The notes beneath the pieces are model-generated. The model had not been told where the DNA came from and did no database searches. It worked only from the letters and a program-made list of their open reading frames with translations. DNA of 64,000 nucleotides from positions 1 through 64,000 of the forward strand of contig JAKSZP010000138.1 in the NCBI GenBank assembly GCA_022478985.1. Direction: 5' to 3'. Numbering within the stretch: position 1 is the first letter of the stretch; each line of letters starts with the position of its first letter. Below are positions 1-64,000 of the stretch, one piece after another. The stretch is from Massospora cicadina. Lineage: Eukaryota; Entomophthoromycota; Entomophthoromycetes; Entomophthorales; Entomophthoraceae. The position numbers were made by a program, and so were the translations under genes.

Positions 1-348
1 CATATATATACATATAATTATTGTAAACAGATGGTTGTTAAAAAAATTACAACATCTTTCTTTTAAGAGGGCAACCAACTAATTCAAGTCTAATTATTAA
101 GAGAAAGCCAATAAGGTAAAAATTGGTTTGGTAAAATTGACTTTGGACTTGAAATTGCCTCCCATTACTTCCATTCTTGCCACAGTAAAGGTGAGCTCAC
201 CCCAGTAGGTTATAGCATAACAAACCTATTCAATATCAAATCATGCCAGCCTTACCTGCCCTGGCCTTGGGTGCTTGTTGTCGTTGCACAAATTGGGTCT
301 GGCTTGCTAGGAAGAATTGCGCCACTAAAAATTTTGGTAAACTTTTTT
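1..348. other. AT-rich flank, no gene seen
   Basis: This stretch opens with a short TA-rich microsatellite and ends at the first LTR. I see no conserved protein motif on either strand. Short open frames here have no family resemblance. It may be older transposon debris or intergenic host DNA. Confidence 0.4.
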
Positions 349-913
349 TGTGATTCTTATATTGCTGGACGATAAGCCCTAAGCTATTATGGTAGAATGG
401 GTAGAATCCGTTGATCAAGAATCTAGGTTAAAATTATTTGAGCGCCTTAGGATGAGGCGATATTGGGTTGGGAAGAATAATATTGGATCGCCACCAAATC
501 GGTTGATAAGAAGATTTTGAAGTACAATGAATAATGAGTGGATCACCTCAAACTAAAACAAACATAAAATTTAATAAATGGTGAACTCTTCCAGAACCAT
601 AAGAAATATGGCAGAACGAGTAGTTTAAGCAAAAGGGTTAGCATTAACCAAAGTCACTGAGGTATAAGCAATATGAGAAGATTGTAAGTGGAGGATTGTT
701 AATAGGAAGAAGTGAGCGGAGCAGGAGGAATCTGCTGTTATATAAAATAAATGAAAGCAGTGTGGCTGAAGCGATTAAAGCATAGTTTATTATAATCTTT
801 ACATTTGTCTTATGGGCTGACAATCTTCATATCGTCTATCCATTACTCAGTGGGCTTAACCCTGCACATAAAACCTTATGAATATCTCAACGACTCCACC
901 AAAATTATAAACA
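349..913 (+). repeat. 5' LTR of Gyp-1
   Basis: Aligns by eye with 9355-9954 over nearly its whole length, for example the blocks around 395-460 and 9395-9460 and around 800-905 and 9845-9950. It starts with TG and ends with ACA. It is shorter than the 3' copy (565 against 600 bp) because of small deletions. Divergence is high, so insertion is old. Confidence 0.8.
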
Positions 914-931
914 GTGTTGCACACTACAGGG
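914..931 (+). promoter_or_regulatory. decayed primer-binding site of Gyp-1
   Basis: GTGTTGCACACTACAGGG directly follows the 5' LTR. It resembles TGGTGCTCACTACAGG beside the N1 LTR and TGGTGCTTACTACAGG beside the Gyp-8 LTR. Minus-strand DNA synthesis would start here from a tRNA; the tRNA is not identified. Confidence 0.6.
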
Positions 932-1099
932 GGCCCATTGACCATCACCAAAAATAAAAAAAACCAGGCATCAACTATGTTGCATCAGGCCTGCACTTGC
1001 AGGGAATCCTTCCGGTACACTAGGATAACTGGATATGCAGAAATTAGACTTGCCTTAGACGCTGTTCTTAAAAGTCAGGATGATCTACTTTAGGAGGTT

Positions 1100-2330
1100 T
1101 GTATTAAAAAGTTGCCTCCAATTGATTGTGATAGTAACATTTTTGGATTCTTTAAGCGATTTGAGTTTGCAGCAGAAGGAGCTTTAGATTGACATAAAAA
1201 TTGTTAACATCCACCTTGGAAGTTGGAAGTGCCGACCAAGTTACCTTCTATCTCTAAACAGTTCTTTTACCTATGAAGTAGTAAAGGTTACTGTGCTGCG
1301 ATTGTTCAGAGGGACTGCAAAGATGCCGCAGTGATAGCAGAGTTCTTGATCATTGGTTTTCAGCATAATGAGACCCTCACCGTGTTTGCTGATTGATTCA
1401 TGGTGAAGCCCACATGTTAATTGAGGCAGGAACTTTATCCAAATGTGATGTATACATAGCGATGACCTCTGCAGTGAGACCATACTGTGATCTTTATAAT
1501 GCCATGGCTCCAAATTTATAGGATTTTGTACCCTTGCTTAAACTCATTTGAACTTTGCGCTGTCTATCCGCTACCTTTCCTCTGCCCATTACAGAGCAGA
1601 AACCTACCACATTTACTGATGGACTTTCTTATTTGGGAAAATCATCCCGCCCTGTATAGAGTCCACCTAGTAGCCCCAGCCTTATTATCACTACGCGCCT
1701 TGCCCTCAACCAAGTTACCATCAGCAGTTCAACTATTGTTTTGGGCCTGTTTACACTGAGCGATCCCAGTCCAACTTTTGGTTTGGCTTACCTTACAACA
1801 ACTAAGGACGCAGGCCCTATGGGGGCAATTTCTTTTAATGAGATCACCCTAGGCACCTGGCATGAGGTTTCCTTAAGCGTCAGGTCCATTACCTACCTCT
1901 GGACCAGTACAATCAGAGAAAAGTCAGAGAAGAGTAGAGACGTGACTCTCTACCTTCAGTATTACAACCCAAACGTTCCACCTGTACCTATCCACATACA
2001 TTAAGCAGAAGTCCCTCAGTACGACGACGCATTTTTATATCTTCATCCAGTTGGAGGGGTTAATTTATGACAATAGCAAACCCAAGACATAGCGGAAGAA
2101 GGGCCCCAGGAGCAACTCAAGCCTTTTGCCTGTCAAATGTTTGATCAAATTTCTACAGATGAGCCAGATCCGTCCTCTGATGCACCTCTCTTAAAAAATA
2201 GTAAATGCTGCCCTCCCTGTGGACGCTATTGTTAAAGAATACACTAAAGTTGGGGAGACTGTTATGAGCTTCCTTGGGAAATTTGATCTGTAAATGTCCA
2301 CACTTTAAACAATCAAATTTATCTTACTCT
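1100..2330 (+). pseudogene. gag remnant of Gyp-1
   Basis: Between primer site and protease lies a decayed reading frame in the position of gag, which would encode the structural protein of the virus-like particle. The best stretch, about 1103-1460, reads as a soluble protein segment with FGFFKRFEFAAEGALD, then a stop. Further frames are broken. No intact zinc knuckle was found, although a Cys-rich patch lies near 2210-2300. Identification rests mainly on position, because Gag sequences evolve quickly. Confidence 0.55.
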
Positions 2331-2339
2331 GAGTGTATA

Positions 2340-2620
2340 TACTATGACATTATCATAGCAAAAACCCAAGTCTGCGTTATTATTGATACAGGAATTCCAG
2401 TTAACATAGTGTCCACAAAGTTGGTGGCAAAATTGACATTAAATCCTGTTGTGGAACATTGCATGATGTATGGGACTGCATGCAAAAAACATGGTCTCTG
2501 AGGGAGCGTATAGTGCGCTACATTTGCAGTTTGGGTCAATTGTCATTGTAGCCAAGAGATTATGCTACCAAACAATTACTATGACCTGCTAATTGGAACT
2601 GTTTTCATGCAACACTTTGG
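2340..2620 (+). pseudogene. aspartic protease remnant of Gyp-1
   Basis: The frame at 2274-2501 contains VIIDTGIPVNIVSTKLVAKL, a retropepsin active site with D-T-G at about 2385-2393. After a stop near 2500 the frame continues with a segment ending NNYYDLLIGTVFMQ near 2560-2615, matching the end of the Gyp-8 protease. The protease would release Gag and Pol products by dimeric aspartyl cleavage. The catalytic triad is kept but the frame is interrupted. Confidence 0.78.
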
Positions 2621-3349
2621 GCTGTTATTGATATGACAACAAAGACCTTCGAAATTCTGGGCCAGCGGATCCCAATTTACTTCACCTCAGGTGAAGTGCG
2701 GAAGGATCCGGTGTACATTGGTAATATCAACCTGGCATACAGTGATGAGGTGATTCCAGTTCACTACCATCGACTAAAGGGCAAGACCCAGGCCCTTCCC
2801 CAATGGATATACAAAGTACTAAGGGATGCCACTCAGAGAATCTGGGCAGATGTCCATCCCCCCAGTCCCCAAGGTTAGTGAACACCAAATTGGTGGTAGA
2901 AGTGCCAGACGGACTCTATGGGGAAGTTATTAATTCTTATCAGCGGTCGCAGCTTGAGCCCCACATGCCTCCAAGTATAATACTTCCAGGCCATAATATA
3001 TCAAGATTTTGTTATAAAATCTACAGAATGAACTAATGCAAATCTGATTACATCAAAGTGGCATATTTACACTTGACACCAGTTGAGGAGGTCCTTCAGG
3101 TTAATGAGTTCAGGTTGCTGAAGAACTTTGGTCTACCATTAAACTGCATCTCAATATAATTTTGGTGGTACAGCACAAAAATTTAATGTGGTTATTGGAA
3201 GACCAGAAAGATCAGGCAATAGCTTTATTTTTAAATATAATGTGATCTTTGCTGCTGAGAATTATGACTTAGGGTGCGCTTAAGGGTGGTGGTCCATTGA
3301 GTGGACACTGGGGATCATCCCCCCAACAGGTCTCAGCCAATTCGCTGAT

Positions 3350-4032
3350 CAAGGGTAGCTTAAGAAGTCATTAATGAGAAAATTGAAAGGTTGCTGGAGC
3401 AAGGGATTCTTGAACCCTCAAGGAGCTTGTGGGCTTCGCGCATTTTAGTTAACAAAAAGAAGGATGGTACCAACAGGATAGTAATAGACTACTGGAAGCT
3501 TAACAGCGTTACCAAAAAGGGTTTATACCCCTTGCCAAAAATTGATGATGCCTTGAGTCGATTATGAGGAGTTCATTACTTCTCAGCGATAGACTTGATA
3601 TTGGGCTACTGTCAAATTGGGTTGCCTGCGGCAGAACAAGAGAAGTGCGCCATAATCAAATCCAAGGGGCTTTTCCAACTGACACATATGCCTGATGGGC
3701 TATGTAACGCCCCAGCTACATTCCAGCGGGCCATGGATACCATCCTTGGCGACTTAAAGCTGCCATGCGTTTTTGTGTACCTTGATGACATCAAGTTATC
3801 TTCTGCGCGTTTTACAAGAACCTTACCCATTTAGAGGAGGTATTCCGCCGGCTAGCTGAGTTCAACATCAATATCAAGTCCCAAAAATGTCACTTCTTCA
3901 AGGACCATCTTGAGTACCTTGGGTTTGTAGTAGATGCAACAGGGCTGAAACCTCAACCCGCTAAGGTGGAGGCTATCCAAAAGATAACTATGCCAACCAG
4001 TAAGCATATCGTCCAGGTTTTTTTGGGTATGG
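3350..4032 (+). pseudogene. reverse transcriptase of Gyp-1, split by N1
   Basis: RT motifs appear in order: the GILEPS and LVNKKKDGTNRIVIDY region at 3400-3490, FSAIDL at about 3580-3600, the QRAMDTILGDLK helix at 3720-3765 and the catalytic YLDDI at about 3778-3792. The frame runs to 4032, where N1 interrupts it, and resumes at 7559 with SYYHRFIPNF, the RT thumb. DYWKLN stands where relatives usually have DYRKLN, which a CGG-to-TGG change would explain. A stop near 3565 and a frameshift near 3810 make it inactive, although the catalytic aspartates remain. Confidence 0.88.
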
Positions 4033-4830
4033 TGTGGGATCTGCGAATGGAGGCCACAAATAATTTCTCAGAGAGAGAAACCTACTTTTTAATAAAAGTA
4101 TAAAATAATAACTTTTTATAGTTTCTATGTTTTTTATTATGATAAGCGCAGCAAAACCAAAAAAGCCCCCTTGTCAATACTAGCTCTTCCTATTTAAACT
4201 AGTTCAAATTTTGAGACCATCGATATTCAAGGTAAAAGAATGCAAAGCTCAGTTGTCTAAATTAGGGAATATAGGTTTTTTCCTATCAGATCGTAGATAA
4301 AAATTTTTGAGGCAAAACCAACCCGTGCGGTAATGATTGAATGAATTGTATCCAATCACCAGCGAATAAAATCTTTTCACCTTGGCGGTGGTCAGACTTG
4401 ACTGGTAATGATTGGGTAATTGCTACCCTATCATCTTCAAATAAAATCTTTGTACCTCGGCGGTGGTTAGACTTGGATCATAATGATTGGTTAGCTCACA
4501 CCCAATCATTGACGGGTAAAATCTTTGTGCCTTGCAGAGGTTCCAATCCATGCGATATTATTCTCCTCATATTCAACCGAGGAGTCAGAGTATTTCTATT
4601 ATGAATATTTACCATTTTAAGCCGATTTTTGTGGTAAATCAAGTTTTTCCAATGGTTAGGATTCCACTGAGAATCCGCTAAGGTCTTTTCACTGTGAGTG
4701 CTCATATCATTAATAGCCACAGTACTATTTGAGGATCAGGCAGGAGATGGGCAATCATGGTAGCAGATTTGGGGGAGCCTTAATACCTCCAACATTCTTT
4801 TTCCTAAGTCAAGAAAGAGAATGTCTGACA
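4033..4830 (-). repeat. left (3') LTR of N1
   Basis: Direct repeat of 6756-7553. On the minus strand it begins TGTCAGACATTC and ends GATCCCACA. It holds a 75-bp tandem repeat (4367-4591). The polypurine tract lies just outside it at 4831-4840. Confidence 0.9.
4367..4591. repeat. 75-bp tandem repeat inside the N1 LTR, about three units
   Basis: Units start with TAAAATCTTT at 4367, 4442 and 4517, an exact period of 75 bp; the third unit is degenerate. The same array occurs in the other LTR with starts at 7091, 7166 and 7241. The second unit holds a perfect 9-bp inverted repeat, AATGATTGG at 4482-4490 and CCAATCATT at 4502-4510. Repeats in U3 often act as enhancer-like modules in LTR elements; that role is inferred here. 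Confidence 0.82.
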
Positions 4831-5188
4831 TTGCCCCCCTCATGAATGTTGTAAAGGGTGTAGGGTTGAAGGAAGCGGCCATGTACCCAGATTTTGATAA
4901 TTCTTGTAGCCATAGATTTTATGGAATACTCATCTCCTCTTTTATGTATGATGGTATATGGCCCATCCCAAATGGATCCAAGTTTGCCACTTCAGGGAGT
5001 TGTGTGATTGTGATGATATAAAACTTATCCAACACTTGGTAAAAAGGTAGAGGAGCTCGGAGCTCATTTGCAGCTTGGCCTTTTTGAGTCACTTTTTTTG
5101 TTTGGCTAGACTTTCCAGCCCATAATTTTTCATCCTCAGTGCACGAGGGTTTTGACCGAGGTTTGCGAGGGGTAGCATTCCTAGAATA

Positions 5189-6695
5189 TCAATTCTCTTG
5201 AGCCTTGGGATGGGAATTGGCTGACTCCGCGGGCTTAGCATTAGACTTTTCTTTTCTAGGCTGTACTTGGGGTGCCTGGACTTTCCCTTTGCAGTTGGCC
5301 TTGCTTAAGAGTTTAGAGGGGTTTTGGGATGTGATTTTCGTGTCAACCACTCGTTGTTCACCTGGCTTATTCACCACCTCATCTGCTGCAGAATTTGGAA
5401 TACCATCCCTAGCCTTCACTAAATTGACCGATTTCTTAGTATTGCGCCTGGAGGTGACATAAGACAAAGTGGAAGAGGGGTGTTCCTGATTGGACTGCCT
5501 GGTATGGCCATGTGAGATAGGGTGAATAAGGCGAGATAACACCTCGTCTGCGTCACTGGCAGTATTGATGATGATTGGCTCCCCTAGAATTTGGTGGAGG
5601 TAAGTATCCTCAGGTATGGTGGCTTCATCTACTTCCCCAGCGTTTAGGTGATCAGGGACCTCCACTTCTGCGGGAGCTCCCAGAAAGTAATACCCAACGT
5701 TATTGCAACCCCCCTTAGAGTCAGCCTCAGGGGTATTTTCAACCATGGGCAAGGTTGTAATTGAAGTGGGGGATACAGCCATGAGAGGAGAGGTGATTAA
5801 CTTGGCTTTAACTGGAATTTTTTTCAACCCCAATAGTTCTGGAGGATATGTCCTTAGGGCGCGCTCCTACTAGCTGAGCTGAAGAGGAAACCACAGTAGG
5901 GATCTCCGTTTTTCATGACCAAGGAATGTCCAGTTTAAGTCGCACCAAAGCAGCAGGTTTTGTGGGGTTATGCTTTTTAGGGCCCATTATCTGAAGGGGC
6001 TCCTTCTTGTCTTTGATAGCTAAGGCCCGAGGCTTAGGCTTTGAATCCTCAATGATTAAAACACGAGGGCAAGATACTGCTCCATGTGGAGCTTTGGGCT
6101 TGTGGAAATTGGCGACATCTATTAATGCTTCCTTGATGTCTTGGACGGTCTCGAAATAGCGTTTGATGGAGGTGAGGTGCATGGCGAGCGATGGGTAAGT
6201 AGCCACTCCAGTCAAAACGGCGGCTATAGCATCATCCAGAGTCAACATCTTTGAGGTTAGCAACGTCTGGGCTTCCATATAGTATCGTTCCATAAAGGCG
6301 GCCACTGACTATCCTTTCCCAATACTCATATGGAAGAAAGCCTGTTTAGCCCAGTGTAAGCTCTGCTGGGACCCGAATTCACCCAAGAGGGCCTTCTTGA
6401 CCTTTGGCCAGGTGTGCTGAGGATCCAAGTGAGGGACGATCAGCTCTTGGGCTTTGCAGCTTAAACAGGGAAGGATGTACTGAACTTTTTGTTTGTCAGT
6501 AGCGCCATCCATCGCAGCTTCATAAACATACAAGAAGGAGGCAACACTCCCTCCACCAGGGGTGTATCTGTCCTTCAAGGGTAGTTTGAATGGCCGTTGC
6601 TCTAACTTTTTGAGCTGGGAGAAAGAGCTGGCTAGTTGCTTCTCGAGAGCAACTATCTGCAAGTCAGGAGAGCTGCTCATGTTGATAGTATCCAT
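5189..6695 (-). pseudogene. Gag protein of N1, nearly intact
   Basis: Frames at 6695-6309, 6305-5913 and 5833-5189 form one decayed gag of about 490 residues. I place the start at the Met at 6695, because the open frame further upstream runs through the primer site and LTR end. The first part begins MDTINMSSSPDLQIVALEKQ, a likely coiled coil, followed by a capsid-like segment with YILPCLSCKAQELI. A single TAG near 6306 and a frameshift near 5835 are the main breaks. The C-terminal third is Ser, Lys and Pro rich without a zinc knuckle. Gag would assemble the particle; the element has no enzymes of its own. Confidence 0.75.
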
Positions 6696-6755
6696 TTCTT
6701 TTTTAATACTTGTCAAAGTATACAGGGGGCTTGACCCCTGTAGTGAGCACCAATT

Positions 6756-7553
6756 TGTGGGATCTGCTAAAGGAGGCCACAAATAATTTCTCAGAATGAG
6801 AAACTTACTTTATAATAAGAGTATAAAATAATACTTATTATGGTTTTTTTTAATTTTTAATTATTAAAAGCGCGGCTCAACCAAGAAAGGCCCTTTTGTC
6901 AACACTAGCTTTTCCTATTTAAACTAGTTTGAATTTGAGACCATTGATATTTGAGGTAAAAGAATGCAAAGCTCAGTTGTCTAAATTAGGGAATATAGGT
7001 TTTTGGCCTATCAGATCGTAGATAAAAATTTTGAGGCAAAACTGACCTGTGCGGTAATGATTGGATGAATTGTATTTTATCACCAGTGAGTAAAATCTTT
7101 TCACCTCGGCGGTGGTCAGACTTGACTGGTAATTATTGGGTAATTGCTACCCTATCATCTTCAAATAAAATCTTTGCACCTCAGCGGTGGTTAGACTCGG
7201 ATTGTAATGATTGGTTAACTTGCACTTAATCATTGATAGGTAAAATCTTCATGCCTTGTGGAGGTTTCAATACATGCGATATTATACTCCTCATATTTGA
7301 ACGAGGAGTAAGAGTATTTCTATTATGAATATTTACCATTTTAAGCTGATTTTTGTGGTAAATTGTGTTTTTCCAATGGTTAGGATTCCACCGAGAATCT
7401 GCTAAGGTCTTTTCACTGTGAGTGCTCATATCATTAATAGCCACAGTACTATTTGAGGATTAGGCAGGAGATGGGCCAATCATGGTAGCAGACTCAGGAG
7501 CCCTAGTACCTCCAACAATCTTTTTCCTAAGTCGAAAAAGAGAATGTCTGACA
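6756..7553 (-). repeat. right (5') LTR of N1
   Basis: Matches 4033-4830 end to end at the same length. The primer-binding site follows on the minus strand after a 3-nt spacer. It carries the same 75-bp array (7091-7315). The right target duplication TATGG is at 7554-7558. Confidence 0.9.
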
Positions 7554-7554
7554 T

Positions 7555-7990
7555 ATGGTCAGCTACTACCACCGCTTTATACCCAACTTTAGTTGTATTG
7601 GAGGTCCACTGTTTGAGTTACTAAAGAAGGATGTCATGTTTGAATGGATGAAATGCTTTCAACAGTCCTTTTATGCATTTTGGATAGCACTGATCAACAC
7701 ATCAGTGCTATGCTATCCAAACTTTAAAAAAGGAATTTATTGTACATTTGGATGCGCCCCTTTCTACTGTTGGGCCAGTTATGTCCCAGAAAGACGATGA
7801 AGGGGAGGAGCACCTAGTTGCATACTGTAGCTGTAGCTTAAACTGTATTAAACGCAATTACACTGTGACCAAGAGGGAGTGCTTAGCGGTGATCTACGCT
7901 TATAAGCAATTCAGGGTATATTTTCATGGAGTCAAATTCAAAAGTTGTTATGGATCATGCCTCATTATGCTGGTTACAGAACCTTAAAGA
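7555..7990 (+). pseudogene. RT thumb and RNase H remnant of Gyp-1
   Basis: Continues the RT frame after N1 with SYYHRFIPNF and the connection helices. It then shifts frame into an RNase H segment with EEHLVAYCSCSLN and RNYTVTKRECLAVIYAYKQF near 7805-7915, the usual Ty3 pattern of substrate-strand contacts followed by the ELLA-type helix. RNase H removes the RNA strand during reverse transcription. Frameshifts near 7740 and 7930 break it. Confidence 0.82.
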
Positions 7991-8099
7991 GCCTGAGGGG
8001 CGTCTAGCTCAATGGGCCCTTAAACTGCAGGCTTACTATTTGAGGATCCTTCACTGACCTGGAGCTAAAGTAAAAATGAAGACTGCTTATTGAGATTAC

Positions 8100-9340
8100 C
8101 AACAATTGCAGTTACAGAAGACATTGACGATGTAATTTTGATAAAATGCTCAACGGCCAATATGACAACGAACCACCACAAGTGATAAAGGCGCTAGATG
8201 AAATGCGAGCCAGTACCATCCAGCGGAATGGGGAGCTGTACAAATGGATTGACAATTCTAAATTATACTCCCGCAGCCTTCAGTACGGTCTGGTATCATT
8301 ATGAGCGCACATAAGGCAGTCGGATATGGTGGTATGTGCAATATAGTGGAATTGTTGCAGCCTCAGTATTACTGGGAAAGCTTGAACTTTGATGTGCTTG
8401 AATATATCTCCTGCTGCCACCAGTACCAAGTGGAACAGCCGTTCTTCCAGAAGACCTCTTCTGGTTGGTGAAACTGCACTTTGCTTGTTATACATTTTCC
8501 ATTAATGTTGTTGGCCTTCTGCCAGTGGGAGCTAACTGATCCAAGTACATTCTGGTGGTTATCGACCACTTGACCAGGTGGATTGAAGCAAGGACAATAT
8601 GAGATTTAGGGCGGTCACAGTGGCCAACTTAATAATGTAATGTATTATCCAGCGACATAGCTGCCCTCAGTACCTCCTTATCAATAATGGAATTAACTTC
8701 AGTTCACACATCTTTCCAAAGTTGAATGAGCTTATGCCTTTTACAGGATTCTAACAACCCCATACAACCCTGAGTCTAATGGGATGGTTGAGCGAATGAA
8801 TGTGACTTTAGTGTACATACTCCATAAACTGGTATTGGATCGACCTTCAGACTGGAGTTCCCTCCTGTCCAACGCTGTCTTTGGATGTAAAATCAGCTAT
8901 CATTCCACCACAGGGAAGAGCCCCTTTCAGTTACTGTATGGATGACACCCTGCTCTTCCAGTGCTGCTATATGCCTGCGTAGAAAATACTGGTGGAATGG
9001 ACCCACAATGTTATTTTATGACTCTAACGACACACTAATCAAATTTTTAAACTAAAGCATACTCATTCAGCTTAGCCAAGAAGATAAAGAACCAGGCTAC
9101 CAATCAGGTATGGCATAGCGGGCTAGCCCAAGTTAAAGATGGGGACATAGTATTATAATGATCAACATGGGTTTTTGCAGAAACACAAATTGGCCAGTAT
9201 CAGGATTAGTCCAATTAGAAATTATTGAGAAAACCCATGTTAATGCTTATACTATCAAGGACTCCGCTAGTGGTAGGATTATCAACTGAGTGCATGCAAA
9301 ATTCCTCAATGCATATAAGCAACAAGAGCCTTATTTTCCA
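8100..9340 (+). pseudogene. integrase remnant of Gyp-1
   Basis: An HHCC-type zinc-binding segment at about 8300-8440 keeps the YYWESLNFDVLEYISCC stretch, closely matching the Gyp-8 integrase. The catalytic core follows with YILVVIDHLTRWIEA at about 8545-8590. Later segments carry the NPIQP and SFHHREEPLS-like portions with many stops. Integrase would join the cDNA to the host chromosome. No chromodomain was recognised before the LTR. At least ten stops make it non-functional. Confidence 0.78.
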
Positions 9341-9342
9341 GT

Positions 9343-9354
9343 CAAGGGGGGTAA
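9343..9354 (+). promoter_or_regulatory. polypurine tract of Gyp-1
   Basis: CAAGGGGGGTAA lies immediately before the TG of the 3' LTR at 9355, where plus-strand DNA synthesis is primed. Confidence 0.85.
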
Positions 9355-9954
9355 TGTCATAATTCTAATATGACTAGACAATAAAACTAAGTCGTTATGG
9401 CAGAATGGGTAGAATTAACTAATCATGATTGCGAGTTACAATTATTTGAGCGAGTTAGGATGTAGTGATATTGGGTTGTAAGAATAATATTGGATTGCCC
9501 CAGATCAGGCGCTAAGGTGATGTTGACAAATGACAAATAATGAGATATCAATGTATGACGAATAAAGAGTGGATCGCCTCAAACTAAGACAATTGTGAAT
9601 ATAATAAATGGTGAACTCTGCTGGAACCAATAAGAATATGGTGGAACAAATAGTTTAAGCAAAAGAGTAGATACTAAACAAATTCGCTAAGATATAAGCA
9701 ATATGAGAAGTTTGAAAGCGGAGGATTTTTGATAGGAAGAGATGAGCAGAGTTTGAGGAATCTTCTACTATATATTAAATAAATTGAAGTAGAGTAACTG
9801 AAGCAATTGTTTCATAAAGTATTATAATCTTTACTTTTGTCTTGTGGACTGACAATCTCCATATTGTCCGTACATTGCTCATGGGCTTGACCCTACGCAA
9901 AAAACCTTATGGCGTATCTCAACAATTCCACCATGTTTATAACAATTTTTGATA
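9355..9954 (+). repeat. 3' LTR of Gyp-1
   Basis: Starts TGTCATAATTC and ends ATAACA. It aligns with 349-913. A U3-type AT-rich stretch near 9760-9790 contains TATATATTAAATAAA, a possible TATA box or polyadenylation signal. Confidence 0.82.
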
Positions 9955-11845
9955 CCAATACAGCCGGTCATGTCAATTTAAATCAACATTAAAAGCCTTA
10001 GTGTGTTAATCTTTAGGGAAACAATTGCATTAAGATCCCTTATTTTCTATGTACAATTCCATATTCCCCTTCCTTCTATCTTATAAATGCAACAGAAAAG
10101 AAATTTTCTGCTTTCACTCCATTATATTTCCTACTTTTCCTTAGGTTTATTAGATAATATCCCTTAATTTTTTGCAATTCAATAATTATTTTAAGAAGTC
10201 TGCGGCACTAAAATTCAGTCATTTTGTCCAGTTTTAGGATTACTTGCCAGCTTGTAGGTACTCTCCCTAATCACGTTAAATCAAACTTTTTGGATGGCTG
10301 TACTGGCATTATTCTGGCTGTTGTTGTGGGTGGTAACTCATCCTGAGTGGAAGTGCAATCGAATTTATATCAGCAAGCACCATGGCACCTTAAATGTGGA
10401 TTATTGAAACCTAAACAATATAACATTGTCTGATTCACACCCTATACTTATTAAACAAAAAATTGCACGTTATGTAAAAATCCTAGTCAATCAGCAAAAT
10501 GGACTGCCTGAATACCTTCAATAGGATACGCATTAAAGAGATCTAAGAAATGATTGATGACATTACACACCAGGAAAGCATCTATTAATTCAGTGACATG
10601 CTTTTTTGAGATGATACATATCTGTCTTCTTAAAAATCTACTGATCCATACTTGGGTACCTCAATCAAGTGCATATTATTCCTACAAAGACGACATATTG
10701 ATCTCCTCATATAGTACATCCCATTTTCATCACCTGTCAGCAATGATGTGATAAATTTAAGAAAGCCTAACTATTAAGTCGACTAGTTGAATGATTTACA
10801 GTCGCATATCTCTTTCCCAGGCAACAGAAGCTTCTCTAAGGGACATCTAATCACACCAAGATAAGCTAGACCTTAAGATCAGACCACCCATTATCCCTAT
10901 CAGAGATGGGAAGCTTCATTGTTACTTACAAATTTCTTTAAATTTGATCCTCAACTATCAGTGGTTAACACACCACTAAACACTGCCTCTGTGGATAAGA
11001 ATTTATACTTAAATGTTCTTATGCGACGACTCTTCAATGTTGTAAAGTCCATCCTGCTTTTTAGCACAGTCTTGACTCACGATGCCCCACTTAGCCATTC
11101 AGTGTGGCAACTGACGCCTTTATTTATGACATAGGTGCAGCCCGGTTTAAAATAGGAGATGATAGTCTGGAATTAACAGTGGTTTACTTCTCTAAAATAT
11201 GTTTCTCACCCAACAAGGCTATGCCTTTTATGATAAGGAGCTGCTGGTAGTAAAGGATGCAGTTCAGTACAGGAGGCATCATCTTCATGGCTCTCTTTGG
11301 CCCTTCACTGTTTGGATAACAACGTGCTCTTATCTATTTATTTCTCCTCAAAGTGACATCTCGCCAGTCCTGTTGGCTTGAGACAATCTAATGTTTTAAT
11401 TTAAATATTCTTTGAATGGAAGCAACATTCCTCCCAGGTGCCCACTCGCAGAACTCAGACCACTTACCCAAAACATCCCTATTTCATGCTCAAAACACCT
11501 AAGTCATTATTTCCTGTAACAATTGAATACCAATCCATAGATGCCAACCTAGCAATGTTTCCAAATCCATATAAGTTAGGACTCATAATGACTTCCTATG
11601 TTTATTCATTACAACATCTATTAACCAAATTTGTTTCATTACTCAGCTTGTGCAAAATTGGAAACCCTATTGACTAGAGTTGCCATGCCCTGGAAGGAAT
11701 CATCCTACATGGGTGAAGGTTTTGGTTGCCCCCAGGCACCCTTAGGAAAAAGATTATCCATGAGCATCATGACCCCTTCCCAGGACACTTTGCAAAGGGT
11801 AATGCTACTGACCTCATCAGGCGCACCTACATCTAAAAGGGCAAA
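9955..11845 (+). pseudogene. chromovirus pol fragment (RT, RNase H, integrase N-terminus)
   Basis: A heavily decayed plus-strand pol piece. RT traces include FNRIRIKE near 10520-10545 and KDDILISS near 10685-10710 in place of the YxDD motif. RNase H is clear: VVYFSK at about 11180 and YAFYDKELLVVKDAVQYRRH at 11217-11276, followed by PFTVW. After a spacer, an integrase zinc region reads KKIIHEHHDPFPGHFAKG near 11750-11800. The sequence stops being recognisable at about 11845, where a minus-strand gag piece begins. It resembles Chr-5 more than Gyp-1 in RNase H. No LTRs could be assigned, so it is a truncated older copy. Sequence from 9955 to about 10500 shows no clear motif. Confidence 0.72.
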
Positions 11846-11849
11846 CTAT

Positions 11850-12183
11850 GCATGTAGACTAATACACTATGACTTACCCTACACGTAACCGCGCCAAAAC
11901 CAGCTACCAGAATGCAATTTTGGCTGACGGGGTTTCTAACACAGCCACAAATCAGTTGGGCAAGAGGGCTCAGACAATTGTCCACAAGCAAGACAACCTT
12001 GCTGAGGTAACATCCCTAGTCCTTATATCGGAAAACTCTATATTATGTAATTTAGGAGCTATAGTTAAGATGATACTAGCACCAAGAAAGAGGGATAGCC
12101 CTCTAGAAAGCTCATACAAGGATGCAATAGCCTTGTCAAAGTCTGAGAAGTAGTCAATGAGCAGTTACCCTTAGGGTTTATTA
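11850..12183 (-). pseudogene. gag fragment related to the 30-kb gag, cut by element A
   Basis: The plus-strand DNA at 11900-12165 aligns by eye with 29900-30140, including matched blocks at 12066-12165 and 30055-30145, in the same orientation. The latter lies in a minus-strand chromovirus gag, so this is a second, truncated copy. The homologous DNA resumes at 14116 on the far side of element A and continues to about 14440, matching 30200-30420 and 30990-31140. A plus-strand open frame across 11869-12153 is a by-product. Left truncation is at about 11850-11870. Confidence 0.68.
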
Positions 12184-14115
12184 GTTTTAGTTAACCAAGA
12201 TAAGCCAACCAGGAGATAGACATTACCAAACTAAAAACTTAGTCTAAAATAACGTAACTAATTGATTCAAACAAAATGCCCAAATGAGTGGTTGAATGAA
12301 TCACACCAAACAAAAATAACCAACCAGGTGGGCAGCGGAAAATGCTTATCCCTCCATGGCAGAAGGGGAGGGGGTTTGGGGGGCTCACTTCAGCAGCAGC
12401 TATCTCTTCCCAGAGTAGGGTGCGTGTCAAGCCAGATAGCAAGAGCGTTGGGGCATCGGCAGAATGTGGTTTAATATTACTGATAAATGGTACTTCCAAT
12501 TAATTGCCAAACATAAAAATGGCAGCAATATATTTGGCTAAAGCTTTTTTGGCTTTAATGCGGGCATATGGTAGTTTAATGAACGTTGCAATTTTGGTTC
12601 AGGTGATATTAGCTTTTGGATTTCGTGCTAAAGTTACCACGTTCTGGATAGCTTTGGTGACATTTTTGTGAAGTTGTTTTACGTTAATCTTACATTTTGG
12701 AGTATGAAATTGGGGATAACATGAGGTGGAAATCCTCCTGCAAGCGCTGCCACTGATTTAGTGGCAGCTTTTCAGAGGGGATGGCAATCTAGTGTGGCGG
12801 CTGCTTCTACTGCAAGCTGGTGATTGCTGTGGAATAGTTCAGCGTTTGGCTTTGAGGCATATAAACGAGGGGGGAATTCTGCATCCCATTTTGCATTGCA
12901 GAACCGGTCAACTTGCAGCAATGGTTCTTCGATGATATTACCTGAATCATCAATTTCATCCAAAAACTCCCATGGGTTCTGGCAAAATTGAATCGGGGAA
13001 TCGGCGTATGGTTGAGGATTGGTTGATTTATTTAACGTTGCATGGGAACAGACTGGGGTCTAATCCTGCACTTGATTGGAAGATTCATGCGTGGCACTGG
13101 GACACGGTGGAGGCTGATTTGTGGCTGCAAGTGCAGCTGTAGCAACAGGCTTTGTGGGAGGGGGAGGTAGGATTGTATCCTAAACCAGAATTGCCACTGG
13201 GTGGGCGGCAGATTGGTGGCCATCAGACAAACTATTAGCACCATTGGAAGCTACTAGATATGGGCACTTGCATTTTGAGTGGGATAACTTGAAACAGGAT
13301 GGACAAAAGTCCATCCACCCTCGACGCAGTCCCAGAATGGATGGTTGGGGGTCAGATGGGATAACTGCGCGAGGGGGAATTAATGGGGCAATTTTGTTCA
13401 TTTCAGGGCTGATTGTGGCATACGCCTGAGGCCCAGCGAGGCGTGTGGCCCATTTAAGACCACAAATAGCAAAATGGGGTTGGAGCCATAGGCTGCCAAA
13501 CCTTCCATCAGCTCCTGGTGGAGCACCTCAGGGGGAAGGTGGGTAGGCAAACCAGCAAACTGAACCACCAAGGTGGTGTCCGCTGGGAGCTGGGTGCATG
13601 TTGTTGGGATAGGTGTATCCTGGAAGATCAGGGGCACCGTTGCTGCAGTGGCAGCATCAGCTTCACAAGTGAAGCTGAGATTAAAATACCCCTTATAAGA
13701 ACAGAAGTCAATAAAACAGGCTGGTGTCATCACCGCCAGAGCCATTTTTGATGATGGCTTGGTCGTTGTATGGGAAAAGTTTCCCAAGTTTGACCCTAAG
13801 GCTGAAATGTATGTTGCTCCAAGGGAGCACCAGGGGGGCAGCGGGGCACACCTTGGGATCATGCAAGGTGGGCGATGAGATTCTTTGAAAGAACGAATTT
13901 TCCCATGGGTTTGGTATGACTGGGCAACCCAGTCCGAGAACGTTTTTCTGTTGGATGGAAAATGGCAGGTGGAGTTTTGCCACTTCCCCACACTGGGGCA
14001 GCTGGCGGGGAATACAATGACATCAGAGCAAAACTATGGCGGGCGATTAAGTTTTACTTTTTACTAATCATAAAAATTGCTATGAAAGTTACACTGAGCA
14101 GAAAGAGGATAAATT
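12184..14115 (-). mobile_element. element A, ORF1-only LINE-like retroelement
   Basis: A minus-strand element of about 1.9 kb, the same family as B (15795-17710) and C (20675-22616). It encodes one decayed ORF of about 500-550 residues. The N-terminal half contains TTLVVQFAGLPTHLPPEVLH and GLAAYGSNPI (near 13480-13570). A zinc knuckle CPSCFKLSHSKCKC (CX2CX4HX4C) follows at about 13265-13305, then a Gln/Pro-rich linker and a conserved C-terminal part with NHQLAVEAAATLDCHPL. There is no RT or endonuclease. The 5' end is CT-rich and the 3' end carries the motif shared with B, C and the LINE. A possible imperfect 14-bp target duplication (12170-12183 and 14116-14129, 11 of 14 matching) interrupts a chromovirus gag. 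Ends are less certain than for B and C. Confidence 0.78.
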
Positions 14116-14440
14116 CTTTGGTTTTATTTGTAAAAGGAAGTTTCTTATTTTTGATTTATCAAGTTTATTAAATATCTTTATGGAAGGCAAAACTACTTTG
14201 TGAAACTTCGCTAGTTTGATTTATACACTAATTACTGAGGCATAGGGGGCCTTGTTCTCCATGTAGTCTGCATACAACTTCTTGATGGTAGTATAATCTG
14301 AGGATCAAGACCCTCATTTTTCATATAGACCTGTTACAGAACTTGGGAATGTACCTTTGAAGTTCTCAGAACTTTTTGAATTCTTTTCGCATTGAATTAA
14401 TATCAAAGCCCATTCCTTTGCTGACAACTTTATCACTAAA
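14116..14440 (-). pseudogene. upstream part of the chromovirus gag or leader
   Basis: Continues the gag copy interrupted by element A. The DNA aligns with 30200-30420 and with 30990-31140, so it represents the 5' leader and N-terminal gag of the same chromovirus family. A minus-strand frame near 14366-14440 ends with NSMRKEFKKF. Too decayed for domain assignment. Confidence 0.55.
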
Positions 14441-14790
14441 TTTTGAATAATTCAAATTTTTTTGCAGAATCTGATTTGTCAGATACCATTTACAAGTGGC
14501 TTGTCCAGCTTCAGCCAATTGTGTCAGCATCTGTTTATTCAGAATGCCATTTACAAGGCTTTCTTTTATCATTAACCTTATTAGCGATATTAGATTTGGC
14601 AGCATCTGGTTGTCCTGAGTGCCATTTATGAGGAATTCCATTCTCATCGCTGTTTTTAGTAATATTTCATTTGGCAGCATCTTGTTGGGTAACGCGCAAT
14701 CTATGAGGATTTCCATCCTCATCATCATTTTTGGTAAATTTAGATTTTATGGCGTCTGATTTTCAAAAATGCCATTTTTAAAATCCTTGG
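14380..14790 (-). repeat. coding tandem repeat, 75-bp (25-residue) units
   Basis: At least five imperfect 75-bp units on the minus strand. In the frame with the most natural composition each unit resembles DENGIPHKWHSGQPDAAKSN; clear examples are NDDEDGNPHR, DENGIPHKWHSGQPDAAK and KWHSE with TDAD. An equivalent array lies at 40240-40650. Another frame of the same repeats is open over 14366-14728 because 75 is a multiple of three. I do not recognise the repeat. It lies in frame with, and downstream of, the chromodomain at 14880-15110, but also next to gag, so its parent ORF is uncertain. Confidence 0.75.
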
Positions 14791-14879
14791 CTATTGTACC
14801 CATCCACTTTGGCCCTGGTCTTTGCAATGGGTAAGATTAGGTATTTGTTAGTCAGAAAATTCCTCAGCCATTACACCAC

Positions 14880-15794
14880 TCTCCCATATGAGAGCCTCCT
14901 TTGGCCCCAGATCTCTCCACCTTCTGTGGGCAGTTGATGAAGTTATTATAGTTTTTAGGTGGACTCTTTCACTGTATATCCTAAACACTTAATTAGGTAT
15001 CAGTGCTTCCCTTAGGAGAACTTTATGTCTAGGGGTTTTCGCCACCTCAAACTCAACCTCATCTGGGTTGCCCAAGTGAACTGGCGCCAGCTTCTTGGGA
15101 AGAGGACTTTCAAACTTCTTAAGTTGTAAAACGTGCAGTACAGGATGCATGTGAGACCCCCATGGAAATCAAGTTTGTAGTTTACTTTATTTATTTGATA
15201 GGACCTTGTATGGGCTCAAGGTGATTAGTACAAGTTTCATGAATCTAGTGTGAACCAAGTAGTTCTTTGCATTAATCATTACCAAGTCTTCTTCTTTCAG
15301 CATCAAGTCCTCAGATTAATGAGCATCAGACTTATCTTATGAATCTCTACACAATCATTAAAATCACTAATAATGTTACCGTTTATTCTTCATCTAGGCT
15401 GCCAGGCTGTTTGCCACTGGGTTCAGACTTCTGGGTTAGTTTCCTACCATCTTAGGGTAAACTCATAGTTCACTATGGAGGGCGACATTCCCATAGATGA
15501 GTGCTTTAAATTATTGTAGATGAACTGGGCTAGTTTCAGTCAGTTGGTATGGCGTTAATGTTGGGAGTCATGTAGCACCACAGGTACTTCTCAAGAACTT
15601 GATTAATACAATTGGTTTAGCCATCAGGCTGTAGGTGGTAGTCTGATGATTTTCACAGTCTGATATAAATATTATCCAGTAGGTGTTGACAGAAATGCGA
15701 GATGGATTGTGGGCCTCTATCTGAAACTATCTCCTTGAGGAGGCCATAGTGGGAGAACACCCCATTCACAAATACTGACTGTGCCCTTTGCCAT
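14880..15794 (-). pseudogene. integrase C-terminal half with chromodomain
   Basis: On the minus strand the integrase core is visible at about 15600-15760: DRGPQSIS (second catalytic Asp region) and later YHLQPDG, the usual YHPQTDGQTE position with stops replacing Gln codons. Near the C-terminus a chromodomain reads DEVEFEVAKTPRHKVLLREA, then after a frameshift YLIKCLGYTVKEST, at about 15080-14930. Chromodomains bind methylated histone tails and steer integration to heterochromatin in related elements. Element B separates this part from the upstream integrase at 17711-18230. Multiple stops. Confidence 0.78.
15781..15794. repeat. left 14-bp target duplication of element B
   Basis: GTGCCCTTTGCCAT here matches GTGCCCTTTGCTAT at 17711-17724 with one mismatch. 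It marks the integration site of element B inside the integrase gene. Confidence 0.85.
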
Positions 15795-17710
15795 TTTATT
15801 TAACCAAGGTAAGCTGACCAGGGGACGGACATTACTGAACTAAAACTAAAAATCATAATAAAAAATAACAATTCAAACAAAACGCCCAAAATGGATGGAT
15901 CAATTGAATCATAACTAACAAAATATTAAACCAGGTGGGCAGCAAATACTGCTATCCCTCCATGGTGGATGGGGAGGGGGATCGGGGGGCTCATCTTTAG
16001 CCACATCCATCTCATCCCAGAGTAGGGTACGTGTTAAGGTAGATAATAAGGGTGTGGGGGCATTGGCGGCATGAGGTTTGAGATCCTTGATGACTGGAAC
16101 TTCTGGATAGTTACCAGCCATCATTATACCAACGATGTATCTAGCCAAAGCATCTTCAGCTTTTGAGGCGGGCATTTGAGAACTTAAATATTTGGTAATG
16201 TCGGTTTGGGTTATTTTTCTTTCAGATTACGTGCTACTGTTACCACGCTCTGGATGGCTTCAGTGACATTTTTGTGTAAAGTTTTCATGTTGATCTTACT
16301 TTGTTCTTTAAGATTTTTGGGGATGACGGGAGGTGGAATTCCTCCTGCAATCACAGCCACAGATTTGGGTGCAACTTTGCAAAGTGGACAGCAATCTGGT
16401 GTGGAGGCTGCTTCTACTGCAAGCTGGTGGTCGCTGTAGAATGGTTTGGTGTTAGGTTGTGGGACATATTTCAAAGGCGGGAAATTTGCATCCCATTCTG
16501 CATTACAGAGCCGCTCGACTTACAGCGTCAGTTTCTAAATGACGTTACCTGATTCAACAATTTTATCCAATAATTTCTCATGGACCTTAATTGAATTGGA
16601 TTGGGGAATCAGCGTATGGTTGAGGTTTTTTGATTCATTTGCAGATGCATGGAATAGAACTGGGATCCAATCTGATGTTTGGTTTGATGGATTATTTATG
16701 GCATTGGGGCAAGGTGGATGCTGATTGGTGGCTGTAGGTGCGGCTGCAGCATCAGGCATTGGAGGAGGGGAAGTTAGGATTTTACCCCATGTTGGAGTTG
16801 GTGAGGGGTGGGCAGCAGATTGGTGGGTGTTGGGAAAACTTTTGGCATTGGTGGAAGTTTCTGAGTATGGGCATTTGCATTTTGAGTTGTCTAACTCAAA
16901 ACAGGATGGACAGTCGTCCATCCGCCCTCAACGCGGGCCCAGAATGGATGGTTGGGGGCAGATGGGATGGTGGCATGAGGGGGAATTGCCAAAGAAATTT
17001 TTGTAAATTCAGGGCTGATTGTGGCATATGCCCAAGGCTCAGTGAGGCGTGTGGCCCCTTTTGGGACCACAAATTGTAAGATGGGGTTGGCGCAGTAGGC
17101 TGCCAAACCTTCCATCAGCACCTAGTGGAGCACTTCAGGGGGAGGTGGGTGGGCAAACCAGCGAACTGAACCACCAAGGTGGTGTCCATTGGGAGCCAGG
17201 TCCAAGTTGTTGGGAGGGGAATATTGCTAAAAATTAATGGCACCGTTGCTGCAGTGGCTGCATCAGCTTCACAGGGAAGCCAAGATCAAAGTATTCCTTA
17301 TAGGGGCGGAAGTCAATAAAACAGGATGTTGTCTTCACTGCCTGAGCCATTTCGATAATGGCTCGGTTGTTGTAGGGGAAGAATTTACCATATTTGACCC
17401 TAAGGCTGAAATGCATGTTGCTCCAGGGGAGCACCAGGGGGCATTGAGGTACCGCTTGGGTTCAGGTTAGATGGACATCAAGATCCTTGGGAGGAACAAA
17501 TCGTCCCAGGGTTTGGAATGACTGGGCGAGCCAGTCTGAGCGCGTTTTCCTGTCAGATGGAAAATGGGGGAGTTTTGCTGCTGCCCCACACTGGGACAGT
17601 TGGCGGGGGATCCAATGACATCAGAGCAAGACTTCAGTGTGTGATTAAGTGTTTGCTTTTAATTTACTGAGTTAATTTGCTCGGAAAGTTATGCTGAGAA
17701 GAGAGAGAAG
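15795..17710 (-). mobile_element. element B, ORF1-only LINE-like retroelement
   Basis: A 1916-bp minus-strand element flanked by a 14-bp target duplication. Its 5' end is CTTCTCTCTCTTCTCAGC; its 3' end has the CCCCTGGTCAGCTTACC motif and a short TTAAATAAA tail. One decayed ORF runs from about 17600 to 15940. Visible parts in order: an N-terminal region with LGKxFPYN-like and RPYKxYFDLxF-like segments, the GLAAYCANPI segment near 17080-17120, the zinc knuckle CPSCFELDNSKCKC at about 16860-16910, a Pro/Asn/Ser-rich linker, and the C-terminal HQLAVEAASTPDCCPLC followed by IAGGIPPPVIP (16440-16300) and ALARYIVGIMMAGNYPEVP. No polymerase domain. It probably moved using a LINE RT in trans. Confidence 0.85.
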
Positions 17711-18230
17711 GTGCCCTTTGCTATAATCTTTGAAGTACATGGAAAGAATTTGTCATATATGTTAGTTGTTCACCACCATCATGACAGCATCATAACCCCT
17801 AAGTTTTGGAAGTCTTATTAGTAATCTACGCTTAGTGAGGACCAGGTCATCTCTGCAATCTGGAGGGCTTTAGTTTCTCAAAGGACTCCTTTCTGCCATG
17901 TTTAATTCAGGCGCAGTTTATGCATTTTGAGATGTACTTCCTCACTGTAACTAGACATACCATCCACTAGTAGCTTTATTACAGGGGTTCTATCATTTTA
18001 TCCATCCCTGGGTGTCCTTCCAAGGGCTGGTTATGGAAAGCACTTGTTAATATACTGACTGGATTAATAGCAAATTAGATATCTATTTATATTGAACTAT
18101 AAGTTGTGGCTTCTTTTTAAATACTAATGGTTCCCAACCAAGAGGGGGTCCTCCATTCATCTTTGTATGCTAGGTGCCAAACATAGGGATTATTATATAA
18201 TAATAAAATTCTTGACATGGTGTCTCAGCG
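17711..18230 (-). pseudogene. integrase N-terminal half
   Basis: Minus-strand continuation of the integrase split by element B. The HHCC zinc region is readable at about 18060-17890 with EGHPGMDKMIE and KYISKCINCA. The start of the catalytic core follows as LPKLRGYDAVMMVVNNL at about 17830-17780. Upstream, a linker near 18160 may contain the DGLLYF-type segment. Beyond about 18230 homology is lost. Stops occur throughout. Confidence 0.75.
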
Positions 18231-18529
18231 TTGGCCTAAGCATCCATATATGAGGAGGAGGGTTTGGGGGTTCTTGTCCAGTGGGTGCTTCAGGGGGTGA
18301 GCAAAGGCGGAAAGAAAGAGGGTTGAATTTTCAGAGGCATGGGGAAGAAGAAAATAGATATGTTGGTTCTCCTCATCAATGAGTCCAGTAGTGTGCATCA
18401 CCTCAACAAATTAAGAAAGCTGATGTTCAGTGAAAAAGATGAGTTTAGGCATGCAATTGAAGAACTTGATACGCTGGTAGGTCTGAGATTAGTTGAGGTC
18501 AAGAAATAGAAGATTTTGCCGCATCAATG
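18231..18529. other. unassigned segment between integrase and LTR
   Basis: About 300 bp with G-rich plus-strand sequence near 18250-18300. It faintly resembles the proline-rich C-terminal coding end of elements A and B (read on the minus strand), but the match is too weak to assign. Confidence 0.3.
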
Positions 18530-18574
18530 TGTCAGATTCTGGAGGATGACTCAAAAATAGACTTTTGACAACCA

Positions 18575-18795
18575 TCGCTCAGGCCAGTTATCCTTACAAT
18601 CAACTTAGGCCAATTCTCTTTTAACAACTTGGGTCAAATATCCGTACTTAACTCAGTCTGATTAACCTTTTAACAGCAGGATGATTACACTTACAATCAA
18701 CTTTGGTCTATAACCTTTTAATAACTCTGGCCAAATTTCCTTTTATTAACTTAGGATAGTTACCTTTTCAACAACTTGGCAATTGGTCATGATTA
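18575..18795. repeat. degenerate short tandem repeat, about 25-28 bp units
   Basis: About seven loosely similar units, each an AACTTGG-like core followed by a CCTTTTAAC-like end, with variable spacing. They sit near the start of the LTR-like repeat. The compact LTR at 24241-25099 has only a trace of this pattern, so local expansion is likely. Confidence 0.55.
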
Positions 18796-19051
18796 TTTGT
18801 GTGCAATATTAACTTTATATCAAGAAATCGTCCAGGGATTGAAACCCATACATTTCTAAAAACCCATGGACCAATAACGACATTAAGATTGCCCCTTGAA
18901 ATATCACAATCAGTTTTCCACCCTATGGCGAATTTTGTACATCAACGCTCATAATCAGAATGATAGCATTTGATCATGGATAGTCCAAATAGGAGTCCTA
19001 GTGCTATTGAGAATCCTGTCGTTAGCCTAATTAAAAGGATGTCACTAAGCT

Positions 19052-20135
19052 TGCTTCAAATTAGATCATTTGAAGCGATGTGCCCCAAAGCTTCCTCCTC
19101 CACTGCTTCCCCCATTCCTCCTTCTGGCGTCAGGCTGGCTGCTGTCTAGTCCAAAATTTCTGAGTGGGGCACTATCCTCCTGCCCCCACCTCAGCTAATT
19201 CTGCCGCTGCTTCCAAAGCAGCAGCCAACCAAAATTTAAATTTTTCTAAAAAATTTGTTAAAATTACGGAACCTTGAGCTGGTGGCTGAGACATTTTCAG
19301 CTGTTCTGCTGTGGTCAACTGTTTGCAGCAAAACAGGTTACACCACTGCACCAACACCAGTGGCTGGCTCAGCATCAGCCGAGTCAAATCCATTTGAGTG
19401 CCTCAAATGGATTGTTGATAGTGACTGGCCATATAATGTCAAGCCATATTTCGCTTTGGAGGAATTTTTTGTAAATCTTCCTGATTTGAGTCCCCACCAT
19501 TTTCAATCTATGAACAGTTTACTAGCTATAAAAATATAAAAAAATGGTGGTAGAAGCAGCAGCTGCTCCAGCCAACACCCTCCTCCGCCAACATCTCCAT
19601 GGAGCGATGAAACCCCTTGTTGAGGGTATTCTTATCCCAAATTTCCCCCATTATTTAGATGAGGATGCAAAATAAGATATTGAGGAGCTCACTTTTGGAG
19701 TGAGCTGCACTTGCATCGAAATGGTAAAAACTTCTCTGTTTGACTCCAATTATCCCAAGCCCACCAGCGCATCAATTCCTTCACTTGTGTGCCTGCTCTA
19801 ATCACTTTTTCTAAGCATCAACTTGCTCAATATATTAAGAAGATTGACACCGCCAGCCTCATTAATGAAGAAAACCCACAATTATACCTCCTTATTCCAC
19901 ATGTCACGGATGCCCAAACCATATGATGTCCGCCATGGTTCGCCAGCTAAAGCAGGCGCCAGACAAAAGTTTCTTAAATCTTTCTCACCTTTCTGATATG
20001 GCTTCTTAGGCTAAAAATTAGGGGCTATATTAAGAATTTTTTATTTACAATAATACCTTTTTTTGGCTCATTTGCAAATAAAGATGTGTGGCAGCTCCCC
20101 TTTTGGTTTGGGCACCACTAGTGCTAAAAAAAGAA
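19052..20135 (+). mobile_element. 5'-truncated ORF insertion related to element D
   Basis: This plus-strand insertion splits the LTR. A possible target duplication of up to 17 bp (AAGGATGTCACTAAGCT at 19035-19051 and a copy with one mismatch at 20134-20150) flanks it, although LTR-internal repeats blur this. The decayed ORF contains ASAESNPFECLKWIVDSDWP and FALEEFFVNLPDLSP (19380-19500), later HQLAQYIKKIDTASLINEEN. The same protein is encoded on the minus strand in element D, for example ESNPFKAIEWI near 23380. No RT or endonuclease is present. The function is not recognised. The 3' end at about 20125 is a short A-run. Confidence 0.6.
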
Positions 20136-20149
20136 GGATGTCACAAAGC

Positions 20150-20460
20150 TCAAAGTAAAAGCAAATTTCCTAATTATTGTATTTTGTCAGCTGTATGACA
20201 AACCTTGATTGCACTTGCAAATGGACAGCCCAAATGAAAGTACCTAATGCTATCAAGAGTTTTTAATGTCCCAATTAGGATACTCACGAAGCTGAATCAA
20301 TTCAAATTTCCTCCAGTAATCATATTTCATCATCTGTATGACAAATCTTAATATCACTTGCACATGGACAGCCCAAATGGGAGTATCTAGTGCTATCAAG
20401 AGGCCTTCCAATGTCCTTATTAGGGTTTATCATCTAGTTTATGTCGATGCAAATTTTCCC
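20150..20460 (+). repeat. tandem repeat, about 141-147 bp units in the LTR
   Basis: AAATTTCC-type unit starts at 20163, 20304 and 20451 give periods of 141 and 147 bp. Each of the first two units repeats the CTGTATGACAAA, CACTTGCA and GGACAGCCCAAAT blocks. A related partial unit lies at 18960-19050 before the insertion. The compact LTR relative has one unit, so the array is an expansion. Confidence 0.75.
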
Positions 20461-20660
20461 AGAAGTTGTATTTTTTCTGCTTTAAGATGAGACTCAAAAT
20501 TTACTGGCCTTATGACAATTTTGCACATTCAAGTTGCATTTTGTTTTACCTAAAACCTTACAGATTTTGGGAGTATTTTTCTACCAATATTCCTAGTAAA
20601 AGGTCATGGTTGTATCAGTTCAAGGGCCAAACTGAGGTGGAAAATAATATCTGTGGAAAT

Positions 20661-20674
20661 TGCATGCTCAGAGT
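20661..20674. repeat. left 14-bp target duplication of element C
   Basis: TGCATGCTCAGAGT matches TGTATGCTCAAAGT at 22617-22630 with two transition differences. It marks the insertion site of element C in the LTR. Confidence 0.82.
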
Positions 20675-22616
20675 CTCTCTTTTCTCTCAGCATAACTTTC
20701 CAAGAAAAATTACACAAATCAATAAAGCAAATCATAATCGCCCATAGTAGTTTTGCTCCAATGTCCTGGATTCTCCACCGGCTGCTCCAGTGTGGGGCAG
20801 TGGCAAAGCTCCCCCACCATTTTCTGTCCAGCAGGAAAACGCGCTTGGACTAGCTCACCCAGTCATTCCAAACCCATGGGATGATTCGTTCCTCCCAAGG
20901 ATCTTGACGTCCACCTTGCTCATACCCAAGTGGTACCTTGCTGCCATCTGGTACTCCCCCAGAGCAACATGCACTATGGCCTAAGGGTCGAATATGTAAA
21001 ACTCTTCCCATACCATGACCAAGCCATTACTATAATGGCACAGATGGTAATGACATCCGCTGGAATCATAGATTTCCGCCCTTATAAGGGGTATTTTGAT
21101 CTCAGCTTCACTTGTGAAGCTGACACTGCCACTGCAGCAACCGTGCCCCTGGTATTCCAGGGCACCCCTCTTCCCAGAACTTGGACCCAGTTCCCAGTGG
21201 ACACCACTTTGGTGGTCCAGTTTGCTGGTCTGCCCACCCACCTCCCCCTGAAGTGCTCCACCAGGAGCTGATGGATCGTTTGGCAGCCTATGGCTCCAAC
21301 CCCATCTTTATAATTTGTGGTCTCAAATGGGGCCACGCGACTCACTGGGATTCAGGCATATGCCACAATCAGCCCTGAATTTAGTAAAATCGCCATGTCG
21401 ATTCCCCCTCACACTGTTATTCCTTCAGCGCCTGACCATCCATTTTGGGCCCACATCGAGGGCAGGCGGACAATATTTCCATCATGTTTTGAGTTGGACC
21501 ACTCAAAATGCAAGTGCCCCTCATTAGCCACTTCCAATGGATTGGACTCATCCGCCAAGCTTCAATCCTCCAATCACCCCATACAAGTTCTGGCATGAGG
21601 CACAATCCTACCTCACCCTCCCCCAAAACCAGAAGCTACAGCTGCACCTGCAGCCACCAATCAGTCTCCTCCTCGCCCCAATGCCACACATGATTACTCT
21701 AATCAAGCATCAGAGTAGATCCCAGTTCAACTCCATGCTTCCTCCAAGAAATCAACCAAAATCTCAACTGTACGCCGATTCCCCAATTCAATTCAACCAA
21801 AACCCATGGGAGTTATTGGCTGAAATTGACAAATTAGGTAAGCTCATTAAAGAACCATCTCTGAAAATTGAGCGTCTTGTTAATGCAGAATGGGATGCCA
21901 AATAACCCCTTGACTATATACCCCACAGCCAAATGCTGAATCATTTTGCATGATCACCAGCTTGCAGTTGAAGCATCTGCAACACCAGATTATCATCCCC
22001 TTTGTAAAGCTGTCGCAAAATCAGTGGCGATGCTCACAGGAGGAATTCCACCTCCTGTTATCCTGAAAGTCTTACTCAAAAGAGTAAAAACAATGCAACA
22101 GTTACACAAAAATGTAAATGATGCTATCCAGAACGTTGTAGCTTTAGCACGTAATCCAAAAGCTAATATTACCTGAACCAAAATCGCCATGTTTGTTAAG
22201 CTCCCAGACGCCCACATTAAAGCTAAAAAAGGCTTGAGCAAAATATATTAGTGCCATATATCTAGCTGGCAATTTCCATGAAATACCAATTATTGACAAT
22301 ATTAAACCACATACTGCTGATGCCCCAACGCCCTTACTGTCTGCCTTTCATACTCTATTATGTGTGGAAGAAGCTGCTGCCAAAGATGAGCCCCCCAATC
22401 TCCCCTCCCCTTCTGCCATGGAGGGATAGGCGATTTTCGCTGCCCAGCTGGTTGGTTGTTTTTTTTTTTTTCAAAGTGTTTCACACAATCGCTCATTTGG
22501 GTATTTTGTCTGAACCAATTAGTTAAGTTAGTTTTTTAGTTTTAGTTTTAGTTTTAGTTTTGTAATATCCGTCTCCTGGTTGGCTTACTTCAAATAAATA
22601 GCTAAATAAAGAAAAT
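20675..22616 (+). mobile_element. element C, ORF1-only LINE-like retroelement
   Basis: A 1942-bp plus-strand element with a 14-bp target duplication. It starts CTCTCTTTTCTCTCAGC and ends in an AAATAAA-rich tail after repeated TTTTAG units and the CTCCTGGTTGGCTTAC motif. The decayed ORF (about 20760-22440) reads, across frameshifts: PPPFSVQQENALGLAHPVIP, LRVEYVKLFPYHDQAI, DFRPYKGYFDLSFTCEADTA (21070-21130), DTTLVVQFAGLPTHLP (21200-21250), RLAAYGSNPI, then PSCFELDHSKCKC, a knuckle whose first Cys is replaced by Phe. The C-terminal part has HQLAVEASATPDYHPLC and GGIPPPVI (21955-22060). No polymerase. This copy best defines both ends of the family. Confidence 0.87.
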
Positions 22617-22795
22617 GTATGCTCAAAGTTTGGCCAGTAGATCCCAAGAGGTATATACTGGCGCATGGCCTAATTGAATCTATCATCAAATTAGATCATC
22701 AGAATAAGATTACACTTAAATAATCATATAAACAATAATTTATTTAATTCTCTTTATCATCTTTTTATTAAGGGTAGTTCCTATTGAGAGTGTCG

Positions 22796-25710
22796 GAAAG
22801 CTGTTAGGGCAGAAATCTTCATCTTGTATTGCTGCATGCTACATTAGAAGTTCCTGAATTTAGAAGGTAAATTTACCTAAAGAAGACAAGAATGAATGTA
22901 TGATTTTAGATAGCCTAGTGAGCATCTGAATCGTCAAAGTACCATAAGACACTGGCTAAAATCAGGTCATTTTTAGCTGCCTTTTCTTCCTAAACATATG
23001 TGTAGGATCTTATTTATCAACAAGCGGTCCTCAGAAAAACACACAATACAAAATGCAGCCTGCTGCAAAGGCGAGTTATTCAATATGTTATCTTGCATCA
23101 TCAGGGAAATTGCTGGATAAATTGAGAATAGTAATACCCTCACAATGTTGCTCCAACGACATAATGAGAGCTAGTTGGAGGAGGGAGTTGTTGGTAATAG
23201 GTGCTTTGACTGCATTTTTTTAATAAATTTGATGTATGGAAAATAAGGTTATGATGGAAATGTTGGCAGGGAGTCAAATTGGAGGATGGGGTGGAAAATT
23301 CATCAATGGTAAAATTAGGATTTATTCAGTAGGATTATTTTTCATTGTTAATCCATTCAATAGCTTTGAAAGGATTTGATTCCACCATCTCTGAACCAGC
23401 AAAGGAATTCAGATGTGTAGCAGGAGCTAATTGGCTGCATACATTTGACCATAAAGAAATTTCATTGGCGTCTGAGCTGCAATCTGCTCAGGACTAGTTC
23501 TAATTGTTGTGCTCTGGCTGGTTGGAGCGGCAGAAGCAGTGCCCACGGCAGTTAGGGTGGGGGAAGGAGAATTGATTCATATTCAAAAATATATTTAAAG
23601 CCATGGGGTTTTGCACTAGAGTGCGGAGTGGTGGAAGTAGCTTTTGCAGAAGCTGCTGGGCATTTGCGCTTTTTTGGTTGAGGTCAAAGCACAAAGGTCA
23701 GATGAAATGGCTGTTCTCAATGAATGACCAGAAGGAGTGATTGGGGATGAACTGACTGTAGCATGGGGGTATTGTGAGGTGGGTTTCATTTTGGAAGGGG
23801 TAGATCATTGAAAATGATAAGGCCTGGCTAGACAAGCATCATCGGGAACCACAAACTGCAACATGGTGTCAGATTTGTAGCCAATTACTCAGTGAGTTTT
23901 TGATGGAGGCTTTCATGGGAGAGGTATGATTGCAAGCTGGCAAACTGGACCACTAGAGTGGCCTCACTTGGCATGCAAATTCTGATGATTAGAGTCAAAA
24001 TTCGAGGATCGCTCACTTGTTTTTTATTATCCTGCACATCTATTTGTGCCAAAGCTCTGATAATTGATCCTCAATAGTGCCTGTAGTTTATGGTATTTGG
24101 ACCATTCAAAAACTCACTAGGCCCGCTTAATTCGCCTTGACTCTTCCAGCCAATTTTGGGCGTAAATTTCCCTTCATGTTTGGGAACTTCTTCTGAAGCA
24201 GGTGGATATACAAGCTGCGGATTAGGTGCATCCAGCTTGTTGACAATTTCTCAAAAGAAAGGATTCAGTGAGAAAACCAGGAAATAGATAAAATAAAAAA
24301 ATTCATTATAAGCTATTTATTAGATAATAGTCATTAGGCCAGAAGCCATTATTTATACCTCTAGAGCATCTTCTGGCCACATTTCAGAACAAAATTTCAA
24401 CAGATATTTTACCGCCTCAGTTCAGCCCTTGAACTGATATGGTTGAGACCTATTTTGTAGGTTTATTGGTAGCAAAATACTCTCAAAATTGGGAGGATTC
24501 CAGGTACAAAAATTTTGATAAAAGCATGCAAAATTGTCCTAGGATCCTCTGGATTTCAGTTTCTTCATACTGCTGACGAAATACACCTTCTGAGAAATTT
24601 TAGCATAAATTGAAAAAAAAATTATGCACCCCTAATCAGGATGTTAGCAGGCCTCTCCCTTGATATCACTGGGTAACCCCTTTCAGGTGGTCCATGCAAG
24701 TGCTATCATGCCAATTGCGCGGATTGACATACAAAATTCGCCCTAAGGCAGGAAACTGATTACGTTTTTTGTTCATCTGAAGTTCATGGGATTTTCAGAC
24801 GTTAACTTCAGGTCAGTCCCAAACAATTTTGCATACAAGTAAGTTGATTGTGTTCCCAATAATTGGGACCAATTGCTGAGATTTTAGCATAGGAAATGGC
24901 CATATATTTGAAAGTATTTGGTTAGAGCACTCTGATAAAAACTTGATTAAATTGACATTGAGATATTTGGCCCAAATTATATGATTGCAATAGGTCTTAA
25001 GGTGAGAATACAGATGTTAGCTCAAGTGTTGAAAGGGTAATTGGACCAATCTGATTGTTGTTGAAGGTTTATTTTTGAGTCAACCACCATAATCTGACAA
25101 TTGTATTGGGAGTATTTTTGTAAACTAGAGGCAGCTAAGCTGCTTCCATCACATGGGCCTCACATGAGAAGCCTGTTAAAATACCCCTTGAAAGGGCGGA
25201 AGTGTAAAGCTCTGGCAGGTTTGCACACTGCTGTGGCCACCTCAATGATGGCCGTGCTAACATAGGGGAAGAGTTTGCCATACTTGACCTGAAGGCCGAA
25301 ATTCAGGTTACTCTGAGGGAGCAGCAGGGTGCTTTATAACACTTCCTGAGAGCATGCGATGTGGTGGGATATGTACCAAGGAATGTAGTGACCTGAAGAG
25401 CTCAGAGGCTAGCTGGGCCAGCCTGCGCGCGTCTTAGTGGAGGCCAATATGCTAAGAGGTGGCGCTCCATCCCCACATGAGGGCAGCAGGTGTCAAATGC
25501 GTTGACATAGATTTGATGTGGTGCTGGCAAAAAAGCTCGTTGGGCATAAATCTTTTTTTAAAAATTTTAGTTTGGTCAATTAAGTGATCAAAGCAAACCT
25601 AAGAGATTTAAAAGTTGAGGCTTAATAGTTTAATAATAAGTTCTGATTGTTGAATTATTGACTGGGTTAATTGCAAGATTATATATATAATTTTCTTGAG
25701 CCTGAAGTGT
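22796..25710 (-). mobile_element. element D, divergent ORF1-like element split by a solo LTR
   Basis: A minus-strand, more diverged relative of A-C. Its 5' part (about 25500-25110) aligns with the RPYKGYFDLSFTCEA region. After the solo LTR, the DNA at 23950-23820 aligns with the VQFAGLP and GLAAYGSNPI region. The C-terminal portion differs from A-C and matches the insertion at 19052-20135 instead (ESNPF block near 23380, and 23150-23050). A stretch reading SANAQQLLQKLLPPLRTL lies at 23620-23670. Both ends are uncertain; the right end may lie anywhere between 25560 and 25710. The left end of recognisable homology is about 22990, and 22796-22990 is unassigned. Confidence 0.6.
24241..25099 (-). 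repeat. solo LTR inserted in element D
   Basis: An 859-bp unit starting TGTCAGATTATGG and ending AAATTGTCA on the minus strand, with flanks CTTGT (24236-24240) and ATTGT (25100-25104), a 5-bp duplication with one mismatch. It aligns with the split LTR at 18530-22795. GGTATAAATAATGG near 24350 looks like a TATA box. No internal region remains, as expected after LTR-LTR recombination. Confidence 0.75.
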
Positions 25711-26571
25711 GAGGCTTTCCACCTAATTTATTAAGTTCTGATATTTATATACCAGTCAATTGATTAATTTAAGGATTTATTATAACTACAAGGAAAACTG
25801 GGAATTTGTGGCTTTAGAATTTATATATTTATTCAAGGTGGGCTGACCTGAGGACAATACTGTGATGATTAATGAGGAAAATGGGGAATAAAAGTTACTG
25901 TAAAATGAGGATAAATCCAGGTAACCCTCCACGCACAGCGTTCTAATAGGCGAGGAAATCTATGGACAACCTTACTAGCGCTATCTCGGTTTTGGCATTG
26001 GTGAATAATGCCACACACAGTCATAAATCGTCCCCTACCCAAAGTTCATCTATCAGGATCAAACTTAAGAGGCATTGGTCATCAACTCCTACTCAACCAC
26101 TGGGGCATCCTCGCTTGTCCTTACAATTTCACCTAATAAAATTTGACTTAATGACCATCATTAAGCCTTTTGAATTAGTCAATTATTGAATACTATTGTC
26201 AATATGATTATGATAGAGTTAATTTATAATTTGTGATTTAAATTTTTGGCGCCTTGATACCATTGTACAGAAGATAAAGGCTTACCCTTTTGAGATGTAT
26301 CAGAAGAGGTACTATTTTAGATTCAGTTCCTTAAGGCAGTAAGATCTTACCATCTAGTACTAAAAAAAGGTAGTAAGATGGGTTGGGACCATCTAGTACT
26401 AAAAAAAAGGTAGTAAGATCTTTACCAGAGGTGGATCTGGGTGTACACCAGGAAGCATCAGATGTGGAAATTACCTCAGAAACCTTGCCTGCAAGCCACT
26501 GGTTAAGTGGTGGTGCAAGGAGAGGAGTTAAGGATGAAGATGAAGTTAGCATCAAAAGTAACTCTTTTTAA
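25711..26571. other. AT-rich segment with a LINE-type 3' end and a short duplication
   Basis: At 25836-25870 the plus strand reads CAAGGTGGGCTGACCTGAGG, the reverse complement of the 3'-terminal motif of A-C, so a short minus-strand relic of that family probably starts here and ends near 26220. At 26340-26420 a block containing ACCATCTAGTACTAAAAAAA followed by GGTAGTAAGAT is present twice, about 47 bp apart; part of it recurs inverted at 28814-28836. No gene is recognisable. Confidence 0.45.
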
Positions 26572-27046
26572 GCCCTTAGATTTTGATTAAATTGAGAAGA
26601 TAAAAATTGTAGATTATTTAAAAGCTCAATCCTTCAAAACTTTTAGTTGTACTACATCTATCTTTTACTATTTGATTAGGAAGATCATAGTGCGGGTAGA
26701 CATAGGTAAAGTAGTGACAGGAGAATATAGCCTTTAGTAATAACTTTGAGGAGCTTGTATTGTTGAAGCTTGGTCTGTTGGTCTTTTGTTTTCATACAAT
26801 AGACAACTGCAACTCAATATTTACTAAGAAATGAAAATCCCGGCTATCTGAAGCAGAGGAAATCTCAACAGCGCTTGTTGCCTCCTCCTGGAGCATGCGG
26901 CTTGTAATCTACAGGCGTCCTTTGTGGAGAATGAGACTGTTCTTTTAAGTCAATTCCTGCGATGTTTGTTCTTGATCCTCTCCTCTTTAGTCCTTCAAGA
27001 GTATGGCCATACTTTGAGCATCATTAGGCAGCTTAAAGCTTGTTCA
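26572..27046 (-). pseudogene. linker between RNase H and integrase of the split chromovirus
   Basis: The minus-strand frame at about 26990-26880 reads NSLILHKGRL followed by a stop and ITSRMLQ, loosely like the segment that precedes the integrase zinc domain in chromoviruses. No HHCC residues follow; homology fades near 26600. Confidence 0.4.
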
Positions 27047-27800
27047 TCAGTTTTTGAGTGGCATTTTAAATGGTGGCAACATGTTTAGAGGCAACATAGT
27101 TGCCATATTATAGGTATCCAGATCCTCCTTTGGGACGCCATCATTGGTCTCAGTTAAAAGGTTCAAGATAAAGTTGCTCTCCCCCAGCTTATACACTTTC
27201 TTGAAATCATACGGTGCCAGCTCAAGGTGCCACCGTGCCTGGCGCTGGTTCATGCACTTTGGGCTCTTATAGAATTTGAGGGTGTGGTAATTTGTTCTGA
27301 TCATAAATTGGTTACCGCGTAATGCAATTGATGCTTCCATTTCTCTAGGGCTAAGACAATTACCAGAACTCCTTATCATGCAGAGGGTATTTTGTCTCGG
27401 CGGGAAGCATTTTTTTACTAAAGTAGCTACATGATAGTCTACCCTGTCCTCCCACTCCTTCAGCAGAGCCCCCAATTGTTAAGTTTGAGTTAAAAGTCTC
27501 CACTATGAAATCCCAGTCAGCGTCAGGGTAAAAAGTACTGGTGCAGTCATGAGGATATCCTTGATGGTTTGGAAAGCTCTCTCCTCCTCATCTCCCACTG
27601 GAATGACACCTTCCCTGTCAGATGGGTCAAGTGTGAAGTAGTCCTGGAGAGGACTTTAGCAGAATGTCACAGAAAAAATCACTACACTAGAAACTTTATA
27701 ACGCCAGTTCCATCAGTAGGGGCTGACTACTCCTTCACCGCCTTCAACTTTTTGAGGAATAATGCCATCCCTTTGTGGAAGACTACGTTCCTCAAGAAAG
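27047..27800 (-). pseudogene. RNase H of the split chromovirus
   Basis: The longest frame (27475-27047, 142 codons) covers the C-terminal RNase H and tether. It includes NQFMIRTNYHTLKFYKSPK and RQARWHLELAPYDFKKVYKL, matching the Ty3 pattern with a TDH-type motif changed to TNY. The upstream part toward RT is frameshifted. The domain would degrade genomic RNA during cDNA synthesis. Near-intact over 140 residues but missing its N-terminal half in frame. Confidence 0.8.
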
Positions 27801-28480
27801 AGACAGAGTCCTTGAAAAACTCATATTTCTTTGGATTTAAGAGGAGGTTCGCCTTGCAAGGGCCTCCAGTATGCTAAGCATGTCGCCCCTGTTCTCCTCT
27901 TTGGACTTTAATAATATAAGAATATTGTCCATGTATACTATGCAGCATTTCCTGATAAGGTTGCTCAAGGTTTTTTTTCGATGGTTTTCTAGAATGCCAC
28001 TGGGGATTCTTGAGATCAAAGGTATCACTTTGTATTTAGATACCCCAAAGTGGCAATTGAAAGGCCGTGTACTGTTGTTGTTCTAGAATCACCGGAATTT
28101 TATTGAACGCGTCAATCAGTTCCAACTTATTGAAGATCTGTCTCCCAAAATCATCTGGGAGATAAGCTATATCAATGGAATGGGATATGGGTCAGACTCA
28201 TTTATTGTGTTCAACCGCCAGCAATCTACACCTAGTCATAGCTCTCCTTTAGATTTGGGAACCAGGAGTATGGTTGACAACACAGGAGACATAGAGGGCA
28301 CAATCAAAACACGTTTGAGCATCTCTTTAACATAAGCTTCCAGGGAATCCTTCGCCTTAAGGTTAAGGGGTTATAGGGTCAATCCTTTCAGAAATACACA
28401 TAATTTCTTAAATTAAGGTAAAGGGGAAAGGCCCAATCAGGGAGGTTAAGACAGTATTTTTCTTTAACAGGTGGGCGTAT
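27801..28480 (-). pseudogene. reverse transcriptase of the split chromovirus
   Basis: Minus-strand RT motifs across several frames: KGELxLGVDCWRLNTINESD-like sequence and PYPIPLI around 28260-28150, then SGILENHRKKTLSNLIRKCC and the catalytic site YMDNILILL at about 27940-27910. The active site is YMDN, so the second catalytic aspartate is lost (Asp to Asn, a G-to-A change). Upstream, YVKEMLKRVLIVPSMSPVLS near 28330-28280 corresponds to the fingers. Inactive. Confidence 0.82.
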
Positions 28481-28779
28481 GTTTTAAACTCTTCTGGGAT
28501 GTCCATCACAGGTTCATGCCCAAGAACAGCCTTCACCCAAGGCTTCCCTAAGTCATTGTTGAAGGAATCTATTGCTACTGGAGGATGTTCCTTTTTATGC
28601 AGCATGATTAGGCGCTCTTAAGATTAAACTGTGGGGTAGTGCTTGTATTACCACCGCTTACCCAGATTATGGGGTGAGGCCTTTCTGATAACGCTAAATG
28701 CTCCTTGGAACTTGTGAGGCCCCTGCCGTAGCATCACCTGGAGCTTGAATTTCCAATTTTTTACTAATTTGGAGGTGTC

Positions 28780-29030
28780 AGTTAACATAAAGCTTCCTTT
28801 TTCATTCCAACTCCAGCCTCTATCTTTTTTTAGTACTAGATGGTCTCCAGCCTCTATCTTCTCACTACATGACGTCTAGAAAGTTGCCCTCTGCCCCTGT
28901 GTCTACCAGAAACCAGAGTTTGTTCTCATACCTCCACTTGTCTGCCACAATCTGTGACTAAAATAAAACATAAAGATAATACAGGACGTTTCCTTTATTT
29001 ATATTGGTGATGTGCACGGGGTCGAGTGGA
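28780..29030 (-). pseudogene. aspartic protease region of the split chromovirus
   Basis: The minus strand near 28930-28870 reads LWFLVDTGAEGNFLDVM, a retropepsin active site (DTGA) with the usual following Asn-Phe-Leu. Downstream, a frame with GDHLVLKKDRGWSWNEKGSF near 28845-28780 lies in the spacer to RT. The flanks are degraded. Confidence 0.8.
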
Positions 29031-29199
29031 AGATATAAGTAGGGCTGGGAGTGCCCTCCCTGGGTGCTTGGGAGGGGAATTCCTCATTTGCAGAGCCACT
29101 GGGTGATCCTTGTGAGGGCTCCTGAAAGGGGCTAGATAGGCATAGACTAGGCATAGCGGCCGCAGAACTTCCTGATTTGTGACGTCAGATGGTACTTGA

Positions 29200-31222
29200 C
29201 CTGAGCTAATCTGAATGCCCCTCCACCTATGTCATACTGAGACTTTCTCATCAAGGGTGGCTCCAAAGCGAGTGGCAGCCATGTCAATATGGATGTCAGT
29301 GGGGAGTTTCTGGAAGAACATCTGTGCGATTGGGTAAAAGGTGACTTTGGCTGCCTTGGCTAATGGGTGGCAGACACAGGGGTATCCAATGACCATCATA
29401 TTCCCTTGCATGAGGGCCAGGATGGAGGACCAAGCTGCATCTTGGGAGTCATTAGGTTTGACCACTCTCTCAAACAATCAAAGGTAATATCCAGGTTAGG
29501 AGGAAGAGCTGAAGGGTTTTATTACAGCTTCATGAACCAGTCAGACAGGTTTCTGGATAGGACTGTCACTACTTGAGCATCCTGGAGTGACACAGTGTTA
29601 GCTTTTACTGAGGTGGTGGCTAATTAGACTTGAAAATTTATATAAGAGAAGGTTGCATGCAGTGTAGTTAGCTCCCTAAGGAGTGAGGGCATGTCAGAAT
29701 TATGTTGAGGGAAGCTCAAGATAGGAGTGAAGTTGGACATTCCCGCAAAGGGAAGGAAATGGGTGGCTTCTCTCTTGAAGAAAAGGAGAGAGAAGATGAC
29801 CATCAGAAACATGGTTGGGTGTTCATGCCACGCAGACAAGGCTCGTTCTGAATTATTATCCACCATTTCTAGAAAGCGATACATCATTTTAAAAGAGCTT
29901 CTAATGTAATGGATGGGGCCCCTGAACACTGCTACAAAGCAGTTAGGCAAGAAAGCCTAGGTAAGTTCCCACAAGCAGGGCAATTCTGCTCTTGTGATAT
30001 CCCTAATCTGTGTGTTTGAGTAACTCTTGATGATGTAATTATGGACTATAGGGAGGATGATACAGTCGCCAATAAAGAGGGACTGCCATCTGGAAAGCGC
30101 ATACAAGTATACAATTGCTTTGTCAAAGTCTGAAGTGTATTGCATTAAAAGTTTCTTTTAAGGTTTCTTAATAAATTATTTTTAAATCTTAACATTTATT
30201 TCTGAGTTTATCAAGTTTATTGCATAATTATAGAAGACAAAGCTTTTTTGTGCAACTTTTCCAGTTTAAAAGTTATACTTCAATTACTGAAAAGAGCTGG
30301 TCTCGTTCTCCATGGATTCTGCGGACAGCTTCTAAACAGTAGGTGTTGAGCAGTGAATAGATGTTTTGAAGTCAGGTCCTTTGAAGCTAAACACTTATTA
30401 GGCATTAGTAACGCCATAAATATCATATAGGAGACTTTCTCTCTCTAAAGCAAAACACCAGAAGGAAATATCATTGTCAGGGCAAATCTCTTGACAGCTT
30501 AGCTGAAAAAGGGAAAATCTATTTTTTATCATGCAAAAATCTTTAGATAATGTAAATAGGAAAAATCAGCCTAAGAGTAAGAAAATCCTTTTTCTTAATT
30601 TCATCCTAATCATTTAATGGTTCTAGGTAAAGAAGAGAGTAAGCGAGATAGGGATAAATCTCCTCAGTTTGTTGGAATGGGGTTGTTGAGGTGATTTCTT
30701 CTAAGAAATTTTAGGGAAATTTTGATTGTGTAATTGGGTATTTGGTCAATGCAATAGAATTCATCATTATGGTAATTTTAGGCCTTTGGCCCAACAGGCA
30801 TCATCTGATGACATAATAACTTAATATTGAGAAATTCGGTCCTTTCAGCCTTGCAACACGCAATGTTAATATATAATATGAAGTAAATCTAGTAGGAGGT
30901 GATTAAAATGGTAAGCCATTTAGAAAACCAAAGCTGAGGCTTCCCTCACATTGGGGCGAAGCCCAACAGTAGGTATATTCTGAGTACCTAGATCCTCTAT
31001 TTTCTCATCTAGGCCTGTTCCAGAACTTGGGATGAATACCTTTGCATTTGTCATAGATTTTTCCATATGTGTTATTTTGCTACAAATTGTTTCAAATCTT
31101 TTTTCTTTAACAACCTTATATCTAAGTTTTAAACTAATAGTCAGCTCACCTGCTTTAACTCGCTTAACATGTGAGACATAGATACTGCTCAGGGGATCTA
31201 CTACATGCAGATTAGGCACCAT
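29200..31222 (-). pseudogene. gag of the split chromovirus
   Basis: Frames at 31222-30920, 30145-29957, 29950-29624 and 29477-29232 lie between the 5' LTR and protease. The first starts MVPNLHVVDPLSSIYVSHVK and includes a basic stretch RYKVVKEKRFE. The third includes MMYRFLEMVDNNSERALSAW; the last ends ATRFGATLDEKVSV. No zinc knuckle was found. The segment 30150-30900 is poorly coding. A second copy of parts of this region lies at 11850-12183 and 14116-14440. Assignment is by position and by duplication, not by family motif. Confidence 0.62.
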
Positions 31223-31564
31223 TTAACCTTTGTTAAGATCAAACTTATCCTCAATAAGCAAAATCTTCTCTGATGCTGCCTTTTGTAGCATCAATCTCTT
31301 TGGTTTAATGTTTAAACCCTTGGCGACTTTCTTGTGGACACTCGCTGACATGTTTGTTGTACGTTGGTCCTCAGGACTTAACAGAAGCCAATACAACCTC
31401 TACTTTGGCAGCCTGGCTCCAAGACATATGCAATATAGAGTGTCCTGTTCAAACAAAGCAGATCTCAGACTGGCTACTGTATTCTGCTCAATTGCAAATA
31501 CCAGAATGGATACCAGTGATTAGTTCACTTAATTACTGTAAGAAAATTGCTTTTCCAGTAACAG

Positions 31565-32480
31565 TGGGCTCTGCTGATTGGCAGGCCAACCAGTATGAAG
31601 ACTTATCGGCCTTTACCATTTTGCCTTAGGCTAAGGGCCAGCAGCATCAGCTGACACCTTGATTTATCACCCGCGCCATTCAGGTATCCCCTAGCCTAAA
31701 CCCCAATCAATGATTAAATATAAGCTTAAATTAAAATGTATTTTAGGCAAAGGATATGTTTATTGAAATGGAAGCGCCAGATATTTAAACTGTTTACAAA
31801 AGGGCTACTGCGCCCACCACTGACCTATCAGCCCATATCTGGTTCTTCCAGACAACCATTATTCTCATCCTTCTGCTGTGCTACTCTCTTCCCTGACATG
31901 GACCCTCTCGCCCCATCTTTCCTGATGTCCAAATTATTAGGTTTGGCTCTTACTTAGCCTTGAGTCACCGATGAGCCATATAAATTACTATTTTTTATAT
32001 ATTTTTAAATGAGAATTCAACTTAATAATAATGCGCCAGAAACAGCTTTGGTCACTCAGGAAACTTTAAACATCTCAGCTTTATTCCAACACATGCTCCA
32101 ACTCACCATAGTCAATTTTTCAAATCACCTTTCTTGGGTGATAATTGATATTATAAATGAGGCGCCAGAAACAAAATTGGCCATTTGAATTCAAATTGTT
32201 GGGTTCCGCTGACATTAATTTAAATATACCAAATGGATCATCTTTGGCTATTAGTAGCCATTGATCCTTATACCAATTTGGGCTAGCAATTAGCTCCGCT
32301 CAATCCTAACTTCCAAACTTGGTGGAATAAAAATTTCAACTCAACCTAATTGGGGAGCAACTAACCAGCAATTGTATAAAACACCACGAAATTTAGTCAA
32401 TGAGCCATTCCACTAGGGTTGGACGTTTCATCCAAATTAATGAAAATCATTGGAGGATTCCATATTGTTAAAATATGACA
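31565..32480 (-). repeat. 5' LTR of the split chromovirus
   Basis: On the minus strand it starts TGTCATATTTTAAC and ends GAGCCCA, about 916 bp. It aligns along its length with the solo LTR at 55384-56403 in inverted orientation, including blocks at 31740-31860 against 56090-56215 and 32260-32390 against 55490-55600. The gag leader follows at 31564. Confidence 0.82.
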
Positions 32481-32639
32481 ACAACATTATGTGAAATAAA
32501 AAGGGTAAAACTAAGGTATGTGTGAATTTTTTATATTTTTTTTAAAAAATAAGTAGTCTTTACTTATAGTCTAAAATCAAAGAAAAATATGAATGTAATT
32601 GTGAAATTTGATAATTTTAGTATTGAAATTGCAGATCTT

Positions 32640-33225
32640 CAATAATCCCTAATTTAGATGCCGTCTAACTGCCTCTTTCAATGTTTGATCCATTTGACTA
32701 TGATCTTGTACTTGCAAGCTCCTTCTCATGGCAATTACCCCCAAACCTGGATGTACAGGGGCCATTCCTTCAGTTCCCGCTTCTGGGTTATGGGCAATAG
32801 TATCTTCTCCAGATGAAGCTTAATTACCAGATTTGGTTATATGCTTGTCAACATCTGTTTCACTTGATGGCGTTCCTTCAATGTGCCTCACATCATGCTT
32901 TTAAGCAACTCGCGAAACCATTTGTTGTTAGGTTTAGCAATAATCACTTATGTCCTCATCATTCCCATCAGGGTAATTAAATCAAATCACCATTTTGTCA
33001 TCTGTAAGTTGTAAATTTTTTGTCCCCTAAAAGGAAAAATTGGGTTGTTTTTCACAGCTATCATGGGCAAAGTCATCATCTTCAACATATAAATAGTTTG
33101 TATCGTCAGGGTGAAAATTTTTACATATTATGTCAAACTGATCATGGGGTATATTTCTTGCTAAACCAAATCTAAAAAGCGCTCATTAATATCCAGCTTC
33201 AGCAGGTATGTTGCCCGCACTTCTT
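32640..33225 (-). pseudogene. unidentified decayed ORF
   Basis: One minus-strand frame has a natural, acidic composition across roughly 180 codons with six or so stops. It includes RNIPHDQFDIICKNFHPDD, then VEDDDFAHDSCEKQPNF, DGNDEDISDYC and EDTIAHNPEAGTEGMAPVHP. I do not recognise a family. It lies between the LTR of the split chromovirus and the LTR of Chr-5, so it may be a host gene relic or an older transposon ORF. The other two frames are less coherent. Confidence 0.4.
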
Positions 33226-33238
33226 CCAGTATGGGAGT

Positions 33239-33835
33239 TGTCATAATTAAATGACATCATTGGAGGGATATATTGCAGAAATAAAACTGAGCGTGATGAG
33301 GCCAAGAGGACAGTTGAAAGGCCTTCCTAACATGAAGCACACCCTAGACCAACGCTGGGTAAAGGCAAGGTAGGCTCAAATGGGTCTAGGGGCTCATAAT
33401 GGTTGGATGAGCATTACATCCTCGGCGTTAAAACACACCAGCTATGGTGAAAATTATGACAGGTCTTAACGTTTGTTGGAGAACGGGGCTTTGTGTCCCG
33501 TTTGGTTTATAATATTGCCAAATCTGGTAGAATTCAGCTTCAGTCAATAACCTAAACGTGAGCCTACTTGAGCTACAGTGTGAAAATTAATGGTAAGTTG
33601 AAACTATTGGTCATATTGAATGCAGTGCCTCGCTCAATAATGATGATTCTCCCCAATTGTTTAAAAATGATTTTCCAAGAACAACTTTCTCTGTTGGCCT
33701 ATTTGGTTTACAAAAAACCCCGTTCATTCTATTTTCATATGGGTACATTGTTTGACTTTTGCCGACCTCTTGGAAGAGTTCTCATATAACTTAGATCATT
33801 ACATTCTCTCCAAGATATCGTCTGATCCCGTTACA
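33239..33835 (+). repeat. 5' LTR of Chr-5
   Basis: Starts TGTCAT and ends GTTACA; aligns with 39299-39881. A TATA-like TTTACAAAAAACCCC is at about 33705-33720. A possible primer site TTTGGTGGAAC follows at 33837. Confidence 0.8.
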
Positions 33836-34264
33836 CCTTTGGTGGAACTGTGACGTCAGTATATCAAAGCCCCAAAGAGCCTGAACATGGATCTCCACCT
33901 GGTGATGGACATCACTTTCAGTCAACCAAGTTTTGGCAATTTTAGTTTATCTGGGAATTTAATTAGTTCTGTATACCCTCTCACTGGGGCCATTGGTTAC
34001 CAGCCTCCTTTGTGGTTCCCTGTTTCCCCTATTGTTGACGAATTTCCTTGGTTGTGTGGTGGGGCATTCCCCACCACATCTCTAGGAATGAGAGTGTTAA
34101 AGGCACTCTCTTGACATTATTTGGCCAGCCTTTTTATTATACGTGCACCAGAATTCTCCACATAGGGATCTCTCTGAGCATCAACTGATTATGCTATCCA
34201 ATTGTCAAATTACTATTCTGCATACCACAGCTTTTTCATTTAGTTTATTTTGTTTTAATTGACT

Positions 34265-34640
34265 TTTGTTCTCGCCACATCTGACAGGGAGGTATCTACC
34301 CTTCCTAATCATACCTATTGATTCAACCCTTCAGGACCTGCCAGTATTATTCTAAAACCTAACCCAGAACAGTATCCTGAAATTCAACAGGCTCTTGCTT
34401 CCTTGGCTTCTAAAACTTCTATATTGACAAATTTGGTTAACGTGATTCCAACTTCTCACAGGGTTTAGTTTCTTTGTTACTTGTCCCCTAGTGCAGCAGA
34501 CTGGGTCTTTACTGTGTTGCAAGCACAGACCCATCTATGGAAGTTTTTGAAAGATTTTTTCACTTACAAAAGATACATGTCATACTGAAATATCTTCCTT
34601 TCAACCCTTCTACGAGTTTTTTCTCCGCCAAGTGAGCCAC
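34265..34640 (+). pseudogene. gag of Chr-5 (N-terminal part)
   Basis: A plus-strand frame contains ILKPNPEQYPEIQQALASLA and NLVNVIPTSHRV, then PSAADWVFTVLQAQTHLW and FLKDFFTYKRYMSY, with a handful of stops. The position after the 5' LTR and helical composition fit Gag. Upstream, 33836-34260 is leader sequence with a frame repeated after the 3' LTR. From 34640 to 34850 decay is heavier. No zinc knuckle was seen. Confidence 0.62.
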
Positions 34641-34859
34641 CCCATGGGCCATTAATTGAATAAATTTTGTGTCTGGGTCAAGGCTTTACTGCTGTCTGAC
34701 ATAGGTAAATGACATTTATTCATTCCACTTTTGATCCGCTCACAAGTAATTCTCCAGTATAACAGACTCCCCCTGACAACTTATTAATCATCTGATTGAG
34801 GCTCCTTAAGGGATTTCTCCGCCCCAATGGGAAAAGGGACTAGTCATTTGGCCATCATT

Positions 34860-35340
34860 GTTTCACCTGCATCGACCCCTATAAATACCAGCCCTAAAAA
34901 CTTGAGCTTCCTTTTTAAGTGAAGGGTCTTTTTTCCATATTTCTACCTTTGGAGGATTTTGGAGGTTGGTGGGGGTCTAGCCGCAGGTTTTAATTAAAGA
35001 CCCAGGTAAATTAGCCGCTCTGTTTCACCTGAAAAGACCCTTATAAATACCAGCCCCAAACACACAAGCACTCTTTTTGAAAAGAACTTTTGTTTCCTTC
35101 CAAATCTTCTATCTTGAATATATGTGAGGGTCAATGGGGGTCTAGCTCTGAGTTACTACCTATAATGTCTCAATAGTTTAGCCAAAGAGGTTTCACTTGA
35201 GGAGACCCCTATAAAGTACCGCTCCCAAAAATTCTGTTTTCACTCTTGCTTGGCAGTGGCTCCCTTCACTAATCCATCAGTTTTGGAGAAACTTGAGGGC
35301 TTGTGCAAATCCAGCCCTGAATTAGAAAATAAAAAACCCT
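34860..35340 (+). repeat. 162-168 bp tandem repeat, three units, possibly coding
   Basis: Unit starts (GTTTCAC) lie at 34860, 35022 and 35190, giving periods of 162 and 168 bp, both multiples of three. In one frame each unit starts VSPxxTPINTSPK-like and contains a GGLA segment, so it may be a 54-56 residue protein repeat. Each unit also carries CCCTATAAATACCAGC-like DNA resembling a TATA box. It lies between gag and protease. Confidence 0.75.
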
Positions 35341-35869
35341 GAGGTTATTACTTTAATGGATCTCCCTCCCGCAGAGCATGGTAAACCCTCATTGTAAGGG
35401 GTATCTTTATGATAGTATTGGATAGTTAAGTCCAAGCTGCTATCATATTGGGTGCTTTGCCTCTGAAGCCCAAAAAAGCCATTTTTAATGGAAATTATAT
35501 AAATAAAAATGAGTCAAATGAAAGCCCTCGCAGGTCCAGTATGGCATCAATTCCTTTATATCATATTACTCCTGAGAACCCGCGCTTGTCCCCAAGATGA
35601 TATAGAGAATTGAAGAAGTTAAGTAAGAGGTATTTCTCCAAAATTATAGCAAGTATGCTGCTGCTGAGGATACTGTGGGTTATTTATTCTCAGTGGTAAT
35701 AATTAAAAACTACCCTTTCTCCTTCTTTGATGTGAAACCCCATCCTGGGAGTGTGATTAAGTTTAAGGAGGAGTCCTCTGGTGAGCTTTGTGCGGTATTT
35801 GTTATCAATAAAGATTAAACTGGTTATTATCTTCTTTCTGCTTCTCTTTCCTCCCCCTTTGGGAAATTC

Positions 35870-36170
35870 AGCACAACTAGTTTGGTGGATACTAGGGCCT
35901 CTGAGAATTTTATTGACATGGACCTTATCGATTACCTTGAGCTACATTACTTACCTGGTGGTATGGATAGGGCGGGTGCTTCCCAGGGTAATCCCACACT
36001 GAAGGTTCAGGTGTTTGTTGACTATCAAATAGGCAACTATCATTAAGCTGACTTTTTGGCAGCCAAAAATCATTTGTACCCCATTATCTTGAGAGTGGAA
36101 TGGTTGAGAAAGTTTGAATTAAGAACCGATTCAAAGGATAACACCTTGACCTTATCTCTTAAGGGTGGAC
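35870..36170 (+). pseudogene. aspartic protease of Chr-5
   Basis: The plus-strand frame reads SLVDTRASENFIDMDLIDYL at about 35880-35940, a retropepsin active site in which the Gly of DTG is replaced by Arg (GGG to AGG would explain it). The C-terminal part AKNHLYPIILRVEWLRKF follows at 36062-36118, the usual GxDWL-type end. Inactive by active-site change, although the frame is otherwise open over about 100 codons. Confidence 0.8.
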
Positions 36171-36429
36171 AGGAGTGTCAAAATTCCCATGTCTAAAGTA
36201 TACAATCAAGGTAACCTGCCACAATGGCCAAATGTACACAAAGTCACCCTTGTACTCATCTAGAGCCCACTCCAGAAATGCCCTTACCTTCTTGATTAGG
36301 GATTTGAATCTCATTTTGATGCAGCTTCTGCAAATGTCCTGCCAGAACATTATAAGTTTTATTTGAGACTTCAAGTTTACAGTGGATCTTGTGCTAATTT
36401 TCTCTCCCATATACCATATGACTTTATGA

Positions 36430-36960
36430 ATAGAGGAAGCTTTGTATGCGTTGGTTACAGAGCGGCTAGCTAAGGTGTCTATATTTCAACAGACCTCTCC
36501 AGTATGCTCAACATTTCTCTTCGTGGAGAAAGCAGATGGGACTCTACGTCCCTGCGTAGATTATGGCAACCTGAATAATGTTATTATATCTGATCTCAAT
36601 GCAATCCCAGTGGAGGCACAAATTGCTCTCTATGTGGAGAAGGCAACGGTCTTCTCCAAATTTGATTGAATGGATGTTTTTAATAAGATTCGCATAAAAA
36701 ATGGCAGGAATGGATCACTGCATCTTTACCAGGAAGGAATTTTTACAATTCTGGGTCATTCCTTTTGGGCTCAAAAATGCGCCTGATTCTTATAAACGTC
36801 ATATTGATGAGGGCTTGGTGGAGTTGTTAAATGTATGCGCTGTAGCCTACATGGATAGTATTCTGGTGCTCTCCCTCAATAATGTATCCCTTGAAATCCA
36901 CCTGCAGCAGGTGGTTGAGCATTTGAATGCGGCGAATCTGACCTGAAAATAAGTGTGAGT
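36430..36960 (+). pseudogene. reverse transcriptase of Chr-5
   Basis: The frame at 36442-36669 covers fingers and palm with FLFVEKADGTLRPCVDYGNL and AIPVEAQIALYVEKATVFSK, ending at a stop after FD. The frame at 36701-36946 continues with RKEFLQFWVIPFGLKNAPDS and the active site AYMDSILVLS at about 36845-36870, then a helix LEIHLQQVVEHLNAANL. The second catalytic Asp is Ser, so the enzyme would be dead even without the frame break. The thumb continues past 36960 in decayed form. Confidence 0.87.
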
Positions 36961-37119
36961 TTTGAGTCCAATTTCACCTTCCTGGCCAACATCATTTTAA
37001 CAAGGGCCACATGATCACTCATACATGGAAAAGGCAATTTGCTATTGGCCAAACTAACCTTGGTTAAGAAGTTGAGGGGCTTTTAGGGGCTGCATTTTTC
37101 TTAAGAGTTTACGTAGAGT

Positions 37120-37650
37120 CTTTCTGAGGTAATGGCGCCTTTATATAAGGCTAGTGGTGCCAAAGTTTTTCAGTGGTCCTCTGCCCTAAAGAATGCTTCC
37201 AAGCAGTGAAGTCCACCCTGCTTTCCATATCAGTTTTCACCACGTAGACCCTGAGAGAAAGTTTATAGTGGCTATAGATGCTTCCAACTTTTCAATACCT
37301 ACTGAGCTCTTACAGGAGGAATAAGTCGGAGTTGAGCATCCTGTGGGATATTTTTCCTGGAAAATGTCCTTACTTTATTTAAACTACGCCTTTCATGACA
37401 AGGAATTGTTGGTAGTAGTGGAAGCGCTGACCTACTGGCATCATCATCTACATGGTTTTTCCAAGCCATTCCACATTTATACAGATCTTCGTGCCTTATT
37501 GTACTACTAAGCTCCTCATGTCTTGACCCCATGGCAAACCCAGTGGCAAGAGAGCCTTGCCCAATTTGTGTTCTCCTATGAGATTACAAACGGCATGAAG
37601 AATGGTTTGGCTGACGCTCTGAGTTGAAACCCAGCATTAGCTCCTAATCC
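37120..37650 (+). pseudogene. RNase H of Chr-5
   Basis: A single frame, with few stops, reads FIVAIDASNFSIPTELLQEE near 37260-37320, GVEHPVGYFSWKMS, then YAFHDKELLVVVEALTYWHH (37385-37445), PFHIYTDLRALLYY and WQESLAQFVFSYEITNG, ending ADALS then a stop where Arg is expected (CGA to TGA). All blocks of the Ty3 RNase H and its tether are present, including the catalytic DAS and TDL positions. Confidence 0.87.
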
Positions 37651-37899
37651 CTAAAGTAAGTTGTACAACACCCATTTTGTGATACCTCCTAGTAAGTACT
37701 ATCCAAAAAACCATCCACCACGGCATGTATGCCAGTGCTTGCTACAATGGAGAACCTAGTGGATAATAGTATGTTCAAAAAAGTTGTCCTTTCCTAGTCC
37801 CTGGCATCACAATATACTATTGTTCTCATCGAATGCAAGTTAAATTGGGAGGGTATCACCAAGGGGCACCATGTAAAGGATGAGGTAAAATGGTTCCAG

Positions 37900-38960
37900 G
37901 GGCACTTATGGGTTCCCGCTGGACCACTCCATCTGGAAATAATTAAGGAACACTATGATGGCATAACTGTAAACATCCTGTGAATTTGAAGATTTTGGAG
38001 CTTATCCGCTGGACTTATAACTGGAAGGGATAGGCTACTAAAGTTGCAAAATTATTAGGAAGCGCCTGATCTGCAATTGGATGAAACCAAATTGTCAGCC
38101 TCTTGAGGAGATTTTGATAAAAGTCCAGAAGGCAGTGTGACCTTGGACGTCTCTATCAGTAGAATTTTGTTGTGGAGCTACCCTTGTCAAAGAGTTTTGA
38201 AGCTATCATTGTAGTGGTGAACTGATTACTAATTTTGCCCATTTCTTTCCATGTAACACCATTGTAACAGTGGCGCAGATGGCTAAGCTATTTGTTACCC
38301 ACATGTATCACATTCATGGGGTTCCACAGGTTATTATTAGTGACCATAGACCCCAGTTCACACCAGTGTTTTGGGAAAAATTGTGAAAAATTCTTCAGAT
38401 TTATCTGCACCATTCTACTTGCTACCACTCCAATTGGATGAGAAAGCAGAGTGAGTGAAACAGTGCCTTGAACAGTTATTGTGATGCTACACTGCAGCTG
38501 ACCATTATGATTGGCTTCCATCTTGCCTTGTTTAATTTAGATATAACAACGCCCAAAATGCTTTTATTGGGTGTTCTACGTTCTTTGCCAACTATGGCTT
38601 CAACCCCACTTTCAACTTGGAACCCATATGTTGGTCTGAGGTGACAGAAGCAATGGTGGACTTTGCCAAGTCTATCAAGAGGGTACATAAAGAGGTCAAC
38701 GTCAATCTGGATGCTGCTATGCAAACTTATAAGGAGAATTCTGATGGTAAGAGATGGGTGGGTCCATCATACAAGGAGGAGGTTCTTGTGATGCTTTAGG
38801 CCCAAAAAATTCTTGATCAAGCAGCCATGCAAAAACTGGGGTCAAAGTGAATAGGACCTTACCGCATTGCCAGGAAGCTGTGTCACGCTTCATACCAGTT
38901 TTACCTTTTCCATTGTTTCATATTTTTGCATGTTTCATGAAAGCAAGCTGACCTTGTTTG
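37900..38960 (+). pseudogene. integrase of Chr-5
   Basis: The zinc-binding region is damaged, with IIKEHYDG-like traces at 37940. The core shows EAIIVVVN near 38200-38225 and IHGVPQVIISDHRPQFTPVF at 38312-38372, the second catalytic Asp segment. YLHHSTCYHSN follows at about 38400-38430 where YHPQTDGQ is expected. Near 38730-38800 a tail has VRDGWVHHTRRR. Several stops. The third catalytic residue is in the frameshifted stretch and cannot be confirmed. Confidence 0.8.
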
Positions 38961-38979
38961 AGAGTCTCCCTTAAAACTC

Positions 38980-39180
38980 ATGAGGCATACCTTGTGGATG
39001 GGGCACCAGAGTGGGAGGGTGAGGATTTTAGCCTCTCATCTTGTAAGGAGAAGACTTGAGTACCTGGTGTCGTGGAAAGTATTTGATGCTGCAGTAAATA
39101 GCTAGGTACTAGCATGCAACTGCATCCTTGCGCAAGTCCTTATTGATGCCTTTCATGAGCGCTATTCTGAGGAGGAAGGA
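38980..39180 (+). pseudogene. chromodomain at the integrase end of Chr-5
   Basis: The plus-strand frame at about 39020-39165 reads ILASHLVRRRLEYLVSWKVF, then NS, a stop, VLACNCILAQVLIDAFHERY. This matches the beta-strand YLVKW and the following helix of retroelement chromodomains. Only one stop interrupts it. In characterised chromoviruses the domain targets heterochromatic histone marks. Confidence 0.8.
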
Positions 39181-39298
39181 CCCAAGGCTAAGCCAGACAT
39201 CACCGCCATGAAATTGGCCTCTGCCTATAAGAACTTTTCTTGCCTAAAGCTCTAAAGGATGGTGAAGCCCCAAAAGACTGGAGAGTAATGTCATGTAA

Positions 39299-39881
39299 AA
39301 TGACATCATTGAGGGAAAAAATTGTAGAAATAAAGCTGAACATGATGAGGCCAATAGGAAAAATTTGCAGGCCTGTCTGACTGAAGCACACCTTAGACAA
39401 ACGTTAGATAAAGAAACGTATTCCCAAGTTGGGTTTGGGGCGCATGATGGTTGGATGAGCATTATGTCCTCGGCGTTATAACGCACCAGCTATATTAGAA
39501 ATTATGACAGGTCTTTAAAATTTATTGGAGAAAGGGGCTTTGTGTCCCTCTTGGTTAATAATATTGCCAAATCTGGTAGAAATCAGCTTCAATCAACCAC
39601 ATTAGTGTGAGCTTACTTGAGTCACAGTGCAATTGATGGGTTATTTTTTTCATTGATCAGATTGGGTGCAGTGTCTCTCCTAATGTATGATGATTCCTAA
39701 CAATTGTTTGAAGGTTATTTTTCTGAAACTAACCTTCTCTGTTGGCCTAATTGGTTTATAAAAACCCCAACCATTCTTTTTCATATGAGTACATTGTTTG
39801 ACTTTTGCCGACCTCTTGGAAGAGTTCTCATATAACTTAGATCATTACATTCTTTCCAAGCTATCGTCTGATCCCGTTACA
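39299..39881 (+). repeat. 3' LTR of Chr-5
   Basis: Follows a short purine tract ACTGGAGAGTAA (39287-39298), starts TGTCATG and ends GTTACA. TATAAAAACCCC at 39757-39768 is a likely TATA box. It aligns with 33239-33835. Confidence 0.82.
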
Positions 39882-40232
39882 CCTTTGGTGGAACCAGGAT
39901 GTCTGTATATCAAAGCCGCAAAGAGCCTGTACATTAATTTCAACCTGGTGATGGAAATCACTTTGGGGTCCAACCATGTTTTGGCGTTTTTAGCTTATCT
40001 AGGAATATATCTAGTTCTGTATACCCTTTCTTGGGTCTTTGGATATCAACCTCCCCCATGGTGCCCTGTTTTCCCTATTGTTGGCGGGTTGTTCCCTGGT
40101 TGTGTGGTGGGGAATTCCTCACCACCTCACTGGGAACAAGTGAGTTATGGACACTTTATTTACATGGGTGAACTCTACTCATTACACTGGGCTAGGAATG
40201 ATCCACTGATCCATTTTTGTAATCATCTTTGA
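39882..40232 (+). pseudogene. second, partial leader/gag start after the 3' LTR
   Basis: The DNA after the 3' LTR aligns with 33836-34110, the leader of Chr-5. A plus-strand frame open over 144 codons (39798-40232) spans LTR and leader and contains YIKAAKSLYINFNLVMEI and YLGIYLVLYTLSWVFGYQPP, a hydrophobic segment. The equivalent frame in the 5' copy has one stop. The layout suggests a tandem insertion or unequal exchange between two copies, followed by truncation at about 40233. A primer-site-like TGGTGGAACCAGG starts at 39886. Confidence 0.6.
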
Positions 40233-40234
40233 CA

Positions 40235-40650
40235 TTAATTAAAACGGTATTGGTTGCATTTGATTCGCAAGCTTGCCATCTCTGATAGGCTTGTCAAGTC
40301 TCATCTGAAGTGACAACATCTTGTTGTTCATAATGCCATTTGCAAGGGTTTCCTTTATCATTAACCTTTTTATCAATAATGGATTTGGCAGCATCTTGTT
40401 GGCCAAAGCGCTATTTACATTGATTTCCATCCTAAGCGATCTTTAGTAATATTGAATTTGGAGGCATCTGGTTGGCTAGAGCACCATTCATGAAGTTTTC
40501 CATCCTCGTAACCTCTTTTAGTAATATTGGATTTGGCAGCATCTGGTTGGCCAGAGTACCAATTACAAGGATTTCCATCCTCATCACTATTCTTAGTAAA
40601 ATTGGATTTTGAGGCATCTGATTTGCCAGAATGCTATTTTTGAGATCTCG
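40235..40650 (-). repeat. second array of the 25-residue coding repeat
   Basis: Minus-strand 75-bp units equivalent to those at 14380-14790. In the coherent frame: SDASKSNFTKNSDEDGNP, NWYSGQPDAAKSNITK, EWCSSQPDASKFNITK, then after a frameshift NDKGNPCKWHYEQQD. Five or six units. An alternative open frame through 40665-40432 is a product of the period being a multiple of three. The array ends abruptly near 40234 at the Chr-5 leader. Confidence 0.75.
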
Positions 40651-40990
40651 TGTGATAACAACCATCCCTTTTAGCCCTGGGCTTTACAAAGGGAAAGATT
40701 AAGGCTATGCGGCGGTTAGGAAAAACCTTGACCTTTTCTAGTAATAGGCTTTTTTGTACCTTTGCAGGCCGTGGGGTCCTTGTATATAAGTAACAGTAGA
40801 GCTCTTTAGTTAAATCTCTCTTTCTCAAAACTTTGTATGTGTTGTGGTGGCGGTTGACCACTTTAATATAGGGCCCTACTTTATCCTCTGATCAAAAAAA
40901 CTCTTCATCAGATAGACCGGCTTCATTTACCAAATTCTTTTATTACATTGGCTTTCTCAAGAAAGTAGTGGTTGATATAAGACTCTTAAT
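40650..40990 (-). pseudogene. ORF upstream of the 25-residue repeats
   Basis: A minus-strand frame of about 110 codons reads NEAGLSDEEFF, stop, then SEDKVGPYIKVVNRHHNTYK and TRTPRPAKVQKSLLLEKVKV, running into the repeats. The segment RIALIFPFVKPRAKRDG aligns with YLILPIAKTRAKVDG before the repeats at 14 kb. GPY followed by TYKV slightly resembles the C-terminal SH3-like end of integrases, but this is weak. I do not recognise the protein. Confidence 0.45.
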
Positions 40991-41778
40991 TTATGGCACA
41001 ATTTCTGGGTATCTAATTTTCCCTGCCTTATATCTACCTTTTCCAGTCCACTGCACTTAAACCTTGGTCCAATAGAAAGACAGAGATAGTAAACCAAGGT
41101 TCTGAACAGTTATTATATAGCTACACATATGTGAAACAGAACAAAAAAGTCATTGATCCCCCTAGTAGTTCTCTATAAATTCTATAAGACATTCCTTAAC
41201 TATAGTCTCACCTTTCTTATCTAATTATGAATACAACATAAGGTCTTAACATAGCCATACTAGACATTCAAGTAGCTTTTGCAAATAAGGATTAAGGAAT
41301 TTCAAGAGAGATTTATCACAAAGTATAGGAACAACTTTACTATGTGTTAGAATCTACAAAAAATTATACTATAATTTTCAGAGAGGCCCAGAGTATTATC
41401 CTGGAGAACTAGTAATGTTTTAAGATAATAAAATTCAGTTGCAATAACTATGTTGTAATTGTCCAAATCAGATCAATCTATTAAAGGGTATTTCGAACTT
41501 GAGCCCCGCAGCATGCATGATTGCCCTCCTAACATCCATCATAACCTTCAGCACCTTAACATAAAGCTTTTAAATCCTTTATGAGGGACCTATTCCTGTA
41601 TCATGTGACTCTATCCTGGTAGATGGTGAACCTGAATATGAAATTATGCCATTCTTCCAGCTCACCTTTCCCGCCATTGATTTCAGTGCTTAGTATGTAA
41701 TACGATTATGATGAGATTAAAAACTGTCTGTTATGGCTTAGGTCTGCCTCAATGATCCAGAGTTTGTCAAGGTGTTTC
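40991..41778. other. unassigned AT-rich segment
   Basis: No conserved domain, LTR pair or repeat was recognised in these 790 bp. The last five bases, GTTTC (41774-41778), are the left target duplication of Chr-6. Confidence 0.45.
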
Positions 41779-42931
41779 TGTAAGTCCAGGGGAAAATCCC
41801 CTGTGTGTCAATTGGGCCCTCTTCCCGTTTCCAAGTAAAAAGGCTCTGAAAAGGGTGGCTGTACCCCTCGTCACCCAGGGTGACCTCGCCCATGTGGTAG
41901 ATGAGCGCTGGGTAACAGCTTTCCCTCTTCAGATCCCTCCCCCAGTGCCCACACTCACCTCTCCCAAACTTGTACGTCTGATTGGGAAAGTTTGCACCAA
42001 AGTTGCCAAAATGAAGTCGATCAGTCTAAAAATGAGTGGAAACAAGCCCAAAGATCGGAATCCACTTAGCTGAAAAGGAATGAAGATTAATTCATTGGCC
42101 AGAATCGCCAATGGTTTCAATTCAGCCAACCCCAAAATAGTCAAAATTAACCCACTCCTAAAATCATAAGGGATGATTACCGATGTGCAGGTAACAGCAT
42201 CAGACAACATTGGTGATAGTGTGAAGCTCCCTTCCAGCAAATCAGGTGTTGCAGCCGATGCAACGCTTTTGATTGAACAAATGGCTGAGAGACTGGGCAT
42301 GGGCGGGTTGTGCATCCTGAACCCGTTCCCAACCAATGGGGACCGCCCCTATGTGGGGTGGCCTTGGGGGATTCCCATTGCTCATCAGGCTAAATGCTGT
42401 CACGCCAACTGCAAGAAATGTAGTCAAGTCTCAGTTTGGGCGTCTGAGGTCAAACTGACAGTGACTATGCCTGGCTCCAAAATCCTTCAATGTCAGTTTC
42501 CAATGAACTTATCTGCCCCCATTCATAAATATTTGCTGGTTAGGTGAACTTGAGGGACCTGATTTCAGCTTGTTTCCTTATCAATTGCCCACGATTTAAT
42601 TAGTTGCATTGCACTGAGGAAATTTGTTGGTCAATTTTTCTTCCTCAATTTTTCATTAAAAACCTTTCCCCAAAAATTAGTTTTTATGTTAATAAATTGC
42701 TTTTTCCGCCAACACTCACACACCCCTCAGGGTTAACGGCCATATTTGTCTGGTATTTTATTATGTGTCTGTACAAGATTCTGGCTCACCCGCAGGTATT
42801 GGTGAAACTCCTTTTCAGATTCATATCCATCGCACCAGCAGCAAAGCCTTTGGCATTATAGTTTGCCATTTGGATGCTCTGGCATCTAGGCTGTCAGGCC
42901 ATTCTAATTCTATCTTGCTGCTTGCCTGACA
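41779..42931 (+). repeat. 5' LTR of Chr-6
   Basis: Starts TGTAAGTCCAGG and ends GCCTGACA. It aligns full length with 46698-47850, but divergence is uneven: 42245-42431 is almost identical while 41960-42110 differs at many positions. The conserved part encodes a frame with GLCILNPFPTNGDRPYVGWP and CCHANCKKC. Retroviral-type LTRs rarely encode protein, so this may be chance. Confidence 0.88.
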
Positions 42932-43259
42932 TAATCAACCAACCATTATTCTTAACCATTTCCACCTTTCTCGTTGATATTGACATATCAATGGCCCATT
43001 CTTTTCAGCTGAATCAGGTTGTGAAGAAGATTTTTCCTTTTTATAATAGCCAAATTTCACTCAAAATGTTAAATCCACACCCCATAGTTGCTGCGGATAT
43101 TGTGTCCATGTCAGTTGGATATGAAAATCTAACTTGCGACAAGCTTACTCCCCCTATGAGCCTAGCGGTTTCCCCTGACCCCACTACCATCTCTTCAGTA
43201 TCACTGGATTCATCCACCACTACCAATAAAAAGAGAACTTCGCTGACTTTCTATTACCC
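42932..43259 (+). pseudogene. short pre-protease region of Chr-6
   Basis: The only sequence between 5' LTR and protease. One frame (42874-43263) runs from the LTR end and contains VSPDPTTISSVSLDSSTTTN and KKRTSLTFYYP, a Ser/Thr-rich linker typical of the Gag-protease junction. No capsid or zinc-knuckle motif. It is best read as the remnant after loss of gag. Confidence 0.55.
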
Positions 43260-43610
43260 ATGAAGATTAGTGTTGGGTCCCACCACGTCTCCTTTAAGGC
43301 CTTGGTGGATACCGGAGCCATGAGTAATTTTATGAGTGTTGAACTGGCTCAACAATTGGAACTTGACCTGGATGCAGGTCCTTTGGTGATGGTTGCATCA
43401 TCAGCCTCCAAAACCTCATACCTAGTTCGCCGGCTAGTTACATTCTCAATACACCAGTTCAGCTTCTGCGATCAGTTCTCAGCAATGCTGAACTTGGTGT
43501 TCCCGGTTATCTTAGGAGTTGGATGGTGGCGTCAGCAACATGTTAAGATTCATCTAGTGTCGAATATGTTGTCTTTTGCCAATGATCATACTGAGGATAA
43601 TTTACTTTAG
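43260..43610 (+). pseudogene. aspartic protease of Chr-6
   Basis: An open frame of 116 codons reads HHVSFKALVDTGAMSNFMSV (43279-43338), an intact DTGA active site, then LELDLDAGPLVMVASSASKT and FPVILGVGWWRQQHVKIHL, the normal retropepsin end. This is the best preserved protease in the window and has no internal stop. It starts at Met 43260 by convention; in life it would be part of a Gag-Pol or Pol polyprotein. Confidence 0.85.
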
Positions 43611-43829
43611 GTAACACTCTCAAGAAAGACCAAGGTCGTAGCTCCATAACTTACCTCATTTCCCCTTTGGGTCTTCCATCCAATTTTTCTGAAGAATTGA
43701 TGTGATACTGGAGTATTTTTGATTCCAAGAAGGCGGATCATCTTCCCCCTCACATGAAATTGATTGTGGATTCCGTATGATGGTACAGTTGGTGAATATC
43801 AACTGCCCATTGTATCCCCACACAGCAGA

Positions 43830-44400
43830 TGAGGAGGTCGCGCTCAACACTTGGTTGGACAATATGCTAAAAAAGGGTGGTTGTTGAAGGAGACATTGCC
43901 AGTCGCATCTCCCATTGTCTTCAATAAAAAAAGCCGATAGTTCCCTCCATCCCTGTGTGGATTATGGACATTAAAACAAAGTTACAGTTCATGATCCCTA
44001 CCCCCTGCCTTTAGAGCAGATGATAAGCCAAGCAATCGCTAAATCTCAGGTGTTCTCTAAGCATGATCTCATCAATGACTTTGACCAGATTTAGGTAATG
44101 GAAGGGCAAGAATGCTTAACAGCAATCTGGATGAAGCAAGGCATTTTTCAACTCCGCGTAATGCCCTTTGGGTTGAAGAATGTTCTCGCTACATTTCAAC
44201 GTATGATTGGAAGTGTACTGGGTGACCTCTGGTTTATTTGCGCAGTTGCTTATATCAGTGACATCCTGGTTCACTCCCTGACTCCCAAACAACACGCTAT
44301 TGACTTGGAAGTAGTCGTGGCTGCTTTGCATAAGGCAGGATTGTTTGTTAAGCCTTTTCATTTGTGAGCTCTATAAGGAGGAAGTTACCTTTCTTGGGAG
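43830..44400 (+). pseudogene. reverse transcriptase of Chr-6
   Basis: Fingers at 43835-43960 include EEVALNTWLDNMLKKGW and SPIVFNKK, then a frameshift. The palm frame at 44098-44367 reads IFQLRVMPFGLKNVLATFQR (44149-44208) and the active site AYISDILVHS at about 44248-44277. YISD replaces YxDD, so the first catalytic Asp is Ser. A stop lies before 44098. The thumb continues to about 44550. Confidence 0.87.
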
Positions 44401-44549
44401 CCTTATCCTCAAAGATGGTACACAATTCCTCCCAATAAGTTGGATGCTAACCGTGAATGGCCAACTCTGACTACCCAGAAATAACTACGGAGTTTCTTGG
44501 GTACCATCATTTTCTTTAAAAAAAATTTCCCTGGCTCTTTCCCATCTAG

Positions 44550-45080
44550 CTGCCCCACTCCACCCACTCACAGGCAAGAACGTACCATTCCACTGGACGC
44601 ACAAATGGCAGCAGGCGTTCAAATCAATCAAGGAGGTGTTCTTATCCCCTCCTGTCTTGAAACACATGAATCCTGAAAAGCCATATATCGTTGCATGCAA
44701 TGCCTCCTTGGTGGCAGTGTGGGCAGTGTTGCTCCAAGAGCAAGATGGCTTGGAACATCTGGTCGTTATTTTTCCCGGAAGTTTACCTCTACAGAGCAAT
44801 CTTGGGCCATCTATGACAAGGAGCTGGAAGCCATAGCATGGGCATTAACTCATTGGAGGCACCTGTTGCAGGGTGCTCAACATGAGTTTATGGTTCGCAC
44901 GTATCACCAAGCTCTCTTGTATTTCTTTAAACCCCAAAAATTGGTGCATCGCCAAACATGAACCTATCAGGACTTGTGTAGTTTCAATTTCAAATATGAA
45001 TTCATAAAAGGTGCGCTCAACATACTTCATGATTTCTCAGCCGCAGCCCCGCCCACTGCCCCTCAGACCCAGAGGAAGTG
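44550..45080 (+). pseudogene. RNase H of Chr-6
   Basis: Blocks across two frames: FLSPPVLKHMNPEKPYIVAC (44638-44697), where NAS follows in place of the catalytic DAS, then WAIYDKELEAIAWALTHWRH (44807-44866), EFMVRTYHQALLYF and a tether with YQDLCSFNFKYEFIKGALN. A frameshift near 44760 separates the halves. The first catalytic Asp appears to be Asn, another G-to-A type change. Confidence 0.85.
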
Positions 45081-45199
45081 GATATCGTTACCATGATTCC
45101 TGATATCAAATCTTGTCAATTGTTCCCCCCTTTGTCTCTTCCGCTGCTTGGCTTCTGATGCCCCGCTTGTTGCTCAGGTCTTAGCTGGACAAATGGCCT

Positions 45200-46360
45200 G
45201 CCCCAAAGGGGTGGAGTTATTTGAGCATTTATCCCTTCAAAATCATAAACGCTCTCTGTATTCTTTGGTGAAGGGACTCATCTATTTTAGGTCAAGAATT
45301 TGGGTTCCCCCTCTTTTCTGAGCTTAGGTTGTTTTGTGCGCATCACGACCCTCCCATGATCAGCCATCCAGGCAACAAAAAATGCATTAAGTTGATAAAG
45401 CGAACCTACAACTTGTCAGGCTTAACTAAGGAAGTTCCAGCTTGGATCGCCGATTGCATTACCTGTGCTCATGCAAAGTCAGACCACTCAGGGAGAAAGG
45501 GTCTCCTGCACCCATTACAACAGAAGGAGGGCCCATAGACTTTGGTATCTGTGGACTTTATTGTCAAACTCCCCTGTTCTAATGGGTTCAAGGCAGTAAT
45601 GGTGGTAATTGATTGTTTCACAAAATTCTTCCTTTTTAATCCCTGTATTTCTGTTATCACATCCAAAGAGACAGCTTAGCTCTTTGTACGCCATGTGTTC
45701 TCGATGTTTGGCCTCCCACAGGAGATAATTAATGACTATGGACCTTAGTTTACAGCACGATTTTGAAATGAGATTTTATCCATCCTAAAAATCACCCCCT
45801 GTTATTCCACCGCTTACCACCCCCAGTCTGACGGACAAAACAAGTGGGTTAACCAAATTTTGGAACAGTATTTGTGCTGTTACGCTTCAGCTGCCCAGGA
45901 CACTTGGGCCGATGACCTTTTCTCTCGCCCAATTCACCTATAATAACGGTACTCATGCTTCAATGGGGTTTACTCCACATGAAGAAACGTCAGGATATAA
46001 TCCCTCTTTTTTGGTCGGTCCCTGTATACGCCCAGAGGTCCCTTCTGCCGCCCATCACATTGAGCATATCCAGTCTACCCAGTCCTTAGTATGGGAGCAC
46101 CTAACAAAAACTATTGATGATTATAAACGGTTAACAGATTGTAAACGTCTTCCTGGTAATGATATCGCAATGGGCTCTCACGTTATGTTAGACACCTGCC
46201 ATCTGCGGATGCTGGTACCCTCCCAGAAGTTTGCAAGCAAACGTTCGGGTCCCCACCTGGTGGAGGAAGACTTGGGCAATGGTGCTTTTTGGTTGAAATT
46301 TCCAGCTCATTGGAAACAGCATCCCATCTTCCGCGTGTCTCTTTTGTCCTAATTCAAGAG
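45200..46360 (+). pseudogene. integrase of Chr-6
   Basis: The zinc domain is complete: HHDPPMISHPGNKKC with CITCAHAK (45340-45477). The core has LVSVDFIVKLPCSNGFKAVM (45543-45602) with the first Asp, INDYGP, a stop and FTARF (45729-45770) with the second, and YHPQSDGQNKWVNQ (45809-45865). The catalytic Glu, normally in DGQTE, is Lys. A long open C-terminal frame (45912-46352) continues through the usual AQFTYNNGTHASMGFTPHE to FPAHWKQHPIFRVSLLS, the GPY/F-type end. Well preserved but inactive. Confidence 0.88.
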
Positions 46361-46429
46361 GATCGTCCCCACCAAACCCAAACCAATTGTGATAGAGGAT
46401 ATGGAAGAAGCCAAGATGGAAAACATCTT

Positions 46430-46640
46430 AGCATCCCTCAAATCCTAGCGGTTGGTTCAATATCTCATGGCCTGGAAAGGGTAGCCAGCTTATGAGAATA
46501 GTTGGGTTAAAGCTCACGATTGTTCTAACTGCATGGAACTGGTCTATGGATTTCACAAATCCCACCCCAACGCCCCCCATCCCCCCAAAAAAAGTTGCAA
46601 CAGTAATGGCAATCAAACTACCCAAGGCACAAAAAAAGTG
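46430..46640 (+). pseudogene. chromodomain of Chr-6
   Basis: The frame reads RLVQYLMAWKG, stop, PAYENSWVKAHDC at about 46444-46520, a chromodomain core with the YLxxWKG strand and the ENSW motif. It follows the integrase C-terminus directly. The tail is Pro/Lys rich (HPPKK) and ends before the purine tract. Confidence 0.82.
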
Positions 46641-46679
46641 TGGCCCTTGTGAAGTCCCCAGCGGCGGAGCCCTTCCTTT

Positions 46680-46697
46680 GGAAAAAGGAAGGGGTAA
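46680..46697 (+). promoter_or_regulatory. polypurine tract of Chr-6
   Basis: GGAAAAAGGAAGGGGTAA abuts the TG of the 3' LTR, a textbook plus-strand primer. Confidence 0.9.
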
Positions 46698-47850
46698 TGT
46701 AAATCCAGGGGAACGTCCTGTGTGTCAATTAAGCCTCTCTTTCCATTTCTGAGTAAAAAGGCTCCGAATAGGGTGGCTGTACCCCTCGTCACCCAGGGCG
46801 ACCTCACCCACATGGTAGATGAGTGCTGGGTAGCAGCTTTCCCTCTTTGGATCCCTCCCCTGGTGCCCACACTCACCCTCATTTGAGCTTGTACGTCTGA
46901 TTTGGGAAATTTACACCAAAATTGCCAAAATGAAGTCAATCAGTCTAAAAACAAGTGGAAATGAGACCAATGATTGAGATACACTTGATCAAAAAGGAAT
47001 GAAGATTGATAAATCAGCCAAAATTGCCAATGGTTTCAATTCAGCCAACCCCAAAATAGTCAAAATTAACCCTTTCCCAAAATTGTCAGGGATGATCCCT
47101 GACGTGCAGGTAGCAGCATCAGACAACATTGGTGATATTGTGAAGCTCCTTCCAGCAAATCAAGTGTTGCAGCCGATGCAACGCTTTTGATTGAACAAAT
47201 GGCTAAGAGACTGGGCATGAGCGGGTTGTGCATCCTGAACCCGTTCCCAACCAATGGGGACCGCCCCTATGTGGGGTGGCCTTGGGGGATTCCCATTGCT
47301 CATCAGGCTAAATGCTGTCACGCCAACTGCAAGAAATGTAGTCAAGTTGTGGTTTGGGTGTTCGTGGTCAAACTAACAGTGACTCAGTCTGCCGCCTAAT
47401 CCTTTGATGTCAGTTCCCAATGAACTTATATGCCCCCATTCTTAGGTATTTGCTGGTTAGGTGAACTTGAGGGACCTGATTTCAGCTTGTTTCCCTATCA
47501 ATTGACCACTATTTAATTAGTTGCATTGCACTGAGGAAATTGTTGGTCAATTTTTCTTCCTATATTTTCCATTAAAAAACCTTTCCCCAAAAATTAGTTT
47601 TTATGTTGAAAATCCACACCTTTTCCGCCAACACTCACACACCCCTCAGAGCTAATGGCCATATTTGTCTGGTATTTTATTATGTGTCTGTACGAGATTC
47701 TGGCTCACCCGCAGGTATTGGTGAAACTCCTTTCCAGCATCATATCCATCGCACCAGCAGCAGTGCCTTTGGCATTATGGTTTGCCATAAAGATGCTCTG
47801 GCATCTAGGCTGTCAGGCTGGTCTAATTCTATCTTGCTTCTTGCCTGAAA
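46698..47850 (+). repeat. 3' LTR of Chr-6
   Basis: Same length as the 5' LTR. It ends GCCTGAAA where the 5' copy ends GCCTGACA. A one-base deletion near 47148 breaks the internal frame shared with the 5' LTR. The target duplication GTTTC follows at 47851. Confidence 0.88.
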
Positions 47851-47855
47851 GTTTC

Positions 47856-48234
47856 TTTATAAGGTTCCCTGTAGCTGACACCCCCTCTAATCTCCTTCAT
47901 CCCTGACTGTCACGAAGATTTTTCAACTTTTAAAAAAAAATGCCTTGATTGGTCTCCCATCTGGTGAAATATAACTCCATATAAGATGGGATGGTGATGT
48001 CCCAGATAGTTCCATTTTTATTACTAATGGCCCAGAAAAGGCAATATAATGGCCATGGAAAAGCTAAAGTCTCCCATTATGGTCTATAAATAATCTCTCA
48101 AATGATTATGCAATAGATGGATGGTAGTCTGGCCCACAATTAATAGTAAAGAAAAGAAAATGAAGGATAAGGTGTGTTAGCATAAGGAAAGGTGCTTAAG
48201 GGTTCTACTATGATGAAGTTCACAATATATGGTA
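47856..48234. other. unassigned segment between Chr-6 and Gyp-8
   Basis: About 380 bp with an A-run near 47933 and no recognisable gene or repeat. It is the right flank of the Chr-6 insertion site. Confidence 0.4.
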
Positions 48235-48624
48235 CTTTAAAAATTTATAGGTTTTCTGATTATTCTTGACCAATAACCCCTATAAATATATTATTTGCTC
48301 AAATTTGGTGATCTGCAATTCTCTGCGTTGTATGATAGTAGTTGATATAATCGTTGATAATAGTATGGCAACTATTATCTATAGTTGAATTAGAGTATTA
48401 GATTTTGGTCTAACTCTTGGCCAGTATTTTCTCTTAAAATACTTATGATGTCCTGAATAGGGATTTGCTCCCTCGTACCACCCAAATTGCTCTATGCTCA
48501 GATCCCTGTTTATAGGTTCTCTGTTTTTACATACTGTTGGCAGTAATCTCCACTTTGACTCAGCTTCTTCTCTGGATCCCCTCTCAGATCCTTACTCTTT
48601 ATCTTAAAGAGTCTCCAATTATTT

Positions 48625-48638
48625 CACAAAGCAATAAT
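48625..48638. repeat. left 14-bp target duplication of the LINE
   Basis: CACAAAGCAATAAT occurs here and at 53883-53896 without a mismatch. The empty-site sequence is seen in the right LTR at about 63373-63386. Confidence 0.92.
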
Positions 48639-48650
48639 TTTTTATTTTTT

Positions 48651-49425
48651 AATCCTATTTCGGGAAGGATGACCAGGGGATTACACTTCCAACAAGACAC
48701 TAAACAATGAAATAAACTCAGCGATATTAGGGCACCCCAGAGAATCAAACGCTATCTACTGTTGCCAGCGGGAACTCCAAGAGAAGGAAGGGGGCTACGT
48801 GTGTAGGGGCTTGCGCCACTATTGAACACATATGTAGGAAGGGGTCTGAAATGATGAATCAATTGGGAACCAGGATGAGACCATCTGGAAGCGATGGGGT
48901 GGGAGGTACCCAAACATCCACACTTGAAAGTGATCCCTAAGATGCTACTGAAACCAGCTTAGAGCTTCCTGGAGGGTGGGAGTGGAGCCTGAGATAGCAT
49001 CCAAGACAATCGTATGGATAGTCCACATAGCAATTGCAACTACTAAGGCATGGAGGGAAGGTGATAGAGGGGAAACCATGGACAAAGCATATATTTCCTG
49101 AGACAGGCTGAAGGGCTGTGCCTGATCCTGGCGATTTAGACTCTGTACCTCACGCCATATCGCTTAAGGGAATGCACTCTTCCAGACGGTGAACCAAAGT
49201 TCCATAATGGCCACACACAATGCAAGATGAGTGCAAAGCATTAGAGCGTCGGCAGTATGGTATACCCATCTCAAGCAGCACCACACATGGAAACAAATAT
49301 GCTGCTGCATAAGGGTGGTGGGCGTACTTTCATATGGCTTTCTGGGTATCTAGGGAGTAGTGGATGTCCACCATGTCCAGGTAGTCCACCATAACTATGT
49401 TAGGACCTCATGGGAATATTTTCGT
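48651..49425 (-). pseudogene. ORF2 C-terminal zinc motif and 3' UTR of the LINE
   Basis: The frame at about 49223-49173 reads CIVCGHYGTLVHRLEEC, a CX2CX7HX4C pattern like the zinc finger found after RT in many LINEs. Beyond it, coding ends and a 3' UTR of about 400 bp follows. TCCCCTGGTCATCC at about 48666-48680 is shared with the 3' ends of A-C. A-rich tail at 48639-48650. Confidence 0.65.
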
Positions 49426-51014
49426 TCAGAATTTGTAGCCTTGTACTTCCTGGGTGAACTGAGGAGTAGGGCGCCCCCTCTGGGTGGTGTGCCCACATAT
49501 GTGAATTCTCCACTCAGCACTCCTCATGGAGAGGAGGATCCTTTTGGAGTGGGGTGACGTCCCATGTGGTCCAGCAGCAGAAGGATGTGAGGCGAGATAT
49601 TTTAACAGAGAGTAGGGGTGTGTAGGATTGCTGAGGCCCAGGGCGTGGGAGAAGTTGGAGTGGGCCACGCGGGACCAGTGCTGGGCTGAGATCGTAGGGT
49701 TGGTGACGGCAGCGATCCAGGTGCCAAGGACATTGGCAGCATGGGCCTCAAAGTTGAGCAGGCCCATACCACCACTATGGCGAGGGCCAAACATGACGTC
49801 CAGGTGCACCGGTGGTGTGCAGACTAACCAAAGCCACTCTTGCAGAAGAGTATATAATGACTTGAAGAAACAAGGGGAAAAAGAGATGGCGTGGGCCCCA
49901 AACCAAAATTTAGAAAGGAGCATAAAGTTGGTTAGCACTACCATGCCTGTAAGGAAGGTCTGGCAGGCTTTGAGGGAAGCATGCGTTTCGTAATGTTGTC
50001 TAGGATATGCCTTTTCATCATTGTTGAGGCGTATTCTCCTGCCTCCAGCCACACCCCCAAATGGCGGACAGGGCCAACGGTGGGGCTTGGCACAAAGGGG
50101 AGCACAAGCGGGATGGTGTGGGGTGGGTAGGGCAAGTGATCCCGTGAGCAAGTTGATGAAGCAGGAAGAAAACGGGGCACTGGGGCCCAGCGGGATTGAT
50201 ACCAACTAAGGAGACAATTTTGATTTTGGAGGCGTTAAGTGAAGCATTACTTACCCTGGAGTAAACCTGGATAGTAGGTTCAAGAGCTCATGCACAATGA
50301 TTGTTAGACACCCCAACCACACAATCATCAGCAAACGCCAACATCTTGACTGGTGCTTGGCCTTGCACATGACACCAGTAAGGCGGGCATTCACATTTCA
50401 AAGAAGTGGGTCAAGGCTGAATTTATACAAGAGTGGGCTAAGAGGGTACCCTTGGCGTAGGCCCCTTTGAGGGCGGACTACATCCGTGAGGAAGCCAAAC
50501 CATGCACAGCCATTGTGGCGGATTCTGTGAGCAACATCACCTAATTAATGAAACGAAAGGGGAGGTGGAACTTGTGGAGGCAGGCTCTAAGGTAATCCCA
50601 ATGACTCTATCATAAGCCTTCTGCTGGTCTAAAAAAAGTGCTCCAGAAGCCATGGATTGAAAGACGTTGGCTATGGTGTGAATGTTGTACTAAACCGACC
50701 TTTTTTGGAACAAAACCAAATTGTTCAGGGGAAATGAAAGCAGAGGCAACTACCCCTAGGCGGTTTGCTAGGATTTTAGTAAAAGTTTTTGTGTCTGTGT
50801 TAGTGAGTGAAATGGGGCGCCAGTTGGCCAAGTCCAGCTTATCCCATTTTTGTACAACTTTATCGTGAAGGTCTCTTGCCCTCCAGGAAGGAGGCGCATT
50901 TCCATAAGGCATTGGTTCAGAGAAGCAAGCAGCAAGGAGGAAAAAATTTGAAATACTTCCTATAGAACTCATAAGGGATGCCGTATGGACCTGGACATTT
51001 TCTTTACAGTGCAC
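49426..51014 (-). pseudogene. LINE ORF2, reverse transcriptase
   Basis: The frame at 51014-50610 has NWRPISLTNTDTKTFTKILA and NRLGVVASAFISPEQFGFVP, RT blocks 1-2 of non-LTR elements. After a frameshift, DQQKAYDRV appears near 50610-50630. The catalytic block MLAFADDCVVGVSN at about 50300-50345 keeps both aspartates. The long frame 50205-49426 (259 codons) is the post-RT connection, with SGGMGLLNFEAHAANVLGTW matching the GGLGL...F motif common to LINE proteins. Stops near 50480-50550 and 50290 inactivate it. It would copy LINE RNA at a nicked target. Confidence 0.88.
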
Positions 51015-51639
51015 CGTGAATGGCAGACCAAAGTTTGTCCCAAGTATACAAATTCATCAACTCTGGAAAGCAGGAAATGGTGCGGATATGTGCACTTAAA
51101 AGAAAATTGTCCACTTCAGCTGGCAGAACTGGATTGGATCAATATAATTTGGAGTAATAGTTGTGTATTTCGATCACCACTTCAGCTGGAATATCTGCAA
51201 CGGAGTGGTCTGGCCTTTGCACCTGTGTGTAGGCCAAGCTCTGTCGCAGTGCAAAGAATTTTTGAAAAAAGTAAGCAGAACACATATTGCCTATTGTAAT
51301 ATGCTTTACTTTATACTGAACAAAAACCCGGTTCTTGTGTTGTCTTACCAGTGCGTTGAGGCAAGCAGACACTTCCACCCACTTGCGACCCCAAGATGGG
51401 CTTTATCCTGCAGCAAGACGTTAGACCCCAGGTGGTCCACTTCTGCCAGAGTGTGCAAAATGACTTCTGAGGCAGCTCACGAGCGATGTGAGGAGAGGTG
51501 GCGATCCTGGCAGATTGTGTTTGCTTTGAAGGTTGACCAGTTGGAGATTGGGTCTGCACATAATGTTGCGGTAAACTCTGGAGCTGAGGTCATGGTTTTC
51601 ACACATGAGGAAAACCTTGGCGACACAATCTTAGTGGGG

Positions 51640-52400
51640 TGGAGTTTGTACTACTTTAGCACCTGGGCTGCTGGATTGGAAAAATGGAAGGAAACTGATA
51701 CCATTCTGTGGTCAGATAAATCAATTTTCATCATGATAAAGTGGGAAATTTGGGAATAAAATTTCAACAGAGCGAGAATAAGGTCAATGCGGGTCATGGA
51801 CTTTAGCTGGCCGTTGTGCACATGGGGATGAGACATGTTAGTGAGTTTTGGTGCATACCATGGCAGAGTATCAAAAAATCCTAGGGTGGCTTTTATAACT
51901 CGAAATTCAACGTTCCCCTGTTGGGATGTAGGTGACAAGGGCCAGAAGTCTGTGGTTGGGTTTGTCCAGTAGTTCATGTCACCAATAACAAATGGGTGGG
52001 GGATAGCAGAAGGAAATTGATGGCCAAGAAGAGTTCCTGACAATATTGTGTACAGGTTGGGGCGTAAATGTTAATGATATTGTGCACTTAGTCATCCCAT
52101 GAAAAGGTGGCTACAAGGACATAGTCGTCGAGGTACAATTTTGATAAAATAAATTTAAAACTATGGTTCACTTGAACAAGCATCCCACAGTGCGTAGACC
52201 AAAATTAAAGGGAAGGGAGGAGCATGGTTGCCCATGCTTCCTCTGCACCACATGGACAGTGGGATTCCTGAATGGCCAGGATGTCCATTGGTAAATTATT
52301 TTTCAAATAATCAGTTTCCTAGCCTGTGATGGTGAGGCCTTGAGTCCAGCGATGTTCAACGTCCCTAAAGTAAAGGCTCCCCCCATCACACCTTAGGTGC
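51640..52400 (-). pseudogene. LINE ORF2, APE-type endonuclease
   Basis: An early block MDILAIQES (about 52290-52260) is the metal-binding LQE motif. The frame 52043-51651 contains HPFVIGDMNYWTNP, the GDFN block, and ends RIDLILALLK with SDHRMVSVSFHF at about 51720-51690, the catalytic Asp-His block. The order is correct for an endonuclease of the exonuclease-endonuclease-phosphatase fold, which nicks target DNA. Between 51640 and 51015 the linker to RT is decayed. Two stops lie between the first and second blocks. Confidence 0.85.
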
Positions 52401-52714
52401 GAGGGGAAAGGCACCCATGCCCTTCAGCCTTCTCATTCTCAGCACATCGCTGTTTGGAAGCGCGGGTATTCTGTGCTATGGAGTATGGTTCAGTATGGGA
52501 AGCTTTAGCTGTGGGGTTCATGTTGACTTTTGCCTTCTGCTTTTTCCCCACTGTGGGACGAATTTTTCACGTTGTGTGCACTTACAATGCTCCCTTGCAT
52601 GAAGGTGGAATTCCAGCAGGAATATTGTTGAGCAACTCAGTTTTAATCGATGCTTGGTAGCATTGATCAGAAGAAACTGACTCACCATCAGGTCTTCAGT
52701 TTGGGTGGCCCAAT

Positions 52715-53794
52715 CTAACTGGTGGAAGGATTTACAAGCCGCTTCCACCACAAATGTCTTGATGTCCTCCTGTAGCTGGGCTGGCAGGACGCAGATGCAG
52801 TTTTGGCTGCCTCCTTGGTTGCCGCATTGCAGGCCTGCTTGGCCTTCTTACACTCCTGTGGGGACACAGGTTTTACTTGAATGTAGCACCCTGGCACTCT
52901 CCACGGGAAGGCTGCGTTGGTGTCTACTGCTGGTTCATAGTGGGCGTCTGCACCACTCATTGCTTCCAGGATCATTTCAGTTTGGGTAATGCCCTCCTTG
53001 GCAGGGCAGGTATGGGCTTTGTGGCCAAAAGCATGACAGAAAGTGCAGATAGGAGGCATGCTATCCACGGTGACCCTGAATGGTCAGGAGTCTTGCCCAT
53101 TTATTTTTACAAAAGAGGTATGAAAGATTTGGGTCAAATCCTCCGCTATCCCCACAGGTGGGGTGAGAACAGCAATCACTTTGCCCGTGCATAGGTCTGT
53201 CATGAGCGTAAAGCGCTGCATCTTGAAGGATTGGATTTCCCCATATTTGGCGAGCCCAGCCTTCAGGTGTTGCTCCAGCATGGTGCACTTGACTGTAGTA
53301 GGTAGGAAGTCAAATTTACGAAAAATTTGGTTTAATTTAGTCCAGTGGGTGCATTTCATTTTGAATACCCATTGATTGTATGGAAGGTCCACTACTAATA
53401 ACACTTTTGTGTCTTCGTCCACCACATTTTTGTTCTCAAAACCAAGATCCAGCCAACTGCAAGGCATGGAGTGTGGTGCGACGTACACTGCATTTGGAAA
53501 ATGTGTGTGTACATCTCCACAAACTTCTCCCAACGCGCCATTTGTTGAATATCCAGGAAAACACACACCCTGTGTTCCACCAATGATAGTGGTTGGGAGT
53601 GTGGCATATTGATGAACTGGTTGCAGCGCGCTTGCCAGGTCAAAATTTTGGGGAAATGGTAACCACCAGTTTTTTACAATTAATTTATCTATTCCGCCAG
53701 ATTCGCTGGGGCGTTTACAAAACTTGGTTGATGTGGGGCCTACACCTGTGCCCTTAACTTTACTCGCCCATCTGCTCCTCAACATTGGGTGCAA
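52715..53794 (-). pseudogene. LINE ORF1 protein with zinc knuckle
   Basis: Frames 53794-53084 and 53068-52715 are one ORF interrupted by a single in-frame TGA at 53084-53086, probably from CGA. Total about 360 codons. The middle contains LEQHLKAGLAKYGEIQSFKM, an RNA-recognition-like segment resembling HQELMEGLAAYGSNPI in elements A-C. A zinc knuckle CTFCHAFGHKAHTC (CX2CX4HX4C) lies at 53047-53006. The C-terminus is Lys/Ala rich, likely basic and coiled. ORF1 proteins package LINE RNA. One change separates it from an open frame, making it the best preserved LINE gene here. Confidence 0.87.
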
Positions 53795-54629
53795 ACTAAT
53801 CTCCTCAAAAAGATTATCAAACTTACTTAGACTTGAATTGGATTTTTCACAATTGTGTTTGCTTCAAGAGATAAATATTTTGCACAAAGCAATAATATAC
53901 TTGAGAAAAATAGAACTCTAAATGGATTTAGATAAAGATTACTAAGATAATACTCTAGTAAAAGTGATCAGGTAATTTATGATCTGGTAATTTTTGATCT
54001 GGTAATTTTCACTTTTATAATTTATGATCTTGTGATTTCCAATATTTTATTAGTAAATTCTTTAGTGAATTTATAGTAGAATAATTGGCGCCCAACCCTT
54101 GGTTGGCGCCTCCTTGATGAAATGGAAGCCGTTGCCATTGAATTTCCCATCCTCGTCTCAGCAGTGATGGTCTTCCCCACCTGGCCAGGATTCCATCATT
54201 GGACATCCTTGAGACCTAAAATGTAAAGAGTCAGAAAACGTGTCCCTAACGTTTTCCTCTCAATCCAAGCAAACCAACCATATTCAGCAAGCGACCTGCT
54301 TAGGCAATGGGACTTGTTACCTATTAAGGCAGGTCACAAACCAGCTGATTGATTTGCTAGTTTTGAAGGTGGCATCACTTGCCTTGCAACTTAATTCTTA
54401 AATTCCCAATTGGTGTGATAAGACCTGACTAATTCCAATTGGGAGATCTGATAGATAATCAATTATCAGATGCCCCTATTTCGTCAGCAACTCTGCCCAA
54501 TGAGATCTTAGGCATTCATCCATATCGATCCCTGAATGATCTGACCTGGCGAATAACCTAAAATCCTTCAAATATAGTTACCCCAAAAATTAGGGTCAAC
54601 AGATATCAAATTCACCTCGCATCATGGAA

Positions 54630-54639
54630 TTACCCCCTA
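54630..54639 (-). promoter_or_regulatory. polypurine tract of Gyp-8
   Basis: On the minus strand AGGGGGTAA abuts the 3' LTR, as in Gyp-1 and Chr-6. Confidence 0.75.
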
Positions 54640-54670
54640 GTGATTCCTGGTAGACTAGCTGGCTGCTAAT

Positions 54671-57194
54671 ATGGGCAAAAATCATAACACATCCCCCCTA
54701 TTGCCTAGATTTCCAGCAAAAAAAGGATCAGGGCAGGAGAACACCACTTTGAACACTCAGTCAAATACTTCATTTGTTCAAGCAGAGTATGTTCAGCATT
54801 ACTCAACGCTGTTCAAGACGACCTTCAGCATGTGGCTCTCTTCCTCTTCCTCCTCGCTACCTCTTACTTAGAGCATGGTCTTCATGACCTTCTGTCATGC
54901 CAGGCTGATTAATTTACTCATGACGATATTAATCCTGGGATCCTGTTTTCCCCCATCAGGGCATATGACCCACTATCATATTCAGGATTCTTGGTCCAGC
55001 ATCCTCAATTTCCTGATTTTCTCCTCATCCTTGACAGGAGATTCTTTCCATCAATGTTTGTTTGATGGCACAATTAAAAATGCTCATTTATGTTCGCCCT
55101 CATTACTTTCTCTTCATAATCTCTTAGCTCATATCATTCTTAATTCTTCTCTGGAGAAATTATCAAATTAATTTTTGAAGTTAATTTTTCCGAAATTGGA
55201 GCCTAATTGATTTCAGAGTGCATAATGTTGACTATCATATAAATTTTGACATCCCCCCTCTCATCCAGCTCATATGTAAAATTCCAAGTCACAGTACCAA
55301 CAGCTGCTCAATAGTTTGTCTGATCAAGATCTTCAGCTCTTCCAGCAGATAAGTCAGTCTTCATGACAAAACCTTTTCTATGGTGTCAGAATTTTAGCCA
55401 GATGGAATCCTCCAAAGATTTAGCCCTATTTGGGATGATATGGCCATTCCCAGAGAAATGGTTTATTGACTGAATCCGTGTTATTTGGTTTGATTGTTGG
55501 TTAGTTGCTCCCCAATTTGGGTTGAGCCAAAATTAGTATTCCGCCAAGTTTGGTATTAGGTCTGAGTGGGGCCAATCGGTGGCCCTGAATTAGTTTAAGG
55601 ATCACTGGTGACTAATAGCCATAAATTATCCAATCAGTATCAGTCAGAAAAATCAAAGTTTGACGCCAACTGTCATTTGTGGTCAGTTGTGGGATTTCTT
55701 GTGGAAAGCTGATGTATTTGCTTCAAATGTTTGCTGCCTGTACTGATTATCCAATGTCAGTGTATCTGACAATTATGAGCTCAAGGCAGCTGAGGTTGTT
55801 TCCGGCGTCTCATTTATTATTAAGATAAGATAAGAATAAATGTAGGCAAGATGCCGAGATATTTTGAGTCAAGCGAGCAAACAAATTTGTTTCTAGCGCA
55901 TTATTATCAGTTTGAAGTTGAATCCAAATTTGACGTATATTTATATTAGTCAATTTTATGGCTCACTAGTAACTTTAGGCTGAGGATGAGCTAAAACTAA
56001 TTTGGTCATTGGGAAGGATGGAGCAAGAGGGTTGGCGCCAGGGAAGAGAATAAAGTAGAAGATGATGAAGAAGAAGAAGAAGAGAAGTGGTTAACCGGAA
56101 GAACCAGCGGAAGAGCTGATAGGTCAGCGGTGGGTGCAGTAGCCCTTTTTTAAATAGTATAAATACCTAGCGCTTCCCTTTCAATAAATAACTCCCTTTG
56201 CCTATTCTACCTTTTGTTATGAGTTTATATTTATTTCGCTGGTTGGAGTTTAGGCTATGGGATCCCTGAAATGACATGGGTGACATGCCAAGGGGTTAGC
56301 TGGCGCTGCTGGCCCTGACGCCTAAGGTAAAATGGCAAGGGCTGACCAGTCTTCATACTGGTTAGCCTGACAACTAGCAGAGCCCATAGTCAATTTACTG
56401 ACATATGGTACATCTAGGACTCATACTCCTAGTCAAGTACCAGTGGCTAGTCCTTCTGTGGAATTACCATAAATGGTAATCAGCCCTGCTGAAACCAGGT
56501 TAGCAATTGTCTCAAATGACTCGCAGATAATCCTTCCTCTGTCATTGATTCCAGAGTTAGATTTCGAGAATCTCTTAAATTTGGCTCCTTTTTCAAATAC
56601 TCCTAACATCATCATTGAACCTTCTGAAGTAATTCTTTCTTCTCTTAATCATTCATTCCTTGCCGGATCAGACTTGCTTCTGAAGTTCCTCTTCCAACTT
56701 GGTCAATATTACAAGCCAGCTGTCTTGGCCAAAGAATTCACCATCTGCAACAGTGTACATTTTGAACTCCCCTATGCAGAATTAAGGGCCCAAGTCACAG
56801 AGGCTTTATCCATAGCTCTGAATTCTTCCAAGCTTGAAAATATCCTAGATCAGGATATCGCAGCCTATGCTCTTTTCTTTTCTCAGCCAAGCTCTTATAA
56901 GTTGGTGCATGAAGCTTCCAGCCTCTCCTGATTCCATCGCTATTTCTTCTTCAGCTTCCAAGAAGCTCATAGTCTTGCTTGCAGGATGCCATTTTCTCCT
57001 TTCATGACTATCTCGTTTCTGGTGCATCCCATCAGTATCTTTCTCTGATGGCTTTGATAGGGGGCATGATTCAGCAACCCCCATCTAGTATCCCTTGTTT
57101 GTTGCTAGCCTATATGTCCGGTGTTCTTGATGAAGCCTGTCAGCAAGCGCTCAAGACCAAACTTCTGGCTCTGGTACCATATTGGGATTACTAA
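54671..57194 (+). pseudogene. antisense ORF of Gyp-8, split by a solo LTR
   Basis: Plus-strand coding sequence on both sides of the solo LTR (55384-56403). Reading across the duplication restores a frame: LFQQISQSS, stop, QNLFYGTSRTHTPSQVPVAS, then a stop and the 152-codon frame 56473-56931 with SQIILPLSLIPELDFENLLN and HFELPYAELRAQVTEALSIA. Upstream, FSPIRAYDPLSYSGFLVQHP lies near 54945-55005; the downstream end is LKTKLLALVPYWDY (57194). Total about 500 codons. No family recognised. It lies between integrase and 3' LTR and runs opposite to Gyp-8. It could be an accessory antisense ORF or a separate insertion; ATTCCT occurs at both borders (about 54643 and 57394). Confidence 0.55.
55384..56403 (+). 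repeat. solo LTR, same family as the 31.5-32.5 kb LTR
   Basis: Starts TGTCAGAATTTTAG and ends TTTACTGACA, 1020 bp, with a perfect 5-bp duplication TATGG (55379-55383 and 56404-56408). It aligns inverted with 31565-32480. A TATA box TATAAATA is at 56159-56166 and AATAAATAA near 56184 could be a polyadenylation signal. It disrupts the antisense ORF. Confidence 0.9.
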
Positions 57195-57430
57195 GGGTAT
57201 TTTCCAACTGCCTCTTCTTGTACTGTTGCTTCCCTCCCCACTCTGGGGTATTGCATTTGGCTTCTTTCTAAATTTTAATTTCCATTTCCCCTAGTCACTT
57301 TCTCATAGGGATCTTCATCCTCTCAACAAACTTGTTTTCATGTAGGTCTAGCCCTCACTAGCGTCCATCTCACATAGAATTTAATGGGTTATTCATTCCT
57401 ACTGTGATCCATCCTCCCTCCCCAAGAGGC
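57195..57430. other. end of antisense region and border with integrase tail
   Basis: Pyrimidine-rich plus-strand sequence without a recognised motif. The Gyp-8 integrase tail appears to start at about 57430 on the minus strand. Confidence 0.35.
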
Positions 57431-59000
57431 GACATGGGCAGAATCATCCCCATATTGAGGATAATTAATAAAAATAGAAAAATTAAAAAATTATATTAGT
57501 TTTCTATGCAGTTTTTTTAATATTTTCTTTCCTATATTTTTATCAATCTTTTATTTTTTTTTCTTCTTTTTTTCATGGGACTTGACCTTATTTCAGTTCA
57601 GTGGTCCATCTTTTTATTCCTCCAAAATGAATCCTAGATATACTTAGACCTACCAGTTTTCTATGGTTCAGAGGTATTATTTTTAAGACTTAACCATCTA
57701 GATTGGTTCAGCGATCCTTTTTTCAGACTTGACCAAATCTTTATGACATAACCAACTTAATGGTTCAGCAGCCCTTTGGGAACACTTTTTTATTTTTTTC
57801 CTTGATTCATGGCTTTAAATACTTAGCATGGACTCAATTTACTATTCTTCCATCCAAGAGTTTTTGATGGAGTAGGTGTCCATCGCTGTCTTGGCAATAA
57901 TCTCAAATGGACCTGACCACAATTCATCCAATTTGCTTCTTCTCTTGAAACCATGCATATCACAATAGCAACTCCTTTTTGCCTATTCAGTATTCTGATA
58001 AGGCCAGTCAGTTCTTATCATCCATTGTTTTTGCTAGTATTTTTTTCTATAAAGCAGTATTAAATGCTTGCAATTTCTTTTTGATCAGGATATTCATCAA
58101 TCAGTTCAGGTACGTCTTGGCACTCATTCCAATGTTGGTTACACCACTGAATATAAAATTGGCGGCAACGTGTACTTCCTCCCATATAGTAACTCAAATG
58201 GCTTTTTTCCCATCGCTATATGATGACTATTATTGTAGGAAAACGTTACCAAACTCCGATATTTATCCCACGCAGAAGTTCTTCCTGAGACCAGCTTCCT
58301 CAGCATCGTGGCCAGCATCCCATTAACTCATTCCACCAGTCCGTTTGTCTCCATCAAGTAGGGTACAGACATGACTCCTCATATCCCCATTATCTCATTT
58401 AACTGCAGGATCACATGAGATGTGAAATTTGTCCCATTGTCTCTCAGCAGAACCTTTTGGCATCCATGTCAGTATACTACTTGATCTAGGATGAACTTCA
58501 CAGTACTGGTAGCATCTACTTTGGCCAGGGCCTTTTTCTTGACCCATCACATCATATGATTGATTGCAACTATTATGTACTTGACCCTGTTCTCATTATC
58601 ACCAGTCCCATCATGTTGATAGACACTGTATGGTAAGTAAATCTAGGGTGGACTAGTCAGTATCCAGTAGTACTCTTATGTAGCTTGTGCAATTGGCACT
58701 CCACACAGCAAGTTAGATAGTCGGCAACATCATAGGTGATTGACTCCCAGTAGTACTGTTGATTATGGTCAGTTGTTTTTCTCAGACCTCCATGCATGAC
58801 AACCTTATGAGTAGCTTGAACGATAGCTGCTTTTTCCAACAGCTTTTGGAATAGTAACCACTTCCCATTAATCGTCTTAAAAACTTATCCATCCATGGTC
58901 TTGGTGTTTTCCATCTCTTTTCAAAGTGCACCTTGGATTTCTCAGGGATCATTCCCAATTTCTCCATCGACCATTCTCTGGAATAACTCATCTGTTTGCT
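57431..59000 (-). pseudogene. integrase of Gyp-8
   Basis: The zinc domain is clear in frame 58839-58657: THKVVMHGGLRKTTDHNQQ and YYWESITYDVADYLTCC with VECQ, an HHCC pattern. The core follows: RVKYIIVAINHM (58580-58545), LLRDNGTNFTSHVI near 58450-58410, MVTFSYNNSHHIAMGKKPFE-like sequence near 58230-58190, and the tail SGPFEIIAKTAMDTYSIKNS near 57920-57860. The second catalytic Asp (RDN) is kept; the third region reads GLVE. Few stops in the core. It closely resembles Gyp-1 integrase. Confidence 0.87.
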
Positions 59001-59570
59001 GGTATATCATCTGGACCATTGGTAACCACAATAAGCCATCCGCATTCTGATGAGAAGCCCCCACTCAGTGGACAATCTCAGAATTGTAAGCCTGCAACTT
59101 CAATGCCCATAAGGCCAGTCATCCTTCTCTTATCACAAATTGTGAAGCCAACACAATGAGGAGTGGTCCTTCACTACTTTGAAGTGCGTTCTGTGGATGT
59201 ACACCCAAAACTGTTTAAAGCAGTAAATGACTGCAAGACATTCAAGCTCAGTTACAGTGTAGTTCCTCTCAGTGGCTGAGAGTGTTCAGCTCACATATGC
59301 CACCAGATGTTCATCGCTAATTTCATCTACTTGGCTCAATATGGCGCCAATTGCCGTCAACAAAGCATCAATTTGTATAGTAAATTCTCAATTAAATTTG
59401 GATTAATCAAAATTTGAAACTATCAAGTACTGGCATAACTCATCAAAGGATTTCTGTGCTTCTTTATTCCATATGAATTCTTTCTTTAGATCCTTTAACA
59501 GATGGAATAAGGGCTCGGCAATTATGGAAAAATCACAAACAAATCTTCTATAGTATCCAACTATTTCAAA
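59001..59570 (-). pseudogene. RNase H of Gyp-8
   Basis: Minus-strand blocks: FTIQIDALLTAIGAILSQ near 59385-59335 with the first Asp, DEHLVAYVS, then ERNYTVTELECLAVIYCFKQ near 59280-59215, and VYIHRTHFKVVKDHSSLCWL near 59205-59145. The order and spacing are standard. Stops replace residues after AYVS and within the C-terminal part. Confidence 0.84.
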
Positions 59571-60420
59571 AAACACTTAGATATCTTGGACACTCTTTGG
59601 CACAGCCATTTGTTCTATGGCTTCGATCTTCTGGGCTTGCAGCTGCAATCCACTAGAGTTGATCACGAATCCCATATATTCCAACTCTTTTTTGAAGAAG
59701 TGACACTTTCTTAACTTAATCTTCAGGTTGGCTGCGGACAGTCTGTTGAACACTTCTTCCAAGTAGTGCAAATGGTCAGTAAACGTCCTACTGAACACAT
59801 GGATATCATCCAAGTACACCAGAACGCAAGACAACTTCAAACCATTTAGTATAGCGTCCATGGCCCTCTAGAACGTCGCATGTGCATTGCACAGACCCTG
59901 GAGCATCCTCATTGGTTGATATAATCCCTGTGTGGTAATAATCACGCATTTTTCTTGGTCTTCTCTTGGCAAATAAATTTGCCAATATCCTAATATCAGA
60001 TCACTTGTGGAAAACTACTTCGCTTCTCCCAATTGATCTAGCGCATCATCAATTCTTGGTAGGGGATATAGTATTCTTCTTTGTAATCTTATTCAGCTTC
60101 TGATATTTGCTTACCACCCAATTAAAGCCATCCTTTTTCTTCACAATAAAAGTTGGACTTACCCAGGGACTTGACGATGAAACTAGAAGCCCATGCTACA
60201 CTAGTTTGCTGATTCTTTCCTACACTATCACTTTGTCTGCCTTTGACCTTCAAATCAGTCTCATCCTGATCATCTATTTCCCCCAGTATCAACCTTGTGT
60301 ATCACATCTCTCACGCATCCCAAATTTTGGTCATCCTGGGAAAATACTTCCTAATACTTTTCAAATAATTCGAGCACCTCCTCTTGCTGGCCTTCCAACA
60401 GATCAGTGAGTGCTCTCAAT
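59571..60420 (-). pseudogene. reverse transcriptase of Gyp-8
   Basis: The 94-codon frame 59861-59577 reads MDAILNGLKLSCVLVYLDDI (catalytic YLDDI at about 59816-59802), then FSRTFTDHLHYLEEVFNRLS and LEYMGFVINSSGLQLQAQKI, the palm and thumb. The next frame continues GYYRRFVCDFSIIAEPLFHL. Upstream, fingers and early palm at 60400-59870 are decayed. Catalytic residues are intact although the whole gene is not. Confidence 0.87.
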
Positions 60421-60949
60421 CAACCAATAGGTTAATACACTTGGTTACCCCAGCCAGTAATCCCATCTCATTGAGGGTCCCAAAATCGTGGAATTTCCTC
60501 AGTTCGGCCATTGGTATTAGATGAAAAAACGTGATGATCTTATTTTTCTCAATCGTCATCAGTTTTTTGCTTAGATTCACCAGGAGAACTAGAAATTTTC
60601 CATTGTCTGTACATTGTTATTCCAGGAGCCACCCAAGGCTCTACTTTAGACTTCTTCCAGGGCTTCCAACCTCCCCATACAACAGCTCCGGTATCTCTAA
60701 TGTCAACCCCATGTTGACTAATATTTGTGATCCCGGTGGTATGGTTCTCGCATTCTTGATCCTCAGTGGAATTCGCCAATTTCTAGGATTTCCATCGTCA
60801 TTTCTAGTCGCTTCTTGCCAACTAGTTGATATTAAATCAGGACAATGCCATCATTGTATATCAAGTTGATGAAGTTATTTCTCCTACTTAGTGGAGCTTC
60901 CCCATCCTTCTGATAGACTGATGGTAACGTCTGACCTGATATGTTCTAC

Positions 60950-61240
60950 GTATTATCCTCAAAGTTACATTTAACTCCTTACTTTTGTAGAAATTCTGTC
61001 CCAATAAAAACGTCATAGTTTTGGTTGGCCAAAACTATTGCTGGTGCAGACACCACAAAGGATCTGAATTGAAATGGCAGAGCTCTATATGCTCCACATG
61101 ACATGGTGGTATCTGGCCCAGCTGTCCCATACTTCTTCTTGTGTTTCAAGTCAGGCGAGATCTTCATCCTTTTTACCAGCTTGGTTAAGACTATATTAAT
61201 AGGCACTCTGCTGTCAACAATTGCCCTCTCCATACTTGAT
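60950..61240 (-). pseudogene. aspartic protease of Gyp-8
   Basis: An 84-codon frame reads AIVDSRVPINIVLTKLVKRM then GAYRALPFQFRSFVVSAPAI and NQNYDVFIGTEFLQK. The active site DSR replaces DSG or DTG, explained by GGA to AGA. It is otherwise full length and matches the Gyp-1 protease block by block. The region from 60421 to 60950 is the decayed protease-to-RT spacer. Confidence 0.85.
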
Positions 61241-61639
61241 TCACTAATATCTATATATATACACTTGGAGTATTGTAAGTTAGTACTACTGAGTGTATAG
61301 CGGCATTATTAGCCAAATCGAGGGTGCAAATGACTTGCGCCAAGAAATCGGAAATGACTCCTTGATCGTGCTGAGGGGGATTGACAGTTTTGCCTCATCT
61401 AATCGAACTTCAGTCAATTCTTTAAGATTATCTGTGGCTCGAATCTTGTTTGCTAGTTGTCACGCATATAGCCAGGCAACTTCTTTGGTTATCTCAGGGT
61501 TGATCCCCTTTGCCCTGGATCTTGTTATCACGTTCAAATCCAGATTGACTACTTGATACAGTTGATCCTGTACATCTTCATCCACAAACAGATCACTGAT
61601 GTCAATTTCCTCATGCATAATTTCAGGAGGAACAGGCTT
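61241..61639 (-). pseudogene. gag-protease junction of Gyp-8
   Basis: The minus strand links the zinc knuckle to protease through a decayed acidic linker. No catalytic motif occurs here. Confidence 0.5.
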
Positions 61640-62706
61640 CTATGCAGTTCTGGACTGTTCCCCATCTAGGCTATGGGCCCTTTTCCTGACTCCTTTGTGG
61701 TTGCAGACTCTTTCGCTTGGATAGTGTTGATTTGATCCTTGGGTTTCTTGCAATGTACAGCGAAATGTCCTTTTTCTCCGCATTGGTAACATACTTTCTC
61801 CTTCTTATTAATCCGTTTAAAATCTTAAGGCTTATGTTCTGGCATGGTTTGACTATTCATCTTCTTAGCGCCTTCATTCCCCTTTGTGGGATTTGATTTT
61901 GTACTGGGTTTGATTTGAAACTTTAGTTTGGTGCATCAAAGGTTGCTCACAAGATTTTCAAATTGTCTACCATCTGAGAGGTAGTAATTTTTATCATGAA
62001 CATGGAAGACATCATTCAGTGCAAATTTTGATAGGGCCAAAGGGCTGCTTGTAATGCATTTCAGGCATTAAAATCATCCAGCACCTTCTCTCCAACCAAT
62101 ATTTGCGATTCCTGGGAGAAACAATCAGCGAAGCTTTCTAAGGATTCATCTTTATGGAATTGAATGACCATAAAATCTTGTTTGCACTTCAAATGCACAT
62201 CGGGCTTTCAAATTCCTTCATAATGGCTGCTTTGGTCTCTGAGCATGACCAGCTGTCCCCCTCCAGGTGGGGCAACACTAGGTTTTGACAATTGTTATCT
62301 AGGCAATTCACCACCATCGATCCTTTTGACAATCACCATATCCATACATTGTCATATCAAACAATCAGAAAAACGCTGAGGCATTATCCCAATGGAAAAT
62401 TGGCAATTTTGGTGTCATTTTGAATTTCTCCAAGGTTTCTCTAGCCACCTCTCTGGGTTTGGCTACTCAGCTCACTTGAGGAGTGATTTTGGGCGTCATC
62501 TCTGAAATGGTGGTAAAAGTGGGTGGCATGTTTCTTGGGGTAGACATCTTCCCAATTATCATACAGGGAGTTCTTTCTTTATTATTGGTCACCGCATATG
62601 GCTCACATTCACATTTGTGAGTCTTTACCTCCTTGACCTGTCTTATCAGCCGCTCAATATCAGCGCTGAATGCTTTTAAATAAATGTAATCTGCTTCACG
62701 CTCCAT
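61640..62706 (-). pseudogene. gag of Gyp-8 with zinc knuckle
   Basis: Starts at Met 62706 (MEREADYIYLKAFSADIERL), about 260 bases after the primer site on the minus strand. The first frame ends at 62467; capsid-like sequence follows with stops (VARETLEKFKMTPKLPIFHW near 62450-62390). The nucleocapsid end has a perfect zinc knuckle CYQCGEKGHFAVHC (CX2CX4HX4C) at 61791-61750, preceded by a Lys-rich stretch. About 350 codons in all. Gag would build the particle and bind genomic RNA. Confidence 0.83.
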
Positions 62707-62964
62707 TTTCAGAAATAAGACTTTATCAAATTAAGTCCCCTTCTTTCTTCTTAATGACGTTACTTTTCCAAGTAACTCATTCCTGAAACATGAGACATTA
62801 TTGACCCTTTCCTCCATCTTGGCGACTCTCTCTTCCAAGGCTGTGAGCTATCAATGATCCACTGAGTTCAGGGCATTTTGATTAACAGTTGCCAACTCAA
62901 TAATAGTTTTCTTATTTCATCTTAATATGACATCACGCTCTAATCTCTTCTACTCAACTACACT

Positions 62965-62980
62965 CCTGTAGTAAGCACCA
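62965..62980 (-). promoter_or_regulatory. primer-binding site of Gyp-8
   Basis: On the minus strand TGGTGCTTACTACAGG follows the 5' LTR directly. It differs at one base from the N1 site TGGTGCTCACTACAGG. Confidence 0.8.
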
Positions 62981-64000
62981 CTTTATAAAATTTAAAGGTT
63001 TCCTGATTATTCTTGTCCAATAACCCCTATAAGTATATTTCTTGCACAAGTTTGGGTTTGTGCAATTCTCTGCGTTGTATGATAGTAGGTGGTTCAATCG
63101 TTGATAATAGTATGGCAACTATTATCTTTAGTTGAATTCGAGTATTAGATTTTGGTCCAACTCTTGGCCAGTATTTTCTCTCAAAATACTTATGATGTCC
63201 TGAATAGGGATTTGTTCCCTCAAACTATCTAACTTAATCTACGCTCAGATCCATGTTTATAATTTCTCTGGTTTGACATACTGTTGGCAGTAATCTTTAA
63301 TTTGACTCAGCTTTTTCTCTGGATCCCCGCTCAAATCCCTACTCTTCATCTTGAAAAGTATCTCAATTATCGCACACAGCAATAATATCCTTGAGAAAAA
63401 TAGAGCTCTAAATGGATTCTGATAAAGTTTACTAAGATGATACTCTAGTATAAGTGATCTGGTAATTTATAATCTGGTAATTTCAATCTTATAATTTATA
63501 TTCTTGTAATTTACAATACTTTATTAGTGAATTCTTTAGGGAAAAAATAGTGTGAAATCGGCGCCCAACTCTTGGTTGGCACCTCCTCAATGAAACAGCA
63601 GCCGTTGCCATTTAATTACCATTTTCATATCAGCAGTGAGGGTCTTCTCCATTCTGGCTAGGATTCCATCATTGGACATCCTTGAGACCTAAAATAGAAA
63701 GAGTCAGAAAACGTGTCCTTAACGTTTTCCTCTCAATCCAAGCAAACCAACCATATTTGGCAAGAGACATGCTTAGGTAATGGGATTTGTTACCCATTAA
63801 GACAGGTCGCAAACCAACCGATCAAATTGCTAGTTTCAGATGGCATCACTCGCCTTGCAACTTAACCTTAAGTTCCCAATTAGTTGGTGATGAGACCTGA
63901 TTGATCCCAATCAGTACACCTGATAGTTAATCAACTATCAGATGCCCCTATTTCATCAGCAACTCTGCCCGATGAGATCTTAAGCATTCGTCCATATTGA
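62981..64000 (-). repeat. 5' LTR of Gyp-8, truncated by window end
   Basis: Aligns with 48235-48638 and 53897-54535 and lacks the LINE, so it shows the empty LINE site at about 63373-63390. At least 1020 bp; about 95-120 bp are outside the window. Confidence 0.88.

Follow-up and report, generated by a model that had tools for sequence, protein, structure and literature searches.

Among the retroelements known to us that encode ORF1 alone are only the mammalian HAL1s, which use poly(A); they are mobilised by the ORF2 of their parent LINE, and the poly(A) 3′ end is their hallmark. Passages on HAL1 (half-L1) in PMC5753468 describe it as a non-autonomous derivative encoding only the ORF1 protein, and L1 uses poly(A) according to PMC4176376. 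The same paper names stringent-type LINE/SINE pairs in the CR1, Tad1 and RTE clades.

Here, we describe a family of 1.9-kb elements, termed half-LINEs, in Massospora cicadina. Like HAL1, the half-LINE is non-autonomous, with ORF1 only and no endonuclease (EN) or RT, and the likeness to HAL1 proposed in the initial annotation survived testing. It differs from HAL1 in being fungal, in having an ORF1 that combines a CCHC knuckle with an additional C-terminal region under selection, and in ending in a hairpin and a short TAAA-rich tail rather than poly(A). As in the stringent-type pairs, the non-autonomous partner has the 3′ tail of the LINE with a stem-loop; however, here the stem varies while the loop is kept, and the partner is 1.9 kb long and protein-coding. 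A fungal ORF1-only element whose structured, covarying 3′ hairpin also occurs in autonomous LINEs makes it possible to address directly the benefit that an ORF1 protein brings to a parasite dependent on borrowed ORF2, and the half-LINE and LINE hairpins together form a system in which to ask whether hairpin and helper co-evolve. No description of the half-LINE family of Massospora was found in the open-licence literature searched. The host is a cicada-killing fungus, and its genome has been reported to consist of 92% repeats (PMC9584336).

Full-length copies and their insertion sites

The window, that is, the whole stretch of 64,000 nucleotides analysed, contains three full-length copies, A (about 12184-14108, reverse strand), B (15795-17710, reverse strand) and C (20675-22615, forward strand). 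These align end to end, with identities of 76.4% (C/A), 75.8% (B/A) and 73.0% (C/B), in agreement with the initial annotation of units of about 1.9 kb with common 5′ and 3′ ends. Elsewhere in the window, sequences related to the flanks run without a break across the A site (at 29912-30342, with about 71% identity) and likewise across the C site (at 24706-24106, reverse, with 63-69%), and the 1.9-kb unit is therefore what was inserted. The 14-bp target site duplications (TSDs) claimed for B and C, with one or two mismatches, held when their coordinates were checked. Specifically, those of B lie at 15781-15794 (3′ side) and 17711-17724 (5′ side; GTGCCCTTTGCCAT versus GTGCCCTTTGCTAT, 1 mismatch), and those of C at 20661-20674 (5′ side) and 22616-22629 (3′ side; TGCATGCTCAGAGT versus TGTATGCTCAAAGT, 2 mismatches). 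Copy A had no TSD above control when its flanks were compared against mismatched-flank controls. All three thus represent, at full length, one and the same retroposed 1.9-kb unit.

The wider sample comprised 41 copies read, 38 of them genomic in addition to A, B and C. TSDs reached at least the 95% point of mismatched-flank controls in 37 of these (31 at 99%) and were mostly 14-17 bp, the same size as those of the LINE, for which the same kind of test gave 10/11. Lengths fell between 1911 and 1985 nt in 39/41 copies, the remaining two being 2221 and 2659 nt. EN and RT pieces of two query LINEs had no match inside any of the 41, the sole match in this test coming from the flank of L070 and not from a half-LINE interior. 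Additionally, among 20 copies fetched with the last 167 nt of the half-LINE, 19 reached the 5′ end and none contained EN or RT, and no LINE coding was found between the ends of A, B and C. The claim that these elements encode neither endonuclease nor RT was thus upheld in both the 41 and the 20 copies, which lack the EN and RT that an autonomous LINE carries within the element. Nor is the half-LINE a SINE, short and non-coding, being 1.9 kb with a selected ORF.

The half-LINE protein and its selection

A single frame of approximately 550-567 codons fills the element in A, B and C. Over 549 codons, these copies carry 6, 6 and 7 in-frame stops, respectively, plus frameshifts, so the reading that each encodes one ORF is true of the ancestor but not of A, B and C themselves. 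The ORF is broken in all 41 copies (3-12 in-frame stops each). The four codons richest in stops are, across the 41, mixtures of TGA, CAA and mostly CGA; they are decayed CGA codons.

The frame nevertheless retained a frame-specific signature of constraint. Among A, B and C, dN/dS was 0.31-0.40, as opposed to 0.77-1.20 in shifted frames. Across the 820 pairs of the 41 copies, it fell with rising dS from 0.609 through 0.503 and 0.407 to 0.344, versus 0.68-0.89 in shifted frames. The C-terminal region gave 0.356 at dS>0.3, and CpG-free codons gave 0.314 at dS>0.45. The half-LINE ORF evolved under purifying selection, and the proposal that the family is non-autonomous yet has a protein of its own is supported by these ratios together with the absence of EN and RT. 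The initial annotation had proposed asking whether the ORF is open in a consensus; in the majority form it is interrupted by three stops and a single frame break.

The N-terminal half of the ORF is homologous to ORF1 of a LINE in the same window (hhalign probability 94.6, E 6.8e-8), in an alignment of 146 columns that extends through the knuckle. From this comparison, the N-terminal part appears to be an RRM-like region followed by a CCHC knuckle. The zinc knuckle attributed to each copy is intact, as CX2CX4HX4C, in A (13264-13305, reverse strand; CPSCFKLSHSKCKC), but in translation B has His replaced by Asn (16871-16912, reverse strand; CPSCFELDNSKCKC) and C has its first Cys replaced by Phe. 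Pfam scans of pieces of the ORF returned nothing above cut-off, neither RRM nor knuckle, and the pieces in the window that cover the RRM region carry breaks inside it. No convincing hit came from PDB sequence searches with half-LINE profiles, the best E values being 0.027 and 0.66. The last ~230 residues had no counterpart in the ORF1 of the window LINE, just as the initial annotation had stated. We infer that the half-LINE protein binds RNA.

The window LINE and a shared 3′ hairpin

The candidate helper is a full-length LINE of 5.2 kb (48639-53882, reverse strand) with ORF1, EN and RT, flanked by exact 14-bp TSDs at 48625-48638 (3′ side) and 53883-53896 (5′ side) and with an empty site at 63372-63386. 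Its ORF1 region (52718-53863, reverse strand) has one in-frame stop, and family copies are full length at 82-86%. One of these, L070, also has ORF1 and gave an RVT_1 match at E 9.7e-15, and the best PDB matches of the RT piece were LINE-1 ORF2 chains, a similarity rather than a phylogeny. Like the half-LINE, the window LINE has an RRM-like and CCHC-bearing ORF1 and TSDs of the same size, and its family has the 3′ hairpin. It differs in possessing EN and RT, in an ORF1 only 23-25% identical to that of the half-LINE, in lacking the C-terminal region, and in its 5′ end, which showed no likeness to that of the half-LINE beyond shuffles.

The half-LINE 3′ end consists of a 29-nt terminal hairpin followed by a short TAAA-rich tail. 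The hairpin lies at 12199-12227 in A and 15808-15836 in B (both reverse strand), and, partly decayed, at 22561-22589 in C (forward strand). It is common to the family of the window LINE, although its core was lost in the window copy itself. Between half-LINE and window-type LINE, all four majority differences in the 29 nt form two compensatory base pairs, an arrangement reached by 80 of 200,000 random placements. Comparison of the shared 3′ end scored 56, whereas 5000 shuffles reached at most 29. The covariation score of the hairpin exceeded 500/500 shuffles, but the number of pairs changed on both sides (three) was reached in 194/500; the pair counts exclude L030 and the window LINE, in which no hairpin core was obtained. 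Of four hairpins that were folded, one failed to adopt the common structure. A second LINE (L022), of a type known from one 3′ end of ~460 nt, has 39/43 nt of hairpin and tail identical to copy B. Half-LINE and LINEs therefore have in common a 3′ tail with a stem-loop, as stringent-type partners do. With regard to autonomous elements having the same ends as the half-LINE, the 3′ end is shared with two LINEs, but the window LINE departs at its 5′ end.

Mobilisation and alternative explanations

We consider it probable (roughly 0.8) that the half-LINE is a HAL1-like, ORF1-only non-LTR retrotransposon, non-autonomous and mobilised in trans via the shared 3′ hairpin. Its interpretation as an ORF1-only half-LINE was borne out by empty sites, TSDs, lack of EN and RT, and a selected ORF, and it apparently relies for its copying on the machinery of larger retroelements, through the terminal RNA hairpin that it has in common with them. 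Under this explanation, the half-LINE RNA would have encoded a single protein, made up of a LINE-ORF1-like N-terminal part and the C-terminal region absent from the window LINE, that probably covers, in cis, the RNA from which it was translated. The ORF2 protein of autonomous LINEs in the same genome would probably supply nicking and target-primed reverse transcription in trans. This protein may recognise the shared terminal hairpin and TAAA-rich tail, as suggested by the computed likeness and covariation and by the stringent-type LINEs treated in PMC4176376. Insertion would then leave duplications of mostly 14-17 bp, as that of the LINE does. A counterpoint is that every copy read was broken, with no working protein among the 41. 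Also counting against this explanation are the unlike 5′ ends of LINE and half-LINE, the lost hairpin core of the window LINE copy, the folded hairpin that departed from the common structure, the 194/500 shuffles, the Pfam scans without RRM or knuckle, the single 3′ end that represents the second LINE, and the few half-type hairpins with a C-like 19-mer upstream (below).

The strongest competitor concerns origin, not the working of the element: the C-terminal region would belong to the ORF1 of an L022-type LINE, and the half-LINE would be that LINE minus ORF2. We regard this as somewhat unlikely, yet a serious contender, given that the L022 LINE, known from its 3′ end alone, ends in nearly the hairpin and tail of copy B, and that L1 gave rise to HAL1s several times according to passages of PMC5753468. 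However, the internal-deletion reading fails for the window LINE family as direct parent, on account of its 5′ end, its divergent ORF1 and the missing C-terminal region; it may still hold for the L022 type. Moreover, both ends are common to divergent copies with a selected ORF, and any deletion that formed the half-LINE is therefore old.

The trans-mobilised, ORF1-only reading may also be set against a two-component system, in which the half-LINE gives ORF1 protein in trans to ORF1-less LINEs sharing the hairpin and receives their ORF2 protein. The common hairpin, the selected ORF and the existence of an ORF2-only stringent-type LINE, ZfL2-2 (PMC4176376), would suit such an exchange, but a LINE without ORF1 was not encountered, ORF1 being present in both the window LINE and L070, and we think it improbable. 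A multicopy host gene, or processed copies of one, would likewise account for an ORF under selection; we deem this very improbable, because the copies have both ends in common, UTRs included, as well as TSDs and empty sites, one 5′ 19-mer has 1342 exact matches genome-wide, and 41/41 copies are broken. Chance similarity of decayed repeats with an artefactual ORF, to which the universally broken copies and the interrupted majority form might be ascribed, is scarcely credible in view of the decayed CGA codons and the frame-specific dN/dS.

Other hairpin-bearing loci

Among the matches listed, a C-like 5′ 19-mer was located about 1.7 kb upstream in 3 of 67 half-type hairpins, and most half-type hairpins are thus on elements not read. 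A broader and speculative picture, to which we give little credence, is that a single 3′ hairpin, diverging through compensatory substitutions, marks out a group of elements mobilised by the same route in this 1.5-Gb genome. The group would include two or more types of autonomous LINE, an old ORF1-only superfamily with a protein domain of its own that is known to date from Massospora alone, and another family in which no coding sequence is recognised; the ORF1-only elements might even represent one part of a split retrotransposon, with ORF2 moving as a separate element. As candidate LINEs, two loci were rejected: L068, with the half-LINE 3′ end, had no LINE coding upstream, and the reverse-strand matches of L062 to half-LINE proteins were the half-LINE itself. 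The 3′ ends of L068 and L067 are identical, so that the 60 half-LINE 3′ ends include one duplicate row, and the two may be one insertion.

The inserted unit and its target duplications

The half-LINEs are retroposed units without ORF2 that carry an ORF under selection and a 3′ hairpin, with compensated pairs, in common with the window LINE family. The three window copies, A (12184-14108, minus), B (15795-17710, minus), and C (20675-22615, plus), were mutually alike over their full length (73-76%). Flank-related repeats elsewhere in the window span both the A site and the C site without a break, which identifies the 1.9-kb unit as the insertion. The genome searched comprised 1.47 Gb in 16,968 contigs (published size 1.488 Gb); GC of the window was 41.6%, and 41.1% is given for the species in the available text of the genome announcement (PMC9584336). 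Using C as query returned 42 matches among 12,250 first-look candidates, 40 of which were scored, and 38 of 39 places outside the window were read, a partial match on C3442 being left out; with A, B, and C these form a 41-copy sample picked by likeness to C. The last 167 nt of C returned 40 places, and 20 of the 36 new ones were read. All five protein matches to a piece of copy A came from Massospora cicadina.

Both 14-bp duplications reported at B and C in the initial annotation were present. Duplications reached the 95% point of mismatched flanks in 37 of 41 copies and the 99% point in 31, mostly at 14-17 bp, and none exceeded this control at the genomic loci L027, L030, and L033 or at window A (4/41). 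The window LINE (48639-53882, minus) has an exact 14-bp target duplication and an empty site at 63372-63386, and LINE duplications, 10 of 11 above control, match those of half-LINEs in size.

The absence of endonuclease (EN) and RT, likewise claimed from A, B, and C, extended to the whole sample: EN/RT pieces of the window LINE and of L070, a copy of its family, had no match inside any of the 41 copies at E 1e-3, the single match in that search coming from a flank of L070. Length was 1911-1985 nt in 39 of 41 copies, while L025 (2221 nt) and L046 (2659 nt) were longer through inserts. Among the 20 copies found by the 3′-end query, 19 extended to 19 nt or less from the 5′ end (a 1.2-kb insertion interrupts one of these) and L068 was cut at position 1594; LINE coding occurred in three of these 20 loci, always outside the half-LINE.

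Selection on the ORF and its decay

In frame, dN/dS of the A/B/C pairs was 0.395, 0.311, and 0.316, versus 0.77-1.20 in shifted frames, and the three copies held 6, 6, and 7 in-frame stops. Purifying selection, a possibility raised in the initial annotation, was evident across the 820 pairs of 41 copies, where dN/dS fell from 0.609 (dS<0.2) to 0.344 (dS>0.45) versus 0.68-0.89, without the fall, in shifted frames; the pairs are non-independent, and weight is placed on the trend and its frame dependence rather than on a p-value. The fall persisted over 408 CpG-free codons (0.575 to 0.314), and the C-terminal region by itself gave 0.356 at dS>0.3 (384 pairs). Every copy was broken, with 3-12 stops each. 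The four most stop-rich codons were mixtures of TGA, CAA, and mostly CGA (codon 193: 15 TGA, 12 CGA, and 9 CAA among 41 copies), which is the pattern of decayed CpG in CGA. Strong CpG-type C-to-T decay, converting CGA codons to TGA or CAA, was seen in the half-LINE repeats of the 41 copies.

The majority form holds one frame break, at a C run that lacks one or two bases in 31 of the 41 copies. Where the run was interrupted inside, frame was kept (3/3 copies), and where its edge was changed, two of five copies were in frame and three out of frame. The break is compatible with, though not proof of, homopolymer under-calling in a nanopore (R9.4.1) assembly.

Two regions of the encoded protein

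A region that starts at a stretch which we read from its pattern as RRM-like, and which a Pfam scan did not call, and that extends to and includes the CX2CX4HX4C knuckle aligned with window LINE ORF1 (hhalign probability 94.6, E 6.8e-8, 146 columns; a shorter alignment, 91.8 and 7.5e-7). Single-sequence tblastn between half-LINE and LINE was weak, at 8.7e-5 for the best of five queries (tiny database) and 5e-4 for another. The C-terminal ~230 residues, as the initial annotation had it, are missing from the window LINE: they matched neither its ORF1 (E 0.31) nor LINE DNA (best 0.010). They had no Pfam match and no convincing PDB match, and a search of limited sensitivity in a collection of 5.8 billion proteins gave one match, from Massospora. 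A distant, 5′-truncated relative adjoining the half-LINE copy in L007 (L007:215-950, minus) has retained the C-terminal region (32-42% identical, tblastn E as low as 3e-22) and terminates in the half-LINE hairpin with one mismatch.

The nearest known kind is HAL1, judging from the available text of PMC5753468. We found no published description of the half-LINE family in the open-licence literature. LINE families are not described in the accessible part of the Massospora genome announcement (PMC9584336); an eLife paper, in the portion available, notes LINE expansion in M. cicadina, and the terms 'non-autonomous', 'ORF1', and 'Tad1' are absent from its main text.

A compensated 3′ hairpin in common with LINEs

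Full-length 5.24-kb copies of the window LINE family were 82-86% alike to the window LINE, and ten 3′ ends from the best-scoring copies were compared. Over the last ~80 nt, half-LINE and LINE majority forms had a likeness score of 56 (best of 5000 shuffles, 29). Four positions of the 29-nt hairpin block separate the two forms and together constitute two base pairs (U-A versus A-U, and A-U versus G-C); four randomly placed changes did equally well in 80 of 200,000 trials. The five outer pairs were kept in 40-59 of 60 half-LINE and 6-10 of 10 LINE ends, the outermost being least kept. Across 20 typed rows, covariation scored higher than in any of 500 shuffles or any slid version, but the number of pairs changed on both sides (three) was equalled or exceeded in 194 of 500 shuffles. 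Folding alone was modest (z -1.97, -1.98, -1.35, and +0.26, the first two sequences being composites), and the hairpin core is lost in the window's own LINE copy.

By analogy with ZfL2 LINEs, a LINE ORF2 protein would recognise the hairpin and then copy the half-LINE RNA. In ZfL2 LINEs, according to the available text of PMC4176376, recognition is general for the stem and specific for the loop, a rule that predicts the kept loop and compensated stem of half-LINEs.

Among 340 kb searched, hairpins outside the half-LINE copies terminated other elements, with LINE-type stems in L008, L030, L039, L063, and L070 and half-type stems in L022, L007, and L051. The first four are further LINEs, 75-81% alike to that of the window; their stem is GGAAG/CUUCC and their loop a variant (CCCAUGGU). 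A second LINE family is represented by a 3′ end in L022 (1-460), where a coding stretch with 43% identity to the final part of the L070 coding sequence (E 2.7e-27) directly precedes a half-LINE-type hairpin and then a TCGGTTAAATAAAT tail. Hairpin and tail were identical to copy B at 39 of 43 nt, to A at 35, to C at 31, and to the window-type LINE end L075 at 30. The initial annotation proposed a search for autonomous elements with half-LINE ends; this LINE, covered over its last ~460 nt, has nearly the half-LINE 3′ hairpin and tail. Another repeat family (L051:1883; L064:3475, minus; also L025, L027, and L007; ~120-290 nt alike), in which no coding sequence was recognised, terminates in the half-LINE hairpin in L051; the L064 relative is decayed (286 nt at 74%; five hairpin mismatches).

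Genome-wide, a pattern spanning both stems occurred exactly 2794 times (reversed-pattern control, 0), with low sensitivity (6/41, 3/20, and 1/10), and the 100 places listed divided into 67 with half-type stems, 28 with LINE-type stems, and 5 mixed. The C-like 5′ 19-mer lay ~1.7 kb upstream at only 3 of the 67 half-type places among those listed, so most half-type hairpins are on other subfamilies or elements, against a simple picture. From its 1342 genome-wide occurrences and its presence in 21/41 and 11/20 copies, we infer very roughly 2500 C-like copies.

Other repeats in the window included 1.15-kb direct repeats (41779-42929 and 46698-47848, 88.7% alike), a possible LTR pair, with similar pairs at 4033-4831/6756-7554 (89%) and 33239-34117/39289-40165 (80%), and related arrays with a unit of roughly 75 nt at 14498-14839 and 40288-40701.
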